From: Parvularcula marina
Lineage (GTDB): Bacteria > Pseudomonadota > Alphaproteobacteria > Caulobacterales > Parvularculaceae
Length of the DNA stretch: 64,000 nucleotides
Direction of reading: 5' to 3'
Assembly (NCBI RefSeq): GCF_003399445.1
Contig: NZ_QUQO01000002.1
Span: 1 to 64,000 of the forward strand
The notes under the pieces are model-generated. The model saw nothing but the letters and a program-made list of their open reading frames with translations, did no database searches and was not told the origin of the DNA. How positions within the stretch are numbered: position 1 is the first letter of the stretch; each line of letters starts with the position of its first letter. Made by a program: the position numbers and the translations under genes. Positions 1-64,000 of the stretch are shown one piece after another.

Positions 1-108
1 AACAAGGACGAGGAAGCGCCGATCTTCTCCGTCGCCGATTACGGGCTCGTCGCCGATCTGTTCGACGTGCTGCCGGAACTGGAAGGGAAATTGAGCTTGT
101 CACGCTAG
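1..108 (+). CDS. etfA: Electron transfer flavoprotein alpha subunit, C-terminal end (partial)
   Basis: Only the last 35 codons are in the window, ending in TAG at 106-108. The tail reads [20 protein letters not shown] followed by FDVLPEL, which matches the conserved EtfA C-terminus (INKDxEAPIFxVADYGLVxDLF) that forms part of the FAD-binding domain II. EtfA with EtfB passes electrons from acyl-CoA and other dehydrogenases to ETF-ubiquinone oxidoreductase. The final residues GKLSLSR are not conserved. The 5' end and any etfB partner lie outside the window. Confidence 0.85.
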
Positions 109-680
109 ATAATCTTCCTACGTACTGCTCCCAAATTTAAGCCACGCAATGAAGTACCGATAAGATCAACTTGAGGTCGTTGATAGTCGGGTTCTATATT
201 CCGCTAGCGCTAGATGTTCGCTATATCCAGTCAGCTGTTTCGGTTGGCTCAGATCCTTGTATCAGCTTTGCTCATTTCAATGAGCTGCAATGAACCAGAA
301 GCCTGCCTAGTAATTGAAGTAAGCTAACTGGGCTAATATCGTCTTTTTTGCTTCTTGTGCTGAAGGACACAAAAACATTTTCCATGGCTCTGAGTCGTGT
401 TTGAGGTAGTGCAATGGCCTGTTCTGAATTGCGACACGGTGTTCCACCTTCATGTTCATTTGTCTGGCAGGAAAGGCCCAGAGTGGCGGTCCCCATGCGG
501 AGGGCTCGGCAAGTCCTTGCGAGGATGTTGTGCCCGATGGCGCGGGCAGCGTCGTACACTCGACGCGCCGAAACTGCAGGTGAGGGGAAGAAAGGCCGGG
601 TATCTGGAGGCATCTATTTTAAAAGCCACGGGGGTTTAGCCGGTCCGTTCTGGCGCAGAGATGCCATTCCAGACGCCCAA
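109..680. other. Intergenic region without recognisable gene
   Basis: About 570 bases lie between the etfA stop and the first iron-regulated promoter. Several open frames up to 116 codons occur on both strands, but none has a recognisable domain, a good ribosome binding site or convincing composition. A 10-bp palindrome (CTAGCGCTAG) is at about 203-212. I see no RNA gene. The stretch could include decayed coding sequence. Confidence 0.4.
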
Positions 681-709
681 TTGACAATGAGAGTCGTTCT
701 CAATAACGT
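681..709 (+). promoter_or_regulatory. Candidate Fur-regulated promoter
   Basis: A consensus -35 hexamer TTGACA (681-686) is followed after 17 bases by TAACGT, a weak -10. The spacer contains TGAGAGTCGTTCTCA (688-702), a 15-bp 7-1-7 inverted repeat with five of seven arm pairs, as in Fur boxes (consensus TGATAATNATTATCA). Fur occupancy there would block RNA polymerase. The site is about 95 bases upstream of an iron-reductase and TonB-receptor cluster, which fits iron repression. Recognition is by eye only. Confidence 0.55.
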
Positions 710-797
710 CTTTCCGGGATTGGTTTCGGGGCAAAGCCAAAATGCGTTCTTCTATTTCGGTTAGCTGGTTGACCGGCTTCTATAAGGGGCCGTGAAA

Positions 798-1892
798 ATG
801 ATGATGGTACGTTCACGTCGCCGTCGTCCGACTCGACAATTCCTCGAGCCGGCAAAAACTCCCGTCTCCGAAGAAAATCAGGACACGTACTGGTCCGGCT
901 GTCTGATTGTTGCTGAGATTATCATCGAAAGCCCACAGGTGCGTACGCTGCGCCTCATCTCACCTGAGGGCGGCAGCATCCCGTTCCACTTTCTGCCAGG
1001 CCAGTATATCGACGTTGAGGCGGCAATCGATGGCGAGACCTATCATCGCTCCTACTCAATCTCTTCCTCGGCGCGACGAATTGACTGTTTAGATATAACT
1101 GTGAAGCGCGAGCCCCATGGGCTTGTCTCACCTTGGTTGTGCGATGCCGTTAAACCTGGCGATAGGCTGAACATCCGTGGCCCATTTGGCCAGTTCACTT
1201 TCACCGGAACAGAAGCGCAAAGTGTCGTGTTGGTCGGCGCCGGAGTTGGAATTACGCCATTTGTCAGCATGATCCGTACGCTGTTGGATGATGCCTGGAA
1301 AGGGGAGGTTCATGCGCTCTTCGGCTTTCGTAACCGGGAAGAAGCGTTGTTCCTTGAGGAAATGGAGAGCCTTGCTGCCACGTTTCCGACCCTCAACCTG
1401 CATCTGACCTGGTCGAAACCAGAAAGCCGCAAGCTACGCCCGAAGGGCCGCATTACGCCGAGACTGATCCGGAAGACCATTCCTCGCTGGCGCGACCGGC
1501 TCTACTATCTCTGCGGGCCGCTCGACATGATGGATCATGTTCGGAGCGATCTCGTCTGGCGTGGTGTCCCCGTCGATCGTGTGCTGACAGAGGCCTTCGC
1601 CCCACCACCGCGCGATGAGAGCCTCGGGGGTGAATTCAAGATTACGTTCCAGCGCTTCGGTGTCGAAATCACATCTGAGCAGGGCGAATCCCTGCTTGAG
1701 ACGGCGACCCGCGCTGGCGTCATGATGGATTTTTCCTGTCTCAGCGGCACATGCGGCCTGTGCCAAGCCCGGCTGGTTGAGGGCGATGTTGAGATGATGG
1801 CCGATGATGCCCTCAGGCCAGAAGATATTGAGCGCGGGGAAATCCTGACTTGTCAGGCATTTCCCAAATCACCGTGCGTGATTGATGCGTGA
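798..1892 (+). CDS. FAD/NAD(P)-binding reductase with C-terminal [2Fe-2S] ferredoxin domain
   Basis: Predicted 364-residue reductase moving electrons from NAD(P)H through FAD and a 2Fe-2S cluster to an acceptor. The FAD motif RSYSIS is near residue 83, the nucleotide-binding motif GAGVGITP near 146-153 and CGPLDMM follows. The C-terminal plant-type ferredoxin domain has CX4CX2C at about 313, 318 and 321 and a last cysteine about 30 residues on. The N-terminus is basic (RSRRRRPTR). ATG 798 is chosen because AAGGGG (784-789) sits 8 bases upstream; an in-frame GTG at 792 is too close. It is first in an iron-uptake cluster, so a ferric-siderophore or haem reductase role is inferred. By family it resembles phenol or ring-hydroxylating oxygenase reductases, so the true acceptor is uncertain. 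Confidence 0.8.
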   Translation: MMMVRSRRRRPTRQFLEPAKTPVSEENQDTYWSGCLIVAEIIIESPQVRTLRLISPEGGSIPFHFLPGQYIDVEAAIDGETYHRSYSISSSARRIDCLDITVKREPHGLVSPWLCDAVKPGDRLNIRGPFGQFTFTGTEAQSVVLVGAGVGITPFVSMIRTLLDDAWKGEVHALFGFRNREEALFLEEMESLAATFPTLNLHLTWSKPESRKLRPKGRITPRLIRKTIPRWRDRLYYLCGPLDMMDHVRSDLVWRGVPVDRVLTEAFAPPPRDESLGGEFKITFQRFGVEITSEQGESLLETATRAGVMMDFSCLSGTCGLCQARLVEGDVEMMADDALRPEDIERGEILTCQAFPKSPCVIDA

Positions 1893-1922
1893 AAACAACA
1901 AAATCCAGATTCTTTTTGCGAA

Positions 1923-1975
1923 AGAGTTGCATTCTCACTAATGCTGGAACAAACAGCACATGAGAATTAATCGCA
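1923..1975 (+). promoter_or_regulatory. Two Fur-box-like half-conserved sites upstream of the TonB receptor
   Basis: TGAGAATTAATCGCA (1961-1975) keeps a perfect left arm TGAGAAT and five of seven right-arm positions of a 7-1-7 Fur box. A second, weaker site AGAGTTGCATTCTCA (1923-1937) has a perfect right arm ATTCTCA. They lie 15 to 70 bases before the receptor start, so the receptor may have its own iron-repressed promoter or internal control within the operon. Confidence 0.4.
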
Positions 1976-1990
1976 AGTTTGGGGATCGTA

Positions 1991-4297
1991 ATGAGTTTCA
2001 AGAAATATGCTGGCGCCGCTAGCATCCTGCCCTTCATGCTCGCCTTTGGTCAGGCCGTCGCACAGACAGACGCTGAACCGGCCAGGCAACGCGACGACGA
2101 TGTCATTATCGTCACCGGGGAGAAGTTCGACCGATCGCTTCAGGATACGCCGGCTTCCGTGCGTGTCATCGCTGCTGAGGATATCGACAACAACAATATC
2201 GACGACCTGCGCGATCTTTATCGCCGTACACCGAATGTCTATGGCGGCGAGAGCACCGGGGATTTCGCCATTCGCGGCATTAATGCGTTCGATGTCTCTG
2301 GCGGTGGCTCCAGCTTTCTCGCCTCCGTCTATGTCGATGGGGCTGTCATGCCACGGCGCGGCGTCCTGAATGGTCCGACAGATATCTGGGATATCAGCCA
2401 GGTCGAAATTTTGCGCGGCCCGCAATCGACACTTCAGGGCCGCAACGCGCTGGCCGGTGCGATCATTGTCCGCTCCACCGACCCAACTTGGGAATGGGAT
2501 GCCAAGGCCCGCGTGAAAATCGCCGACTATGATTATCAAGAATATGCCGCCGCAGGCGGTGGCCCGCTCGTCGAGGATGAACTGGCCTTCCGTGTCGCCG
2601 TCTCGCACACTGAATTTGGCGGCTATGTCGAGAACACCTTCCTCGATCAGGATTCTGCTTTCAGCGACCGCACCAGCGCTCGCGTGAAGCTATTGTGGGA
2701 GCCTGACGCACTGCCAGACTTCCGTGCACTGCTGACCTTTAGCCACAATGATCACTATTATGGGCCTAACCTGTCGCTCATCTCTGCTGGCAGCGATGAC
2801 CGGGAGCTCAACTTTGATACGCCGACATGGGAATCGATCATTACCAATATCACCACACTGGAGTTGGAATACCGTGTGAACGAGAGCTGGACGCTGGAAT
2901 CGATCACCTCGCACAACACTGCCGATTACGAGTACCAGTATGATGGTGACTACACCGTGGAACCGCTCGGATCTGTATACGACGTAGAAGACGCCACGAC
3001 CTTCACCCAGGAACTGCGCGGTCTGTTTGACTACGGTGCATTGACCGGTCTCGTCGGTGCTTATTATTTCGACTCTGATGAGGATGTTTACTATGGCGGC
3101 CGCCGTTCGTTGACGCTGCAGGCGCTGGGTGTTCCTCAACTGCTCACCGCCCCGCCTGAATTCGGCGGCCTCGGCTTGCCGCAAGCGCTCGCGGATCAGG
3201 TGCTCGGAATCTATGAGCCGGCCAACCCCGTTCTGCTCGATACGTTGACGGAGAACCCGGACAAGGTGATGAGCTATGCACTCTTCACCGATGTGCGTTA
3301 TGATGTGAATGACAAGCTGACGATCTATGGCGGCGCGCGTTATGACCGGGAAGAGCAGGAAAACTTCTTCTCGAGCCTCATCACAGTTGCCAATATCGAC
3401 GCGCTGCCGGACCCGGTCTTTTATGGCGCCATCGATCCGCAATTGGGTCAGTTGATCGCAGGGCTCAACGCTCAGCTTCTCGGTCAGGCTGCCGGTGCGT
3501 CGGGCGAGGCCCCGGTGGCAGACACTACCTTCGAAGCGTTCCTTCCCAAAGTTGGGGCAACCTGGAATTGGACTGAAGACCTGTCCACCAGCTTCACCGT
3601 GCAACAGGGCTATCGCTCTGGCGGTGTCGGCGCCAACATAGCGCGGGCAAGCTCATTCACCTTCGATCCGGAATACACAACGAACTATGAGTTCGCGCTG
3701 CGCAGTCAATGGCTCGGCGGAGCGCTGACGGCCAATGCGAACGTCTTCTACATCGACTGGACTGATCAGCAGATTTCGATCCAGCTGTCGGGCAACCAGT
3801 TCGACTCAGAGACTGTTAACGCCGGTTCCTCCCACCTTCAGGGTGCGGAATTTGAGGTTTTCTATCGTCCGACAAGTAACCTCGATCTGTTTGGCGGTGT
3901 TGGCTATGTGAAGACGGAGTTCGACGAATTTTTCGATGAGCGCAACGGCGTCGTTACCGACCTGTCCGGACGCGAATTTGCCGGCGCACCGAACTGGACA
4001 GTGTCCGGCGGCGGCACATGGCGCGGCGCAAACGGCTTGTTCATTCATGCCGATGCCAACTATGTCAGCGAGAGCAATGCGGTAGTAAACCCGGCCGTGT
4101 TCAACGTCGATCCCAAGATCGACGCCCGGACGCTTGTGAATGCCATGGTCGGCTGGGAAGGTGAGACGTTCAGCGCCTATCTGTATACGAACAATCTGTT
4201 CGACGAGGACTATGTCTATCGTCCGGACTATGATGATGGCCTTGCCACCTACGGGGCGCCGCGTGTCATCGGTGTGCGTTTCGATGTCAGTTACTAG
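1991..4297 (+). CDS. TonB-dependent outer-membrane receptor
   Basis: 768-residue outer-membrane receptor for uptake of an iron chelate or similar ligand, energised by TonB-ExbB-ExbD. A signal peptide (MSFKKYAGAASILPFMLAFG, cleavage after AVAQ) is followed by a TonB-box-like DDVIIVTG, then the plug domain (QDTPASVRVIAAEDI, VEILRGPQSTLQGRNALAGA) and a 22-strand-type barrel ending in GVRFDVSY with a terminal aromatic residue. ATG 1991 is preferred over the in-frame TTG at 1979 because GGGG lies 6 bases before it and the signal peptide starts there. Upstream Fur-like sites and downstream PepSY and DUF3325 genes point to siderophore import; the ligand cannot be read from sequence. The stop overlaps the next start. 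Confidence 0.92.
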   Translation: MSFKKYAGAASILPFMLAFGQAVAQTDAEPARQRDDDVIIVTGEKFDRSLQDTPASVRVIAAEDIDNNNIDDLRDLYRRTPNVYGGESTGDFAIRGINAFDVSGGGSSFLASVYVDGAVMPRRGVLNGPTDIWDISQVEILRGPQSTLQGRNALAGAIIVRSTDPTWEWDAKARVKIADYDYQEYAAAGGGPLVEDELAFRVAVSHTEFGGYVENTFLDQDSAFSDRTSARVKLLWEPDALPDFRALLTFSHNDHYYGPNLSLISAGSDDRELNFDTPTWESIITNITTLELEYRVNESWTLESITSHNTADYEYQYDGDYTVEPLGSVYDVEDATTFTQELRGLFDYGALTGLVGAYYFDSDEDVYYGGRRSLTLQALGVPQLLTAPPEFGGLGLPQALADQVLGIYEPANPVLLDTLTENPDKVMSYALFTDVRYDVNDKLTIYGGARYDREEQENFFSSLITVANIDALPDPVFYGAIDPQLGQLIAGLNAQLLGQAAGASGEAPVADTTFEAFLPKVGATWNWTEDLSTSFTVQQGYRSGGVGANIARASSFTFDPEYTTNYEFALRSQWLGGALTANANVFYIDWTDQQISIQLSGNQFDSETVNAGSSHLQGAEFEVFYRPTSNLDLFGGVGYVKTEFDEFFDERNGVVTDLSGREFAGAPNWTVSGGGTWRGANGLFIHADANYVSESNAVVNPAVFNVDPKIDARTLVNAMVGWEGETFSAYLYTNNLFDEDYVYRPDYDDGLATYGAPRVIGVRFDVSY

Positions 4298-4835
4298 CCT
4301 CATCGGTATCGTCGCTATCGGAGCCGGCTGCCTGTCGCTCCGTCGCGGCTGGTCCGGCTCCCATAAATCCACCCTGCGCCGCCTTTGGGTCATCGCAGGG
4401 TGGCTGCTCATAGCAGCCGGGCTGTACGTCTACGTCATGCTTTATGGTGCGGAGCGGGGCGCAGCGCTGATGCTTTGCGTGCTCGGCATCGCCGCTTTTG
4501 GCGTGGTCGCCTTTTCGTATTCTCGAAAGCCGATCAGGAAGTCGGCAGCGCGTGCGCCGCTGGCGCCATCCATCCGAGGTTCGCGAGTCTGGGCCGGTTT
4601 CATCCGCTTCCTTTTGGCTGGACCTGTTTCCTTCATTGCCGCCACCGGTATTGGACTCGCCATCGCAATTCAGGCGCCGATGAATGAAGCTGACAGGCTC
4701 ATTCTCGGCGGGTCGCTCGTGCCGTTTCTCTGGGGTGGCGGCATGGCATGGACCTTGGCTGATGATAAGGTCATTCGTGCAATGATCGTCCTTCTCGGCG
4801 CCGGCGCGGCCGGCTTTGCAATCGCAACGGTGTAA
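4284..4835 (+). CDS. Fused DUF3325-DUF3649 membrane protein of iron-uptake cluster
   Basis: 183-residue inner-membrane protein. The first half (MSVTSLIGIVAIGAGCLSLR, then a basic loop and WVIAGWLLIAAGLYVYVMLY) resembles DUF3325. The second half (VWAGFIRFLLAGPVSFIAAT ... LGGSLVPFLWGGGMAWTLAD) resembles DUF3649. These are usually two adjacent small genes between a TonB receptor and a PepSY-TM gene; here one frame carries both. ATG 4284 overlaps the receptor stop, which implies translational coupling; the longer open frame starting at 4140 lies inside the receptor and is rejected. Molecular function is unknown. Family assignment is from memory of the typical cluster order and hydrophobic pattern. 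Confidence 0.65.
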   Translation: MSVTSLIGIVAIGAGCLSLRRGWSGSHKSTLRRLWVIAGWLLIAAGLYVYVMLYGAERGAALMLCVLGIAAFGVVAFSYSRKPIRKSAARAPLAPSIRGSRVWAGFIRFLLAGPVSFIAATGIGLAIAIQAPMNEADRLILGGSLVPFLWGGGMAWTLADDKVIRAMIVLLGAGAAGFAIATV

Positions 4836-4838
4836 CTA

Positions 4839-6317
4839 ATGGCACTCTGGCCGAAAATTCCCTCCGGGTTCGTCCGCTCTGTCCTCGCTGGGCACTCGTC
4901 TCTAGGTCTGTTCTTTGCAGGCCTGCTTTATCTTATCTGTCTCTCGGGCACGATCATGGTCTTCCATGAGGAAATGGCCGCATGGGAACAGCCTGGTATG
5001 CCCGCCGGGGAGCCAAGCGATTCAGCGGCAATGGCCATGCTGGAGAACGCTCTTGTCGCCGGCGCGGAAAAGACTGGCTCGGAGCTTCATTCGGTCTCGC
5101 TGTTCACCCAGTGGCGCGAGGATGGGCACACATCCGCTCATTATTATGCCGATAACGGCGAATACGGATCATGGATCGCGGATCCCGTGACGGGTGAGCT
5201 GGTAGCCGATAATCATGCGCCGCTGACGGACTTTATCGAGCAGCTGCATATCTATCTGCGCCTGACCGACTATTATGGCATCTACTTGGTCGGCCTGATC
5301 GGCGTTGCCATGTTGTCTCTGGTCATTTCAGGCGTGTTGGCGCATCCGCGTATTTTCCGTGATGCCTTCAACTTCCGGCGCGGCGGTGCCTTGCGCCTGC
5401 AAGAGGCCGACGTCCATAATCGGCTTAGCGTCTGGGCACTGCCATTCCACCTGATGGTCTCGTTCACGGGCGCCTTTCTTGGCCTGTCCTTTCTCATCGT
5501 CGCGATGCTGGCCTTCGTTGCCTATGACGGCGATCAGGCCGCCGCAGTGCGCGCGGTACTTGGCCCGCAGCCGACGGAAGACCACAGCCCGGCACCGATC
5601 CCACCCATGATGGATATTCTCGATGATGCGCGCGAGAGGACAGGACTTGACCGGTTGAACTATATCCAGCTGGAACATCCCGAAACCATGGGCCAGATCG
5701 TAACGATCGAGATGGCCGCGCCTGATGAATTGTCTTCCGGTGAGGTCGTCTACTACGATGCCGAGGGCAACTTTATCGAGACGTCGGGGAGCGCGTTCGG
5801 CTCGATCGGACCACAAGTGCTGGCAGCAATGGGGCCTCTCCACTTCGGCGCTTTCGGCGGCATGTGGGTGAAAGTGCTCTATATCGTTTTTGGTCTGGCA
5901 TCGACCGGCGTGACGGTGACAGGGATCAGTATCTGGCTCGCGCGCCGGCGAGAACAGGGACGCCCCGCACCACAGTGGGAACGGATCTGGATCGCGACAG
6001 TCTGGGGCGGAGCTATCGCCGCTGTGGCGCCGGGACTGGTGCTTTCAAGAAATGAAAGTCTGGGCGATCCGGTCTTTCTTGCATCGCTCGCCATTGCCCT
6101 CATCCTGTCATGGATAATCCGTAGACCGCTACTTCTTTCGGGGACACTAAAGGCAATACTTGCTGCTGTCCTCGTCGCACTCGCGGTCATGAATGTGATG
6201 GCTCACGGGGAGCTCGCATTGGGCGGCGCATCGTTGGGTGTCAATCTCACACTTCTGGCCGTAGCGCTCGGACTGGTCGCAAGCCTGTTCATGAGAAAGC
6301 CAGCACACGAAATATAG
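4839..6317 (+). CDS. PepSY-associated TM protein (iron-regulated membrane reductase, PiuB/FoxB-like)
   Basis: 492-residue inner-membrane protein with about seven to eight transmembrane segments. The first is GHSSLGLFFAGLLYLICLSG followed by TIMVFHEEM; a periplasmic PepSY-like region follows, then NRLSVWALPFHLMVSFTGAF, LHFGAFGGMWVKVLYIVFGL and C-terminal helices. Histidines at the ends of helices (GHSS, VFHEE, PFH, LHFGAFG) fit the di-haem arrangement of PepSY-TM ferric-siderophore reductases such as FoxB. It likely reduces Fe(III)-chelate in the periplasm to release iron. It begins 3 bases after the preceding stop, in the same operon as the TonB receptor. Confidence 0.8.
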   Translation: MALWPKIPSGFVRSVLAGHSSLGLFFAGLLYLICLSGTIMVFHEEMAAWEQPGMPAGEPSDSAAMAMLENALVAGAEKTGSELHSVSLFTQWREDGHTSAHYYADNGEYGSWIADPVTGELVADNHAPLTDFIEQLHIYLRLTDYYGIYLVGLIGVAMLSLVISGVLAHPRIFRDAFNFRRGGALRLQEADVHNRLSVWALPFHLMVSFTGAFLGLSFLIVAMLAFVAYDGDQAAAVRAVLGPQPTEDHSPAPIPPMMDILDDARERTGLDRLNYIQLEHPETMGQIVTIEMAAPDELSSGEVVYYDAEGNFIETSGSAFGSIGPQVLAAMGPLHFGAFGGMWVKVLYIVFGLASTGVTVTGISIWLARRREQGRPAPQWERIWIATVWGGAIAAVAPGLVLSRNESLGDPVFLASLAIALILSWIIRRPLLLSGTLKAILAAVLVALAVMNVMAHGELALGGASLGVNLTLLAVALGLVASLFMRKPAHEI

Positions 6318-6812
6318 GGAAGCGAACACTCAAGGCCATTCGTGCTTATTCGAGGCGAGGTAGCGGATAAGGTCGATCATTGAGGGCGGTAGGTGTACCG
6401 TTCGCGACGTGGGCGAATTTGCGCTTCAGCTTCAGGCACTCACCAGCAAGACCCAGTTCTCAACTTGATCTCCCCCGGCGCGCCATTTCATCAATCCAGA
6501 ACTTGTTCCCGGGTAAGTATGCTGGGCCCTCTGAGCGGTCAGTTCACATGCTGCTTTACAAAATGCTACGGTGCCGAGAGTGGCCATCTGTCAACAAAAA
6601 GGATCCGTCGCTTGACCACCGGAAAGAGCGAGAGAAACGGGTTTCTTCAAGCCATATCTGGTTGTGCTGTAGGGCGATTTGAGGACTGGTGCGTGGTGGA
6701 GCAGGCGAGCAGGGCGCCACTCACAAATTTTTGAACCAATCCAACAAGAAATGTGGACAGGGCGCCCATCAGCTATTAAACGCTGCGGCTCTGGTCCTCT
6801 TCGGGATCAATT
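6318..6812. other. Intergenic region before tRNA-Phe
   Basis: About 495 bases with no convincing gene. Open frames of 100 and 113 codons on the plus strand have no recognisable domains and no good ribosome binding site. I see no strong terminator for the upstream iron operon. Confidence 0.4.
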
Positions 6813-6888
6813 GCCCAGGTAGCTCAGTTGGTAGAGCAGCGGATTGAAAATCCGCGTGTCGGTGGTTCGATTCCGCCCCTGGGCACCA
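6813..6888 (+). tRNA. tRNA-Phe (anticodon GAA)
   Basis: A 76-base cloverleaf with encoded CCA. The acceptor stem GCCCAGG pairs with CCTGGGC; the D-loop is AGCTCAGTTGGTAGAGC; the anticodon stem-loop CGGATTGAAAATCCG carries GAA; the T arm GTGGTTCGATTCCGC is canonical. The 3' part from 6842 onward is also the left attachment repeat of a genomic island, and the gene remains intact after integration, as is usual for tRNA-targeting tyrosine integrases. Confidence 0.97.
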
Positions 6889-6891
6889 TTT
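6842..6891 (+). repeat. attL: 50-bp direct repeat shared with 30545-30594
   Basis: Positions 6842-6891 (anticodon loop to just past the CCA of tRNA-Phe) are identical to 30545-30594. The match breaks at 6841/30544 (G versus A) and at 6892/30595 (A versus T). This is the signature of site-specific integration into the 3' part of a tRNA gene and sets the island limits. Confidence 0.93.
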
Positions 6892-6955
6892 AAGCCAAAG
6901 AATTCAAACACTTGGAAGCATGTCTCCGTAGGGCTGTGCTTCGTACCTAAGCACA

Positions 6956-6975
6956 GGGTTCAATTGGGGTTCAAC
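6956..6975 (+). repeat. GGGTTC arm-type repeat pair near attL
   Basis: GGGTTCAATTGGGGTTCAAC contains two GGGTTCAA units in tandem, 68 bases beyond the tRNA end. Near-identical pairs occur at 30395-30416 and, inverted, at 19441-19461. Such short direct repeats flanking an attachment core are typical of integrase arm-binding sites; that role is inferred. Confidence 0.5.
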
Positions 6976-7172
6976 TCGTCGGGTCCTGTCCAAAACCGTG
7001 ACTGGAACAATGGCAAAGGCCGTATAACCGTATACAGCCACATCAAGCCTTTGGTATGCGCCCGCCCTGAGACTCTAAATCAAATTGGCCCATGAACTTA
7101 GGTCAGACGGTCTCGTAGAGGCGGCACGGTCGTTGTATAATTTTCATTGGATGTCCCACACGATTGCTCGCT

Positions 7173-10100
7173 TCAGGCTGCTGCGAGGACGCCGCTGCTC
7201 AGTAGGTGGTCAAAGATGTGGCCAATATAGTCCTCGGCCTGTTCCTCCATGAAATAGACATTCATTTCATTGAGTTGATCGACAGTAAGCCCCCAATTGA
7301 GCTTCGCGTGCCGGGTCGGCGTGATGACAAAGCTGCTCAGCGATACGTTGGCATTTCCAAGTCGATCTTCGATCTCCTTGATAGTCTCGTGAAACGATAT
7401 TTTCTTATGTCCGGGCCCTTCATGTTGAAGTCCGTGGGGCTCGATGAACGCGATACTCTGCTTCTTGCCGTTGACCAGCCACAGCAGAAAGTCGGGATAA
7501 AAATTTCCGGCTTCAAAGAATCCCATGCCGCGGCCGCGGCTTTCATTCCGCAAGAGGAATACCTCAGTGCCGTCATGTTTCAGGGACTTCTGTTCGGTGT
7601 CTAGATAGATAACCAAATCCTCGACAAACTGAATTTCACTTTCGTTTAGCGAGACGGGAGTGACCTGTATTTTACCGCCTTTGCGCACGTGCAGGATTGG
7701 CTCGTAAAGATGTTGGGCGAGAAGACAGCCCTTTAGGTCACCTGAAGTTAGCAGGCCTGGCGTCCCAGCATTAATTTCGGCGCTTAGATTTTGGATGTGA
7801 GCAATCAGGGTGTTTTCATCGGCATCGACGATCAGTTGGTAGAATTCCGCGCTCGGAATGTTCGGATCGTCAGCTTCAATCGGGCGCAGTTCCAGCCGAG
7901 GCTCGATAAACGCCGCTTTGCGATAATTGTAATATTCCTCAGCATACTTCTGTAGAAGCTCCGCCGCCATTTCCTGCCACAACGCAATGTTTGATGGATC
8001 GTCAAAAGTCATCCGACCCGAAGGAACGATAATCTTATACCAAGAGGCATCGGCGAGGAGCGGTTTGAGCTGATCTTTTTGTATATTGAAATTGTGCCAG
8101 GTTCTCTCGCGTTTGAAGCGCTCTAAGCGGAAGAAAAGATCGTGCTCATCGAGAAATGCTGCATGCAAACTTGAGAATGTTTGCTCGTTCTTCAATCCGA
8201 TCGTGTCGCCGCGACGTGATTCCAATGATTGAATTCTTGGATACCAGTCAATTGCGATTATCTTTTCCCGCAATTTATCTGGAACCTCGCCGAACATCGG
8301 TACAGCAGCATCGCGTTTGAAGTCGTACTCTTTGCCGTTTGCCTTCTTTCGACGAGGACGGAGGACCATAAGGTTCTGCCCAAAATCATAGGTGACATTG
8401 AGCGGGATCTGGAAAACTTCCTTCTTGTCGTTTGAAGGCAATTCTTCCTCTTCCAGAAAAGCCCGAAAGCGCTCCATGAAATCTGCTTCAACGCCAAACA
8501 CGTTCAGCGTTTCAGCATATTGGATGAAATCTGGCTGATGTGAGGGCGTAGAAAATCCACTCCGCTGCAATGACCAATCGTGTCCCTTTAGGCGTACGCC
8601 GCGGCCAAAGAGTTGGATGATCTGTGAGCCTTCGGATTTGCCAACATGCATAAGGCCGAGCGTGCTCACGCGCCAGCAATCCCAACCTTCCACAAACCGC
8701 TTTGACCCGATCAGTAGATTGAGTGGCGATGACGATTCATTGATTTGACCGAATAGTGTGTCTGAAAACTCGCTATCCAGTACGGTGACGTTTTCAAAAT
8801 ATCGGTCCGCGATATGGCTGGAAAGGCCTGAAGCGTCGCCAACATTGATAAGGCCAAAGGGCGTTTCTGATTGCCCGACCCGCAGCATAATTTCATTGTC
8901 ATCGCCTTTGATACGGGCCATTGCCAATTGTCCGCCTGCCGATGACTGAAAAACACGCTGGTGAATGTCTTTAAGTAAGTCTCGCGCAGTCAATCCTTCC
9001 GATGTCATCAGTGTGTTCAGATAAGCGAAGCCTCCAGAAAAAATATCGTTTCCGCCCGCATCGAGAAGGCCGGTTTTCTCGCCGTTCCCCGAGATAATAT
9101 TCTGAATTTCATTTTCGGCGGCTGAACTGTCACTCAAAAATCTCGCTAGAAAAGCGATGATTTTTCCGACGTCCGAAATCGTACCTTCTTCGATTTTTGT
9201 CTTCTTACCACCGGTAACGCTCGCGCCGACGAAGACCCAGAGCGGCTTCTCGATATTGTAGTCGGCGAACGCGACCTTCTTGTCCTCATAGAGGCGCAGT
9301 TGCTGATAATAAGCGAGCAGGCAGGCGGTCAGGTAAGAAAATTCGACGGCGAGTCGCGCAGCAGGTGATTCCTTGTCCTTCGGCAGGTTGAAGATGCGGT
9401 AGTCCTTGCCGTACCCGTCCTCGTAAAAATACCGGTATGAATAATCAAACAGCACCGACTTGGCGTAGGCCGCTGTGATCGCGCTGTTATTGGCGGCGGT
9501 GGTCGCTTCCTTGAATGTCGCGGAATACTCGAAAACGAAACCGCGTTCGGCGAGCTTGGCGCGATTGGCGAACCAGCCGCGTTCCTCTGTGCTGCCCATG
9601 CCACGATGTGCTTCGTCCACCAGAAGCAAGTTCTGGTCGCCCAGATTGCGCACGGCGATCGTGTTCGGGCCGTCCTGTTCGCCGAGTTTGGTGACTTCGG
9701 TGAAGTCCATCTGGCGGAGGCCATTGCGCCCGGTTGAGAGGAGATCGCCGCTATCGGTCATCAGACGCTCGGCGAGGATGCCGCTGGCCTTGAGCTCGCC
9801 TGCATGTTGGCGAGACAGGCCCTCATTCGGCGTGATCAGGATGGTTCGCGTCAGATCATCTTTCAGTGCCGACTTACCCGCATAGTGCCGGAATTGCAGG
9901 AAATTGACATGCATCAGCAGCGTCTTGCCCGAACCTGTGGCGTTCTGAAGGCAGACCTTGTTCAGCTCGTCGAGCGTGAAGGGTGTGATTCCAGTCTCAT
10001 ACCCTTCGCCTTCCCAATAGGCATTGAACGTCTTCACATAGGCATTCAGATCACGGCGCAGAGCGTGGATGTCGGCGAAATAGCGGTCGAGATAGATCTC

Positions 10101-10460
10101 CGCGAACAGGAGCGAGAGCCACTGATAATATTTCCAGACAATCGGCCGTGCGCGCTTCTCATTGATCGCCAGCGTATGGCTGACAATGTTCTGCTCATAG
10201 CGCAGCAGGTTGGCCTTGGTGATCGCCGCGCCGTCCTGCAGCTCCAGATCGAGATGCTTGTAGAAGCGATGGAGATTGTCCGCATCGAGACCGTCCGCCT
10301 TGGTGGCGAGCATGTCCGCGAACGGTTTGAAGGGTTTAAGGCTCTTGTGGCCGCGCTTGTGCTGCAAGAGCGGATCATAGCCGAACAGGCTGACGATCCA
10401 CTGGTTCAGAACGAGCTTGTGGCCGAAGGGGAGCTGTTTGGGTTTCTTCGCTTTGGCCAC
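7173..10460 (-). CDS. Type III restriction-like subunit: DEAD/DEAH helicase with C-terminal nuclease domain (Res)
   Basis: 1095-residue ATP-dependent helicase/endonuclease of type III Res type. Walker A NATGSGKT is near residue 173, LLVDEAHRG near 280 and QIIQLFGRGVRLKGHD is a helicase motif VI. The C-terminal segment near 985 reads YPDFLLWL ... IAFIEPHG, matching the PD-(D/E)XK nuclease core except that the usual lysine of EPKG is histidine. It starts 3 bases after the methyltransferase stop, as the last gene of the SNF2-mod-res operon. In type III systems Res translocates along DNA and cuts when two unmodified sites are engaged. The first part (9.2-10.4 kb) is GC-rich and the rest AT-richer. 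Confidence 0.85.
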   Translation of the reverse strand: MAKAKKPKQLPFGHKLVLNQWIVSLFGYDPLLQHKRGHKSLKPFKPFADMLATKADGLDADNLHRFYKHLDLELQDGAAITKANLLRYEQNIVSHTLAINEKRARPIVWKYYQWLSLLFAEIYLDRYFADIHALRRDLNAYVKTFNAYWEGEGYETGITPFTLDELNKVCLQNATGSGKTLLMHVNFLQFRHYAGKSALKDDLTRTILITPNEGLSRQHAGELKASGILAERLMTDSGDLLSTGRNGLRQMDFTEVTKLGEQDGPNTIAVRNLGDQNLLLVDEAHRGMGSTEERGWFANRAKLAERGFVFEYSATFKEATTAANNSAITAAYAKSVLFDYSYRYFYEDGYGKDYRIFNLPKDKESPAARLAVEFSYLTACLLAYYQQLRLYEDKKVAFADYNIEKPLWVFVGASVTGGKKTKIEEGTISDVGKIIAFLARFLSDSSAAENEIQNIISGNGEKTGLLDAGGNDIFSGGFAYLNTLMTSEGLTARDLLKDIHQRVFQSSAGGQLAMARIKGDDNEIMLRVGQSETPFGLINVGDASGLSSHIADRYFENVTVLDSEFSDTLFGQINESSSPLNLLIGSKRFVEGWDCWRVSTLGLMHVGKSEGSQIIQLFGRGVRLKGHDWSLQRSGFSTPSHQPDFIQYAETLNVFGVEADFMERFRAFLEEEELPSNDKKEVFQIPLNVTYDFGQNLMVLRPRRKKANGKEYDFKRDAAVPMFGEVPDKLREKIIAIDWYPRIQSLESRRGDTIGLKNEQTFSSLHAAFLDEHDLFFRLERFKRERTWHNFNIQKDQLKPLLADASWYKIIVPSGRMTFDDPSNIALWQEMAAELLQKYAEEYYNYRKAAFIEPRLELRPIEADDPNIPSAEFYQLIVDADENTLIAHIQNLSAEINAGTPGLLTSGDLKGCLLAQHLYEPILHVRKGGKIQVTPVSLNESEIQFVEDLVIYLDTEQKSLKHDGTEVFLLRNESRGRGMGFFEAGNFYPDFLLWLVNGKKQSIAFIEPHGLQHEGPGHKKISFHETIKEIEDRLGNANVSLSSFVITPTRHAKLNWGLTVDQLNEMNVYFMEEQAEDYIGHIFDHLLSSGVLAAA

Positions 10461-10463
10461 GAC

Positions 10464-13400
10464 CTAACCCTCAACATCCCACATGGCCTGGTGGAAGGCT
10501 TCTTCGAGGAGGCGGACTTTCCAGCTTTCGCCTTCCTGACGCAGGTTCGGCAGGTTGTTCGAGCCGTTGACAAAGATGACATCAAACTCGGTGTCCTGCG
10601 TCGAGAGGCGGTATTTGCGGAACCACTCATCCAGCATCAGATTGTCTTCTTCGAGATTGCCGGTCAGCACGCGCCAGATGACCAGTGTCTTCTCACGCGA
10701 CGTGTCATCGCCGGGCGTGGTCAGCGTATAGCCCTCCACCTTGCGGAAGCGCCATTTGCCGGCATCACTTTCGGTCAGCTTGCCATCGACGATGAGGCGC
10801 GTGGTCTCGTCCTTGGGCAGTTCCGGATCGGGCTCGCGCTTGAATGTGGCGTCAAAGCCGCGCCAGCGATCAAGATGCTCCACATGCAAGCCGATCAGCC
10901 AGTTGAGAGTTTCGACCAGATCAATGGCGCGTTCGGTATATTCATCCGTACCCGGTGTTTTGATGTTCAGGCGATAATCGGTCGGGTCGTCAAAGGTCTG
11001 GATATTGAGCAGAGACGGGCTGCCCTTGGTCTCAAAATCGAGCCAGTATTTCAGCATATAGTCGCGGCTGAAATCCTCGCCCGCCGCGCCAAGGTCAGGC
11101 GACGGCCGCAGCGCGAGATTGTTCAGCGTGTCTTCATAGGATTCGAGGCGGAGATATTTGAAGGCATGGGAGAGGCCGTCGCGAGAGACGGGTTTGCCGT
11201 CTTTCCATTCAAGCGAGTAAGCAGCTTTTGTCACACGCGGCCTGGTGACCTTGTCAAAATAGTCTCCCATTTCAGCCAAAACATACTTTCGGGCCCCACC
11301 ATCGCGGCCATTCAGATCTAGCACTGCTTGTGCGGTCGTTCCTGAGCCAGCAAAAAAATCAAATGTGATGTCTGTTGTCCCTGAAACAGCAAAAATAGAG
11401 TCCTTTACGGTATGGACTGATTTTGGAAAGTCGAAAGCCCCCTTTGGAAAGCCCATGTTTGTGAGAACTTTTGTGCCAAAATCACCGGCTATGTATTCAT
11501 TTCGATCCCAGACAGTTTTGAATTTGTCATGCGTTTTAGGCTTCTTGATCTGAATTATACCCTTTCCGTTGATTTCTACTTTCAAGGTCGGAACAATTCT
11601 CCCAACTGTGTCCTGTGCGTAGCGCCACTTCCGCTCCACACCCTCTTTGTCGATTGGATAGACAGCTATCGTGCCGTCCTCCTGTTCAATGTTTGCAGAC
11701 TCAGGATGAAAGTCATCATCGGACACAGGTCCTACGCCGACAATCTGGTCACCTTTAACAAAAATCGGGTAGAAGCAGTTTCGGGCATCTGTTCTTAGTG
11801 ACTCTGTCCCCCAGTTTCGCAGATTCGAGTAATCCCAATCCGCCTCGGGAATTTCGGTTTCATTTAATCGGCTGAGCGAAGGGGGCAGAATGAAATACGC
11901 AAATTCGTTGTTATATGAAAAGAAGCTGCCTTGAATTCCCTTCTTATTGTGTATCACAGAAACGCAAGTTCGCGCGAAATTAGGAAAGCAGTCATCAATC
12001 AAAAGACCGAGGCGCTCAACTTCATTTTCGTCGATAGCGATTACCATCGACCCATCTTCAGACATGACAGACTGAGCGGCGAGCATACGATCGCGCATAA
12101 GCGTGACCCAGCTCGAGTGCTTATATGCATTTTTGTAGAGGATCTCGCTGGTCGCTGCGTTGTAAGGCGGGTCTATATATGTGCACTTTACTGTTCGCTT
12201 CAGCTTCCGGTCAGCATGGCGTATGGCTTGAAAGTTCTCTGAATGTATAAGCAATCCCCCCAAGCCCGCATCCAGCCCTTGCATTTCGGCCACCATCTGA
12301 TCCCGGAAGTCCGCGCCGAACAGGGCCGTATCGATCAGCAGCTTGTCATTGGCCTTAAGGAAATCCACCGTCAGCGGCGTTGAATAGCCGTCCAGATCGT
12401 CGATGGCGAAGAGGCGCACCCATTCCTCGCGCTGGGCGTCATTTGCGGCGATCTCGGGATAGAAGTCTTCCGGGATACGGTCGAGCGTGATGCAATATTG
12501 CGTGTCGGTGACGAATTTTTTCTTCAGCCAGAGCTTTTTCTGGAAGTCCTCCAGCTGGGCGAGGAAGTCGATCAGATGGCGCGCAATGCGGCGCAGCACT
12601 TTCACGCGCGCGAGATAGGCCTCCACCTGCGGGGCGTCCGCCGTCTCGATATCATCAAGGCGCATGATCTCGTTCTTGATATAGAAATCGAGCTCACGGC
12701 GCAGGAACCCGCCAAGGTCCTTATGGATGAAATAATCCATCGTGTTGCGCGCCGTGTATTGCGCGAGATATTTCTCCAGCAGGGTGCGGTCTTTCTGTTT
12801 CTCCGTCGGCGCAGGCGTCATCAGCGCGGCGGTGAAAGCCTCCGCCCCTTCGAGTTTCGGCAGGGCGGCCTTGATGGCCTGGGCGGCTTCCTCCAGCCGC
12901 TTTTTCGCCCAGGTGCCGGACTGGCCGGACTTTTTCGGATCGGCGCGATACTCAAACTGCAGGACCAATTCGGGCTCGCCCGCCTCATTGGTTTCGAGCT
13001 TTACCGGCTCCGCCTCGTGGATCAAGAAGAAGCGCTCGGTCTGTTCGCTCGCCTTGACATTGTTGTGCTCGCCCTCGCTCGCTGACACGATGCGGGAATG
13101 CACGGTCATCGGCTTGGCGGTATCGAGCTTTGGATGCTCCGGCGCCTTCGTCGGATCGAAGGTGAAATTGGTCAGATATTCTGACGTCTTGATGTAATAC
13201 TGATCGCGGTTCGCCCAGTGCAGATAGACCTCGCGGCCATCATAGGGCACAGCGTAGGGCGCGGCCTTGCCATCCGTCTCGCGCGCGAAGTAGCGCCGCG
13301 ACATGAAATCCCCGGCATCGTAATAGCGCTCGAAGAAGCGATAGAGATGGTCATAGACATCGCCCTCATGCGTATCGGCATTGCGCACGGCACCGAGCGC

Positions 13401-13700
13401 GGCCTTGGCTTGTTGCACGGGCTTGAAGTTTTCTATCGCTTCTTCAGGGACGCCATCCGCTTTGGCTTTTTCGCGGGCGTCAGCGTAGGCTTTCTCTGCC
13501 GTCTTAAGCGCATCAGTATCGGCCTCACCGAACGCATCCTGAATGATCTTTAGTAGATCATCTTCCAGGAACCGGGACACCTGATCGGCCTTGGCATGCA
13601 TGATCCGGTAGAGACCGAAATCGAGGTCAGGCTGATCGAGCTGGAACAGCTCTTTCAGGAGGCTGATGAGGCGGGCGCGTTGTTTGTCGTTTTGGGTCAT
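10464..13700 (-). CDS. Site-specific adenine DNA methyltransferase (type III Mod-like, beta class)
   Basis: 1078 residues, much longer than classical Mod (about 600-700), with about 490 extra N-terminal residues of unrecognised fold. The catalytic motif IV DPPYN is at residues 510-514, and the SAM-binding motif FAGSGTT follows near 780, an order that defines beta-class N6-adenine methyltransferases. The segment between them (about 11.3-12.2 kb) is distinctly AT-rich and probably carries the target-recognition domain. It methylates host sites to protect them from the Res partner. It lies 19 bases after the SNF2 gene and 3 before Res, so the three are co-transcribed. DISARM DrmMI or BREX methylases are alternatives, but their partner genes are absent. 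Confidence 0.85.
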   Translation of the reverse strand: MTQNDKQRARLISLLKELFQLDQPDLDFGLYRIMHAKADQVSRFLEDDLLKIIQDAFGEADTDALKTAEKAYADAREKAKADGVPEEAIENFKPVQQAKAALGAVRNADTHEGDVYDHLYRFFERYYDAGDFMSRRYFARETDGKAAPYAVPYDGREVYLHWANRDQYYIKTSEYLTNFTFDPTKAPEHPKLDTAKPMTVHSRIVSASEGEHNNVKASEQTERFFLIHEAEPVKLETNEAGEPELVLQFEYRADPKKSGQSGTWAKKRLEEAAQAIKAALPKLEGAEAFTAALMTPAPTEKQKDRTLLEKYLAQYTARNTMDYFIHKDLGGFLRRELDFYIKNEIMRLDDIETADAPQVEAYLARVKVLRRIARHLIDFLAQLEDFQKKLWLKKKFVTDTQYCITLDRIPEDFYPEIAANDAQREEWVRLFAIDDLDGYSTPLTVDFLKANDKLLIDTALFGADFRDQMVAEMQGLDAGLGGLLIHSENFQAIRHADRKLKRTVKCTYIDPPYNAATSEILYKNAYKHSSWVTLMRDRMLAAQSVMSEDGSMVIAIDENEVERLGLLIDDCFPNFARTCVSVIHNKKGIQGSFFSYNNEFAYFILPPSLSRLNETEIPEADWDYSNLRNWGTESLRTDARNCFYPIFVKGDQIVGVGPVSDDDFHPESANIEQEDGTIAVYPIDKEGVERKWRYAQDTVGRIVPTLKVEINGKGIIQIKKPKTHDKFKTVWDRNEYIAGDFGTKVLTNMGFPKGAFDFPKSVHTVKDSIFAVSGTTDITFDFFAGSGTTAQAVLDLNGRDGGARKYVLAEMGDYFDKVTRPRVTKAAYSLEWKDGKPVSRDGLSHAFKYLRLESYEDTLNNLALRPSPDLGAAGEDFSRDYMLKYWLDFETKGSPSLLNIQTFDDPTDYRLNIKTPGTDEYTERAIDLVETLNWLIGLHVEHLDRWRGFDATFKREPDPELPKDETTRLIVDGKLTESDAGKWRFRKVEGYTLTTPGDDTSREKTLVIWRVLTGNLEEDNLMLDEWFRKYRLSTQDTEFDVIFVNGSNNLPNLRQEGESWKVRLLEEAFHQAMWDVEG

Positions 13701-13719
13701 AGTTGTCTTTCAGGCCTGC

Positions 13720-16578
13720 TCAGATCACTGTCCAGCGGACAGCGAACAGGGCGGTGCGTTCAATGCTTTGTTGAAGGCGCGCTTCGATCTCGGCGATCAT
13801 CGCGTCGCGTTTTTCGTAAATCTTGTCCTCGACTTCGAAGATGTTCTGGCGAAGCCGGCGTTTGGATTTTTCGATCTCTTGGATTTCGGTCTGGATCTGA
13901 TGCTGGCGCTGGGGATCGCTTGAGGCGCGCATTTCGCGCTTCAGGTCGCGCTCGCGGTTCTTGGCGTCGACCAGCTCCTTCTCCGCCTGAGCGACAAGAT
14001 CGTCGGCCCAGCCTTCCAGTTTCTTTGATTCCTCAATCATCCATTCCGATTTGCGCTTCTGCACATCGGCGAGGATGGCCTCTTCGGATGTTGAGACCGC
14101 CGTCCGCATGTCGGCTGGTGTCGGTACAGCCTGTTCGGTGATGGTTTTCACCGGCAGGTCAAACAGCCGCCGTGCCGCGGTCTCGGGCAGCACGCGGCCA
14201 TCATCGGCGCGGGCAACGATAATGATATGGTCCTGATCATCTGATCCCCGCACGGACAGCTTGTGCACCAGTGCCGTACCGCTTGCACCGACAAAGGGCT
14301 CCAGCGCCGCCGCCTTGGCAGGCCAGCCGGTATAATCGAGTGTGAGGGACGCACCGTTGAGGCTGCGGCCCGCCGCGCGTTCCAGCACATGCCGCGCAAG
14401 GGGATGGCCAAGGCGATAGCGGTGACCTTCGAGGCCTTCCTTGCGCAGGAAGTATCCGCCTACGGGCGCATCTACGCCGTCAATCGCCTGTTTCAGCGTG
14501 AAGGTGTGGTGGCCGTCATCAAAGTGCGCCCGCTTGCCGAGCTCATGCTTGGTCAGCGCCCAGAGAATTTTGGTGTAGCGATCGAGATAAGCGCTGGCCT
14601 TCTCCATATTCATCTTTAGGCGGTCATGCACCTCAGCGTCGAAATGCTCGAGCAGCTTTTGACGCGTATTGTCCATAGTTTCCGCGATCTGCTCATCCAT
14701 TTCTGTGCGCAGCGTCTCAAAGGCGGTTTCAATTTCATCAGGCGTGCGACAGCTCTGATAGATTTTCGAGATGCGACGCTCGAAATCGACGCCGGATTCG
14801 ATTGCGCCAAGGATGTCATCGCTGGCGCCGAACACGCCACTAAATAGTTGGAACTTTTCAGAAAGTAGCTCGAACACACGCTGGTCGGCGGCATTGTTGC
14901 GATTGAGAAAATTGACAACGACCACGTCGTGTTTCTGGCCATAACGATGACAGCGGCCTATACGCTGCTCGATCCGCTGCGGATTCCAAGGCAGGTCATA
15001 ATTCACGACCATGGAGCAGAATTGCAGATTGATGCCTTCCGCTGCCGCCTCCGTCGCGATCATGATCTTCGCGCGATTGCGGAAATGATCCACAAGCGCC
15101 GCGCGCATGTCCGCCGTGCGCGACCCCGTCACCTTATCAGTGCCGGCATGCTCCGCTTTCCAGGCCTCGTAGATTGCCTTGGACTGCGCGTCCGCATTCG
15201 ATCCGTTGAACAGGACCAGGTCTTCGGCATATCCGTTTTCGGACAGTAGTCGGACGAGATAATCCTGCGTGCGGCGGGACTCGGTGAAGATGATTGCCTT
15301 TTGCGTCGCACCTAGTTCATCGGCTTTGTCAAAACCGGCAGTGAGCGCGGTTAGCAGTGATTTGCCTTTAGCGTTTTCCGAGATGGACACTGCCAGTTCC
15401 TGAAAGCGCCTTAACTCAGAAATTTCGTCCTTGATGGCTGTAATATCATCGTCGGTGAGGAGTTCAGGCGGCGTCTCGTCATCGATCCATTCTTCCGCCG
15501 TTTCCTGAAATCCGTCATAATCCTCTTCGAGGTCTTCGGTGATCTCTTCTTCAAGATTATTCTTGACTGCTGCATCGTCTTTCAATTGCCGTTCCAGCCT
15601 GTTGGCAAGGGTGTTTAGAGCGCCCGCAATAGCAAAGGTCGATGAGGCCAGCAGCTTTCGAAGGATCAGCGTCATCAGTGTGCGCTGACTTGACGGCAAG
15701 GCAGCTAGGGTCGGCCGTCTCAGATAGTCGGAGACATGATCATAGAGCTGTTGCTCTTCATGACCGGGGGTGAATTCCTGCGTGATCGGGATACGGTTCG
15801 TGTAGCGAATATATTCGAGCACTTGCCGCCGAAGCGTGCGGTGGCAGATCGGCTCTAGCCGGGCTTTCAGCTCATCGAACTGTCCATCGCCAAGTCGGGC
15901 ATATTGTGCGCGGAAACTCTTCGCGTCGCCGAAGGTGTAATCGTCGATAATGCTGACTAGGCCATAAAGCTCCATCAGAGAGTTCTGGAGCGGCGTGGCG
16001 GTCAACAGGATTTTAGGGACATTGCCGAATGCCGTCTTGAGTGCACGTCCGACCTTGTTGTCCGGCCGGTATACATTCCGCAGGCGATGTGCTTCGTCGA
16101 TGACGACGAGGTCCCAAGGCGTCACCATGAGCTCGTCGGCATGACGCGCCGCAAACTGGAATGAGCAGATCACAATAGCAGGCTGCTCGAACGGCCGGCT
16201 TCCGCCATTCTTGATGATCTTGTTGTAGTTTCGGGTTTCAATGATGAAGCTCGGGAGAAAGAATTTTTCCTCGATTTCCTGCGCCCATTGTTTTCGCAGG
16301 CTTGCCGGTCCGACAATCAGTATCCGTCTTTTGCCTTCGGTCCATTTCTGCGACAGCACAAGACCGGCTTCGATCGTCTTTCCGAGCCCAACCTCGTCGG
16401 CGAGGATCGCGCCTTTTGAGAGCGGCGACTTGAACGCGAAAAGCGCTGCTTCGACCTGATGGGGGTTGAGGTCTACCTGTGCGTCAAACAGGGTCCCGGC
16501 CATCTTCTCGGCATCGGCCACCGAATGGCGACGCGACAGCTCATGAGCGAACAGTTTAGAATGATAGTTTGTAGTCAC
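13720..16578 (-). CDS. SNF2-family helicase (HepA/DrmD-like)
   Basis: 952-residue superfamily 2 ATPase. Walker A ADEVGLGKTIEAG is near residues 55-67, the DEAH box VVIDEAHRLRN near 160 and LLTATPLQNS follows. The C-terminal helicase lobe has ATEAAAEGINLQFC and RIGRCHRYGQ near 540, diagnostic for SNF2 proteins. A long C-terminal region with charged coiled-coil character (about 800-930) follows. It is the first gene of a tight minus-strand operon with a Mod-like methylase and a Res-like helicase. SNF2 proteins occur in phage defence (DISARM DrmD, some BREX), where they remodel or translocate on DNA; that role is inferred here. The start ATG faces a divergent DUF2779 gene across about 200 bases. 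Confidence 0.85.
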   Translation of the reverse strand: MTTNYHSKLFAHELSRRHSVADAEKMAGTLFDAQVDLNPHQVEAALFAFKSPLSKGAILADEVGLGKTIEAGLVLSQKWTEGKRRILIVGPASLRKQWAQEIEEKFFLPSFIIETRNYNKIIKNGGSRPFEQPAIVICSFQFAARHADELMVTPWDLVVIDEAHRLRNVYRPDNKVGRALKTAFGNVPKILLTATPLQNSLMELYGLVSIIDDYTFGDAKSFRAQYARLGDGQFDELKARLEPICHRTLRRQVLEYIRYTNRIPITQEFTPGHEEQQLYDHVSDYLRRPTLAALPSSQRTLMTLILRKLLASSTFAIAGALNTLANRLERQLKDDAAVKNNLEEEITEDLEEDYDGFQETAEEWIDDETPPELLTDDDITAIKDEISELRRFQELAVSISENAKGKSLLTALTAGFDKADELGATQKAIIFTESRRTQDYLVRLLSENGYAEDLVLFNGSNADAQSKAIYEAWKAEHAGTDKVTGSRTADMRAALVDHFRNRAKIMIATEAAAEGINLQFCSMVVNYDLPWNPQRIEQRIGRCHRYGQKHDVVVVNFLNRNNAADQRVFELLSEKFQLFSGVFGASDDILGAIESGVDFERRISKIYQSCRTPDEIETAFETLRTEMDEQIAETMDNTRQKLLEHFDAEVHDRLKMNMEKASAYLDRYTKILWALTKHELGKRAHFDDGHHTFTLKQAIDGVDAPVGGYFLRKEGLEGHRYRLGHPLARHVLERAAGRSLNGASLTLDYTGWPAKAAALEPFVGASGTALVHKLSVRGSDDQDHIIIVARADDGRVLPETAARRLFDLPVKTITEQAVPTPADMRTAVSTSEEAILADVQKRKSEWMIEESKKLEGWADDLVAQAEKELVDAKNRERDLKREMRASSDPQRQHQIQTEIQEIEKSKRRLRQNIFEVEDKIYEKRDAMIAEIEARLQQSIERTALFAVRWTVI

Positions 16579-16777
16579 GTCGCGCCTTTATCCTCGTTTG
16601 CTTTCCGAGACAGCACAATACCTTCGGCGGCGCGACCTCATCCTTTTAGTCGGCACTTCTAATTGAGCTATCTCTAGCGCGACTACCCAACATGCGTAGC
16701 GCGAGTCATCGCTTGTGGACAGCCGAGAGTTGCCCGGTCAGGATTGGGTTGGGGAAGGAATAGGCAGGAGGGGACCT

Positions 16778-18253
16778 GTGCAGCTGACCAAATCGCTGAT
16801 CGCGGCCTACGATCAATGTCCGAAACGGCTGTGGCTGGAAGTGAACGAGGGAACGCCGGATCGCGACGACCCGCAGGGCGACCTTCGCAAGGCGGAAGGC
16901 GAACGGGTCGGGGCCATCGCACGTTCGCTGTTCCCGGACGGCGTATTGGTTCAGCCCGCCCTGCCGCCTGGAGAGGCGCTTGGGAAGACGCGAGAATACC
17001 TGGCCTCCGACCCCCGCGTCCCGATCTTCGAAGCGGCGCTTTTGTTCGACGACACCTATGTGCGACTCGACATACTCGCGCCGCTACCGGATGGCTCGTG
17101 GCACCTGATCGAGGTGAAGAGCGCGACGAGCGTGAAAGATCACTATGCGCAGGATTTGGCCAGTCAGGTCCATGTGGCGCGCGGCGCGGGGCTGCCGATC
17201 GGGCGCGCCAGCATATGGCATATCAACAACACCTTCGTCCTCGAGACTGAAGATGTTTACGATGGTCTCTTTACGGACCGATCGGAGATCGAGGGTCTGG
17301 ACGACTTGATCGCCGGGCGCGCGACCGACATCGCTGACGCCTTCGATCTTCTGGACCGGGATGAACCGGCGCACGATATGGGTGATCACTGCACCAGCCC
17401 TTATGATTGTCCGTTTCAGGAGCGATGCGCCTCTGCACTGCCCGCGCCACCTGAATGGTGCACCAGTATCCTCCCGAACGCCAACGGCAAAAAGGCAGCT
17501 GCCGCGCTCGCAGAAGAAGGTGTAGACGATCTTCTAAAGGTACCGGTCGGATACTTCGACAATCCGGTCCTGCATCGCATCCATCAGGCGACAGTGTCCG
17601 GAGTACCGTTTCACGAAGCCGACGCGATCAAGGCCAAGGTTGGTTCGTGGCATTATCCGCTACATTTTCTCGACTTCGAGACGATCCAGTTCGCCGTGCC
17701 TCGTTGGATCGGCACGCGGGCCTACGCGCAGATCCCGTTTCAATTTTCGAACCATATTCTTCAAACTGACAGCACGGTCGTGCACCATGAATTTCTGGAC
17801 CTGTCGGGCAATGATCCCCGGCGCGCCTGCGCGGAGGCGCTAGTTGATATTCTTTGTACCCCCGAGGTCGCTGCGGGGTCGGTCGTCGCCTACTTCGCAA
17901 GTTTTGAGAAACAGTGCATCAAAGCATTGGCACTAGCGTTCAGCGACCTGAGCGACGACTTGATGGCCCTGCATGACCGGGTCGTTGATCTACTTCCCAT
18001 CGTCCGGAACCATTATTACCACCGCGATCAACGAGGCAGCTGGTCGATCAAGGCCGTTCTGCCCACCGTTTGCCCACAACTCAGTTACACCGATCTTGAA
18101 GTAAAAGACGGCACCAACGCACAAGTCGCTTACATCCGAGGGATAGATGGGCAACTGAGCGAATTAGAAAAATCAGCAGTCAGCGATGCGTTGCGGTCAT
18201 ACTGCCAGCGGGACACGCTTGCGATGGTGGAGTTGTTGCGAACTCTATCATGA
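16778..18253 (+). CDS. DUF2779 protein: Cas4/RecB-like nuclease fused to DEDD-type exonuclease
   Basis: 491 residues. The N-terminal half resembles a PD-(D/E)XK nuclease of the Cas4/RecB type: CPKRLWLE near residue 13, LIEVKSA near 110 and cysteines CTSPYDCPFQERC near 205-217, which with the first cysteine could bind an iron-sulfur cluster. The C-terminal DUF2779 region begins LHFLDFETIQFAVPRW near 297, and DFET is a DnaQ-like exonuclease motif. The GTG start at 16778 is chosen because AGGAGGGG lies just upstream and the N-terminus then begins MQLTKSLIAAYDQCPKRLW, as in the family. It is divergent from the SNF2-mod-res operon, suggesting a DNA-degrading accessory to the defence module. Substrate unknown. 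Confidence 0.75.
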   Translation: MQLTKSLIAAYDQCPKRLWLEVNEGTPDRDDPQGDLRKAEGERVGAIARSLFPDGVLVQPALPPGEALGKTREYLASDPRVPIFEAALLFDDTYVRLDILAPLPDGSWHLIEVKSATSVKDHYAQDLASQVHVARGAGLPIGRASIWHINNTFVLETEDVYDGLFTDRSEIEGLDDLIAGRATDIADAFDLLDRDEPAHDMGDHCTSPYDCPFQERCASALPAPPEWCTSILPNANGKKAAAALAEEGVDDLLKVPVGYFDNPVLHRIHQATVSGVPFHEADAIKAKVGSWHYPLHFLDFETIQFAVPRWIGTRAYAQIPFQFSNHILQTDSTVVHHEFLDLSGNDPRRACAEALVDILCTPEVAAGSVVAYFASFEKQCIKALALAFSDLSDDLMALHDRVVDLLPIVRNHYYHRDQRGSWSIKAVLPTVCPQLSYTDLEVKDGTNAQVAYIRGIDGQLSELEKSAVSDALRSYCQRDTLAMVELLRTLS

Positions 18254-18275
18254 CCAAATCTATTGATTGCCTGCA

Positions 18276-18476
18276 TCAACTAACGAGCAACGATCGCGCC
18301 TCCTTCTCCGCCGCTGACCCCTTCGTCCACTCCCAAACATCTCCGGGTTTGTGGGCTTTCTTCAGTTCAGGGAACTTCTTCGGATCGGAACAAGCTTCTC
18401 GAAGCAGCTTACGAGCCTCTCGAGGATCAACTTTGAGCTCGATGCAAAGGGCTTTGAGGGAAATCTTCTGTGTCAT
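18276..18476 (-). CDS. Small conserved hypothetical protein (66 residues)
   Basis: It reads MTQKISLKALCIELKVDPRE, then ARKLLREA, and ends in WEWTKGSAAEKEARSLL. The helix-turn-helix-like first half and the HKPGDVWEW segment resemble small proteins often found beside regulators in alphaproteobacterial mobile elements. GGAG lies 8 bases before ATG. It follows the XRE regulator on the same strand, about 50 bases downstream, and is convergent with the DUF2779 gene. DNA binding is inferred; the function is unknown. Confidence 0.55.
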   Translation of the reverse strand: MTQKISLKALCIELKVDPREARKLLREACSDPKKFPELKKAHKPGDVWEWTKGSAAEKEARSLLVS

Positions 18477-18529
18477 GTCGCATCTCCAATTCTGTGACGA
18501 TGCGATTCTAAGACGTTAACTGATGAATG

Positions 18530-18865
18530 TCAGGAAGAACTCTTGCGACGTTGTAGGAGATCGATGACACCGAAGAGAAACTCACGGTCGCGGGGAGAAA
18601 GCGCCATCGCACGTTTCTGAAGCGTTGCGTCAAATCCCTGTGACTTGACCGTCATATCGGCGAAGAAAGCTTCTGGCGGCACATTCAATGCCTCGGCAAG
18701 CTGGCCGATTGATCGAATGCTCGGAGTCGTTTTGGCCCGCTCGAAATTGGAGATGGTCTCAAGGCTCTTACGAGTCAGCTTAGCGAGCTCCGCTTGTGAG
18801 AGCCCAGCTGCCTTCCGGAGTGCTTTTATCCGAGACGCGACGTGTTTGGTGATGTCATTCATCAC
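18530..18865 (-). CDS. XRE-family helix-turn-helix transcriptional regulator
   Basis: 111 residues with a clear N-terminal Cro/CI-type HTH (RIKALRKAAGLSQAELAKLT, then SLETISNFERAKTTPSIRSI and LAEALNVPPEAFF). The C-terminal tail (about 40 residues) ends LLQRRKSSS. A second ATG three bases downstream (18862) is also usable. It is probably a repressor of its own operon and perhaps of the neighbouring island genes, since it sits between the defence genes and the GIY-YIG gene, divergent from the latter. Confidence 0.85.
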   Translation of the reverse strand: MMNDITKHVASRIKALRKAAGLSQAELAKLTRKSLETISNFERAKTTPSIRSIGQLAEALNVPPEAFFADMTVKSQGFDATLQKRAMALSPRDREFLFGVIDLLQRRKSSS

Positions 18866-18957
18866 CTACAATTTGTCGTGATCCTACGGGTCCGTGCATT
18901 GAAGTAAAGTTCCTCTTAAGAAAAACGGCTGATGGTTGCGGGCATGGAGTATGCCTG

Positions 18958-19344
18958 ATGTTTGAACCAGTTCATCTGACACAATGGATTCCATGGGATC
19001 AGCGATCATCGCTATCGCGGGGACCCGGCCTTTACCTGATCGGGAAAGGTGCCGGACTCGACGTGATTTACATCGGCATGACTGTTGGGCGGAAAGGTAT
19101 CCGGTATCGCCTCTCTCAATTCCATCGGTCCGCGACAACGGGTCAGCCGGGTCATGCTGGTGGTGTGACCTACCACAACAAACTCGGGTCTGACGTGACG
19201 GAGCTGTGGGTACGCAGCCATATCCCTCACGGAGTGGCCACAGACGATCAGGTCATGGGTTGCTATGTGGAATATGCTGAACGCGCCCTGATCTGGCAGC
19301 ATGTTCGAGCGACAGGGCAGCGCCCGATCTGCAATACGCAGTAA
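18958..19344 (+). CDS. GIY-YIG-like nuclease domain protein
   Basis: 128 residues. GPGLYLIGKG (about residue 22) and VIYIGMT (about 36) match the two strands that name the GIY-YIG fold, with LY replacing IY. Downstream RYRLSQFHRS and ALIWQHVRATGQRPICNT fit the conserved arginine and C-terminal asparagine region. Single-domain members include structure-specific and homing-type endonucleases; the role here could be element mobility or defence. The gene stands alone on the plus strand between two divergently oriented groups. Confidence 0.6.
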   Translation: MFEPVHLTQWIPWDQRSSLSRGPGLYLIGKGAGLDVIYIGMTVGRKGIRYRLSQFHRSATTGQPGHAGGVTYHNKLGSDVTELWVRSHIPHGVATDDQVMGCYVEYAERALIWQHVRATGQRPICNTQ

Positions 19345-19440
19345 ACGGCCACAGACACCCGAGGGCGATCTCGAGAAAATTTCTGGTGGTCAACAGTAGA
19401 CAGATCATTTTCGCGCGCCCACGACCCTTTGACGGGCGTT

Positions 19441-19461
19441 TTGAACCCCAAATCGAACCCC
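19441..19461 (-). repeat. Inverted copy of the GGGGTTC arm-type repeat pair
   Basis: On the minus strand GGGGTTCGATTTGGGGTTCAA differs by one base from the pair near attR (30395-30416). Its interior position, about 3 kb from the integrase, may mark an old element end or integrase binding site. Confidence 0.4.
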
Positions 19462-19496
19462 GAGGTCAGGCGAAAGTCCTTCCGCTCACGAAAAAA

Positions 19497-19524
19497 GCGA
19501 GCCGAGGATTATCTCCCAGCTCGC
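19497..19524 (-). terminator. Rho-independent terminator of the replication module
   Basis: On the minus strand GCGAGC and GCTCGC form a 6-bp stem around a 16-base loop and are followed directly by TTTTTT. It lies about 150 bases after the stop of the ATPase gene at 19678, correctly oriented to end that transcript. Confidence 0.55.
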
Positions 19525-19677
19525 CTTATCTTCTTTGTAAAGACGGATAGTTAGTCCGCGTGTCGCTCTCGATCTACATCCAACTGTGCCAACATCGCCA
19601 ACTTGCCCCATCAGAGAGATGGTAAAGTTCCAAGAATACCAGCTTTATACTTGGGTAAATTGGCGAGGTTGGCGAAG

Positions 19678-20717
19678 TTAGTCCGCGGCCAAGGCCATGA
19701 ACCACTTCTTACCGACTTTTTTCTTTTCGACGCCAAGCTCTTGCCGAGCTCGATCGATTGTACGTTTCGAGAACCCCACTTTACTCGCATTCGAATAGAC
19801 ATCGTTGGAAGACACGTTACCCTCAGCAAGGGTGTTCTCAAGGAAGGTCATCGCTTGGTCGAGAAGTGAAGGAGATCCCTTCGTGCCTCCTGCCAATTCC
19901 TCTGCCGAGATTGGAGAACTACCTCGCCACTCGAATCTGGGTTGGTCGGACCCTGGAACTTCGACGAGCTCATACATGAAGCTCTCGCCGCGCTTACCGA
20001 TATTCGTTTTGGAGTGTGCGGCAACGATTAAGTTTGGTTGTTCCGGATGTCTTTCGACCATCAACATAGACCGGACGACACCCGCCACGTCGATTGCTCC
20101 CTGTCCGCGGTAAATCGCTTTCGAAGCATCGCCTTTTCTTAAATGACGTAAGACCAGAACAGCGGCGTCGACGGACCGGGCGGCACGGAGAATGCCGTAC
20201 AAGAATGGCCTGATCGTGGTGGGACTGTAGGGGTTTTTTTCACTATCCATATAGGCATAAAGAGTATCGATCACGATCACGATCACGATCACGATCACGA
20301 TCACGATCACGATCACGATCACGATCACGATCACGATCAGGGTAGGGTGGTATTTTTTTACCGTTGCCCTCATGCGCGTCAGACCATCACCAACCAATGG
20401 CTCGTATATGTACTGAAGACGGATGTTGTCCGGATTTCCACCCAAAGCATCGACTCGCGGTCTAATTGTGTGTTCAGGATCATCTTCGACACCGAAGTAA
20501 AGCACTTTGCCCTCGTCGACCCGGTCCTGGTCCATGATCAAGCCACCAGTTGAAATAACGGAAGCGATCTTCATTGCCAGAACGACTTGCCGACTCCGGG
20601 GTCACCCTCCAAAATTGTCATTTGCCTACGGGCTATAAATGGTTTCCACAGCCATTTGGTGATTTTGGGTTTGATGCTCGACAAGTCGCGATAGCGGGCT
20701 GGTTTGTGTCTCTTCAT
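19678..20717 (-). pseudogene. Replication AAA ATPase (RepA/DnaB-like P-loop), frameshifted
   Basis: Two frames make one P-loop ATPase. From ATG 20717 the first frame reads MKRHKPARYRDLSSIKPKIT and ends with Walker A EGDPGVGKSFWQ then TGA. One extra C after TTC would restore GKSFLAMKIAS and join the second frame (19678-20574, 298 residues), which continues MKIASVISTGGL, VLYFGVEDDPEHTIRPR, a Walker B strand and RHLRKGDASKAIYRGQGA, with a C-terminal winged helix (KVGFSKRTIDRARQELG). The stop and the second ATG overlap as ATGA, so coupled re-initiation is possible but would split the P-loop from the rest. The Walker B strand is expanded by a GATCAC microsatellite. The first ATG lies 4 bases after the primase stop, so both belong to one replication operon. 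Probably non-functional. Confidence 0.75.
20269..20340 (+). repeat. Hexanucleotide microsatellite (GATCAC), 12 units, inside the ATPase gene
   Basis: Eleven perfect GATCAC units followed by one GATCAG, 72 bases in all. On the coding strand they read GTG-ATC and give a run of Val-Ile pairs directly before the Walker B aspartate (VIDTLYAYMD). The period of 6 keeps the frame whatever the copy number. Related ATPases have a single short hydrophobic strand here, so about ten pairs look like slippage expansion. Confidence 0.95.
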
Positions 20718-20721
20718 GGTT

Positions 20722-21630
20722 TCATGACTCCAATTTTTTTAGAATTCTGGATACTTCGGAAACAAGCTTGGTTTCGTTCTTCCCGTGCTTTTGGATAAAG
20801 TGGGGCTGTTCCCAGACCGCAGATGCAATTTCGTCTGGAGACGCCCCGGCGTGATGAAGTGACGCCACAATCGCGTAGATGACGCCAGATCGATCACCAT
20901 CCACAGCATGCACATCCGTGCGTCTCAGCAGGTACCGAACTTTATCAGATAATTTTGTCCGGTACTTTCTCAGTACGTCTTTCCGGGTGGTCACTGACGG
21001 ATTCAATTTCCTTGTACTGACCTGCGCGTTCGAGACTATTGCCGTAGGAAAGTCATCCGTACTGAAGAAAATTGGCAGATCGTACGCCAACCTGACGAAG
21101 GGGCGGTCGTATTGCGGCTTGTGATTATACGTATACGGGATACGCATCATCTTTGTGATCGACCATCCATTCCTGCCAGAACCAGAACAGTAAGCTAGGG
21201 CCTTCGAGCGAGCTTCCGCTTCCTCAACGGGTATAAGCTCGTTCAAAAGCCACAATCCTTGATATCGCCCTGGTGAAGTCTCGATCAGCTGAGAAGGAAA
21301 AATCTCGAATTGATTTGGATCAGCGTCATCGATATCGACATGTAGATAGCACGTAGACAAAGCAAACTGACGCTTCCGTTGTGTCTGTGCAAAAACATGT
21401 GGACAGAAATAGAGGTCGAATTTTGTGCGCGGGTGATCACGAATAAATGAAATCATCCCTTCGTAGTCGTTTGTCTCAAAACACCGTTCGGCCCATCGGC
21501 CAGTTGAGCGGGCCATGGCTGCCAAAAATACATGGCCGCCAGGTTGGCCCTCATAGACCATTTCAAGAAATGGTTTGATTCGCTTCAGCCAGTGAGGCTG
21601 GGGCTTTTGGCGTCTAGTCTGCTTAGCCAT
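20722..21630 (-). CDS. Primase-polymerase-like replication protein (AEP/RepB primase type)
   Basis: 302 residues. The motif YLHVDIDDAD near residue 95 gives the hxDxD metal-binding pair of archaeo-eukaryotic primases; TSPGRYQGLWLL near 118 resembles the second motif, and MRIPYTYNHK near 160 the third. The C-terminal helical part (KVRYLLRRTDVHAVDGDRSG ... IASAVW) resembles PriCT-type domains. It is followed 4 bases later by the P-loop ATPase, a pair typical of plasmid or phage-satellite replication modules in tRNA islands. It would prime replication of the excised circle. It appears intact. Confidence 0.65.
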   Translation of the reverse strand: MAKQTRRQKPQPHWLKRIKPFLEMVYEGQPGGHVFLAAMARSTGRWAERCFETNDYEGMISFIRDHPRTKFDLYFCPHVFAQTQRKRQFALSTCYLHVDIDDADPNQFEIFPSQLIETSPGRYQGLWLLNELIPVEEAEARSKALAYCSGSGRNGWSITKMMRIPYTYNHKPQYDRPFVRLAYDLPIFFSTDDFPTAIVSNAQVSTRKLNPSVTTRKDVLRKYRTKLSDKVRYLLRRTDVHAVDGDRSGVIYAIVASLHHAGASPDEIASAVWEQPHFIQKHGKNETKLVSEVSRILKKLES

Positions 21631-21645
21631 AATCAGTACTGACTA

Positions 21646-21831
21646 TTATTTCGACTGAGAGAACTGGCGATCTATCCACGCCTGAATCTCCGCCTGATCC
21701 CATGCCACGCGGAAGCCTGCCAATTTGGCGCGCTTTGGAAACAGCCCCGCTGCCTCCCATCGTAGTAGTGTTGAGGGTGACTCTGTTATACCCAGATCTG
21801 GTAGTTGGTCCTTACGCAGTAGTTTTCTCAA
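21646..21831 (-). CDS. AlpA/excisionase-like helix-turn-helix regulator
   Basis: About 61 residues from TTG 21831: LRKLLRKDQLPDLGITESPS, TLLRWEAAGLFPKRAKL, then RVAWDQAEIQAWIDRQF. This is the MerR-like winged HTH of AlpA and Xis proteins (recognition helix, then a V/A-W-E-xxI-xxWI wing). TTG is preferred because GGAGG lies 6 bases before it; the longer ATG starts at 21843 and 21864 have weaker sites. AlpA proteins activate integrase or act in excision. It sits directly upstream of the primase gene in the replication operon. Confidence 0.75.
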   Translation of the reverse strand: MRKLLRKDQLPDLGITESPSTLLRWEAAGLFPKRAKLAGFRVAWDQAEIQAWIDRQFSQSK

Positions 21832-21912
21832 GATAGCCTCCATTATGCGCGCGAATTCACGCATGAGAAAGAAACTACTTAGACAGACAAAATGGTAGAA
21901 AATGCGCTCTGC

Positions 21913-21937
21913 TTCTCACGCTGAATTTGCGTGAGAA
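21913..21937. promoter_or_regulatory. 9-bp inverted repeat at the 3' end of the unknown gene, upstream of alpA-like gene
   Basis: TTCTCACGC (21913-21921) and GCGTGAGAA (21929-21937) are perfect inverted arms around TGAATTT. The repeat covers the stop codon of the gene at 21916-22653 and lies about 85 bases before the AlpA-like start. No T-run follows on either side, so an operator is likelier than a terminator. A partial third copy (CACGCATGAGAA) lies near 21855-21866. Confidence 0.4.
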
Positions 21938-22653
21938 CGATCGGGAAAATCCTTGGCGACCTGCCGTAGCAGGTGAAGGCTAATTAGCGCGTCGATTGGG
22001 AAAATGTGATCCGTCACGGCACGTATAAATGTATATAGATATGAGCTCGGATTATCTTGCCTGTCATAGCTACTAGTTTCAGCAGGATGCATACTCAGCC
22101 GACTACGAAACAGTTTCAGTAGCTCACTTCCAAGAGCCATCTCAAATTCAGTGCGATTTTTTCCTCGATCTGAGGCACGATCATCGAGTTCCGCTATCGT
22201 CTCTAATGCCCATTCATGCAGAAGCTCTAGCTGCCTTGAAAGATCCTTCAATTTAGGAGGCTTCGCGTTCATCAAGTTTGGCCAAACAGAGAGGAGGCCA
22301 AGCTTTTGCTCGGAAAGCACTGACTGAATTTTTTCGATAGGCTTGACGATATCAGTTTCTATACGTCTATATCGTTCGTTATTCGTTAGAGCAGCCGGAC
22401 CATCCTGTAGGCCTAAAGGGGAGGTGAGCGCGATTTTCAGGAAAGCTTTCGCTAGGACCCGAAGGTCCTCAGCAAGGTCTGTTAGGGGACTATTTTCTGG
22501 AAGCCCCAGTTTCCTTGCCAATCCAGACATCATGTCATCTTTAAACAGATCAATGTCAGGATGACGCCCCTCCGGATACTGGAACTCTGGGCAATACCAC
22601 AGTGTTTCAAGCCATTTGGTGTAGTACGGATTGTGCTGAGACTTTCTCAACAT
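21916..22653 (-). CDS. Hypothetical protein of the integration module
   Basis: 245 residues from ATG 22653, which has GGAG just upstream; it overlaps the integrase 3' end by about 47 bases, implying coupling. It begins MLRKSQHNPYYTKWLETLWY and is rich in charged helices (EKIQSVLSEQKLGLL, KDLSRQLELLHEWALETIAE). No signal peptide, membrane segment or known motif is visible. Its position between integrase and AlpA suggests a role in element maintenance or excision, but I do not recognise it. Confidence 0.6.
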   Translation of the reverse strand: MLRKSQHNPYYTKWLETLWYCPEFQYPEGRHPDIDLFKDDMMSGLARKLGLPENSPLTDLAEDLRVLAKAFLKIALTSPLGLQDGPAALTNNERYRRIETDIVKPIEKIQSVLSEQKLGLLSVWPNLMNAKPPKLKDLSRQLELLHEWALETIAELDDRASDRGKNRTEFEMALGSELLKLFRSRLSMHPAETSSYDRQDNPSSYLYTFIRAVTDHIFPIDALISLHLLRQVAKDFPDRSHANSA

Positions 22654-23758
22654 GGTCACTCCAACATTCTAATGAGGCTCGTTTCTCCTCGGCATAAGCA
22701 TATCGATTATAGGTTGCTGCGACACCGCTGACGATACCTGACTTGTGGTTCAGTACAGCCTCAATGATATGTGGGGCTGTACCGAGCTTAGCCAAGCCAG
22801 TGGCCGTAGTCCGTCGGAGGTCATGCAGTCGCCAGTTGGCCACACCAGAGGCTATATCGAGCCGCTTCTTAAGCCTCCCATACCCCGATATCGGACTCCG
22901 GCCTGTAGTGGTGAAGACGTAATCAGAGCCAAGGAAATTTGGGGCTAATCGTGTGATTGCAAGCGCCGACTCTGCGAGGGGAACCTCATGGGCACAACCG
23001 TTCTTGGCCTGATCGGCTGCGATCGTCCAAACACCTCTGCTGAAGTCCACATCGCTCCAACGCATTCCGCCGACCTCTGACCGTCTCTGACCTGTGAGAA
23101 TGAGCATTTGAACCAGCGGTCCGAACGGAAATCCTTCAGCTTCGGCGGCGACCCAGATCCGACCTAGTTCATTATCGGTCAGCACTCGGTCACGGGGGAC
23201 CTCTTTCACAATGGCTCGCGCGTTTGAGATCGGGTTGACCTCGACATATCCACGATCAAGCGCCCAGTTGAACAACTTTCGAATGTTCGCGAGCGTTCGG
23301 TTCACGCTAGCGCCATTACCTTTCGCACGAAGCTCGTCGAGCACATTGAATATGTCTCGGCGGGAAATGTCGGTAACTTCCCGGGCATCGAATTGAGAAA
23401 ATTTCTTGAGCCGAGAGATATAGTTGCGGACATCCTTGCAGTTCTCCCGCACGTGCAACTGGATAAACCTCTCACGGACTTCACCGAAAGAGGGGGCTTG
23501 CCGCTCGACTTCTGCTGTCAGCATCGAGATACTCAATTCATGAGCGCGCTTCCTTGCGCCGGCCAAGCTGAGGCGAGGGTAGTCGTCGAACTTTCTACGG
23601 ATATTCTTTCCATCCACTAGCTAACGAATATACCAGGATTTCGACCCATTCGGCTGGACACGGACGGCTAGATTCTTGCAAGCCGCATCAGCAACGAAGT
23701 AACGCTTCTCTTTGGGTTTCAGCCCCTGAATGGTCTTGTCTGTCAATCGAACTGGCAT
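22607..23758 (-). pseudogene. Tyrosine-recombinase integrase interrupted by an in-frame amber codon
   Basis: The frame from ATG 23758 reads MPVRLTDKTIQGLKPKEKRY then FVADAACKNLAVRVQPNG and SKSWYIR, then TAG (23621-23623), then LVDGKNIRRKFDDYPRLSLA onward to the natural end. Both halves are in one frame, so a single substitution separates the N-terminal arm-binding domain (DUF4102 type) from the catalytic part. The catalytic region keeps R (LTGQRRSEVGG), HxxR (RLHDLRRT), H/K (LNHKSG) and the Tyr (TYNRYAY). A GTG at 23617 could start a 336-residue truncated protein lacking most of the arm-binding domain. Without readthrough, excision from tRNA-Phe should be impaired. A sequencing error is the main alternative. 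Confidence 0.85.
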
Positions 23759-24189
23759 ACCAAAACATAAGACATTGGTATGTATGCGTCAGGCTTTTTG
23801 TTGAGGCTTTGTGGGTTATGATGAAGTGATTTAAAACAGACTGATCAAAAATAGCGTGTACTTACAAATTGGTAAGCAGCTTGCCGTCCCGACTAGCTAA
23901 CCCCGAACGTGCTCACAATTCGCTCTAAGCGAAATAGTGAGCAAGTAGAGTGGGGGAGAGTGAAATTTGCAACAACCGATAACTTGTGGCGCAGCCATGC
24001 CGTCTTCATATGCGCGTTAGTGAATTTCGACTTCTACATGGAACTCTGTCTGCCACCTAAACGGCAGCCTAAAATAGGAAATTCCAGCTCAGTGTGACTC
24101 AAGTTTCGGTAAGCAGGTCAGATGGAAAGTTACATAAAGTGGATGCCTAATAAGCTTAAATCGGCCTACTATCCACTCCGAACATCAGC
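23759..24189. other. Intergenic region between integrase and the large unknown gene
   Basis: About 430 AT-rich bases. No tRNA fragment, no convincing gene (a 62-codon frame at 23909-24097 lacks support) and no strong terminator is seen. It may contain the integrase promoter. Confidence 0.4.
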
Positions 24190-27100
24190 CTAAGAGTCGG
24201 GGCTGACTTCATACTTCGTCTGCTGATATTCTGCTAATTGAACCCATAGCGCTCCATGAAAACGTTCCGCAAGCACTCTAAGCATATCCGCATCGCGCTT
24301 TCCATTTTTCCTCCACATTTGCGCAGCTTCACTCTGATTAGGCTTGACTCTAAGCTCATCGTACATTCTGTAGGATAGCTTCGACCGCTCTAAGAGAAAC
24401 CGCGCTCGCAATCTTGTCACTGGCGAAAATGAAAACACTAGCGTTTCGGCTCTAGCTAGAAGTGAGAGTGCCCGCTTTAAATACAAAATCGAATCATGTG
24501 GGCGTTGCATGAGCCGCGTCATCATGGCTTCGATAACGTAGATCACCGCTCGCTCCCTGTCATAAATAACATGTGTACGGATTAACTCATCAAGCATTAG
24601 CCTGGCGTACTGTCCAAAGACACGATACTCCTGATTTCCCGAGTAGCTGCTTGTTTGCTCATGTTGAAGAGCATAATTCTCTAGCTTTGCCGCTACCCTG
24701 ATGGCGTTGCGCGTCGGGTGACCAGAAACGGAAAAACCTGGCTTGCCAGGAAACGCTCGGCGACCAATCATCCTTACGATTTCTGCAACCTCATAAACAG
24801 CAAAAGCGTGGGCGAATAAGTGCATTCCACCCTTGAAGTTGACTTCCACCCCGGTTGGACATCCAAATTCTTGGACAATCAATCTGTGAGCATTATAAGT
24901 TCTTAGCCACTCCTCCTTATCCAAAAGCCTCTGCAACTCTGCCGATGTTGCAATGATTTCTGCATAACGGTTGAGAACATTTATCGCATGCGAAACATCA
25001 GATATTCGCCCTGAAGAAATATATTCATTCAGTATGCATTTTATATCGCTAACGTTGGAAGCAATTGCGACTCCAAGCAACTCTCCCCCGCCACCACTTC
25101 TGGCCAATTGCTCAATTATTGAGACCTTTTTCGACGCATACTGAAGTAAATCATTACACAATTGAGTGCCTGCAGCTACCATTGATTCATCAATATTTAC
25201 GTCAGGAAATGACCGACTCTTGAACTGCTCAAGGCGATGATAAACCTTATCTCCAATGTTGGGAAATTCAAGGATTGCCTTGTCAAGTTCTTGCTTGTGC
25301 TGTCTCTCCAGAACGCCCAAGCTCACATGTCTGCTAGATGCAGCGTCAATGTCATGGCAGGTTGCAGAAGAGAAATTCAGATTGAGAGCTCTTAATGCCT
25401 GGCCTTCCGACAGCATAATGATTTCATAGGTAGATTTCTTTGAGTGCTCTGGAAACTTCGGGTCATCAAGTACAGATTGCTCTCTATTCGGCTCATCTAT
25501 GTCGGCGCCTTCCAACAATAACCAAGGACGCAAAAAGGCGGTAAGCAATTCTATCTTGGCCTGGTCACGGCCAAAAACCCTCGACAGCCTCCAATTTGGA
25601 ATATTTTCAAGTAAGCGAAGATATATGTCATTGAATAAATACTCCCAGAGGTCATAAGGCATGTGAGGGATCTGCAGCGTCTCTCCAGTTCTGACCAATG
25701 ACTTGTCCATCGACTTCGCACGTACTAATCCGATGGCTGACAACCCGTGTAAAATCGCTTGAAATAGTCGTCTCTGAGATCTCAATCCGTGACGCTCCGC
25801 CGGCTCTGCATGCAAAATATGGACTGAATACTGAGATAATGCTTCTTGACAGAGCAGCACGTGAATTGTTCTGAGAACAGAGAAGTTTTCACGATCAGAA
25901 AGAAATGAGTCTAAAAAGATCTGTCTGATACTACCGTGGCGGAACTCAAGTACTCTTTCTGGCGACCCCTGCTCAGCGATCAGATCATCGGGTATGCCAC
26001 GCCCTAAATAATCTGCATACCTTCCAAATGTAGCAATGGGCGCAAGCACAGATTGCATCACCCCAATCGAACTTAATCCAAAATCATCTTGAGCCACCTC
26101 TTTAAGATTGGCGCTTCTTTGTGCTTTAGGTCGTGCTTTAGCCCGAAAATCTCTGGTCAATCGGTTAAGTGTATTCGGCTGCACCCCATCTGGGGTAGCA
26201 ATTAGAGTTACCATCCAAAACCACCAGACGGGCTTATTGTCCTTGAGCATCTCCATGATTAAACGGGACACTTTTCGCGCTCTATTCTTCTCGTGTATAG
26301 AGGCTAGATATATGCTCTCGACACGCGTCCTTAATTGTTCCCTATCAAGCGACAAGCGGTCAGAAAGCGAGATGGCAGCATCGAGAATACGAAGAAGATT
26401 CTCCGATGTTTCAGACTTGATCGCCCTTTCTTTCCACATTATCAGCGTCTTTAGATTAGTATACTGATGCGATTCATCGATCTTTTTCATATCATTTTTA
26501 TGTGCCTTCGGAAGTATACTCGCTCTACTGATCAAATGAGATACTTTGCGATACCTCTGTAATCCATTTGCTGATTTTTCCGGTTCAGACTCGTCAGTCT
26601 CTTTCAAAGGCTTATTGCTGACGACCAAGATTCTATTCAATCTCCATGTGTCCAAGTTCACAGGCTCGCCATTAGGCATCATAGTTGGCGGCTCTAATAG
26701 TGCCGGAACCAGCGTAGTCAGGACATGATCGTCGCGGATGATCCGGAAAACTTCATGGAAAGTTGAATCACATTCCGTATGCCCCCAAAAAATGATGAGC
26801 GCTGGCTTGTTGACGAGCGAATTTCGGATCTCTTTGATCATTCGCGCCAATCGTGCATCACCAATTGGCACGGCAAGAGCTTCGGATGATGGCCATGATC
26901 GCTCATGGGCAAATTCATGGAGTATTTTGACGATCTGATGGTAGCTATATGGGGCAGCCGTCATATCTGCAGCACTCATGGGCAAACAGATAACCCTTAG
27001 GTCAAGGCCACTTATTTTGGGCACCATTTGACCAATATGCTTGGCTAGTGCCCCTTGTCCTTTCATCGTCGTTGGGGCGAAGACATTAAATACACGCTGA

Positions 27101-27837
27101 TCGCTATGCTCACAGAGCCACTGTTTGATCTCTTCGATCAGCGTTTCCCGATTCAACTTGAAAAATGGCCAGTTTCCTGGATCAAAAAAACCAGGCGTCA
27201 CAAAGTCATCGCTCGAGTTGGGCTGAGCAGGCTGCTCTACGTACACCCCGGTAGCAAACCATTTCTCAAAATTTTTAATGGCATCTTTTCCAGCGAAGCT
27301 CAAAGTAAGAAAATCACGGGGGTTTATATATTCCGTGTGTGCATATTCTGGAAGGTTATTCCGCCAATCACAGAGGACATTCGCGATCTCCTCAAAGACA
27401 CTCGCCGGAAGAGTTAGGGCGCTTTGTGACTTTGGGTTAAAAAATCTGTGTAAAGCAACTTCCTCGTCTCCTGTATTTATTGCCGAAACAGGTTTCTTAG
27501 AATTTGTAGTTCGTTCACATACGAAGCCCTCAAATCGGGAAGTCCCAGGCTCTGGTAGTTTCGCGGCATAAGCTCGGATGCGACTACAGATATCGCCGCA
27601 GTCCTCTGGCCTGACCACGTTTAGTGCAGCATTGATGCGAAGGACGATGCCCAAGCCATGTATGTCCAAAAACCGATCCAGGGGGTGTGGCTGGTGAGGG
27701 ACGCTACAAACGTGCCTTCCCTCCCTTAGGAGCTTTTTCAGGGCATCATAAGTTTCGCTAGTGGGTGCCGTTTGATTCGCGTCACACAAAGCCGCCCAGA
27801 GCTTTTGGCAACCCACTTCATAATTAATGCCTGACAT
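24190..27837 (-). CDS. Large unknown protein (1215 residues), possible degenerate STAND/AAA-type ATPase
   Basis: From ATG 27837 (MSGINYEVGCQKLWAALCDA) the protein has about 1215 residues. The open frame extends 40 codons further upstream but crosses the ribosome-binding G-tract, so the shorter form is preferred. A segment near residues 250-262 (VFNVFAPTTMKGQGALAKHI) sits where a P-loop could be but lacks GKS/T; PALIIFWGHTECDS near 345 resembles a Walker B strand in layout only. The remaining 800 residues are mostly helical, with a TPR-like character near the C-terminus. No signal peptide or membrane segment. The AT-rich composition and isolated position in an island suggest an accessory or defence protein. 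Function not recognised. Confidence 0.7.
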   Translation of the reverse strand: MSGINYEVGCQKLWAALCDANQTAPTSETYDALKKLLREGRHVCSVPHQPHPLDRFLDIHGLGIVLRINAALNVVRPEDCGDICSRIRAYAAKLPEPGTSRFEGFVCERTTNSKKPVSAINTGDEEVALHRFFNPKSQSALTLPASVFEEIANVLCDWRNNLPEYAHTEYINPRDFLTLSFAGKDAIKNFEKWFATGVYVEQPAQPNSSDDFVTPGFFDPGNWPFFKLNRETLIEEIKQWLCEHSDQRVFNVFAPTTMKGQGALAKHIGQMVPKISGLDLRVICLPMSAADMTAAPYSYHQIVKILHEFAHERSWPSSEALAVPIGDARLARMIKEIRNSLVNKPALIIFWGHTECDSTFHEVFRIIRDDHVLTTLVPALLEPPTMMPNGEPVNLDTWRLNRILVVSNKPLKETDESEPEKSANGLQRYRKVSHLISRASILPKAHKNDMKKIDESHQYTNLKTLIMWKERAIKSETSENLLRILDAAISLSDRLSLDREQLRTRVESIYLASIHEKNRARKVSRLIMEMLKDNKPVWWFWMVTLIATPDGVQPNTLNRLTRDFRAKARPKAQRSANLKEVAQDDFGLSSIGVMQSVLAPIATFGRYADYLGRGIPDDLIAEQGSPERVLEFRHGSIRQIFLDSFLSDRENFSVLRTIHVLLCQEALSQYSVHILHAEPAERHGLRSQRRLFQAILHGLSAIGLVRAKSMDKSLVRTGETLQIPHMPYDLWEYLFNDIYLRLLENIPNWRLSRVFGRDQAKIELLTAFLRPWLLLEGADIDEPNREQSVLDDPKFPEHSKKSTYEIIMLSEGQALRALNLNFSSATCHDIDAASSRHVSLGVLERQHKQELDKAILEFPNIGDKVYHRLEQFKSRSFPDVNIDESMVAAGTQLCNDLLQYASKKVSIIEQLARSGGGGELLGVAIASNVSDIKCILNEYISSGRISDVSHAINVLNRYAEIIATSAELQRLLDKEEWLRTYNAHRLIVQEFGCPTGVEVNFKGGMHLFAHAFAVYEVAEIVRMIGRRAFPGKPGFSVSGHPTRNAIRVAAKLENYALQHEQTSSYSGNQEYRVFGQYARLMLDELIRTHVIYDRERAVIYVIEAMMTRLMQRPHDSILYLKRALSLLARAETLVFSFSPVTRLRARFLLERSKLSYRMYDELRVKPNQSEAAQMWRKNGKRDADMLRVLAERFHGALWVQLAEYQQTKYEVSPDS

Positions 27838-27839
27838 AG

Positions 27840-27848
27840 CCCCCCCCC
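27840..27848 (-). repeat. G9 homopolymer acting as ribosome-binding region of the large unknown gene
   Basis: On the minus strand nine G residues stand two bases before ATG 27837. The run supplies a Shine-Dalgarno-like sequence and, being a long homopolymer, is prone to slippage that would alter spacing and expression. Confidence 0.6.
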
Positions 27849-28122
27849 AGCGCCCCCAACATCGATATGCATTTTTGCGCATCCGTGTGTCGGACCGCTT
27901 ATGCCCCAATGAAGGGAAATGCATAAATGAAGGCGGGTCAAGGCAAGGCATATGCATTTATGAAGATTTACACAAAACCGTCACAAAAAATAATCTGATC
28001 CGTTCTTTGGCAACCGTGCAGTCCAGCCATTTGTGGCGAAAATAGAAACCGGGCGCTGAAGAAAGACTGAACCCGTCAGCAATCAGGGCCCCTAACCACG
28101 CGCTTTCCAAGGGAGACCCATT

Positions 28123-28521
28123 ATGCGCAATATCCTTAAAAGCTCTGCAGCCGGCATCGCCGTCTTTTCCATTTCCATCTCAATAGCGGCAGCTCAAGAA
28201 TTCGATGTCGGCGAATGGGATCAGACTTATCAGTCTGAAGATACGATCATCGCTGGCATTGGCGGCGGTGACGTCAACATCGGTATCAATACAGTCAATG
28301 CGGAAGAACTGCGTGCGGATCGTTTCGAGCAAGTTTTCCAATCAGAAGATACGATCATTGCTGGCATTGGCGGCGGTGACGTCAACATCGGCATCAATAC
28401 TGTCGAGCTTGATGAACTGAATGCCGGAAGCTTTTCGCAACGATTCCAGGCAGAAGACACAATCATTGCTGGCATTGGCGGCGGTGATGTCGATATTGCC
28501 ATCAATACCATCAATCGTTGA
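28123..28521 (+). CDS. Secreted 36-residue-repeat protein, candidate curli-like structural subunit
   Basis: 132 residues: a signal peptide (MRNILKSSAAGIAVFSISIS ... AAAQ) followed by three repeats. The core EDTIIAGIGGGDVNIGINTV recurs exactly every 108 bases (starts at about 28240, 28348 and 28456), a strict 36-residue period, with a glutamine/aromatic-rich lead (FEQVFQS, FSQRFQA). Gly, Asn, Gln and alternating beta-prone residues recall curlin and other functional amyloid or beta-solenoid subunits, although the CsgA consensus is absent. Two downstream genes encode a small secreted protein and a CsgG/HfaB-like lipoprotein, which supports export as a surface fibre or anchor. AAGGGAGA provides the ribosome binding site. 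The amyloid role is inferred. Confidence 0.6.
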   Translation: MRNILKSSAAGIAVFSISISIAAAQEFDVGEWDQTYQSEDTIIAGIGGGDVNIGINTVNAEELRADRFEQVFQSEDTIIAGIGGGDVNIGINTVELDELNAGSFSQRFQAEDTIIAGIGGGDVDIAINTINR

Positions 28522-28532
28522 TCACAAGGGAT

Positions 28533-28553
28533 AGGGGGGCTCTGCCCCCCTTT
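28533..28553 (+). terminator. Intercistronic hairpin after the repeat-subunit gene
   Basis: GGGGGGC-TCT-GCCCCCC forms a 7-bp GC stem (28534-28550) followed by TTTATA, starting 12 bases after the subunit stop and ending before the next gene. The T-run is short, so partial termination or 3' mRNA stabilisation is likely. Either would give more subunit than secretion proteins. Confidence 0.6.
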
Positions 28554-28564
28554 ATACCAAGATC

Positions 28565-28918
28565 ATGAAACGCCTGATCGGTATTTCACTTGGGGCGATG
28601 GCGCTCGCGTCGTCTCAAGTCTCCGCGCAAGATGGTGAGGTTGCCCGTCTCGAGGCGGAATATCTCCGCGCATACGTAACGCCACTCGGTGTCAGGGGTG
28701 AAATCGATTTCGATCCAAATCAAATCCCGAATGCCTCAAACGGTAGCGTGTTTGATGATGGGACCAGTTTTCTCCTAACGGATTCGGTAATCGATGTCGG
28801 GTGCTCAGATATCGTAATTGGTGGGTCTGGCCAGGACGGCAGTTTAGGCCTGGCCCTGCCAAATGAAGAAATCAGCACAGTATTGGTCGATGTGACCATT
28901 GTTTCGTTCTGCGATTGA
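28565..28918 (+). CDS. Small secreted protein of the repeat-protein cassette
   Basis: 117 residues with a signal peptide (MKRLIGISLGAMALASSQVS, cleavage after AQ). The mature part contains two cysteines (VGCSDI and the near-terminal SFCD) that could form a disulphide, and a Gly/Ser/Asp-rich segment (IVIGGSGQDGSLGLALPNEE). It could be an accessory like CsgE/CsgF or HfaA, but I see no decisive motif. Its stop is 8 bases before the next start, so the two genes are coupled. Confidence 0.55.
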   Translation: MKRLIGISLGAMALASSQVSAQDGEVARLEAEYLRAYVTPLGVRGEIDFDPNQIPNASNGSVFDDGTSFLLTDSVIDVGCSDIVIGGSGQDGSLGLALPNEEISTVLVDVTIVSFCD

Positions 28919-28926
28919 GGTGGGGA

Positions 28927-30267
28927 ATGCGTATTTCGTCTATTGGCATCTTCTTATTTTTGATCGCCTCTCTGATGGGGTGCGCAGTTCCCTACTATAC
29001 AGAGGATAATCCGCCGCCTGAGGCAAAAAACCCCATCGAAGAAGAGGCTTGGGGTAAGCTTGGTCCATCCCCAAGACAAATACGGCCTGTCGAGCAATCG
29101 ATCGATGGGTTCGTCGCCTGTATTGGAAACGATATCGCAAGTCGGGCGCCCACGCAGGTCAATGAGATATTTCAATGGCCCATCGCGGACAAAACAGGGG
29201 CGCCTAAATTCCTGAAGAAGGCCTTTTCAGAAGGAGCGAGCGATTGGCTGCCAGGAGTCACAAACATGATGGGTCGTGAAAACTTCAAGGTCCTCGTGTT
29301 GAACCGTGGAAAGATCAATGCCGATGATGTCTCTAACATGCTCATTTTTTCAGGGGCGTGGACTGAATATGACCGCGTGACGCTATCGCAAGCGCGTGCT
29401 TTAAAATTGAAAATTATGGGGGCCGAACTTAGAGCTGGTGGAGACACTAGCTTTGACTTCATAGGCCTTGACCTAACGTACCGCACAAATAGTAGTAATC
29501 ATTATGAGGGGCATGTGGCAGTTCGTGCGCTTGTGGGGACCACCTCGGGTAATGTGGACCTTCTGTACGAAGATGGTGGTAATGGTATCGCGGTAAGTGG
29601 TCGATACAGAGACGTTGAGGGGCTCCATTCTACACAGCGGGCCCTTTACACTTATGGCATAACGCAACTGCTGGCGCGTGCGCGCGGCGTCGATCCATTG
29701 CATTGCGCTAGACAGCCCAATCAAGCGTTGAGTGCACGTGCCGACCTCATGCGCCAATACGATAAGCTGCCATTGGCTGAACGGCATATGCTTGCCCAGA
29801 GATGGCTACGTCACGAAAGTTTCTTCGAAGCGACCATAACGCCGAACTGGAACCAGGCCGCATCCATGGCCCTCTACCGTTTTCTGGTAAGTGTCGAACA
29901 AAAGCCAACTTATGACCTAAGCGCACCTCAATTTGTTTTGCTTGCACAGCGTGCAGAAGATCGGCGGTTAAATTTTCTTACTCGAGGCCGAGTGCCTGTT
30001 GAACCAGTTAAGGTCGAGCGCCCCGCCTTCCCTTACAATTGCCTAGGACGCCGGATTGAAGGTTTTGCTGTGGTCCAATTCGACATCACTGGCGCTGGCG
30101 GTGTCATCAATCCCTTCATACGTGAAGCTTCGCACCCCTGCTTCGCTGAAGCCGTGAGTGAATCCATTTCCAAATGGAAATATCCTGTTCACGTGGGAGT
30201 CGCGCCTTATGAGGTCACTCAAAGAAATCTCGAGCAGCGTTTTGAATTTCGATTCACAGATTTGTGA
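28927..30267 (+). CDS. CsgG/HfaB-like outer-membrane lipoprotein with C-terminal TonB-type domain
   Basis: 446 residues. The signal sequence MRISSIGIFLFLIASLMGC has a lipobox with Cys19. The middle (about 55-260) follows the CsgG/HfaB layout: FQWPIADKTGAP, a region where a protein of unstated regulons is read, FKVLVLNRGKINADDV, MLIFSGAWTEYDRV, SFDFIGLDLTYRTNSSNHYE and VAVRALV. The last 85 residues (PAFPYNCLGRRIEGFAVVQF ... ISKWKYPV) match a TonB C-terminal domain. CsgG-type pores export curli subunits; the extra TonB-like domain is unusual and could bind periplasmic partners. ATG 28927 has GAGGTGGGG upstream and is preferred to the in-frame TTG at 28915. The CsgG link is by pattern, not alignment. 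Confidence 0.55.
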   Translation: MRISSIGIFLFLIASLMGCAVPYYTEDNPPPEAKNPIEEEAWGKLGPSPRQIRPVEQSIDGFVACIGNDIASRAPTQVNEIFQWPIADKTGAPKFLKKAFSEGASDWLPGVTNMMGRENFKVLVLNRGKINADDVSNMLIFSGAWTEYDRVTLSQARALKLKIMGAELRAGGDTSFDFIGLDLTYRTNSSNHYEGHVAVRALVGTTSGNVDLLYEDGGNGIAVSGRYRDVEGLHSTQRALYTYGITQLLARARGVDPLHCARQPNQALSARADLMRQYDKLPLAERHMLAQRWLRHESFFEATITPNWNQAASMALYRFLVSVEQKPTYDLSAPQFVLLAQRAEDRRLNFLTRGRVPVEPVKVERPAFPYNCLGRRIEGFAVVQFDITGAGGVINPFIREASHPCFAEAVSESISKWKYPVHVGVAPYEVTQRNLEQRFEFRFTDL

Positions 30268-30394
30268 GATTGTCCTAGCCCCCTAAAACGTATCCACTTT
30301 TCAATCTAAGATTTATTTGACTTGCACCCGTTATTTGGGCCACCCGGCTGGAAGATTTTCCGTGATCAAGGGCGTGTCGATTTTGCTTCGTTAC

Positions 30395-30416
30395 GGGGTT
30401 CAATTTGGGGTTCAAC
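30395..30416 (+). repeat. GGGGTTC arm-type repeat pair near attR
   Basis: GGGGTTCAATTTGGGGTTCAAC (two tandem GGGGTTCAA units; positions given, same orientation as 6956-6975) lies about 130 bases inside the right attachment repeat, a position expected for an integrase arm site. Confidence 0.5.
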
Positions 30417-30544
30417 TTACCCTGCGCTTGACTGCTTCAGGATGAAAAGAGCTGAAACTGGATGCATTCGTTAAAACGTAATCCTGCAGCCGATTTAGCA
30501 CCGAAATGACGTGATCTGAAGCAAGCTGCAAAGAGCCTGAGCCA

Positions 30545-30594
30545 GATTGAAAATCCGCGTGTCGGTGGTTCGATTCCGCCCCTGGGCACCATTT
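30545..30594 (+). repeat. attR: truncated tRNA-Phe 3' copy
   Basis: Exact 50-bp copy of 6842-6891. The 5' half of the tRNA is absent, so this is not a functional tRNA but the displaced 3' end left by island integration. Confidence 0.93.
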
Positions 30595-30701
30595 TTCTTA
30601 TCCCTATAGATCCGCTGATCGATCTCAATGGTTCGGACTATTGCCCGTCCTTGGTCTGGCTGCCGTCAGCTACAGACCGAAGAGAGCAGGGCGCAAAGAA
30701 A

Positions 30702-30726
30702 AGGCCCGCTTCGTTGAAGCGGGCCT
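30702..30726 (-). terminator. Terminator of the giant VCBS/RTX gene
   Basis: AGGCCCGCTTC and GAAGCGGGCCT form an 11-bp perfect stem with a 3-base loop. Read on the minus strand it is followed by TTCTTTG, about 45 bases after the adhesin stop. Confidence 0.8.
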
Positions 30727-30771
30727 CTTGGAATTTCCCAGCCTTACCGACCGCTGGAGCCGAGCGACATC

Positions 30772-33700
30772 TTAGTGGAGGAACTCCGCAAAGATATCCA
30801 TCAGCTCGGTCTTGGTGAAGTCGTCTGACGGAATGTCGAACGGGCCGACCTCCATGACCGGACGATCCATATCCATGATGGTCTTGTCGACGCCCGGCAC
30901 GAAAGGTTCGTCATATTTGTCGAAGCCATAGGTGAGGACTTCCTCATCCGTCTGCCAGAAGCCTTGGAAGTTCTTCGGCGTATCCGCAAACGGATTAAGC
31001 GAGAGGACTTCATCGAGCTCGAAATTGGTATTCGGGCTGACATCAAGAATGCTCAGGATACTGCCATCGCTGAAGGTAATCGACAGGCCATTGTCCGTCA
31101 TCAGAGTCGGCATCTCTGCGAACGGACCCGCAGCGATAAGGGCATCAATGCTGCCCAGGGTCGTGAAATCGTCCAGCGCCTCGAAGAAGTCCGCGGCACT
31201 GAAAGAACCAACACTGCCATCCGTCAGGACAATGTCGAAGCAGATCTGGTCTTCCTGATTGCCATCGAAATCGACAATGAAGTCGACCCCGAAATTGCCG
31301 GTGATGTCAGTGATGTTGCCGCTGGCATCCGTGGTCACGAGAATTTCGAAGACAAAGTCATCGGCGCCTTCTTCGCCATACATGATGTCAGTCCCTGAGC
31401 CGCTGACAAGCGTGTCATCATGCATCCCGCCATAATAGACGTTGAAGTTCGCGCCATCCGCACCGCCAAAGAGCAGGTCATCACCGTCACCCCCGTAAAG
31501 GGCATCATCTCCGTTATTGCCGAAGAGCGTGTCATTGCCTGCGCCGCCGAAGAGATTATCGCCGCCGGTATAGGTCAAGACGCCATCAATGACTTCGACG
31601 GACTGGAAGCCATTGTCACTGCCGCCGTCGATGAAATCATCACCGTCATTGCCGTGGACAATGTCATTGCCTGAGCCGCCCTGCAGGACGTCATTGCCAG
31701 CATTGCCGTAGAGGACATCATCCCCGGCGCTGCCGTCGATCATGTCATTGCCGGCGCCGCCTGCGACATAGTCATCGCCGCCTTCGCCATCGAGGCAGTC
31801 GTCATCAACCCCGCCTTCGATGGAGTCATTTCCATCCGCACCGAGAATGGTGTCGAGGCCTTCACCGCCAAGCAGCGTGTCAGCCGATGCGCCGCCATCG
31901 ATCTGGTCGTCACCGGCATCGCCGCTGATCACATCGAAGCCGTCTTCGCCGCGCAGGATGTCATCGCCATTACCGCCGGAAATCGTGTCATCATGATTGC
32001 CGCCATCGATGAAGTCATTGCCGTTGACGCCTTCGAGAACGTCATTGCCGTTCTCGCCGAAGATCTTGTCATCGCCATCATCGCCGAAGAAGCCCGGCTC
32101 GACGTCAAAGGCATCCGACCCCGAAATCGAGTCCGCGCCATTGCCGCCCAGCATGGTGTCATTGCCATGGCCGCCGCGGATATCATCGGCGCCGTCTTCG
32201 CCTTCGATGAAGTCATCATCATCATTGCCGTTCAGGTTGTCATCGCCTGCGCCGCCAAAGATCTTGTCATCGCCGGCACTGCCATCGATGTCGTCATTGC
32301 CGTCTTCGCCGAAGAGGATGTCTTCGTCCTTGCCGCCATCGATGTCGTCCGCACCGATACCGCCGAGGATCGTATCCTGCCCGTCCGAGCCCTGAAGATT
32401 GTCTTCGCCGCCTTCACCGAAGATGAGGTCATCGCCGTCATTGCCGGTGATGTCGTCGCCGCGGCCGGTTTCATCCCCGCCGACGATGATGTCATTGCCG
32501 GCATCCCCTTTGATGGAGTCGATCCCGGCTCCGCCAAAGAGAAGGTCGTCATCATTGCCGCCGCGCATGGTGTCGCGGCCATTGCCGCCCAGCATGGTGT
32601 CATTGCCGTCTTCACCGACGAGGCGGTCGGCCCCATTGTCGCCAAAGACGAGATCATCGCCGAAGCCTGCACGGATGATGTCGTCGCCTTCATCACCGCA
32701 GATCTCGTCATTGCCGGCGTTCCCGTAAAGCCGGTCACGCTCGGCACCGCCGGAGATCAGGTCATCACCCTTGCCGCCACGGATCGTGTCGACGCCGTCA
32801 TTGCCCTGCAGCTCGTCGTCGTCGTCGCCGCCTTCGATCGAGTCATCCCCGCCCTGACCAGCGATTTTGTCATTACCCGCATTACCTTCGAGCGTGTCAT
32901 TGCCGTCAGGCCCTTTGAAGATGTCCTTTCCGGCCGCATCACCGACGATAATGTCATCACCGCCCTGACCCTTGACGAGGTCATCGCCCTTACCAGCGGC
33001 GACCGTGTCATCGCCGCTGCCTGCGGTGACATCATCATCACCTGTCAGCGCATAGATCAGGTCATTGCCGCCGCGGCCGTCGATCCGGTCGCTGCCATAA
33101 AGATCTTCGCCCAGCCCCGGGAAGGTTTCCGCCGTGTCGTCACCGATAATGACACCGCCATTAAACGTGCCGGTGACGAGGGTGACGGTTGCGGTGTCCG
33201 TCCCGCCATTGCCGTCATCGACAAGGTAGGTGAACTGATCAACGCCCTTGAAGCCGCTATCGGCCACATAGGTAAAGCTGCCATCGCTGTTGAGCGTCAA
33301 CGTGCCATGAGAGACATCCGAGACTAGGCTCGTCGTGAGAACGTCGCTGGCGTCCACATCGGTGTCATTGTCGAGGACGTTCCCGGCAATGATCTCTCCG
33401 ACAGGGCTGTAGCAGTAATCGTCCTCGGCTTCGGGCGCGTCATTCACGCCTTTGATGGTGACTGTCACGGTCGCGGTGTCAAAGCCGCCATTGCCGTCAC
33501 TTACGGTGTATTCAAACGTGTCCGTCGCTGTCTCACCGACGGCCAGATACTCGAACTGGCCATTCGGATCATAGGTGAAGGTGCCGTCCACATTGAGCGT
33601 GACCGAGCCGATCGTCGCGCTGTCATCAAAGCTATCGACAGTCAGGACATCAGATGTATCCGGATCGGTATCGTTGGACAGGACGTTAATGGGTGCAGAC

Positions 33701-36700
33701 GGATTATCCTCATCGGTCACCGCCATATCATCATTGGCCGTTGGGACATCGTTCACGCCGCTGATCGTGACTGTCACGGTCGCCGTATCAAATCCGCCAT
33801 TGCCGTCACTTACAGTGTATTCAAACGTGTCCGTCGCCGTTTCACCGACAGCCAGATATTCAAACTGACCATTGGGATCGTAAGTGACAGTGCTGTCCAT
33901 ATTGAGCGTAACAGAGCCAGTCGTGCCGCTGTCATCAACACTGCTGACGGTCAGGACATCGGATGTATCCGGATCAGTATCGTTACCAAGCACGTCAATC
34001 GGCGCGGTCGGATTGTCTTCATCCGCCATCGCCACATCAACATTGGCCGTGGGCGCATCGTTCACGCCAGTGACCGTCACCGTGACGGTCGCGGTGTCGA
34101 CGACGGCGTCAAATGTCGCCCGGCCGAACAGGACATAGCTCTGGCCTGAGAGAATGCCGTTCGGCGTTCCCGACCTTGCGCCGATGAGGAGGTCGTCAAT
34201 GCCGTCCCCATTGACATCGCCGGCCGCGGAAATGGCATCACCAATGCGGCCCGCTCCCCCGCCGCCCTGGATGATGAAGCCGTTCGTCCCGTCGAGATCC
34301 GCGCGGGTATAAAGAGCCGAAAAACCACCAGCCTTCCCGAACAGAACATATGTCTGTCCGTCCGAGAAGCTCGACCCAGCACCATAGGCACCGATCAGCA
34401 GGTCATCATAGCCGTCGCCATTGATGTCCCCTGCATAAGAGACGCTTTCCCCGAGATTTTCAAATTGTGCGAGACCGCGGAAGATGAAGCCATTGGTGCC
34501 GTTGAGTGAGCTGGCATCGATGGTTGAAGAGAATGCCCCCGCCTGACCGAAGATCACATAGGCTTCGCCAGTACCGCTATTGACACGGCCCGTACCGACC
34601 ACAATGTCGTCGATACCATCGCCATTGATATCGCCAGCATTCGATGCGGAAACACCGTTGCGGAAGGACGTACCCCCCGTAAACGTAAATCCGTTGGTTC
34701 CGTTCAGCCCACTGACATCTATCGTAGAGCTAAAGGGCTGATCCGAACCGAACACAACATAATAGCGCCCGGCAATGCCGGAGATGACGATATCGTCGAT
34801 ACCATCCGCATTCACATCACCTGCATTCGAGACAGCATTGCCTGAGAGGTCGAAATTTGCGTTTGCTCCATTGACGGCAAAGCCGTTTGCGCCGTTCAAA
34901 GAAGACAGCTCGACACTGGCGCCGAAACTGTTGCCGCCGAACACGACATATGTTTTGCCGTTCTCAGCAAAACCATTGGAATCTGCAAAATTGGCCCCGA
35001 CGATAAGGTCGGAAAATCCGTCATTATTGACGTCACCGCCGCCCGAAACGGAAATGCCGCTTAAATCGAATCCGTTCGCACCGTTCAGGACAAACCCGTT
35101 CGTGCCATTCAGCGTGGAAAGATCAAGGACTGGCCCCAGCGGCGAGGTCGTGCCGAATACGACATATGTTTTGCCTGAAAGAGCGCCGTTCGGGGCAGCA
35201 ACATATGCGCCAACAATGACGTCATCGATGCCATCGCCATTTACGTCTCCGGCATTGGAGACCGAGAACCCGGTCCTGTCATCAACATTGATCCCGCGCA
35301 GCTCAATGCCGTTCGTGCCATCGATGCTGGAAAGCTCGAAAGCCGGGTCGAAGCCCATATCGGTTCCGAAGACGATGAAGGCGGATCCCGCCGAGTCGTT
35401 ATCATTGCTATAGTTCGGGGCACCGATGATAAAATCATCAATACCGTCACCATTGAAGTCACCGGCGGCGGAAACCGATACTCCCGCTTCGGACCGCTCC
35501 TGAGGGCCATTGATGACAAATCCAAGCGAGCCATCACCGCCATTTGCCGCAAACAGCGAAGAGAGAAGGATCAATTGCTCAAATTCACCAGCCGTCTGGA
35601 CTGTGCCACCGTCAGTCACCTGGTAGGTGAAGGTCTCGGTGGTGCTTTCCCCAACCGCCAGATAGTCAAACTGGCCGTTCGGGTCATATGTGAATGTGCC
35701 GTCGCTGTTCACCGTCAGCAGGGCTCCTGAAGCCAGCGTGATCTGCTGATCCACATTCGCTTCGTCGCCATTGACCGCATTTACCGTCAGAGGATCGCCG
35801 TCTGTGTCAGTATCGGGACCATTGCCGTTATCGACAAGGACATCCCCCATGACGGCGTTGTCTTCGTCGGTGGTGAACGCGTCATCTTGCGCAGTCGGCG
35901 CATCATTCACGCCCGTAATCTCGATCGTGACGGTCGTGGTATCCGTCGCGCCATTATTATCCGTGATCGTATAGGTGAACGTGTCGGTCGCGGTCTCACC
36001 AACGCCAAGATACTCGAACATGCCGTTGGGGTCATAGTTGAATGTCCCGTCCCCATTGCTGGTGATCAGGGCGCCGGCTGTGCTGGATGCGTCAAAGGCG
36101 GTGACACTGAACGTATCGCCCATATCCGGGTCGTAATCGTTGGAGAGGACATTCGCGGTGGTGAACGCCGTGTCCTCATCGGTCGCAAAGCCCATTCCGC
36201 TGTCATCGACCGCGACAGGGGCGTCATTCACGCCATTGATGAACAGGTTGAGGACAACACTATCCGTCGCGCCCTGGCTATCGGTCGCGGTGAGGCTATA
36301 GGTGAGTTCGAGTTGATCGCCCACCTGAAGGAAGTCGAATACACCCGGCCCAGACGAAAAGAAAACGACCATCTCACCTTCCGTCACCCCCGCACCGATA
36401 ATCGGATTACTGGCAGGCGACAGGTATGGGAGGAGCTGGGCATTCGACAGCGTACCCGCCTTGTCCCCTGATTGGACAACCCCTGTTATGGAGAGGTTGA
36501 CGACATCGGAGACATCAACGTCCAGAACATCAGGCATACTGGGGAAGCCCAGGGCGAACCCTGCGTTAAACGCATCTTCGGTGTTCGTGAACATATAGCC
36601 CTGCGGTACCGTGAACATCGGCGCGTCATTAACGCCGGTGATGGTCACGGTGACTGTCGCCGTATCAGTTGCCCCGTTATTGTCCGTGATCGTATAAGTG

Positions 36701-38766
36701 AAGGTGTCGGTCGTGCTTTCACCAACGGCGAGGTAATCGAACATGCCATTGGGGTCGTAGTTGAACGTGCCATCGCCATTGCTGGTGATCAGCGCGCCGG
36801 CCATGCTGGATCCGTCAAAGGCGGTGACGCTGAACGTATCCCCCAGATCCGGGTCGTAATCATTGGAAAGGACATTCGCGGTGGTGAACGCCGTATCCTC
36901 ATCGGTCGCAAAGCCCATGCCGCTGTCGTCGACGGCGACAGGGGCGTCATTCACCCCACTGACAATTGTGGATACAACGGCCGTATCAACGCCGCCATTT
37001 CCATCCGATACCGTGATCGTCAGATCGAAGGTCAGGACATCTCCCGCCTGCAGGAACTGGAAGAGCGGGTCGCCATTCGCGTTATAGGTGAGCCAGATTG
37101 GGCCAGAGTCGGTTTCGCCGGCCTCGATGACGGTCGCGCCGCCCCTAATTTCGAAATGGGAGAGAATTTCTGCATCGCTGACAACGCCTGCCTTGTCTCC
37201 AGACTGGGTGACGCCGGTGATCGACGCCGTCACCACGTCATTGACGTCAACATCGGTGATCTGGAAGGCATTCGGAAAGCCCAAGGGAGACAAGTTGAAT
37301 AAGTCTTCGTCCGGAACATAGGCGTTCAGGATTGTAAGGTCAGGCGCATCATTCACGCCGGTGATGTTCACCGTAACAGTCGCTGTGTCGGTGCCGCCAT
37401 TTCCGTCGGATACGGTATAAGTGAACGTATCGGTCGCCGTCTCACCTACGGCGAGATGATCAAACATGCCGTTGGGATTGTAATTGAACGTGCCGTCGCC
37501 ATTGCTGGTGATCAGAGCGCCAGCCGCACTGGTCGCGTCAAATCCGCTGACGGACAGAACATCCCCCATATCGGCGTCGGTGTCATTGGCCAGCACATTC
37601 GCGGTGGTGAAGGTGGTGTCTTCATTCGTCGTGAACCCCATTCCGCTGTCATCGACCGCATCAGGATCATCGTTCTCGCCAGTGATGTTAAACGTCACGA
37701 TTATGCTGTCCGACGCGCCTTGCGAGTCTGTGGCGGTGACCGTGTAGGTCAGGGTCAGGACATCGCCGGCCTGCAGGAAATCGAACCGTGTCGGATCATT
37801 ATCCGTACCATGATTAAATCGGAACACACCGCTCGGAGATGTGGTTTCAGTCGCGTCGATCAAGGGGCCGCCGTCATTACTGACAAATTTTGCGATGCTA
37901 AGTAGAAGCGCATCACTCAAGACGCCCGCCTTGTCACCAGACTGCACGACATTGGTCACTGAGCCTGTCACCACATCGCTGACATCGACATCAGTAACTA
38001 CAAATGCCGGGCCGCCAATATTCCGGCCATTATTGTTTGCGCTTTCAGTACCGTTGATGGTCGTGGCCGCGCCAATTTGCGGAGCGTCATTCGCGCCGGT
38101 GATAGTCACGGTCACAGTCGCGGTATCTGTAGCGCCATTGCCGTCCGTAATCGTATAGGTGAAGGTGTCTGTCGCGGTCTCTCCCACGGCGAGGTATTCG
38201 AACTGTCCGTTCGGATTATAGGTGACGCTGGTGCCGTTATTCGTCACGGTGCCGCCATTGGCGCCTTGCGTTATGGCGGTCACTGCATTCCCGGTTCCGT
38301 CATCATTGGCGAGAACAGATATCGTTGTGCCGGCATCCTCTGAAGTGGAGGCGCTGTCATCCATGGCATCCGCAGCGCCGGGTACAATAGGAACAAAAAT
38401 ATCAGCATACGGAAAAGAAGTAATGATGGTGTTTGACGTAATCGTGAACGCTGATCCTGCATTGAACGTGTTATAGGCGATTTCATTCGTCGGAATGATA
38501 ATGCCGCCACTATTGCCGACACCAACCATCCACAGGCCCGTGCCGCCATTCGACATGGTGAAGGACCGCATTTCGAGGGGGCCGGCGTAAGCGCTCGGAC
38601 CAGCGGGGATGCCCACAAAGGTGAATTCATCACCCTGGCCGACATTGATATTTCCATCATCGGTCGGCGAGGACATGGCGTTACGCGGTCCGCCAAAAGG
38701 GGCGGGGGCCGCGGCAAAGGCGCTCCAGATGCTCTCAAACGTCGCCCAGACTACAAAATTGACCAT
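30772..38766 (-). CDS. Giant VCBS-repeat/FG-GAP propeller/RTX surface protein (2664 residues)
   Basis: Probably a type I-secreted adhesin. After an N-terminal domain of about 150 residues, VCBS/cadherin-like repeats recur (each ends FTYTxxDGNGxxDTATVTVT and ITGVNDAP). Near residues 1055-1555 lies a seven-repeat FG-GAP region (GDxNGDGIDDxxIGA), an integrin-alpha-like seven-bladed beta-propeller with Ca-binding loops, set within one VCBS unit. Two more VCBS repeats follow, then about 30 RTX nonapeptides (GGxGxDxxx) that fold on calcium outside the cell. The C-terminus (SDDFTKTELMDIFAEFLH) is an uncleaved-secretion-signal type. No N-terminal signal peptide. The ABC/MFP/TolC exporter is not in the window. 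A GC-rich palindrome lies 125 bases upstream. Role: adhesion or biofilm, by family. Confidence 0.85.
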   Translation of the reverse strand: MVNFVVWATFESIWSAFAAAPAPFGGPRNAMSSPTDDGNINVGQGDEFTFVGIPAGPSAYAGPLEMRSFTMSNGGTGLWMVGVGNSGGIIIPTNEIAYNTFNAGSAFTITSNTIITSFPYADIFVPIVPGAADAMDDSASTSEDAGTTISVLANDDGTGNAVTAITQGANGGTVTNNGTSVTYNPNGQFEYLAVGETATDTFTYTITDGNGATDTATVTVTITGANDAPQIGAATTINGTESANNNGRNIGGPAFVVTDVDVSDVVTGSVTNVVQSGDKAGVLSDALLLSIAKFVSNDGGPLIDATETTSPSGVFRFNHGTDNDPTRFDFLQAGDVLTLTYTVTATDSQGASDSIIVTFNITGENDDPDAVDDSGMGFTTNEDTTFTTANVLANDTDADMGDVLSVSGFDATSAAGALITSNGDGTFNYNPNGMFDHLAVGETATDTFTYTVSDGNGGTDTATVTVNITGVNDAPDLTILNAYVPDEDLFNLSPLGFPNAFQITDVDVNDVVTASITGVTQSGDKAGVVSDAEILSHFEIRGGATVIEAGETDSGPIWLTYNANGDPLFQFLQAGDVLTFDLTITVSDGNGGVDTAVVSTIVSGVNDAPVAVDDSGMGFATDEDTAFTTANVLSNDYDPDLGDTFSVTAFDGSSMAGALITSNGDGTFNYDPNGMFDYLAVGESTTDTFTYTITDNNGATDTATVTVTITGVNDAPMFTVPQGYMFTNTEDAFNAGFALGFPSMPDVLDVDVSDVVNLSITGVVQSGDKAGTLSNAQLLPYLSPASNPIIGAGVTEGEMVVFFSSGPGVFDFLQVGDQLELTYSLTATDSQGATDSVVLNLFINGVNDAPVAVDDSGMGFATDEDTAFTTANVLSNDYDPDMGDTFSVTAFDASSTAGALITSNGDGTFNYDPNGMFEYLGVGETATDTFTYTITDNNGATDTTTVTIEITGVNDAPTAQDDAFTTDEDNAVMGDVLVDNGNGPDTDTDGDPLTVNAVNGDEANVDQQITLASGALLTVNSDGTFTYDPNGQFDYLAVGESTTETFTYQVTDGGTVQTAGEFEQLILLSSLFAANGGDGSLGFVINGPQERSEAGVSVSAAGDFNGDGIDDFIIGAPNYSNDNDSAGSAFIVFGTDMGFDPAFELSSIDGTNGIELRGINVDDRTGFSVSNAGDVNGDGIDDVIVGAYVAAPNGALSGKTYVVFGTTSPLGPVLDLSTLNGTNGFVLNGANGFDLSGISVSGGGDVNNDGFSDLIVGANFADSNGFAENGKTYVVFGGNSFGASVELSSLNGANGFAVNGANANFDLSGNAVSNAGDVNADGIDDIVISGIAGRYYVVFGSDQPFSSTIDVSGLNGTNGFTFTGGTSFRNGVSASNAGDINGDGIDDIVVGTGRVNSGTGEAYVIFGQAGAFSSTIDASSLNGTNGFIFRGLAQFENLGESVSYAGDINGDGYDDLLIGAYGAGSSFSDGQTYVLFGKAGGFSALYTRADLDGTNGFIIQGGGGAGRIGDAISAAGDVNGDGIDDLLIGARSGTPNGILSGQSYVLFGRATFDAVVDTATVTVTVTGVNDAPTANVDVAMADEDNPTAPIDVLGNDTDPDTSDVLTVSSVDDSGTTGSVTLNMDSTVTYDPNGQFEYLAVGETATDTFEYTVSDGNGGFDTATVTVTISGVNDVPTANDDMAVTDEDNPSAPINVLSNDTDPDTSDVLTVDSFDDSATIGSVTLNVDGTFTYDPNGQFEYLAVGETATDTFEYTVSDGNGGFDTATVTVTIKGVNDAPEAEDDYCYSPVGEIIAGNVLDNDTDVDASDVLTTSLVSDVSHGTLTLNSDGSFTYVADSGFKGVDQFTYLVDDGNGGTDTATVTLVTGTFNGGVIIGDDTAETFPGLGEDLYGSDRIDGRGGNDLIYALTGDDDVTAGSGDDTVAAGKGDDLVKGQGGDDIIVGDAAGKDIFKGPDGNDTLEGNAGNDKIAGQGGDDSIEGGDDDDELQGNDGVDTIRGGKGDDLISGGAERDRLYGNAGNDEICGDEGDDIIRAGFGDDLVFGDNGADRLVGEDGNDTMLGGNGRDTMRGGNDDDLLFGGAGIDSIKGDAGNDIIVGGDETGRGDDITGNDGDDLIFGEGGEDNLQGSDGQDTILGGIGADDIDGGKDEDILFGEDGNDDIDGSAGDDKIFGGAGDDNLNGNDDDDFIEGEDGADDIRGGHGNDTMLGGNGADSISGSDAFDVEPGFFGDDGDDKIFGENGNDVLEGVNGNDFIDGGNHDDTISGGNGDDILRGEDGFDVISGDAGDDQIDGGASADTLLGGEGLDTILGADGNDSIEGGVDDDCLDGEGGDDYVAGGAGNDMIDGSAGDDVLYGNAGNDVLQGGSGNDIVHGNDGDDFIDGGSDNGFQSVEVIDGVLTYTGGDNLFGGAGNDTLFGNNGDDALYGGDGDDLLFGGADGANFNVYYGGMHDDTLVSGSGTDIMYGEEGADDFVFEILVTTDASGNITDITGNFGVDFIVDFDGNQEDQICFDIVLTDGSVGSFSAADFFEALDDFTTLGSIDALIAAGPFAEMPTLMTDNGLSITFSDGSILSILDVSPNTNFELDEVLSLNPFADTPKNFQGFWQTDEEVLTYGFDKYDEPFVPGVDKTIMDMDRPVMEVGPFDIPSDDFTKTELMDIFAEFLH

Positions 38767-39120
38767 TTTAGAATTCTCCCCAAATTCTTCGCCGCGAACG
38801 AATTTCCGTTATCGGTCAGGGAGTTGTCTCCAGACACTCCCCCAAAAACTGCAGACTCGCCAAGAGTGTAGCTGATCGGGTTTTGCCGCTCCCCCCATTT
38901 GGGGGGGCGGCACTGCTGAAAGGCGCAAATACAGTAGGAAAATCGAGAGCTGGAGAGGTTGTCTGGGGAACTGCTCAGCTCAATGCCCGCATTTGGCATC
39001 AAGCGGGCGAGAAACGTTGGTCACGAAAGGCGATTTTGTCGTTAGCTAGGGTGAAAGCCGCGCAGGGCGCGACAAGTCTTTTTCAGGACGAGTAGCGCGT
39101 TCTATTTGAGCTCTTTCTGC
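38767..39120. other. Adhesin promoter region
   Basis: About 350 bases between the adhesin start and the peptidase stop, with no gene seen. It carries the C6-ATTT-G7 palindrome at 38891-38907 and an A/T-rich GAATTCTAAAATG leader with GGGGAGAA as ribosome binding site. Confidence 0.5.
38891..38907. promoter_or_regulatory. C6-ATTT-G6 palindrome upstream of the first giant adhesin
   Basis: CCCCCCATTTGGGGGGG is a near-perfect palindrome centred about 130 bases before the start codon. The same element (C6-AAAT-G6) lies 89 bases before the second giant VCBS/RTX gene at 55851-55866. Likely a shared protein-binding site; the regulator is unknown. Confidence 0.55.
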
Positions 39121-39858
39121 TCAACTCCATTTCGGCGCTTCACGCATCTTGGTGAAGGCTTCACGCAAGGCTGCCGACCATGCATCGCTGAAAGCATGGA
39201 AATTCTTGTCGTCCGCTTCGATCCGCCGACGGACGGAAAATTCGAGTGCGCCATTCGGGATCACGGCCACATCAAGCGGCATGCCGACCGACAGGTTCGA
39301 GCGAAGGGTTGAGTCCATCGAGACGAGACAGGCGGTCACGCCATCCTCGATTGAGGAGTCCGAAGTGATGACGCGGTCAATGATCGGCTTGCCATATTTG
39401 AACTCGCCGAGCTGGAAGAAGGGGGTGTCTTCGGTCGCCTCGATATAGTTCCCGGCCGAATAGATCATGAAGAGCCGCGGTTCGGCCCCGGCGCGCTGGC
39501 CAGCGAGGATCATCGTGGCCGCGCTTGATTCATTCATGCCGGTCAGGCCCGGGCCCCACTGGTTTTGTTGGCCCTGCATCAGCCCGCCGAGGAGAGCTGC
39601 CGCGCGCGACATGGTCGGCACGTTTAAAAGGGTGTCGCCCTGATGATTGGGATCGTCGATCGCTTCCTGGATCTGGGCGATCACAGCTTGGGTGACGGCG
39701 AGGTTGCCCGCGGTCATGATCGCCATGGCCCGGTCACCGGGGACGGTCCAGGTGAACATCTTGCCGAACCGGGCGATGTTATCGACCCCGGCATTGGTCC
39801 TTGTATCGGACAGAAGAACCAGCCCGGCCTTCAATTTGAGGGCTACGCAATACGTCAT
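39121..39858 (-). CDS. Anbu-type proteasome-like peptidase
   Basis: 245 residues. MTYCVALKLKAGLVLLSDTR is the N-terminus of COG3484 proteasome-type proteases (Anbu, ancestral beta subunit), with Thr2 as predicted nucleophile after Met removal and Asp18/Arg20 nearby (SDTRTNAG). The length fits the family (about 240-250). It lies in the classical Anbu neighbourhood: alpha-E protein, circularly permuted ATP-grasp and transglutaminase. Anbu assembles into open helical or ring particles; peptidase activity has been hard to show and the substrate is unknown. The gene follows the alpha-E gene on the same strand after about 115 bases. Confidence 0.9.
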   Translation of the reverse strand: MTYCVALKLKAGLVLLSDTRTNAGVDNIARFGKMFTWTVPGDRAMAIMTAGNLAVTQAVIAQIQEAIDDPNHQGDTLLNVPTMSRAAALLGGLMQGQQNQWGPGLTGMNESSAATMILAGQRAGAEPRLFMIYSAGNYIEATEDTPFFQLGEFKYGKPIIDRVITSDSSIEDGVTACLVSMDSTLRSNLSVGMPLDVAVIPNGALEFSVRRRIEADDKNFHAFSDAWSAALREAFTKMREAPKWS

Positions 39859-39973
39859 TGATGAGAACTTTCGAGTGGAATGGGGCGCTCGGCTGAGCCG
39901 CGGCGCGCATTCATCAAGTAGGTACCCTTAACTCCCAGCGTCAACGGTGCCGCCACGCTGAATTATACACTTC

Positions 39974-41005
39974 TCAGGACATGGCCTGATTCAGGGACTG
40001 TTCCGAGACCTCATCTAAATCTTCGTCTTCCGGCTTGGGGTCAATGGGCAGCGCCATATTGGTAAAATGATAATCGCGCCCAATCTGGGAGGACAGCCAG
40101 TTATTGCGTGCGATGAAACGGGTGAGGAATTCGTGCAGGCCGCTTTCGATGACCGCTTCGGCATCATTCTGGCTCAATTCCGTCGCTATACTGGCGCAGA
40201 TTTCATGGCAGTCGTGGCGTTCAGCATAGAGCCGGGCGAGGCGGTTGAGGTGCTCTGTGATATTCTCGATGCAGAAAGCGAGCGAGCGCGGGCTCCGTGT
40301 GTTCAGCACCAGAAAGTCGATCATGTTCTCAAGATCATAACCGCCGCCATAGACCCAGTTATACGCGCGGGCTGAGGAGGTCGCGCGCAGGATCACGGCC
40401 CAGTGATAGGTGTCAATCGGGCTGTCGGCGGCGTCTTCGGGCTGGGTCAGCGCGAAATATTCGACATCGAGAAGGCGGGCGGTACAGTCGGCGCGCTCGA
40501 CAAAGGTTCCCAGACGGAGGAAATCGTAAGTATCATTCCTCAGGATCGTTGAATCGGCGACCCCGCGGAAAAGGGCACATTTCTGCTTGACCGTATCAAG
40601 GAAGGGCAGGAGGCGTCCGTCACCCGGTTCAATCGGGCCGGTGCCGAGCAGGCTGTGCCAGAACTCGTTGATGGCTTCCCACATGTCGATGGTCATCGCC
40701 GTGCGGATCGAACGGGCATTGGCACGAGCGGCAGCAATCGCCGAATAGATCGAGGACGGATTATCCTGCGAGAATGCCATATGCGCGACGGTATTCAGCT
40801 GGTTCAGCTCGGTATGCTGTTCCTTGAATGTGTGCAGGACCCCGGCGGCGGAGAGGATTGCCTCCCATGGCGGCGGCTGGTCGGCAACGCGCGGAATGGC
40901 GCTCATCCGTTTCCCGCTTTCAAGCAGGCGGGCCATGTTTTCTGCCCGCTCAACATAGCGGCCAATCCAGTAGAGATTTTCAGCAGTCCGGCTCAGCAGT
41001 GCCAT
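39974..41005 (-). CDS. Alpha-E domain protein of the Anbu operon
   Basis: 343 residues starting MALLSRTAENLYWIGRYVER, then AENMARLLE, the conserved start of the all-helical alpha-E (DUF403) family. It includes YDFLRLGTFVERADCTARLL and SRDY-type C-terminal helices. The start follows the ATP-grasp stop by one base and has GGGAG, so the two are coupled. In related clusters alpha-E proteins accompany ATP-grasp peptide ligases and may help form or process a peptide-like product with the transglutaminase. Mechanism unknown. Confidence 0.9.
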   Translation of the reverse strand: MALLSRTAENLYWIGRYVERAENMARLLESGKRMSAIPRVADQPPPWEAILSAAGVLHTFKEQHTELNQLNTVAHMAFSQDNPSSIYSAIAAARANARSIRTAMTIDMWEAINEFWHSLLGTGPIEPGDGRLLPFLDTVKQKCALFRGVADSTILRNDTYDFLRLGTFVERADCTARLLDVEYFALTQPEDAADSPIDTYHWAVILRATSSARAYNWVYGGGYDLENMIDFLVLNTRSPRSLAFCIENITEHLNRLARLYAERHDCHEICASIATELSQNDAEAVIESGLHEFLTRFIARNNWLSSQIGRDYHFTNMALPIDPKPEDEDLDEVSEQSLNQAMS

Positions 41006-41006
41006 T

Positions 41007-42428
41007 TTACTCTCCCTTGAGGACCCAAGTGTCTTTCACTCCGCCCCCCTGGCTTGAATTGACGACCAGCGAGCCCTCACGCATCGCCACACGGGTCAGC
41101 CCGCCCGGCGTGAGGGAGACTGTCATCTCTCCGTTTTTCGATCCCACAAGAGCGAAGGGCCGCAAGTCAACATGGCGCGGCGCGATGTCGCCTTTCGCAA
41201 GGGTGGGGCAGGTCGACAGATCCAGCGTCGGCTGGGCGATATATCCCTTCGGGTTCTTCTCGATCGCCTTGGCGAAGACCGCGCGCTGCTCATCAGTCGC
41301 ATGCGGACCAATCAGCAGGCCATAGCCGCCCGATCCGTGGACTTCCTTGACGACCAGCTCGTCGAGCTTCGAGAGGACATGCGCGCGCTCGGCCGCATCG
41401 CTGCATTTCCAGGTCGGTACATTCGACAGGATCGGCTCCTCATCGAAGTAAAACCGCACCATGTCCGGCACATAAGTATAGACCGCCTTGTCATCGGCGA
41501 TGCCGGCACCCGGCGCACTGATCAGGGTGACGCTGCCTTTCTCGAAAGCATCGATCAGGCCAGGGACACCGAGGATTGAATCCGGGTCGAACCGCTGGGG
41601 GTCAAGATATTTGTCGTCGATCCGGCGATAAATGACATCCACTCGCTGCGGCCCGCAGGTCGTCCGCATATAGACAAGGCCATCTTCCGTATAAAGATCA
41701 GGACCTTCGACCAGTTCCACGCCCATCTCGTCGGCGAGGAAGCCATGCTCGTAAAAGGCGCTGTTAAACGGACCCGGTGTTAGAACGACGATGGTCGGCT
41801 CGCCTTCGCAGAGCGGCGGCTTCACGCTGCGCAGGGTCTCGCGCAGCTGGGAGGGATAGGTGTCGACCGGCAGGACGTGGTTATCTTCGAACAGTTCGGG
41901 GAACAGCCGGATCATGATCTCGCGGTTCTCCAGCATATAGGAGACACCGGAGGGCGTGCGGCAATTATCCTCAAGGACGTAGAATTCTTCCGGCCCTGTA
42001 CGGACGATGTCGATGCCAATAATATGGCTGTAGATCCCTTGCGGCGGATCAATGCCCTTCATCGCAGGCAAATAGGCATCATTCTGATAGATGAGGTCCT
42101 CGGGGATGATGCCGGCCTTGATAATCTCCGCATCGTGATAAACATCCCAGATGAACCGGTTGAGGACGCGGGCCCGCTGGTCGATCCCTTTGGAGAGGGT
42201 CTCCCATTCGCTATTGGTGAAAATGCGCGGGAAGATGTCGAACGGGATCAGGCGCTCAGGGTCACCGCCTTCGCCATAGACAGAGAACGTGATGCCGACC
42301 TTCCGGAAGATGGTCTCGGCTTCATCACGTTTCTGCTGGAGGATTTTCGCCCCGGTCTTCTCAATCCAGGTATTGATTGTCTTGTACGGGGTACGGACCG
42401 CAGCACTCGGTCCCATTTCATCAAACAT
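41007..42428 (-). CDS. Circularly permuted ATP-grasp (type 2) protein
   Basis: 473 residues from ATG 42428 (MFDEMGPSAAVRTPYKTINT), chosen for AGGA just upstream and for family agreement; the open frame extends 35 codons further without support. Features are RVLNRFIWDVYHDAEIIKAG, IDIVRTGPEEFYVLEDNCRT, PSGVSYMLENR and KEVHGSGGYGLLIGP, a glycine-rich ATP-binding loop. COG2308-type proteins carry out ATP-dependent carboxylate-amine ligation by inference. First gene of the minus-strand Anbu operon and divergent from the transglutaminase gene 134 bases away, so a shared promoter region is likely. Confidence 0.9.
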   Translation of the reverse strand: MFDEMGPSAAVRTPYKTINTWIEKTGAKILQQKRDEAETIFRKVGITFSVYGEGGDPERLIPFDIFPRIFTNSEWETLSKGIDQRARVLNRFIWDVYHDAEIIKAGIIPEDLIYQNDAYLPAMKGIDPPQGIYSHIIGIDIVRTGPEEFYVLEDNCRTPSGVSYMLENREIMIRLFPELFEDNHVLPVDTYPSQLRETLRSVKPPLCEGEPTIVVLTPGPFNSAFYEHGFLADEMGVELVEGPDLYTEDGLVYMRTTCGPQRVDVIYRRIDDKYLDPQRFDPDSILGVPGLIDAFEKGSVTLISAPGAGIADDKAVYTYVPDMVRFYFDEEPILSNVPTWKCSDAAERAHVLSKLDELVVKEVHGSGGYGLLIGPHATDEQRAVFAKAIEKNPKGYIAQPTLDLSTCPTLAKGDIAPRHVDLRPFALVGSKNGEMTVSLTPGGLTRVAMREGSLVVNSSQGGGVKDTWVLKGE

Positions 42429-42562
42429 GTTTCCTGCGTTTATTTTTGCACCGCGAAAACTTTCGCACATTTCTGTTAGTTGTGCGAGATAGTTAGCAGA
42501 GCCTTGAGCGGTTCTGTGTAAAAAAGTGCACATAAACTAGCGAAGCTGGAAAGGGCTGGCCC

Positions 42563-45500
42563 ATGAGCATCGACGTCGCGCTGACGCATCGTACGCGTTA
42601 CGTATATGACAAGGCGATCTCGATGGGATCGCAGATTGTCAGACTGCGCCCGGCACCCCATTCACGCACGCATGTGAAGTCCTTCGGCTTGAAGATCACG
42701 CCGGAGGAGCACTTCCTCAACTGGCAACAGGACCCGTTCGGCAATTACCTCGCCCGGCTGGTGATCCCTGAGAAAACCAAGAGCTTCGAGGTCGTCGTCG
42801 ATCTGGTTGCGGATCTCTCGCCCATCAACCCGTTTGATTTCTTCCTTGAAGAAGAGGCGAGTGAGACGCCTTTTGCCTATGACAAGGGGCTCTTGAAGGA
42901 ACTCGCGCCCTATCTTGAGCTGATCGAGGGCGGCTCGTTGTTCGAGCGGCTCGTTGTTGAAGAGCGCCGCAATTTCCAGAAGGGCGACGGTACGATTGAT
43001 TTCTTTGTCGGGATCAATCAGCGGCTGGAACAGGCGATCCGCTACACGACGCGGATGGAGCCGGGTGTCCAGACGCCGGAGGAAACCCTCAAGCTGGCGG
43101 TCGGCTCGTGCAGGGATTCGGCCTGGCTGATGGTCGCGCTGATGCGGCGGCTCGGCATCGCGGCGCGGTTCGTCTCGGGCTATCTGATCCAGCTGAAGGC
43201 GGATGAAAAATCTCTCGAGGGGCCATCCGGGCCGGAAGAGGATTTCACCGATCTTCACGCGTGGACGGAAGTCTACCTGCCCGGCGCGGGCTGGGTCGGG
43301 CTTGATCCGACCTCGGGGCTTTTTGCGGGCGAGGGGCATATCCCGCTCGCGGCCACCCCGTCACCGCAGAGCGCCGCGCCGATCTCCGGCGGGCATGAGC
43401 CAGCCGAGGTCGAGTTCGATTTCGAGATGTCGGTCACGCGGGTCTATGAGACGACACGGGTGACGAGCCCGATGAGCGAAAATCAGTGGGCGGCGATCCG
43501 CGAGGCGGGTGAGAAGATCGATGAGCGCCTAAACCGGAATGATGTGCGCCTGACCATGGGCGGTGAGCCGACTTTCGTGGCCTCAACTGATCGCGATGCG
43601 GAAGAATGGAATATCGACGCCGTCGGCCCGACCAAGCGGATCTATGCCGACAAGCTCATCCGCAAGTTCCGCGACCGATTCGCGCCGGGCGGGCTTTTGC
43701 AATATGGGCAGGGCAAATGGTATCCGGGTGAGCAATTGCCGCGCTGGGCCTTCGCGCTTTACTGGCGGCGGGACCATGTGCCGCTGTGGCAGGACCCTTC
43801 GCTGATCGCGACGGAGAACGGCCCGCGCGAAGCTGGCGCGCCGGAGGCGGAGCGTTTCATGTCGACGCTCTGCGGAGCGCTCGGCATTGATGAGGATTAT
43901 GCTCAGCCGGCCTTTGAGGATCCGGCGGCCTATCTTTTTCAGGAATCGAAGCTGCCGCCCAATGTCGATCCGCTCGACAACAAGCTCGAAGATCCTGAAT
44001 CGCGGGCGCGCCTCGCCAAGGTGTTCGACCGGGGGCTGAGTACCCCTGCCGCTTTCGTCCTGCCAATTCAGGTACAGCAAGGGCGGGCGAGAGCCTCGCG
44101 CGCCTGCCGCTGGGTCAGTGAAAAATGGAAAACCCGCCGGGGAAGGATTTATCTTAATCCGGGGGACAGCCCGTCCGGCTTCCGCCTGCCGCTGACGTCG
44201 CTGACCTATCTTGATCCAAGACGGCGGCCCGATGTCTATCCGCTTGATCCGTTTGCCGCGCGCGGCGCGCTCCCGGCGCGCGAGCCGACCATGCAGCGGC
44301 CGATGGGGGCGGGGGGCGATGCCCTACCGCCAGAGAATTTGCCCGATGAGATCGAGCCTGACTGGCCTGATATGATGGATGTCGAGCCGGGCATGGCCTT
44401 TTATGGCTCAGGGCCTTTCATCCGTACCGCGATGACGGTCGAGCCGCGGGACGGCGTGGTCTGCGTTTTCCTGCCGCCGGTCCGCTCCGGCGATGAGTTT
44501 GCCGACCTGATCGCGGCGATTGAGGAGACCTCCGAGGCTACCGGCCTGCCGATCCAGATCGAGGGCTATTCTCCGCCGCCGGATCACCGGATCGATGTCA
44601 TCAAGGTGACCCCCGATCCAGGCGTCATTGAGGTCAATATCCATCCCGCCCATTCATGGCGCGAGCAGGTCGATGTGACCCGCTCGGTTTATGAAGCGGC
44701 GCGGGAATGCGGGCTTGAGGCCTCGAAATTCATGATTGATGGACGCCCGACGGGCTCGGGCGGCGGCGCGCATATTGTGGTCGGCGGCGCGACCCCGGCG
44801 GACAGCCCCTTCCTGCGGCGCCCGGACGTTCTCGCCTCGATCATCCGCTACTGGCAGAACCATCCGTCTTTGTCCTATTTCTTCTCCGGCCTCTTCATCG
44901 GCCCGACGAGCCAAGCCCCGAGGCTGGATGAGGCGCGTCAGGAATCGCTGTTCGAGATGGAGATTGCGCTCTCCAAAGTGCCCAATCCGCTGGCTTCGTC
45001 AGGCGCGGACTGCCCGCCCTGGCTGGTGGACCGGCTGTTCCGGCATCTCTTGACCGATGTCACAGGGAACACCCACCGCGCGGAGATCTGCATCGACAAG
45101 CTCTTCTCGCCGGATGGGCCGACCGGGCGGCTGGGCCTTGTTGAATTCCGCAGTTTCGAGATGCCGCCACATTACCGGATGAACCTTGCCCAGCAGCTAT
45201 TGCTCCGGGCTCTGATCGCCTGGTTCTGGGAGAAACCCTATGAGGGCGGTCTGACCCGCCACGGCACGTTGCTGCATGACAAATTCATGCTGCCTTACTT
45301 CCTCAAACAGGATCTTGCTGAGGTCATGTCCGATGTCTCGCGCGGCACGGGGATCGCCTTTGATCCGGGCTGGTTCGATGCGCAATATGAGTTCCGTTTC
45401 CCGAAACTCGGCGAGCATGAGATCGAAGGCACCCATATCGAGCTGCGCGCGGCGCTCGAGCCGTGGCATGTCCTTGGTGAAGAGGGCACGGTCGGCGGTA

Positions 45501-45943
45501 CAGCGCGGTTCGTCGATAGCTCGCTGGAGCGGGTTGAAGTCAAGGTGCGCGGACTAGATCATCAGCACTATGCGCTTTTGTGCAATGGCTATGAAGTGCC
45601 GTTGACGTCAATCGAGGAAGATGGCCAGCATGCGGAGCTCGCCGGTATCCGCTTCCGGGCATGGTTGCCGCCATCCTGCCTGCACCCGACGATCTATCCG
45701 CATGCACCGCTGATCTTTGATCTTTATGATCGCAAGAATGGCCGGGCCGTGGGCGGAGTGACCTATCACGCGCATCACCCGGGTGGCCGGAATTATGAGA
45801 CTCAGCCGGTCAATGCGCTGGAGGCGGATGGCCGCCGCCGCTCGCGTTTCTCGACTTTCGGCAGCGCCCCGGGGGCAATGAGCCCGCGCCAGCCGGTGAT
45901 GTCGCCGGAATATCCGACCACGCTGGATTTGCGGATCGCGTAA
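42563..45943 (+). CDS. Transglutaminase-like/DUF2126 protein
   Basis: 1126 residues. The N-terminal bacterial transglutaminase-like domain ([20 protein letters not shown]) leads to the catalytic core: [20 protein letters not shown] with the nucleophilic Cys, [20 protein letters not shown] with His and Asp. A long C-terminal DUF2126 region follows ([49 protein letters not shown]-like and [16 protein letters not shown]). The typical length is about 1100. It accompanies Anbu, alpha-E and ATP-grasp genes, here divergently. It may cleave or cross-link a peptide made by the ATP-grasp partner; this is inference. No signal peptide, so cytoplasmic. Confidence 0.9.
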   Translation: [1126 protein letters not shown]

Positions 45944-45955
45944 CGCCTTTCGGGG

Positions 45956-47686
45956 TTATTTCTTAGGACGGCGGTCGATACTGCGCCGCTTGACCCAGGC
46001 ATTGCCGTTCGACATCAGCCCCGCAATGCGTTGCTCCGCGGCGGGCTTGCGGCTGCCGCCGACTTCCGCAGGCAGGGGGGCAGCCTTGCGCACCGTGCTG
46101 ATCGTATCCGGCGTCTCCGCCCTGACGGAATTGTCCGCCTTGCCATGGGTGAGGAGGGCCGTCATCCGCGCAAGGCTGTTCTTTTTGTATCTGTAAAGAT
46201 GATAATCAGTCGGCAGCGGGCGCGAAGCGTCATGATGTTGCCGCTCTGGCAATTTCTCGCGCCATTGCCCGCCGCTGTAACTCTGGTTGAGCGGCGTTAA
46301 GAGCCCCGCATCAGCCAGCACCATCGCGGCCAGCGTCAACCGTTGGGCGGACGAATAAGCCTCTGGGCTCGTCCGGCTGGCGGACGGAATGGCAAGATAA
46401 TAGGCGCCGCGCCACCAGAATGTGTGGTAGAGAAGCTCCTCATGGGGCGGCTTGTTATCCTCATCCCCCATCAGATGCTGGATCGAGGCTGATTGCTCCA
46501 TATAAGCAGGATGATCCTTGATCGAGCGTGCAGGTTTCCGTCCGTGCAGGGACAGGATCAGGATGAAGAGGTCGATGGCAATGGCAACGCCCAGCGGAAT
46601 GTAATCCCGCCCCGCCATCAGCTTGGCGTCACTCTTGCCGCGAAAGGGCGCAAACATCGTATTGGCGAATTTGCCGAAGGCCGCGACGGTCGCATCCGGG
46701 CCAAGCGGCACATCCAGCGCGACCTCGGGCAGCTCGGGCAGGGCGGACAATGCACTGACCGCCTGCGACATGATAATATCAAGCTCCCGGTCAGGACAGG
46801 AGAATGTGATATCGCCATCGGTCATCGGGGCCTGTCCGGCGTCGATCCGTCCTTCGAGCAAGGTCACTGCGCTGTGAACGGATGGTCCGGTGCGAAAGGC
46901 TTCGTATCGGGTCGCGGTCTCGGCCATGACCTGCTCGGTTTCCTTGAGCAGGCGCCGCGTGCCTTCCTCATCAAGGGAGGCGAAGGCCGATGGCGTCAGC
47001 CGGCCGAGTTGTTCGGAAAGCTCCGCTCGCAGGGCAAAAAGGCTGCCCGGCGTCATCTCGGCGCCTTCGCCGACCTGCACCGCAATGCGTTTTCGAAGCG
47101 CGGTCATGGTCGCGGCATCCTGGGTCCGCAGCCGATAGCGGGGGCCGGGACCGGCGAGTGTTTCAGGGCCGCAGGTACCGCCTGCGCTCGTTTCCTGATC
47201 GGCGCGTTCGACCGACAGGGTGGCGAGCGCATCAAGAGCGGACAGGCTTTCATCCAAGCGGCCATAGGCGAGGGCGAAAGTGCGGTTCAGCCGGTCGACC
47301 TCATATTCGGCGGCGCGCTGTGCGGCGCTGTGGGATTCGATATGCTTCCAGTAAAAGCCGTAACCGAAGCCGACGGAAATAACGGTCAGAAGGACGTATC
47401 CGAACAAAAAGAGCGGTGTGAGCAGGCCGGTCTGCCCGCTGCTCAATCTCTCGAGTGTCCAGGAAATCAGAACGGTCAGGATGGCGACCGCAAAGCCGAT
47501 GGTGATGATGGTGGCAGCGCCGGGATAACCATTCGCGGCGGTGATCAGGCCGATCAGGCCTTGAGTCGTCGACCACCAGGAGAGAGCGAGGAGAGCGGTG
47601 AGGAGGAACCCCCGTGTCCACTCAACGCCAGACAGGCGGTCAAGGATGGCCGAAGTGATACGCGTACGGCCGGCATCCGAACTCAT
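45956..47686 (-). CDS. Hypothetical multi-domain membrane protein
   Basis: About 576 residues from ATG 47686, which has GGGGCAGGGA before it; an ATG 12 bases earlier lacks a ribosome binding site. Three transmembrane segments lie near the N-terminus (GFLLTALLALSWWSTTQGLI, TIITIGFAVAILTVLI, LLTPLFLFGYVLLTVISVGF), a periplasmic helical region of about 220 residues follows, then one more segment (YIPLGVAIAIDLFILILSL) and a cytoplasmic tail with RWWRGAY-like and polybasic ends (RRSIDRRPKK). No known domain recognised. It is convergent with the transglutaminase gene and unrelated to it by strand. May be a membrane sensor or scaffold. Confidence 0.65.
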   Translation of the reverse strand: MSSDAGRTRITSAILDRLSGVEWTRGFLLTALLALSWWSTTQGLIGLITAANGYPGAATIITIGFAVAILTVLISWTLERLSSGQTGLLTPLFLFGYVLLTVISVGFGYGFYWKHIESHSAAQRAAEYEVDRLNRTFALAYGRLDESLSALDALATLSVERADQETSAGGTCGPETLAGPGPRYRLRTQDAATMTALRKRIAVQVGEGAEMTPGSLFALRAELSEQLGRLTPSAFASLDEEGTRRLLKETEQVMAETATRYEAFRTGPSVHSAVTLLEGRIDAGQAPMTDGDITFSCPDRELDIIMSQAVSALSALPELPEVALDVPLGPDATVAAFGKFANTMFAPFRGKSDAKLMAGRDYIPLGVAIAIDLFILILSLHGRKPARSIKDHPAYMEQSASIQHLMGDEDNKPPHEELLYHTFWWRGAYYLAIPSASRTSPEAYSSAQRLTLAAMVLADAGLLTPLNQSYSGGQWREKLPERQHHDASRPLPTDYHLYRYKKNSLARMTALLTHGKADNSVRAETPDTISTVRKAAPLPAEVGGSRKPAAEQRIAGLMSNGNAWVKRRSIDRRPKK

Positions 47687-47727
47687 TCCCTGCCCCATGA
47701 GTTATTCGTACTACAGAAGAAAGAAGT

Positions 47728-47761
47728 GCGGTGGAGCCTGGAAAAGGAGAGGCTCCACCGC
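47728..47761 (-). terminator. Terminator of the ammonium-transporter gene
   Basis: GCGGTGGAGCCT (47728-47739) and AGGCTCCACCGC (47750-47761) form a 12-bp perfect stem around a 10-base loop. On the minus strand a T-rich ACTTCTTTCTTC follows. It lies 18 bases after the stop. Confidence 0.8.
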
Positions 47762-47778
47762 GCATGGTGTTCTACCGG

Positions 47779-49110
47779 TTATTCGGCCGGGTAGTGGGCC
47801 TTGACGATGTTGATACCCGGGGCGCCGGTTTCGGCGATGTCGAGACCAACATCCTCATGTTCCGCAGTCGACCTGATGCCGATGGTGAATTTGAGGAAGA
47901 ACCACAGAACAAGGCTAACCCCGAAGACGAAGCCCGCATTGGCGAGAACGCCTGTGCCTTGTGCGATGATGGAGACTTCCTTGTTCGACAGCGGCACGAC
48001 CAGCGTGCCCCAGATGCCGCAGGCGAGGTGAGCTGGAATAGCGCCGACCACATCGTCGATGCGCAGTGCATCAAGCAGCGGGGTGACGAGGAAGACCAGC
48101 GTGCCGCCAATGGCGCCAATGATCACGGCAAGGAGGATTGAGTCCATGACAGGATCCGGCATCAGCGGCTCAGCCGTGATAGAGACAAGGCCGCCGATCG
48201 CGCCATTAAGCGCAAGCGGAAGGCTGATCTTGCCCAGAAGCAGCGTTGAAAGGACAACGACGGTCACGACACCAGAGGCAGCTGCCATATTGGTGTGGAT
48301 GAAGATGTCCGAGACTGCGATTGAGTCATCAAGCGAGCCGAGCGCGAGCTGCGAACCGCCGTTAAAGCCGAACCAGCCGAGCCACAGGATGAAGACACCC
48401 AGCGTGGCAAGCGGCATGGAAGCGCCGTAGAATTCGTGCTTCTCGACAGTGCCGTCATATTTCCCTTTACGGGCGCCCAATGCGATGGCCCCGGCAAGAG
48501 CTGCCCAGCCGCCGGTCGCGTGAACAAGAGTTGAGCCTGCGAAATCCGAGAAGCCTTTGGCGTCGAGCCAGCCGGCACCCCATTCCCAGCTTGCCTGGAT
48601 CGGATAGATAAAGCCGGTCAGGATTGCCGTGAAGATAAAGAACGGCCAGACGCGGATCCGCTCGGCCAGTGTGCCGGAGACGATCGACGCGGCGGTCGCC
48701 ACGAACACCATCTGGAAGAACCAGTCGGACCCCGCCGAATAGCCCGTGCCCAGAGGATCAGAATCGTCTGCCGACCAGACATTGTTCTCAAGAAGGTTGT
48801 TGACGTAGCCGCCTTCTTCGATGCCGTAGATCATGTTGTAGCCGCACAGCCAGACCATCAGCCCCGCGATGGAATAGAGTGTGATGTTCTTCAGGCAGAT
48901 TGCAGCCGTGTTCTTGGCACGGACAGAGCCCGCTTCAAGCATGCAGAAGCCTGCCGCCATGAACATGACGACCATCCCCATGATCAGGAACAGCAGCGTG
49001 TTGAAGATGAAAGTTGTGTCTGGCGCGGGGGCCTGCGCATGCGCAGTGGCGCCCCCGGCCAGTATCACCGCAGGCAGGGCGGTGAACAGCTTCGATCGAG
49101 TTATCCGCAT
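47779..49110 (-). CDS. amt: Ammonium transporter (Amt family)
   Basis: 443 residues from ATG 49110 (AAGGGG 8 bases upstream); the open frame extends 27 codons further without support. A signal peptide (MRITRSKLFTALPAVILAGG, then ATAHAQ) precedes eleven transmembrane helices, as in trimeric AmtB. Hallmarks include FMAAGFCMLEAGSVRAKNTA, DWFFQMVFVATAASIVSGTL and the pore histidine regions DFAGSTLVHATGGWAALAGA and IFIHTNMAA. It imports ammonium/ammonia across the inner membrane. No glnK is adjacent. Upstream, TGGATATTGCATCGCA has the GG-N10-GC spacing of a sigma-54 promoter but matches the rest poorly. Confidence 0.93.
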   Translation of the reverse strand: MRITRSKLFTALPAVILAGGATAHAQAPAPDTTFIFNTLLFLIMGMVVMFMAAGFCMLEAGSVRAKNTAAICLKNITLYSIAGLMVWLCGYNMIYGIEEGGYVNNLLENNVWSADDSDPLGTGYSAGSDWFFQMVFVATAASIVSGTLAERIRVWPFFIFTAILTGFIYPIQASWEWGAGWLDAKGFSDFAGSTLVHATGGWAALAGAIALGARKGKYDGTVEKHEFYGASMPLATLGVFILWLGWFGFNGGSQLALGSLDDSIAVSDIFIHTNMAAASGVVTVVVLSTLLLGKISLPLALNGAIGGLVSITAEPLMPDPVMDSILLAVIIGAIGGTLVFLVTPLLDALRIDDVVGAIPAHLACGIWGTLVVPLSNKEVSIIAQGTGVLANAGFVFGVSLVLWFFLKFTIGIRSTAEHEDVGLDIAETGAPGINIVKAHYPAE

Positions 49111-49444
49111 CGATAATCCCCTTTTGACTTGCACGGATTGGCGCCGCCCATGAGCGCCGTATGACAGTATGTTTACATTTTTGCGATGCAATATCCAGCG
49201 CGATAATATGATTTTTAATGCTGCATTGCGCTATCAAAAGGCGAAGTGTAGTGATATTGCGGGGTTAAACGGGGCAAACACCCATAAAATAGTTCAAGAT
49301 TGGCATAAAATATCAATGCTTTTGGTGGCCCGGTAGGGCGGCCAGCGGGGTAAGGCTCCCGGGAAGTGCAGCATTCTGAGACAGATCGCAGCCTTCTTCG
49401 GGTCGTCTGGCAAGTGGGAACCGGGGATCAGTAGAGGGGTAAAA
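49111..49444. other. Divergent promoter region of amt and a small membrane-protein gene
   Basis: About 335 bases, AT-rich near the amt side. Weak sigma-54-like GG/GC spacing occurs at about 49185-49200 (minus strand). No gene or RNA recognised. Confidence 0.35.
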
Positions 49445-50065
49445 ATGCCGGTGGGCAGGGCAGAAAACCGCCATGAGGGAAGCCGCGACCGGGGAGCCGC
49501 GCATATGGCGGGGCTGCGGCCTGTCTTCCTGTCGGGCGGTATGCTGTTCGGCGGGGCGGCGATCCTTGGCGGATTGCTTTTGGTGATCCTCCAGAGTGGC
49601 GCAGGCATTGGCGGGCTAGCCCTGATGGGATCAGGCGCGCTGCTTCTGATCTCAATGGCGGTGCTTGATCATCTGTATAAGGAGAGGCCTCAACTGCGGC
49701 GCGAAGCGGAGGCGATCTGTGTTCCCAGCCTTCTCGCTCGGCTGGGTCCCTCCCGTTTACCGTCCCGGCGCGTCGTGCATGATGCCCTTATCTGGCTGGA
49801 CGGCCGTGCGCATCTCGTGATTCCGCTTACCGGACCTTATGAGCGTGCGCGGGCGGATTATCTCGAAAGCCTGATCTCTCTTACGCATCTGATGACGGAG
49901 GAGGGGCTCGCAACGCCTGCCGATCCGCTCGAAGGCGGTGCGGGGCGGCGCGAAGCCCTGCGGCGCATGGAAGGCTCAAGCGCGAGCTGGCCGTTCCGCA
50001 AACGCCATCTCTTCTTCCGGCTCGGCGATGGGGTCATCACCGAGCTGCTAAGTGAGCTGCCCTGA
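49445..50065 (+). CDS. Small two-TM membrane protein of unknown function
   Basis: 206 residues. AGAGGGG stands about 5 bases before ATG. After a charged 20-residue start come two hydrophobic segments (GGMLFGGAAILGGLLLVILQ and IGGLALMGSGALLLISMAVL). A cytoplasmic part with PSRRVVHDALIWLDGRAHLV and ESLISLTHLMTEEGLA follows, ending RHLFFRLGDGVITELLSELP. No family recognised. Convergent with the second giant adhesin gene; stops are about 20 bases apart. Confidence 0.55.
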   Translation: MPVGRAENRHEGSRDRGAAHMAGLRPVFLSGGMLFGGAAILGGLLLVILQSGAGIGGLALMGSGALLLISMAVLDHLYKERPQLRREAEAICVPSLLARLGPSRLPSRRVVHDALIWLDGRAHLVIPLTGPYERARADYLESLISLTHLMTEEGLATPADPLEGGAGRREALRRMEGSSASWPFRKRHLFFRLGDGVITELLSELP

Positions 50066-50083
50066 CGGGCGCTGCATTCCTGA

Positions 50084-53000
50084 TCAGAGAAGCAGGATAG
50101 AGATGTCTTCGGGCTCGAACACCGGCGCGTAATCCGGTGTCGATCCCATCTCAGGCGCAAGATCCTCGAAGGCTTCGCTCGCGGCCGTATCGGGCAGAAC
50201 GATTTCCGCCGTCACAGGGGCTGGCACTTCGATGCTCGATGCCCCGCCCTCGAAAGTGAACTCGACCACCGTTGAAGAGCCGAGCACATTCTGGATCGTG
50301 CCGGCATCGCCGCTGTTCTTGTCGAATGACGTCACGTCCTGGAAGTTCAGTGTCGGGACATTCAGATTATCGACAAGAGTGATCGAACCGCCATCGAAGA
50401 AGCTGATATTCAGATCATCAGCCTGTCCGTCACCGTCAAAGTCACCGCCGGCAAAGGCGACGAAATTATCGATCTCGCTGAACAACAGGTCTTCGAGATC
50501 GCCGCCCGGTGTCGCTCCGTCAAAGGTGACATGGAAAGCGATCTTATCGCCGTCAAACGAGAAGAAGCTTTCGAGCACACTATGTCCGGCTTCATTGGTG
50601 ATGCTAGTGATCGCACCGCCGACCACCTTGACGGTCAGCTCGAAGAGATGCGTGTCGCTGCCTGCGCCGCCATTGAGAGTGTCATCACCCTCGCTTGCAA
50701 TCAGCGTATCATTGCCGTCGCCACCGAACAGCATGTCATCGCCATCGCCGCCGTCGAGCTCATCGTTTCCTGTGCCGCCATCCAGCGTGTCATTGGCGCT
50801 GCCGCCGCCCAGCGTGTCATTACCTTCGTCCCCGTACAGAAGGTCGATACCGCCTCCGCCGAAGAGGTCGTCATCATCCTCTTCACCGCTCAGCGTATCG
50901 CGCCCCTGACCGCCAATCAGCGTGTCATCGCCTGTGCCGCCGGAAAGCAGGTCATGACGGTCTTCGCCCTTGAGCAGGTCGTCGCCTGATCCGCCAACAA
51001 GGTCGTCGTCGCCATAACCGCCGCGCAGCTCGTCATTGCCAGCATCACCGCGAAGGACGTCAAAGCCGTTATTACCGATGAGCAGGTCATCGCCGCTGCC
51101 GCCAGAAATCTGGTCGTCATTCCGGCCACCCTTGATCGTATCTTCGCCGTCGCCGCCCATCAGCGTGTCTTCACCCTGATCGCCGAGGATGCTGTCATTG
51201 CCGTTACCGCCTTCGATCTCGTCATCGCCGTAAGCGCCATCGAGCGTGTCATTGCCGCCCTGACCGAAAATCGTGTCATCGCCAGCTGCGCCAAAGACGT
51301 AGTCATTGCCTTCGGGTGCGGTATCGTCCGGCCGAGGTGCATCGCGGTCGCCATAGATAAGGTCGCCGAGCCGACCGCCAACAAGGCTGTCAGAGTCTCC
51401 ACCGCCGATCAGCGTGTCCTTGCCATCGCCGCCATCGAGCGTGTCATTACCGCCGAGCCCATAAATCAGGTCATTGCCGTCGAGGCCGGAGAATTCTTCG
51501 GATTCATCCGTACCGATCAGGGTATCGTCCTTCGGCGTTGAGCCCGAGCCATCGCCAAGCCCGATAATCGTGATGGTCACGGTTGCCGTGTCGCTGCCGC
51601 CATTCCCATCACTGACGGTATAGGTGAAGGTCTCCGTCGCGGTCTCGCCTGACTCCAGGTCATCGAACTGCCCATTCGGATCATAGGTGAATGTGCCGTC
51701 GCCATTGGAGACGAGCACGCCCAGCATGCCGGTGTCGTCATACCCGACAAAACTGATCGTATCGGTGCTGTCGATATCACTGTCATTGGCGAGCACATCA
51801 AAGACGGCTGTTGCAGTCTCCTCGTCGGTCGAGAGCATGTCATCGACCGCATTCGGCTGGTCATTGATGCCTGTTACCGTGATCGTCACGGTCGCTGTAT
51901 CCGTGCCGCCTTTGCCGTCACTCACCGTATAGGTGAAGCTGTCAGTCGCTGTCTCGCCTACACCCAGATAGTTAAAGGCCGCATTCGGATTATAGGCAAA
52001 GGTGCCATTGCCATTGTTGATGACAATGCCTTGCGTGCCGCTCGTATCGAAGCTGGCGATGGACAGGGTGTCCATGTCCGCATCCGTATCATTCGCAAGA
52101 ACAGCGATGGTAGAGATCGCACTGTTCTGGCTGGTCGAGACGCTGTCGGCGACTGCCACCGGATCGGTGTTCATCACATCGCTGACACCGGTGATCGTGA
52201 CGGTGACCGTCGCTGTGTCGGTGCCGCCATTCCCGTCGCTGACGGTATAGCTAAAGCTGTCGGTCGCTGTCTCGCCTGCTTCGAGATATTCGAACTGGCC
52301 ATTGGTGTCATAGGAGAACGTGCCGTCGCCGTTATTGGTGACGACGCCGATCGTGCCGGTGACATTCAGCCCGGTGACGCTCAGGACATCGCTGATATCG
52401 ACATCACTGTCATTGGCGAGAACGGAGATGACAGCGATGGATGAGTCTTCATCCGTGGTCGCTGTATCATCCATCGCGTCAGGGTCATCATTGACGCCGG
52501 TAATCGTGATCGTGACGGTCGCGGTATCGGTGCCGCCATTCCCGTCACTGACGGTGTAGGTGAAGCTGTCCGTCGCCGTCTCGCCCACGGCGAGATAGTC
52601 GAACTGGCCATTCGGATCATAGGCGAAGGAGCCGTCACCATTATTGGAAACAAGCCCCGCCGCGCTGGCTGCATCAAAGCTCATGACACTGAGCGTATCA
52701 CTTGCATCAACGTCACTGTCATTGCCGAGGACAGAGATGGCGGCGAGCGTGCTATCCTCATCGGTCATCGCTGTGTCGCCAGCGGCGACCGGGTCGTCAT
52801 TCACGCCGGTGATGGTCACAGTGACGGTGGCCGTATCCGTGCCGCCATTCCCATCGCTGATCGTGTAAGTGAAACTGTCCGTCGCACTCTCGCCAACAGC
52901 GAGATAATCAAACTGACCGTTCGGGTCATAGGCAAAAGTGCCATCACCATTATTGGTGACTAGGCCCAGTGTACCCGCCGCATTGAAGCTCGTGACATTC

Positions 53001-55762
53001 AGCACATCGCCCATATCGGGGTCGCTGTCATTATCGAGAACGGAGATGACGGCGATGGCGCTGTTTTCATCCGTCATCGCCATATCATTTCCGGCGACCG
53101 GATCGGCATTCATGCCGCCCGTATTGTCGTTGACGCCGATAATGGTGATCGTGACGGTTGCGGTGTCGGTCCCGCCATTCCCGTCACTAACGGTGTAAGT
53201 GAAGCTATCGGTTGCCATCTCACCGGCATTCAGGGCTTCGAACTGGCCGTTCGTGTCGTAAGAGAAGGTGCCGTCGCCATTATTGGTGACAACGCCTACC
53301 GTGCCAGTCGTGTCAAAGCCGGATATGCTGAGCACATCCGACGCATCGACATCCGTATCATTGGCAAGAACTGAGATCACGGCGATGGATGAGTCTTCAT
53401 CCGTAGACGCCGTGTCATCCATCGCGTCGGGGTCATCATTGACCCCGGTGATAGTGATCGTGACGGTCGCGGTGTCCGTGCCGCCATATCCGTCACTGAT
53501 CGTATAGGTGAAGCTGTCGGTCGCGGTCTCACCGGCGGCCAGATAGTCGAACTGGCCATTCGGGTCATAGGTATAGCTGTCGACGCCGGTCTCCATGACA
53601 AGGCCGGTCGTGCCGGTCGTATCGATGCTCTCGATCAGGATGACATCCGACGCATCAGGATCAAAATCATTGCCGAGAAGGCTGATCGAGACGGCGGCCG
53701 TATCCTCATCGGTCGTGACCGCATCATCGACGGCGACAGGCTCGTCATTTGCGCCCCAGACCGAGATCGTGACGGTCGCGGTATCGGTGCCGCCATTCCC
53801 GTCACTGATCGTATAGGTGAAGCTGTCAAAGGCGCTTTCGTCCGGCGCAAGATACTCAAACTGGCCGTTCGCATCATAATCGAATGTGCCGTCACCATTC
53901 ATCGTGACGAGGCCGATGGTCGAAGACGTGTCAAAGCTGACGACGCTGATCGTGTCGCTGGCATCGATATCGCCGTCATTATCGAGAACGGGGATGCCTG
54001 TGCGGATCGTGTCTTCATCGACGAGGAAGAGGTCATCGACCGCATCCGGATCATCATTGACGCCGGTGATAGTGATGGTGACGGTCGCGGTCTCGGTGCC
54101 GCCATTCCCGTCGCTCACCGTATAGGTGAAGCTGTCGGTGGTAGTCTCACCGACGGCCAGGTAATCGAACTGACCATTCGGGTCATAGGCGAAGGTGCCG
54201 TCGCCATTATTGGTGACAAGGCCGGTCGTGACGCTCGTATCAAAGCCGGTGACACTCAGCACGTCACTCGTATCGACATCGCTATCATTGGCGAGAACGG
54301 AGATGACGGCAATGGCGCTGTCTTCATCCGTCATCGCCGTATCATCAACGGCATCGGGATCATCGTTCACGCCGGTGATGGTGACGGTAACCGTAGCCGT
54401 GTCAGTGCCGCCATTTCCGTCGCTCACCGTATAGGTGAAGCTGTCGGTCGCGGTCTCACCGACAGCCAGATACTCGAACTGGCCATTCGGATCATAGGCA
54501 AAGGTGCCGTCCCCATTATTGGTGACAAGGCCTGCCGTGCCAGTCGTGTCAAAGCCAGAGACGCTCAAGCTGTCTGACGCATCGACATCACTATCATTGG
54601 GCAGGACCGAGATGACAGCAATTGCGCTGTCTTCATCCGTAGACGCAGTATCATTGTTGGCGACCGGATTGTCATTGACGCCGGTGATCGTGATGGTGAC
54701 GGTCGCCGTGTCGGTGCCGCCTTTCCCGTCGCTAACGGTATAGGTGAAGCTGTCCGTCGCGCTCTCGCCTACGGCGAGGTAATCGAACTGGCCATTGGGG
54801 TCATAAGCAAAAGTGCCGTCCCCATTATTGGTAACGACCCCAGCCGTGCCGCTGTCATCAAAGCTGACAACGCTCAGCGTATCTGCGGCATCCGCGTCGC
54901 TGTCATTGGCAAGAACAGAGATCACCGAAATGGCGCTGTCTTCATCCGTGGTCGCTGTATCATCGAGCGCATCCGGGTCATCATTGACGCCCGTGATGGT
55001 GATCGTGACGGTTGCCGTGTCGGTGCCGCCATTTCCGTCACTCACCGTATAGGTGAAGCTGTCCGTGACAGTCTGGCCTGCGGAGAGGTAATCGAACTGG
55101 CCGTTCGGATCATAATCAACCGTGCCGTCCCCATTATTGACGACGAGGCCGACTGTGCCAGTCGTATCAATGCTCGAAACGGTGAGCGTGTCGATCAGGT
55201 CTGGATCTGAATCATTGGCGACAAGCGAGATGGAAGTGAGGGCGGTATCTTCGTCCGTGCTCGCTGTATCATCCGTGGCGGTCGGATCGTCATTGCGGCC
55301 AGTAATGGTGATCGTCACCGTGGCGGTATCAGTCAGGCCGCTCCGGTCCCGGACGGTATAGGTGAAGCTGTCGGTCGCGGTCTCGCCGGCGGCAAGGTAA
55401 TCGAACTGGCCATTAGGGTTATAGGTGAAGAGGCCACCAGACAGGGTGACCGTGCCGATTGTCCCGGCAGTGCTGAAGGAGCCGACGGTGAGCACTTCGC
55501 CGAAATCTGTATCGACATCATTGGCGAGGACATCGATGCCGGTGACGGCCGAATCCTCATCGGTCGTCGCGCTATCGTCGTTGGCGTCTGGCGGATTGTT
55601 CAGCCCGAACATGTTCTCGGTCGGGCTCGGAATCTGGGAGAGGCCGAAGACCGGGGAAGTGGGGCTGAAGCCCTGCGGAGAGCTGAATGAAATCTCATTA
55701 AAACCGCTCTGCATCCCGTAATTGAAAATGCCAAAGCTCAGATCGGATGGCTTCTTGTCCAT
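50084..55762 (-). CDS. Giant VCBS-repeat/RTX surface protein (1892 residues)
   Basis: Probable type I-secreted adhesin. After about 60 N-terminal residues come 13 VCBS/cadherin-like repeats of about 103 residues (period about 309 bases) with the signature GDGTFAYDPNGQFDYLAVGE, TATDSFTYTVSDGNGGTDTA, TVTITITGVNDDP. An RTX region with about 20 GGxGxDxxx nonapeptides follows, then a C-terminal domain (HSVLESFFSFDGDKIAFHVT) ending EPEDISILLL. No FG-GAP propeller, unlike the 2664-residue paralogue. The strong DNA identity between repeats indicates recent duplication and makes assembly and copy number uncertain. The start ATG is followed by MDKKPSDLSF. A C6-AAAT-G6 palindrome lies 89 bases upstream. 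Confidence 0.88.
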   Translation of the reverse strand: MDKKPSDLSFGIFNYGMQSGFNEISFSSPQGFSPTSPVFGLSQIPSPTENMFGLNNPPDANDDSATTDEDSAVTGIDVLANDVDTDFGEVLTVGSFSTAGTIGTVTLSGGLFTYNPNGQFDYLAAGETATDSFTYTVRDRSGLTDTATVTITITGRNDDPTATDDTASTDEDTALTSISLVANDSDPDLIDTLTVSSIDTTGTVGLVVNNGDGTVDYDPNGQFDYLSAGQTVTDSFTYTVSDGNGGTDTATVTITITGVNDDPDALDDTATTDEDSAISVISVLANDSDADAADTLSVVSFDDSGTAGVVTNNGDGTFAYDPNGQFDYLAVGESATDSFTYTVSDGKGGTDTATVTITITGVNDNPVANNDTASTDEDSAIAVISVLPNDSDVDASDSLSVSGFDTTGTAGLVTNNGDGTFAYDPNGQFEYLAVGETATDSFTYTVSDGNGGTDTATVTVTITGVNDDPDAVDDTAMTDEDSAIAVISVLANDSDVDTSDVLSVTGFDTSVTTGLVTNNGDGTFAYDPNGQFDYLAVGETTTDSFTYTVSDGNGGTETATVTITITGVNDDPDAVDDLFLVDEDTIRTGIPVLDNDGDIDASDTISVVSFDTSSTIGLVTMNGDGTFDYDANGQFEYLAPDESAFDSFTYTISDGNGGTDTATVTISVWGANDEPVAVDDAVTTDEDTAAVSISLLGNDFDPDASDVILIESIDTTGTTGLVMETGVDSYTYDPNGQFDYLAAGETATDSFTYTISDGYGGTDTATVTITITGVNDDPDAMDDTASTDEDSSIAVISVLANDTDVDASDVLSISGFDTTGTVGVVTNNGDGTFSYDTNGQFEALNAGEMATDSFTYTVSDGNGGTDTATVTITIIGVNDNTGGMNADPVAGNDMAMTDENSAIAVISVLDNDSDPDMGDVLNVTSFNAAGTLGLVTNNGDGTFAYDPNGQFDYLAVGESATDSFTYTISDGNGGTDTATVTVTITGVNDDPVAAGDTAMTDEDSTLAAISVLGNDSDVDASDTLSVMSFDAASAAGLVSNNGDGSFAYDPNGQFDYLAVGETATDSFTYTVSDGNGGTDTATVTITITGVNDDPDAMDDTATTDEDSSIAVISVLANDSDVDISDVLSVTGLNVTGTIGVVTNNGDGTFSYDTNGQFEYLEAGETATDSFSYTVSDGNGGTDTATVTVTITGVSDVMNTDPVAVADSVSTSQNSAISTIAVLANDTDADMDTLSIASFDTSGTQGIVINNGNGTFAYNPNAAFNYLGVGETATDSFTYTVSDGKGGTDTATVTITVTGINDQPNAVDDMLSTDEETATAVFDVLANDSDIDSTDTISFVGYDDTGMLGVLVSNGDGTFTYDPNGQFDDLESGETATETFTYTVSDGNGGSDTATVTITIIGLGDGSGSTPKDDTLIGTDESEEFSGLDGNDLIYGLGGNDTLDGGDGKDTLIGGGDSDSLVGGRLGDLIYGDRDAPRPDDTAPEGNDYVFGAAGDDTIFGQGGNDTLDGAYGDDEIEGGNGNDSILGDQGEDTLMGGDGEDTIKGGRNDDQISGGSGDDLLIGNNGFDVLRGDAGNDELRGGYGDDDLVGGSGDDLLKGEDRHDLLSGGTGDDTLIGGQGRDTLSGEEDDDDLFGGGGIDLLYGDEGNDTLGGGSANDTLDGGTGNDELDGGDGDDMLFGGDGNDTLIASEGDDTLNGGAGSDTHLFELTVKVVGGAITSITNEAGHSVLESFFSFDGDKIAFHVTFDGATPGGDLEDLLFSEIDNFVAFAGGDFDGDGQADDLNISFFDGGSITLVDNLNVPTLNFQDVTSFDKNSGDAGTIQNVLGSSTVVEFTFEGGASSIEVPAPVTAEIVLPDTAASEAFEDLAPEMGSTPDYAPVFEPEDISILLL

Positions 55763-55850
55763 CGGAGTCCCCCCAGGTAACCATAAACCGCCGGTATTCT
55801 GCGATAATCTAGCAGAAACATTGGCTTAGCTTGGAGGCTGCGGGGTGCCT

Positions 55851-55866
55851 CCCCCCAAATGGGGGG
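55851..55866. promoter_or_regulatory. C6-AAAT-G6 palindrome upstream of the second giant adhesin
   Basis: CCCCCCAAATGGGGGG lies 89 bases before the start codon, between the adhesin and the histidine-kinase gene. It matches the element at 38891-38907 upstream of the other giant adhesin in all but central orientation. Confidence 0.55.
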
Positions 55867-55962
55867 TAAGGCGCAAGAGAGGCTCCCGTATCAGGGAAAA
55901 GCCACACTTTTAAAGGGTGTTAGTAGGTGCGGTTTCGCGCGCTGCCAGAATGTTTTGGCAGT

Positions 55963-58188
55963 TCAGGCCGCAACAGCACCGGATTTGGACTTCCAGATTT
56001 CCGCCGGAAGGTGCGCTTCGGCCCTGAAGCCGCCGCCTTCGCGCTCGCCAAGCTCGAGCCTGCCGCCCTGCAGTTTGAAGATGCCGTCGACGAGGAAGAG
56101 CCCGAGCCCGCAGCCTTCATGCGACCGGGTACGCGAGCCGTCACCCTGCTCGAAGAGGGCGGTCAGTTTCTCAGGTTTGTCGGTACGCGGGCCGGGGCCA
56201 TCATCCTCGACGATCAGCGCGTGGGTCTCGTCATCCGCGCGGATCCAGACCGTGCCGTCCTTGCCGGCGAATTTCGAGGCATTGTCGAGCAGGTGATAAA
56301 GCGCGGTAACGGTGAGGTCATAATCTCCTGACATTTCGGTCTCGCCGACCTCGATCTTGACCGTGGGTGACGTCCAGGCCTGTCGTGTGGAGGCCCGCTC
56401 CAGCGCGGCTTTGGACGCCTCCTCTAGAGAGAAAGTCTGTGTCCGCATTTCCTGATCGCCAGACTGAAGCTGGGTTGCGAGCAACATGTCGTTGACAACG
56501 CCCAGAAGCTGACGGCCAGATGAGCCGATCATCTCGCCGAACTCGGTATATTCCGGCGCGGAGTGCTCTCCGAAGGCGGCTTGTGAAATCAGATCAGCAA
56601 ATCCGCAGACGGAGTTCAGCGGCGTGCGCAGCTCATGGCTCATCGTGCTGATCAGGGTCGATTTGGCAGCGGAGGCCTGAGCGTGCATTTCCTTGGCGTC
56701 GCGTTCGGCCTGTTCGGCCTGTTTCTGCGCCGTCAGGTCGTGCATCGTGAAGAGCTTGAGGAACCGGACCTCCCGGCGCTGTTCATAGCGCGAGCGTGCA
56801 ACTGGCAGTTCCACTTCCGCTCGCGATACCTCGACATACTGCATCTCGCCATCTGCATCAGGCATTTCGATCAGGGCAGGGCCGTCACTGTAATCAGCCT
56901 CGGTCAGGCTCGGTGCGGCGACTTCGATCGGCTGATCGATCATCTTGCGGCACTCGCAGCCTAGCAGTTTGGCTGCCTGCTCATTGCAGCTTTCGACACG
57001 GCCAAGTCGGTTGACCAGAACGATGCCGTCATGGTTGCTCGACATCATGGTGTCGAGAATGGCCGCGTGCTTGCGCACATGCATGTGGGACCGGAAAATC
57101 TTGGCAGCATAATCATCCGCAGCCGCACAAAGCATGAGGGAGATCATGGCCAGCTGGCTGATATGGCTCATGCCTGTTTGGATCACGAGATCAAACACAG
57201 CCTGGCTAATGAGGCCGATGACGAAGATCGCCGCCAGCGCCGAGAGGTTGAGGATCGTATAAAGGCGAATGCCCCGTCTTGAGATGCTCTGCGTGGCAAA
57301 CAGCATCCCGATCACGACAAAGCCTACGCTGACCCAGAGAGGGGCTGTGTATTTTTCAGTGTGATGGCGGATCGTCTCATATGCCATCGCATTGAGGATG
57401 ACCCCGCTCTGCAGACCATGCCGCGGGATAGCGAATTCATCTCCTAATTCGAGCGCAGTAGAGCCGACGAAGACCGTCCGGCCACGCACATATTCTGAGA
57501 TATCCGCTCCATCGAGGACATCGACGAATGAGATCACCGGCAGTTCACGAAGGTCGTGTGCGAAATTGATCGTCCGCAGGCCCTCGAATGGCTCCCGCTC
57601 GTTCAGTGCGAGCGCAAGTTGAGGCACATTGCCGTGAGAGAAGGGGTCATAGGCCGGCATCTCGCGCACAATCCCGTCTTCATCGATCGGGAAGGTGGTC
57701 GTCGCCAGCCGTGCATGACCCTTCAGGGTTGGATTTGGCGAAATCTCGGCGATGACGCCCGGTGCGCCCTGGAATTCCTGACGGAAGGTCGCAAGATAGA
57801 CGGGGACGGAAGAATTCTCGATCGCCTCGGCAAATCGTTCATCACTCTGGCCGCGTGAGCTGAAGTCGATATCGAAGGCAACCTGTTTTGCGCCGGCTTC
57901 ATTCAGCCGGTCTAGCAATTCACCATAAAAGCTCCGGGGCCATGGCCAGTCTGGATGGGCCTGAAGGCTCGCCGTGTCGATGGCGATCAATGCTGAATCA
58001 AAGTCACGGTTTTGCGGCGTTGCCGAGAACCGTGCATTGAGGATGGAATTATCCAGTGCCCGGAAGAAGGGCGCATTATGGAATGTGAAAGCAGCAGAAA
58101 CGGCGCTGAGGATCAGCGCCGTTCTCCAAAGCAGGGGGCGTTTGCGGAATGTCGCAATTATGCCCTGCAGATTAAATCCCCCGATCAA
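55963..58188 (-). CDS. CHASE2-PAS hybrid-type sensor histidine kinase
   Basis: 741 residues. An N-terminal membrane segment, a periplasmic CHASE2 domain (about 40-290; ALIAIDTASLQAHPDWPWPR, KQVAFDIDFSSRG, VFVGSTALELGDEFAIP), then three transmembrane helices (VSVGFVVIGMLFATQSI onward). A PAS domain (HAAILDTMMSSNHDGIVLVN) leads to HisKA with STMSHELRTPLNSV (phospho-His near 516) and an HATPase domain (HLLDNASKFA, VEDDGPGP, GCGLGLFLVDG). No receiver domain. The start is TTG 58188, directly overlapping the FecR stop (TAATTG), so it is translationally coupled to the FecR-repeat gene. CHASE2 and FecR are a common pairing, suggesting sensing of the FecR protein or its cargo. No response regulator is in the window. 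Confidence 0.88.
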   Translation of the reverse strand: MIGGFNLQGIIATFRKRPLLWRTALILSAVSAAFTFHNAPFFRALDNSILNARFSATPQNRDFDSALIAIDTASLQAHPDWPWPRSFYGELLDRLNEAGAKQVAFDIDFSSRGQSDERFAEAIENSSVPVYLATFRQEFQGAPGVIAEISPNPTLKGHARLATTTFPIDEDGIVREMPAYDPFSHGNVPQLALALNEREPFEGLRTINFAHDLRELPVISFVDVLDGADISEYVRGRTVFVGSTALELGDEFAIPRHGLQSGVILNAMAYETIRHHTEKYTAPLWVSVGFVVIGMLFATQSISRRGIRLYTILNLSALAAIFVIGLISQAVFDLVIQTGMSHISQLAMISLMLCAAADDYAAKIFRSHMHVRKHAAILDTMMSSNHDGIVLVNRLGRVESCNEQAAKLLGCECRKMIDQPIEVAAPSLTEADYSDGPALIEMPDADGEMQYVEVSRAEVELPVARSRYEQRREVRFLKLFTMHDLTAQKQAEQAERDAKEMHAQASAAKSTLISTMSHELRTPLNSVCGFADLISQAAFGEHSAPEYTEFGEMIGSSGRQLLGVVNDMLLATQLQSGDQEMRTQTFSLEEASKAALERASTRQAWTSPTVKIEVGETEMSGDYDLTVTALYHLLDNASKFAGKDGTVWIRADDETHALIVEDDGPGPRTDKPEKLTALFEQGDGSRTRSHEGCGLGLFLVDGIFKLQGGRLELGEREGGGFRAEAHLPAEIWKSKSGAVAA

Positions 58189-60432
58189 TTACTTCCCCCC
58201 GAGAAGACCTCCGACCAGTCCGCCGACAAGGCCGAGCGGGTCGATCACGATATTTGTGCCGTCGACATCCTGACCGGAATCAGCGACCGTGTTGAGGTCT
58301 CCGTCTACTGAATTCTCATCACCCAGGATAAGATTGTCATCTCCAGTGATGTCATTGAGATCCCCGGTGACTTCATTGCGGTCGCCAGTGATATCGTTGA
58401 GGTCACCGACCACGATGTTGCTGCTGCCGACGATGGTGTTCTCGTCGCCAGTTACCGAGTTGAAATCACCTTCGACCGAGTTCTTATTGCCCTGAATGTT
58501 GTTCCACACACCTCGAACGTCGTTTTCATCAAAGCCTGCGAGAGCGGAGCCAATTGTGTTATTATCTCCGTTCACAACATTCTTCTCGCCATAAATGACC
58601 GAGTCAAAGCCGGAGATATCGTTTTCATCACCGGAAACGAAATTCAGGTCCCCGGAAATGACATTTTTTTCGCCAAATAAGTTATTGTACGAGCCGGTTA
58701 CAATGTTTTCCTGACCTTCGATCTCATTGCCAATGGCTGCTAGGACACCTTCTGCGTTCTCACCGCGATAGATCTCATTCTTGTCGCCACGGATATAGCT
58801 CTCATCGCCTTCGATGATGTTCTGTTTGCCCTCAACGTCATTGCTGTCGCCAAAGAATTTGTTGTCATTACCGGAGGTGTAGTTGTCATCACCTTCTGCG
58901 TAATGATTGTTACCGGTTAGATCGTTCCGGTTACCGAGGATGGTGTTATTGTTCCCATCAACTCGGTTATCATCACCGCCGAACTGATTATTGTTGCCAT
59001 CTGCATAGTTGCCGGTGCCGTCGAAAAGGTTGTTCCGACCAAGATCCGTGTTCTGAGCACCATCGTCGTCGCCTTCAGAGCCGTCGTCGTCGCCTTCAGA
59101 GCCGTCGTCGTCGCCTTCGGAGCCATCGTCGCCGCCTTCGGAGCCATCGTCGCCACCTTCGGAGCCATCGTCGCCGCCTTCGGAGCCATCGTCGCCACCT
59201 TCGGAGCCGTCATCGCCGCCGTCGGAGCCATTGTCGCCGCCTTCGGAGCCATCGTCGCCGCCCTCGGAGCCATCATCGCCGCCTTCGGAGCCATCATCGC
59301 CACCCTCGGAGCCATCGTCGCCGCCTTCGGAGCCATCATCGCCACCCTCGGAGCCATCGTCGCCGCCTTCGGAGCCATCATCGCCACCCTCGGAGCCATC
59401 GTCGCCGCCTTCGGAGCCATCATCGCCACCCTCGGAGCCATCGTCGCCGCCTTCGGAGCCATCATCGCCACCCTCGGAGCCATCGTCGCCGCCTTCGGAG
59501 CCATCATCGCCACCCTCGGAGCCATCGTCGCCGCCTTCGGAGCCATCGTCGCCGCCCTCGGAGCCATCATCGCCGCCCTCGGAGCCATCGTCGTCACCCT
59601 CAGAGCCATCGCCGCCATTGCCGTTGTCACGACCATTGCCATTGTCACGACCATTACCGTTGCCGGAGCCGTTATTGTTGCCGCTACCGGCAGGCGTTTC
59701 CGACGGGGTCTGACCATTACCGGAATTGCCGTTGCTGACGGGGTCACGGACGAGGACCGAGCTGTTGTCACCAGTGGCTTCGGGGGTTGCGGGAGTGTCG
59801 CCACCAGAAGATTCCGACGAAGCATCATTCCCTGAAGCATTGTCTCGGGCTTTGGATGCCGCTCGAGCTCTCTGTGCGGTAAACGAGTTTGAGGCCGGAG
59901 CTGCGCTGACAACCAATTTGCCGCCTGGAGTGGAGGTTGCCAAACGACCTTTGCTGACCATCTGGATGTCGCCCGTGTGCTCGGCTGTGACTTCAACGAG
60001 GCCTTCCGTGACCTGAACGCTATGGCTCGGCCCGTCTGCACTCACAATGAAGACTGTGCCTTTGACGACAGCCGCAACCTGACGCGTACGGACTTCGAAA
60101 TGGGGTTGTCTGCGCCTGTCGACACTATAGGCGACCTGACCAGCCGATTGATTGACGGAAGTGCTCTGCTCACTATCGCCTCGACCCAGCGAGATGCGGG
60201 CATTCGGCCCAAGCATGATGCGTTGTTCGCCGCGTTCGACGACAGCGTCGCTCTCGTTGCCTGTTGAAATCCAGCCGGAGCGGAAGCTCACGGTCTGGCC
60301 TGGATCAATTTTGGTTCCGTTGACGTGGACTTCGCCATTCGCCTCAACGACTTGCCAGACTTGCTGAGCCAGTGCTGGCGAAAATCCAAAAAAAACTGCG
60401 ATGACGATCGCAGTACGAAGAACACGTAACAT
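58189..60432 (-). CDS. FecR-domain protein with acidic tandem repeats and beta-solenoid tail
   Basis: 747 residues from ATG 60432 (GGAG upstream). Signal peptide (MLRVLRTAIVIAVFFGFSPA, LAQ), then a FecR domain (about 25-170; VVEANGEVHVNGTKIDPGQT, MLGPNARISLGRGDSE, VAAVVKGTVFIVS). A Gly/Asn linker leads to about 26 copies of a 7-residue GSEGGDD unit, then about 230 residues of 8-residue solenoid repeats (xNxVxGDx, as in GDLNDITGDRNEVTG). It ends with a hydrophobic glycine-rich tail (LGLVGGLVGGLLGGK). The architecture suggests a periplasmic or surface-exposed acidic stalk and beta-roll, reminiscent of trimeric-autotransporter heads. A TpsB gene is divergent and a CHASE2 kinase follows. Function inferred only. 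Confidence 0.75.
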   Translation of the reverse strand: MLRVLRTAIVIAVFFGFSPALAQQVWQVVEANGEVHVNGTKIDPGQTVSFRSGWISTGNESDAVVERGEQRIMLGPNARISLGRGDSEQSTSVNQSAGQVAYSVDRRRQPHFEVRTRQVAAVVKGTVFIVSADGPSHSVQVTEGLVEVTAEHTGDIQMVSKGRLATSTPGGKLVVSAAPASNSFTAQRARAASKARDNASGNDASSESSGGDTPATPEATGDNSSVLVRDPVSNGNSGNGQTPSETPAGSGNNNGSGNGNGRDNGNGRDNGNGGDGSEGDDDGSEGGDDGSEGGDDGSEGGDDGSEGGDDGSEGGDDGSEGGDDGSEGGDDGSEGGDDGSEGGDDGSEGGDDGSEGGDDGSEGGDDGSEGGDDGSEGGDDGSEGGDDGSEGGDDGSEGGDNGSDGGDDGSEGGDDGSEGGDDGSEGGDDGSEGGDDGSEGDDDGSEGDDDGSEGDDDGAQNTDLGRNNLFDGTGNYADGNNNQFGGDDNRVDGNNNTILGNRNDLTGNNHYAEGDDNYTSGNDNKFFGDSNDVEGKQNIIEGDESYIRGDKNEIYRGENAEGVLAAIGNEIEGQENIVTGSYNNLFGEKNVISGDLNFVSGDENDISGFDSVIYGEKNVVNGDNNTIGSALAGFDENDVRGVWNNIQGNKNSVEGDFNSVTGDENTIVGSSNIVVGDLNDITGDRNEVTGDLNDITGDDNLILGDENSVDGDLNTVADSGQDVDGTNIVIDPLGLVGGLVGGLLGGK
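59056..59630 (-). repeat. 21-bp minisatellite encoding the GSEGGDD repeat
   Basis: About 26 tandem units of 21 bases (plus-strand form CCTTCGGAGCCATCGTCGCC plus one base). Most differ only by synonymous changes, and an alternating two-unit (42-base) super-repeat is visible in the centre. In-frame copy-number change is expected. The complementary frame gives an artefactual PPSEPSS protein. Confidence 0.9.
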
Positions 60433-60603
60433 GAGCACACTCCAAACAGGAACGTGCAATATGGCATTCAACGGTTAATCGGCTGCCAATAATACCTTGC
60501 CCCGTGATGAACAGAAATAAACGAATGTCAGGGTAATCCTCACCATTCATTCACCAGTTATTGCTTCATTAGGACCCTGACGTCTGTTGAAGGAATCAAA
60601 GGG

Positions 60604-62166
60604 TTGGGAAGACGAGTACCTCTTCTCGCGGCCGCGGTAGTTGCGGCCAGCGTGGCTCTCATGCCAGCCGAAGGGGCAGCTGAATCCGCAACTGAGGCAG
60701 AATTAGAAGCCGAGATTTCCCAAACCCAGATCCGTTCCGTCCATATTATGGGAGCGCTCACAGTTTCCGGGCACAGCCTGGAGATGCTCGCCCAGCCCTA
60801 TATTGGTCGACCATTGGCGCGGACTGACCTTCAGGAACTTGCCGACGAAATCTCGCAAGGCTGTCAGGCGAGGGGGCTTTTGCTTTGCCGCGCGGACATC
60901 CATCCGCAGGATCTTGATGACGGCGTGCTCGAAGTCACGCTGTCCGAGGGGTATTTCGACCGGATCGAAGCTGACCCCGAGCTGATGCCGCTGCTTGAGG
61001 CGAGTTTTGCGCGCACCCTCAAGGAACGCCCCGTCAGTGAAGGGACTTTCCGCCGCGAAGTCGCGATGCTCGATGAAATCCCCGGTCTCAAAATTAAGGC
61101 GATCCGTCCGCGCCGTCTGAATGGCGCTGTCTATGTGCTCGAAATCGAAGGCGAGTATGACCGTATCGGCCTGCGGGGCCTTGCGACCAACAGGGGCTCG
61201 CGCCGGGATAATCCGTGGAAAGCATTTCTCGGCGGTGAGATCGGCTCAATCCTTTCTCCAGCTGACCGGCTGAGCTTTGGGGTCCTCTTCCGACCGCAAG
61301 CGATCGACGAACTGATTTTTGTCCGAGGCCGCTATGATACGGCGCCGTCGTACCGGGGGATGCGTTTCTATACGGAATTTGCGGCATCGAATTCGTCACC
61401 GCGAAGTGAACTTGATGATCGCGATGTCGAGGGGGTCCTGTTTCGCGGCAAATCGGGGGTTCGCTTTCCGCTCTACCAGCGAGAGGGCCTGCGCCTTGCT
61501 GGCGATATCAGCTTTGAAAGCCTTTATTCGCGCGAAGAGGAAAGCGGCCTCGAGCTTTACGAGGACAGGCTGCATATTTTCCGCGCAGCGCTTCAGGGCA
61601 AACGCCGGGTGGGCCGGTTCGGCCTGATGACCGGGGAGCTGGAGTTCAGCCAAGGGCTCGACATCTTTAATGCCGGCGGAGGCTCGCGCCTTGATGGCGA
61701 AGCCGAGTTCTCAAAAATCACTTTCTCTGGGCTTTACGCAACGCCGCTTGTCAAAGGCGTCGTTGCCCGCGTGGGAACAGAAGCCCAGTGGGCGAACAAT
61801 CCGCTGCTGTTCACGGAAGAATTCGGTGTCGGCGGCGGCAAGTTCGGCCGCGGCTACGATTTCGGCGAAGTCCTTGGTGAGAATGGCGTCGCGGCTTATC
61901 TCGAGCTTGCACGTCCATTCCAGTTTGATGGGCTTCTGGAGCGGGTCGAGCCCTATATTTATGGCGATGGCGGCACGACCTGGAATGAAGGGGCCGGTCT
62001 CACGGCGGACGGAACTGTCCTCTGGTCCGCGGGCGGCGGTATGCGGCTTTATGGTCGGGCTGGGTGGCGTCTTTCATATGAAGCGGCAATGCCGCTCTCT
62101 GATGCGCCCTATACGCTGGACGATTACTACGTCCGGCATCGGTTGGACCTTTCCTTCAACCGATAG
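60604..62166 (+). CDS. TpsB/FhaC/ShlB-type outer-membrane transporter
   Basis: 520 residues from TTG 60604, with GAAGGAA about 9 bases upstream. Signal-like start (LGRRVPLLAAAVVAASVALM), a POTRA-type region (QIRSVHIMGALTVSGHSLEM ... GCQARGLLLCRADIHPQDLD, EVTLSEGYFDRIE), then a 16-strand-type beta-barrel with VRLPLYQREGLR-like strands and FGRGYDFGEVLGENGVAAYL, the conserved motif of the Omp85/TpsB plug loop. It ends in aromatic-hydrophobic RHRLDLSFNR. TpsB proteins secrete TpsA adhesins or exoproteins. No classical TpsA is adjacent; the divergent FecR-solenoid protein is a possible partner. Confidence 0.8.
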   Translation: MGRRVPLLAAAVVAASVALMPAEGAAESATEAELEAEISQTQIRSVHIMGALTVSGHSLEMLAQPYIGRPLARTDLQELADEISQGCQARGLLLCRADIHPQDLDDGVLEVTLSEGYFDRIEADPELMPLLEASFARTLKERPVSEGTFRREVAMLDEIPGLKIKAIRPRRLNGAVYVLEIEGEYDRIGLRGLATNRGSRRDNPWKAFLGGEIGSILSPADRLSFGVLFRPQAIDELIFVRGRYDTAPSYRGMRFYTEFAASNSSPRSELDDRDVEGVLFRGKSGVRFPLYQREGLRLAGDISFESLYSREEESGLELYEDRLHIFRAALQGKRRVGRFGLMTGELEFSQGLDIFNAGGGSRLDGEAEFSKITFSGLYATPLVKGVVARVGTEAQWANNPLLFTEEFGVGGGKFGRGYDFGEVLGENGVAAYLELARPFQFDGLLERVEPYIYGDGGTTWNEGAGLTADGTVLWSAGGGMRLYGRAGWRLSYEAAMPLSDAPYTLDDYYVRHRLDLSFNR

Positions 62167-62218
62167 CAGTAATGTGGATAACTTTGATCTGGAAAACTTC
62201 CGGAACTGATACAGTCGT

Positions 62219-62232
62219 TTGACCTAAATCAC
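62219..62232 (+). promoter_or_regulatory. FNR/FixK box upstream of hemN
   Basis: TTGACCTAAATCAC matches the FNR/FixK consensus TTGAT-N4-ATCAA in eight of ten informative positions, 33 bases before the hemN start. It would make hemN oxygen-regulated by an FNR-type protein such as the one encoded at 63688. A weaker copy (TTGATCTGGAAAAC) is at 62184-62197. Confidence 0.6.
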
Positions 62233-62265
62233 GATGAGCTCGGCGGCTTCGTCTAGCTTCCGCAT

Positions 62266-63615
62266 ATGCAAACGCACTGGCAAAAATATCTCGGCGCAAA
62301 CATTCCGCGCTACACGAGCTACCCTTCAGCACTTGGTTTCTCGAGCGATGTGGGTGCCGCTGCGTATGAGAACTCTCTTAAGAAGATCGGCCAGTATGAG
62401 CCGATCTCTTTATATATGCATATCCCTTTCTGCCATCAGCTCTGCTGGTACTGCGGCTGCAATATGCGTGTGGAAAACCGCTATGAGCGGATCTCCCCCT
62501 ATGTCGAAGCGCTGAGCCGCGAAATTGAGATGGTCAGTGAGCGCCTCGGCGGGCGCGGCTATATCAGCCATGTCCATTTCGGGGGCGGCACGCCGAACAC
62601 GCTCCATGCAGCTGATATAGAACGGCTGATTACCGGCATCGAAGAGCATTTCGGTCTTCGCGACGAGACGCCTGTCGCGATGGAGATCGACCCGCGGCTT
62701 TGCTCAGATCTTCAGGTCGCCCAGCTCGTTAAGATGGGGATTAAGCGCTTCAGCATGGGGCTTCAGGACTTTGATCCTGAAGTGCAGACCGCCATCAATC
62801 GGGTACAGAGCTATGAGATGGTCAAGAACTGCTTTGACCTTCTGAGAGGGGCCGGCGTTCGCGATATCAGCGTCGATCTCCTTTATGGACTACCCCATCA
62901 GCGGCTAGAGACATTCCGCCAAACAGTCGAACAGGTGATCGAGCTAAGGCCTGAGCGAATCTCCCTGTTTGGTTATGCCCATATGCCGGCACGCATTCGT
63001 CATCAGCGGATGATACCGGAAGATCACATGCCCAGCCGGGAGATGCGCACCGTCATCTCCGTTGATGCGGCCAAGCTCTTTGAAGAAGCGGGCTACGACC
63101 GAATCGGCTTCGATCACTTCGCGCTGCCGGACACGCCGATCGCTATTGCGGCTCGCGAGCAGCGCCTAAACCGGAATTTTCAGGGCTTCACTGAAGACAG
63201 GGCGCGGAACGTCCTGGGCTTCGGGGCGAGCGCAATCTCAACTGTGCGCGGCCTTATCGTGCAGAATGCCAAAGAAATCCCGGCATATATGAAGCCGATT
63301 GAGCAGGGTGAGCTGCCGACCGAACGCGGCCTTATCGCGACGGAAATCGAAGAAGCGCTCGGGGAATGGCTCAAGCGCCTGCTGTGCGACATGCGCGGAA
63401 ATCTGAACCAATATCTTAAAATCATTCAGGCGGACGGTCCTGCAAGAGAAGAGATCTTCAGTACACTTACGCCATTTGAGAAGGATGGAATTGTTTACTA
63501 TGACGGCGATGACATCGTCATTGCCGAGGACGCAAAGGCCCTGGTTCGTTCTGTCGCAGCGGCGCTAGACCCTCATGTTTCCAGTGAAATCCGGTATGCA
63601 TCACCCGCAGTTTAG
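62266..63615 (+). CDS. hemN: Oxygen-independent coproporphyrinogen III oxidase (HemN)
   Basis: 449 residues. A radical-SAM enzyme that converts coproporphyrinogen III to protoporphyrinogen IX anaerobically. HIPFCHQLCWYCGC near residue 52 holds the CX3CX2C [4Fe-4S] cluster, with the HemN-specific extra C. VHFGGGTPNTL is the SAM-binding glycine motif, and GIKRFSMGLQDFDPEVQTAI and ISLFGYAHMPARIRHQRMIP are typical HemN segments. The length matches HemN (about 450) better than HemW (about 380). It is preceded by an FNR-type box and followed by an FNR-type regulator gene. Confidence 0.95.
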   Translation: MQTHWQKYLGANIPRYTSYPSALGFSSDVGAAAYENSLKKIGQYEPISLYMHIPFCHQLCWYCGCNMRVENRYERISPYVEALSREIEMVSERLGGRGYISHVHFGGGTPNTLHAADIERLITGIEEHFGLRDETPVAMEIDPRLCSDLQVAQLVKMGIKRFSMGLQDFDPEVQTAINRVQSYEMVKNCFDLLRGAGVRDISVDLLYGLPHQRLETFRQTVEQVIELRPERISLFGYAHMPARIRHQRMIPEDHMPSREMRTVISVDAAKLFEEAGYDRIGFDHFALPDTPIAIAAREQRLNRNFQGFTEDRARNVLGFGASAISTVRGLIVQNAKEIPAYMKPIEQGELPTERGLIATEIEEALGEWLKRLLCDMRGNLNQYLKIIQADGPAREEIFSTLTPFEKDGIVYYDGDDIVIAEDAKALVRSVAAALDPHVSSEIRYASPAV

Positions 63616-63687
63616 TAAGGCTCAGTGGTAGCAAGCATACGCACTTCGCGGTATGATGTGCGGTCAATAGTCATTTGAGTCTTATTA

Positions 63688-64000
63688 ATGAAGCGCGATT
63701 GCGGCTTTTCATCTTCGACCCCGAATTTCTGCGCTCTATGTGATGCGCGGGAGCGGTCAGTCTGTGCAGAGCTCACGACAGAAGAGATGAAAGAGGTTTC
63801 TCAGACCATGGCGCATTTGCCGGTCAAGGAAGCCCAAACGCTGATCAAGGAAGGTGAGGGGAGTGAATTCCTCTTCGTCGTTGTCAGCGGCAGCTTCCGC
63901 ATGGTCCGGATGCTCGAAGATGGTCGGCGTCAGATCGTCGGTTTCGCTTTTCCCGGTGATTACATCGGAATGGGTGAAGCTGTGGAAAACGACTACAGCG
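63688..64000 (+). CDS. FNR-type Crp-family regulator, N-terminal part (partial)
   Basis: At least 104 residues run off the window end. It begins MKRDCGFSSSTPNFCALCDA with cysteines at 5, 15, 18 and 26, like the N-terminal [4Fe-4S] ligands of FNR/FnrL (the central ligand lies beyond the edge). A cyclic-nucleotide-type beta-barrel follows (LIKEGEGSEFLFVVVSGSFR, GFAFPGDYIGMGEAVE). The HTH is not in view. It probably activates hemN and other microaerobic genes in the absence of oxygen. ATG 63688 is the first in-frame ATG. No strong promoter motif is seen in the 72 bases after hemN. Confidence 0.8.
   Translation, partial: MKRDCGFSSSTPNFCALCDARERSVCAELTTEEMKEVSQTMAHLPVKEAQTLIKEGEGSEFLFVVVSGSFRMVRMLEDGRRQIVGFAFPGDYIGMGEAVENDYS

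Follow-up and report, generated by a model that had tools for sequence, protein, structure and literature searches.

A three-gene set beside the right att site of a tRNA-Phe island in Parvularcula marina: a candidate surface-protein export cassette with a CsgG/HfaB-like lipoprotein

The 64,000 nucleotides of Parvularcula marina DNA analysed here (contig NZ_QUQO01000002.1, positions 1 to 64,000; hereafter the window) raise the question of whether a compact set of three genes on the + strand, at 28123-30267, belongs to one of the described surface-protein systems or is merely similar to them. The first-pass annotation had called it a curli/Hfa-like cassette composed of a three-repeat secreted protein, a small secreted protein and a lipoprotein, and open reading frames of these three kinds are indeed found at these positions. 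Gene 1 (28123-28521, +; 132 aa) encodes a secreted protein, in which a signal peptide (residues 1-24, cut between AAA and QEF) is followed by three 36-residue repeats. Gene 2 (28565-28918, +; 117 aa) encodes a small secreted protein with two cysteines, which, judged by its sequence, likewise carries an N-terminal signal peptide. Gene 3 (28927-30267, +) encodes a lipoprotein of 446 aa counted from the ATG, which is distantly related to CsgG/HfaB and ends in a TonB_C-like domain; an in-frame TTG lies upstream of this ATG, at 28915. The gap between the stop codon of gene 2 and the start of gene 3 is 8 bp, and GAGGTGGGGA immediately precedes the gene 3 ATG. Between genes 1 and 2, a GC-rich hairpin with a short T run is located at 28533-28551 (+); the surrounding stretch 28519-28566 folds with -22.2 kcal/mol (z -2.9), and a consensus terminator scan made no call at the hairpin. 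It is a possible partial terminator or mRNA-end stabiliser, and the product of gene 1 could thereby perhaps be the most abundant one.

The repeats of gene 1 have a period of exactly 36 residues and are present in three copies: repeat 1 (28237-28344, +), which consists of the EDTIIAGIGGGDVNIGINTV core and a linker, repeat 2 (28345-28452, +) and repeat 3 (28453-28518, +), which comprises the core only. They were independently recovered as a family of 108-nt direct repeats (D9). When repeats 1 and 2 are compared, five synonymous and two non-synonymous base changes are found in the core of 22 codons, but two synonymous and 17 non-synonymous changes in the linker of 14 codons, which argues that the core is constrained at the protein level and that the linker is drifting. 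Thus, the spacing and the nearly invariant core described in the first-pass annotation are borne out, as is its view that the repeat lies outside the curlin consensus: gene 1 has no match to PF07012, and the test is valid since the genome's own curlins match this family at 4.6e-23 and 4.2e-26. No convincing Pfam or NCBIfam family was found for gene 1, and no relatives were detected in 62 family genomes and 385 class genomes, in IMG/VR, or among plasmids and phages. A pattern scan of GTDB contigs also returned none; its patterns lay outside the repeat core and the scan is therefore blind to relatives sharing the core alone. Gene 1 and the gene 3 domain are both missing from nine other searched genomes of the genus. 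One match to gene 1 in another genome (G031, E 7.6e-4) was dropped, as the fasciclin-like and beta-barrel-like open reading frames at that place lack such repeats. The AlphaFold model of gene 1, calculated from a single sequence, has a mean pLDDT of 38.9 and is too poor for judging the fold; at this low confidence it draws a strand, a GGGD turn and a strand for each repeat.

The lipoprotein encoded by gene 3 carries its lipobox cysteine at residue 19 (LMGC; 28981-28983, +), followed by a CsgG/HfaB-like domain (approximately residues 55-260; 29089-29706, +) and a TonB_C-like domain (residues 365-431; 30019-30219, +), the latter assigned by Pfam and by comparison with solved TonB C-terminal domains. 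The TonB_C match is the sole Pfam match of the protein and falls narrowly below the cut-off (E 3.7e-5; 24.5 bits with a cut-off of 24.6). That the lipoprotein is CsgG/HfaB-like had been proposed from its letters, but a profile search of the protein itself gave no direct match: in a whole-genome search with the CsgG family PF03783, C1:909850 alone was matched and gene 3 was not; gene 3 does not match the NCBIfam HfaB model (NF037935, an equivalog with a cut-off of 300 bits); and a profile comparison with gene 3 as a single sequence was not significant. The support is indirect but strong and comes from relatives. An order-wide search yielded two true relatives (L020 and L029), and the alignment with these two (A1), used as query, led to 14 loci from other Proteobacteria; the resulting family alignment (A3) has 11 members including gene 3. 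Family-wide matches to gene 3 mostly span only the TonB_C tail, and matches in two genomes (G029 and G353) were dismissed as chance.

A3 keeps the lipobox cysteine in nearly all rows, the motifs CLG..I, I.D.T, SGAWTQDD and GDF, the segment EGPQ.AQRRIAEAA and a final cysteine; the lipobox cysteine of gene 3 aligns with a cysteine in nine of the ten other A3 rows and in all rows of alignment A7. The HfaB model is matched weakly by eight of the 11 members (best 1.7e-5), and PG_binding_1 by six of them, at the position occupied in gene 3 by TonB_C. In a profile-profile comparison (hhalign), the A3 domain matches the HfaB profile with a score of 81.6 and a probability of 97.2%, co-linear over 227 columns, and the highest score from 20 column shuffles was 17.5. 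The same domain matches a second HfaB-like group (96.9%, score 78.3) and the CsgG profile (93.5%, score 56.9); three additional CsgG-like proteins (the csgG2 set) were not matched in the same test. Since the profile of its family matches HfaB far above the shuffles, gene 3 is, on the strength of these alignments, a divergent protein of the CsgG/HfaB superfamily, whose N-terminal domain after the lipobox is homologous. A structure model of gene 3 built from three sequences has a mean pLDDT of 49, too low for judging a channel fold.

In phylogenetic trees, the CsgG clade, the HfaB clade and a clade of DUF4384-bearing proteins are all separate from each other, and gene 3 falls outside both the CsgG and the HfaB clade. 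Instead, it shares one clade (support 99-100/95-97) with lipoproteins of a cassette type found in one family (f140, see below) and with stand-alone lipoproteins. Its branch is very long (2.9-3.5 changes per site) and its exact placement is unsure; it lies slightly nearer to lipoproteins without repeat-protein neighbours, and a grouping with the f140 cassettes is not rejected (p-AU 0.158). The label "curli/Hfa-like" consequently stands as a statement of likeness and not of membership. HfaB-like lipoproteins without repeat-protein neighbours occur at four Hydrogenophaga/Burkholderiales loci (L064, L068, L069 and L074), and those of L068 and L074 lie near genes that look, by eye, DUF4956- or VTC-type. 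Genes for caspase-like peptidases are found near HfaB-like lipoprotein genes in L033, L098 and L099, and an OmpA-family gene in L098, L101 and L102.

Searches with A3 and then A6 revealed nine further alphaproteobacterial loci, in which an HfaB-like gene lies beside one or more genes for secreted proteins with repeats of approximately 35-40 residues, and eight of the nine add a two-cysteine protein. Four genomes of one family (f140; L095, L104, L105 and L106) each encode two repeat proteins (170-182 aa and 95-98 aa), a two-cysteine protein (104-115 aa) and an HfaB-like lipoprotein. In L091, L097 and L098, the gene order is repeat protein, two-cysteine protein, HfaB-like lipoprotein, and the same three kinds of gene are found on plasmid AZO_p4 of Azospirillum lipoferum 4B (L102; WP_044553250.1, WP_162488447.1 and WP_162488445.1), with two extra genes before the lipoprotein gene. 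In L096, the HfaB-like gene is preceded by genes for repeat proteins, and a search for a two-cysteine protein at this locus found none; in L101 (A. ramasamyi), the lipoprotein is present, and DUF4399 proteins are encoded upstream instead. The cassette lipoproteins tested match the HfaB model at 5.7e-8 to 0.0015, with only 18-32 bits (the four f140 proteins at 5.5e-4 to 5.7e-8), and PF03783 matches the L098 lipoprotein below the cut-off (E 0.0057). The gene set of the window has the content of these recurrent cassettes, namely a secreted repeat protein, a two-cysteine protein and an HfaB-like lipoprotein, and because nine further loci pair HfaB-like genes with secreted repeat proteins, it is apparently a divergent representative of a recurring class rather than a one-off. 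An open reading frame that spans 488 aa or more and contains numerous similar repeats was also seen directly 3' of the HfaB-like gene in L091 (L091:1917-3380) and is a candidate for a long cargo.

The likeness in gene content is only partly mirrored by the sequences of the secreted proteins. Repeats from the other cassettes are mutually related (set A versus set O, 19.9 with shuffles up to 13.8; L098 versus the rest, 33.8), but the gene 1 repeat scores 9.0-11.0 against them, inside its shuffles, in a test whose positive control (A versus O) passes. Against eight proteins encoded at the HfaA position, the gene 1 repeats reach a score of 13.3 in hhalign with a probability of 1.1% over 17 columns (shuffles up to 11.7), and whole gene 1 and gene 2 stay inside the shuffles. 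Among the searched sets, the repeat thus has no detectable relative in curlins, HfaA or the other cassettes. The two-cysteine proteins of the cassettes form a loose family, which gene 2 resembles by position and weakly by sequence. Both of its cysteines lie on the C-terminal side (GC..IVIGG ... DVTIVSFC), and its C-terminal half scores z 3.5 against the two-cysteine profile of L091, L097, L098 and L102 (0 of 400 shuffles), but only z 2.1-2.3 against the f140 proteins; these values are suggestive and not proof, because the pairing was spotted only after looking. The corresponding hhalign comparison with the two-cysteine proteins of other cassettes was not significant, and no relatives of gene 2 were found in 398 genomes of the order or in plasmids. 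Gene 2 was also examined for a single degenerate copy of the gene 1 repeat, but the similarity was not significant and the idea was dropped.

The island on which the cassette had been placed is real. A tRNA-Phe gene (6813-6888, +) serves as its integration site, and the left att copy (6842-6891, +; family D13) covers the 3' part of this tRNA, corresponding to its last 47 bp and three further bases. An exact duplicate of these 50 bp (50/50 identical) is located at 30545-30594 (+), 23.7 kb away and 277 bp past gene 3, making the cassette the final element before the right att site, just inside the island. Between the two copies lie genes for a tyrosine integrase (22607-23617, -; PF00589, 1.8e-18), a RepB-like primase (20722-21630, -; PF16793, 6.9e-7) and an AAA_25 (RepA-like) ATPase (19678-20574, -; PF13481, 5.5e-10), as well as a type III restriction-modification pair, a DrmD-like SNF2 helicase and a DUF2779 protein. 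The last three, the DUF2779 protein being weakly Cas4-like, make up a defence block on the left side of the island (7173-18253). Within the AAA_25 reading frame (20256-20351, - strand), tandem CGATCA hexamers (family D11) encode an Ile-Val run, which sits at a position where one might look for a Walker-B-like strand and could be a length-variable tract. A further island gene (24190-27957, -), whose product of 1255 aa has no convincing family match, is divergent from the cassette and has a 165-bp upstream region in common with it. Just beyond the right att copy, a protein of 2664 aa is encoded at 30772-38766 (-), in which VCBS-, FG-GAP- and RTX-like repeats can be seen by eye.

Taken together, the three genes probably constitute a horizontally acquired cassette for the export of surface proteins. 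The products of genes 1 and 2 are exported by Sec, to judge by their signal peptides. The gene 3 lipoprotein would most likely oligomerise as an outer-membrane channel, which its TonB_C-like tail, standing where many relatives carry a peptidoglycan-binding domain, may hold to the cell wall, and through which the unfolded gene 1 product would most likely pass. At the surface, the repeats, predicted to adopt a strand-turn-strand arrangement, might stack to form a fibre, coat or anchor rich in beta structure, and gene 2, with its probable disulfide, may act as a pilot protein or else as a minor or capping subunit. The functional amyloid or holdfast-anchor role and the beta-solenoid fold suggested in the first-pass annotation are conjectural. 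Export via a CsgG-type channel is the reading that agrees best with both the gene content and the precedent of HfaABD, in which the placement of HfaA and HfaD at the outer membrane requires HfaB (PMC6707917).

This precedent could also be taken literally, with gene 3 placing genes 1 and 2 on the surface as an anchor that tethers exopolysaccharide instead of forming fibres. HfaB is the closest named family to the relatives of gene 3, and HfaABD, too, comprises three genes, two of which encode surface proteins (PMC6707917); however, genes 1 and 2 have no profile similarity to HfaA, the Hfa partner protein that was compared, no polysaccharide gene is present among the classified genes of the island, and gene 3 does not group with the HfaB clade, so that such an anchor appears unlikely. 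Alternatively, gene 3 could be a lipoprotein associated with the wall that retains the CsgG fold in part without forming a channel, with genes 1 and 2 acting in the periplasm or stabilising the envelope; this is a similarly improbable reading, which keeps some weight because many relatives of gene 3 stand alone. For most relatives found with the A1 query, the stretch read contains no neighbouring repeat-protein gene, several of these relatives end in PG_binding_1, and gene 3 itself branches beside stand-alone lipoproteins. Yet nine loci couple such a lipoprotein with secreted repeat proteins, and standing alone would be compatible with a channel. It is very unlikely that the set encodes an interbacterial effector with its own exporter, as proposed for MafB (toxin) and MafA (exporter) of Neisseria: here too, the genes lie on an island with defence genes, but gene 1 is a small repeat protein with no toxin-like domain match, and no immunity-like gene was seen.

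In their survey of 2012, Dueholm and colleagues regarded CsgG profile matches outside curli as likely paralogues from a wider family, and they considered that curli have been transferred horizontally only to a minor extent (PMC3521004). The gene 3 lipoprotein family resembles two described systems, curli and the holdfast anchor, and a search of the open-access literature found no paper on the cassette class described here. It may be, and we propose this tentatively, that Alphaproteobacteria possess one or more additional, as yet undescribed export branches of the CsgG/HfaB superfamily, with cargoes of approximately 35-40-residue repeats and a disulfide-containing partner, and that the window carries a mobile form of it with a novel repeat, in which case gene 1 would be a new kind of subunit for a surface fibre or anchor, transferred between bacteria on a tRNA island. 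If this is true, the recurrent cassettes with their new repeat cargoes would offer candidate substrates to test for CsgG paralogues, and the version on an integrated island would suggest that such export systems do travel.

Curli consist of CsgG, CsgF, CsgE, CsgA and CsgB, with CsgH in Alphaproteobacteria. With them, the set shares a CsgG-superfamily lipoprotein and a secreted repeat protein, but its subunit lacks the curlin repeat, and gene 2 has no CsgE-, CsgF- or CsgH-type match in Pfam or NCBIfam. The genome carries a separate, genuine curli operon at C1:909k (L025, G000:C1:903000-918000), in which CsgG, a small protein of CsgF-like appearance and three repeat proteins of the curlin type (552, 487 and 204 aa) were seen. 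In Neisseria, MafB is exported by an oligomeric outer-membrane lipoprotein that its discoverers likened to CsgG, and the genes reside on genomic islands (PMC7738311). By their descriptions, MafA/MafB and the present set have in common an island-borne outer-membrane lipoprotein proposed as the exporter of one partner; the Neisseria cargo, however, is a toxin. HfaABD of Caulobacter combines, in the same way, an HfaB-like lipoprotein with two secreted partners, and the profile match extends over the whole domain, whereas gene 3 belongs to a separate clade, has a TonB_C-like tail and is carried by an island. The AZO_p4 cassette of A. lipoferum 4B differs in its repeat sequence and in a lipoprotein annotated as DUF4384 and followed by an OmpA-family gene, but like the set of the window, it unites a repeat protein, a two-cysteine protein and an HfaB-like lipoprotein.
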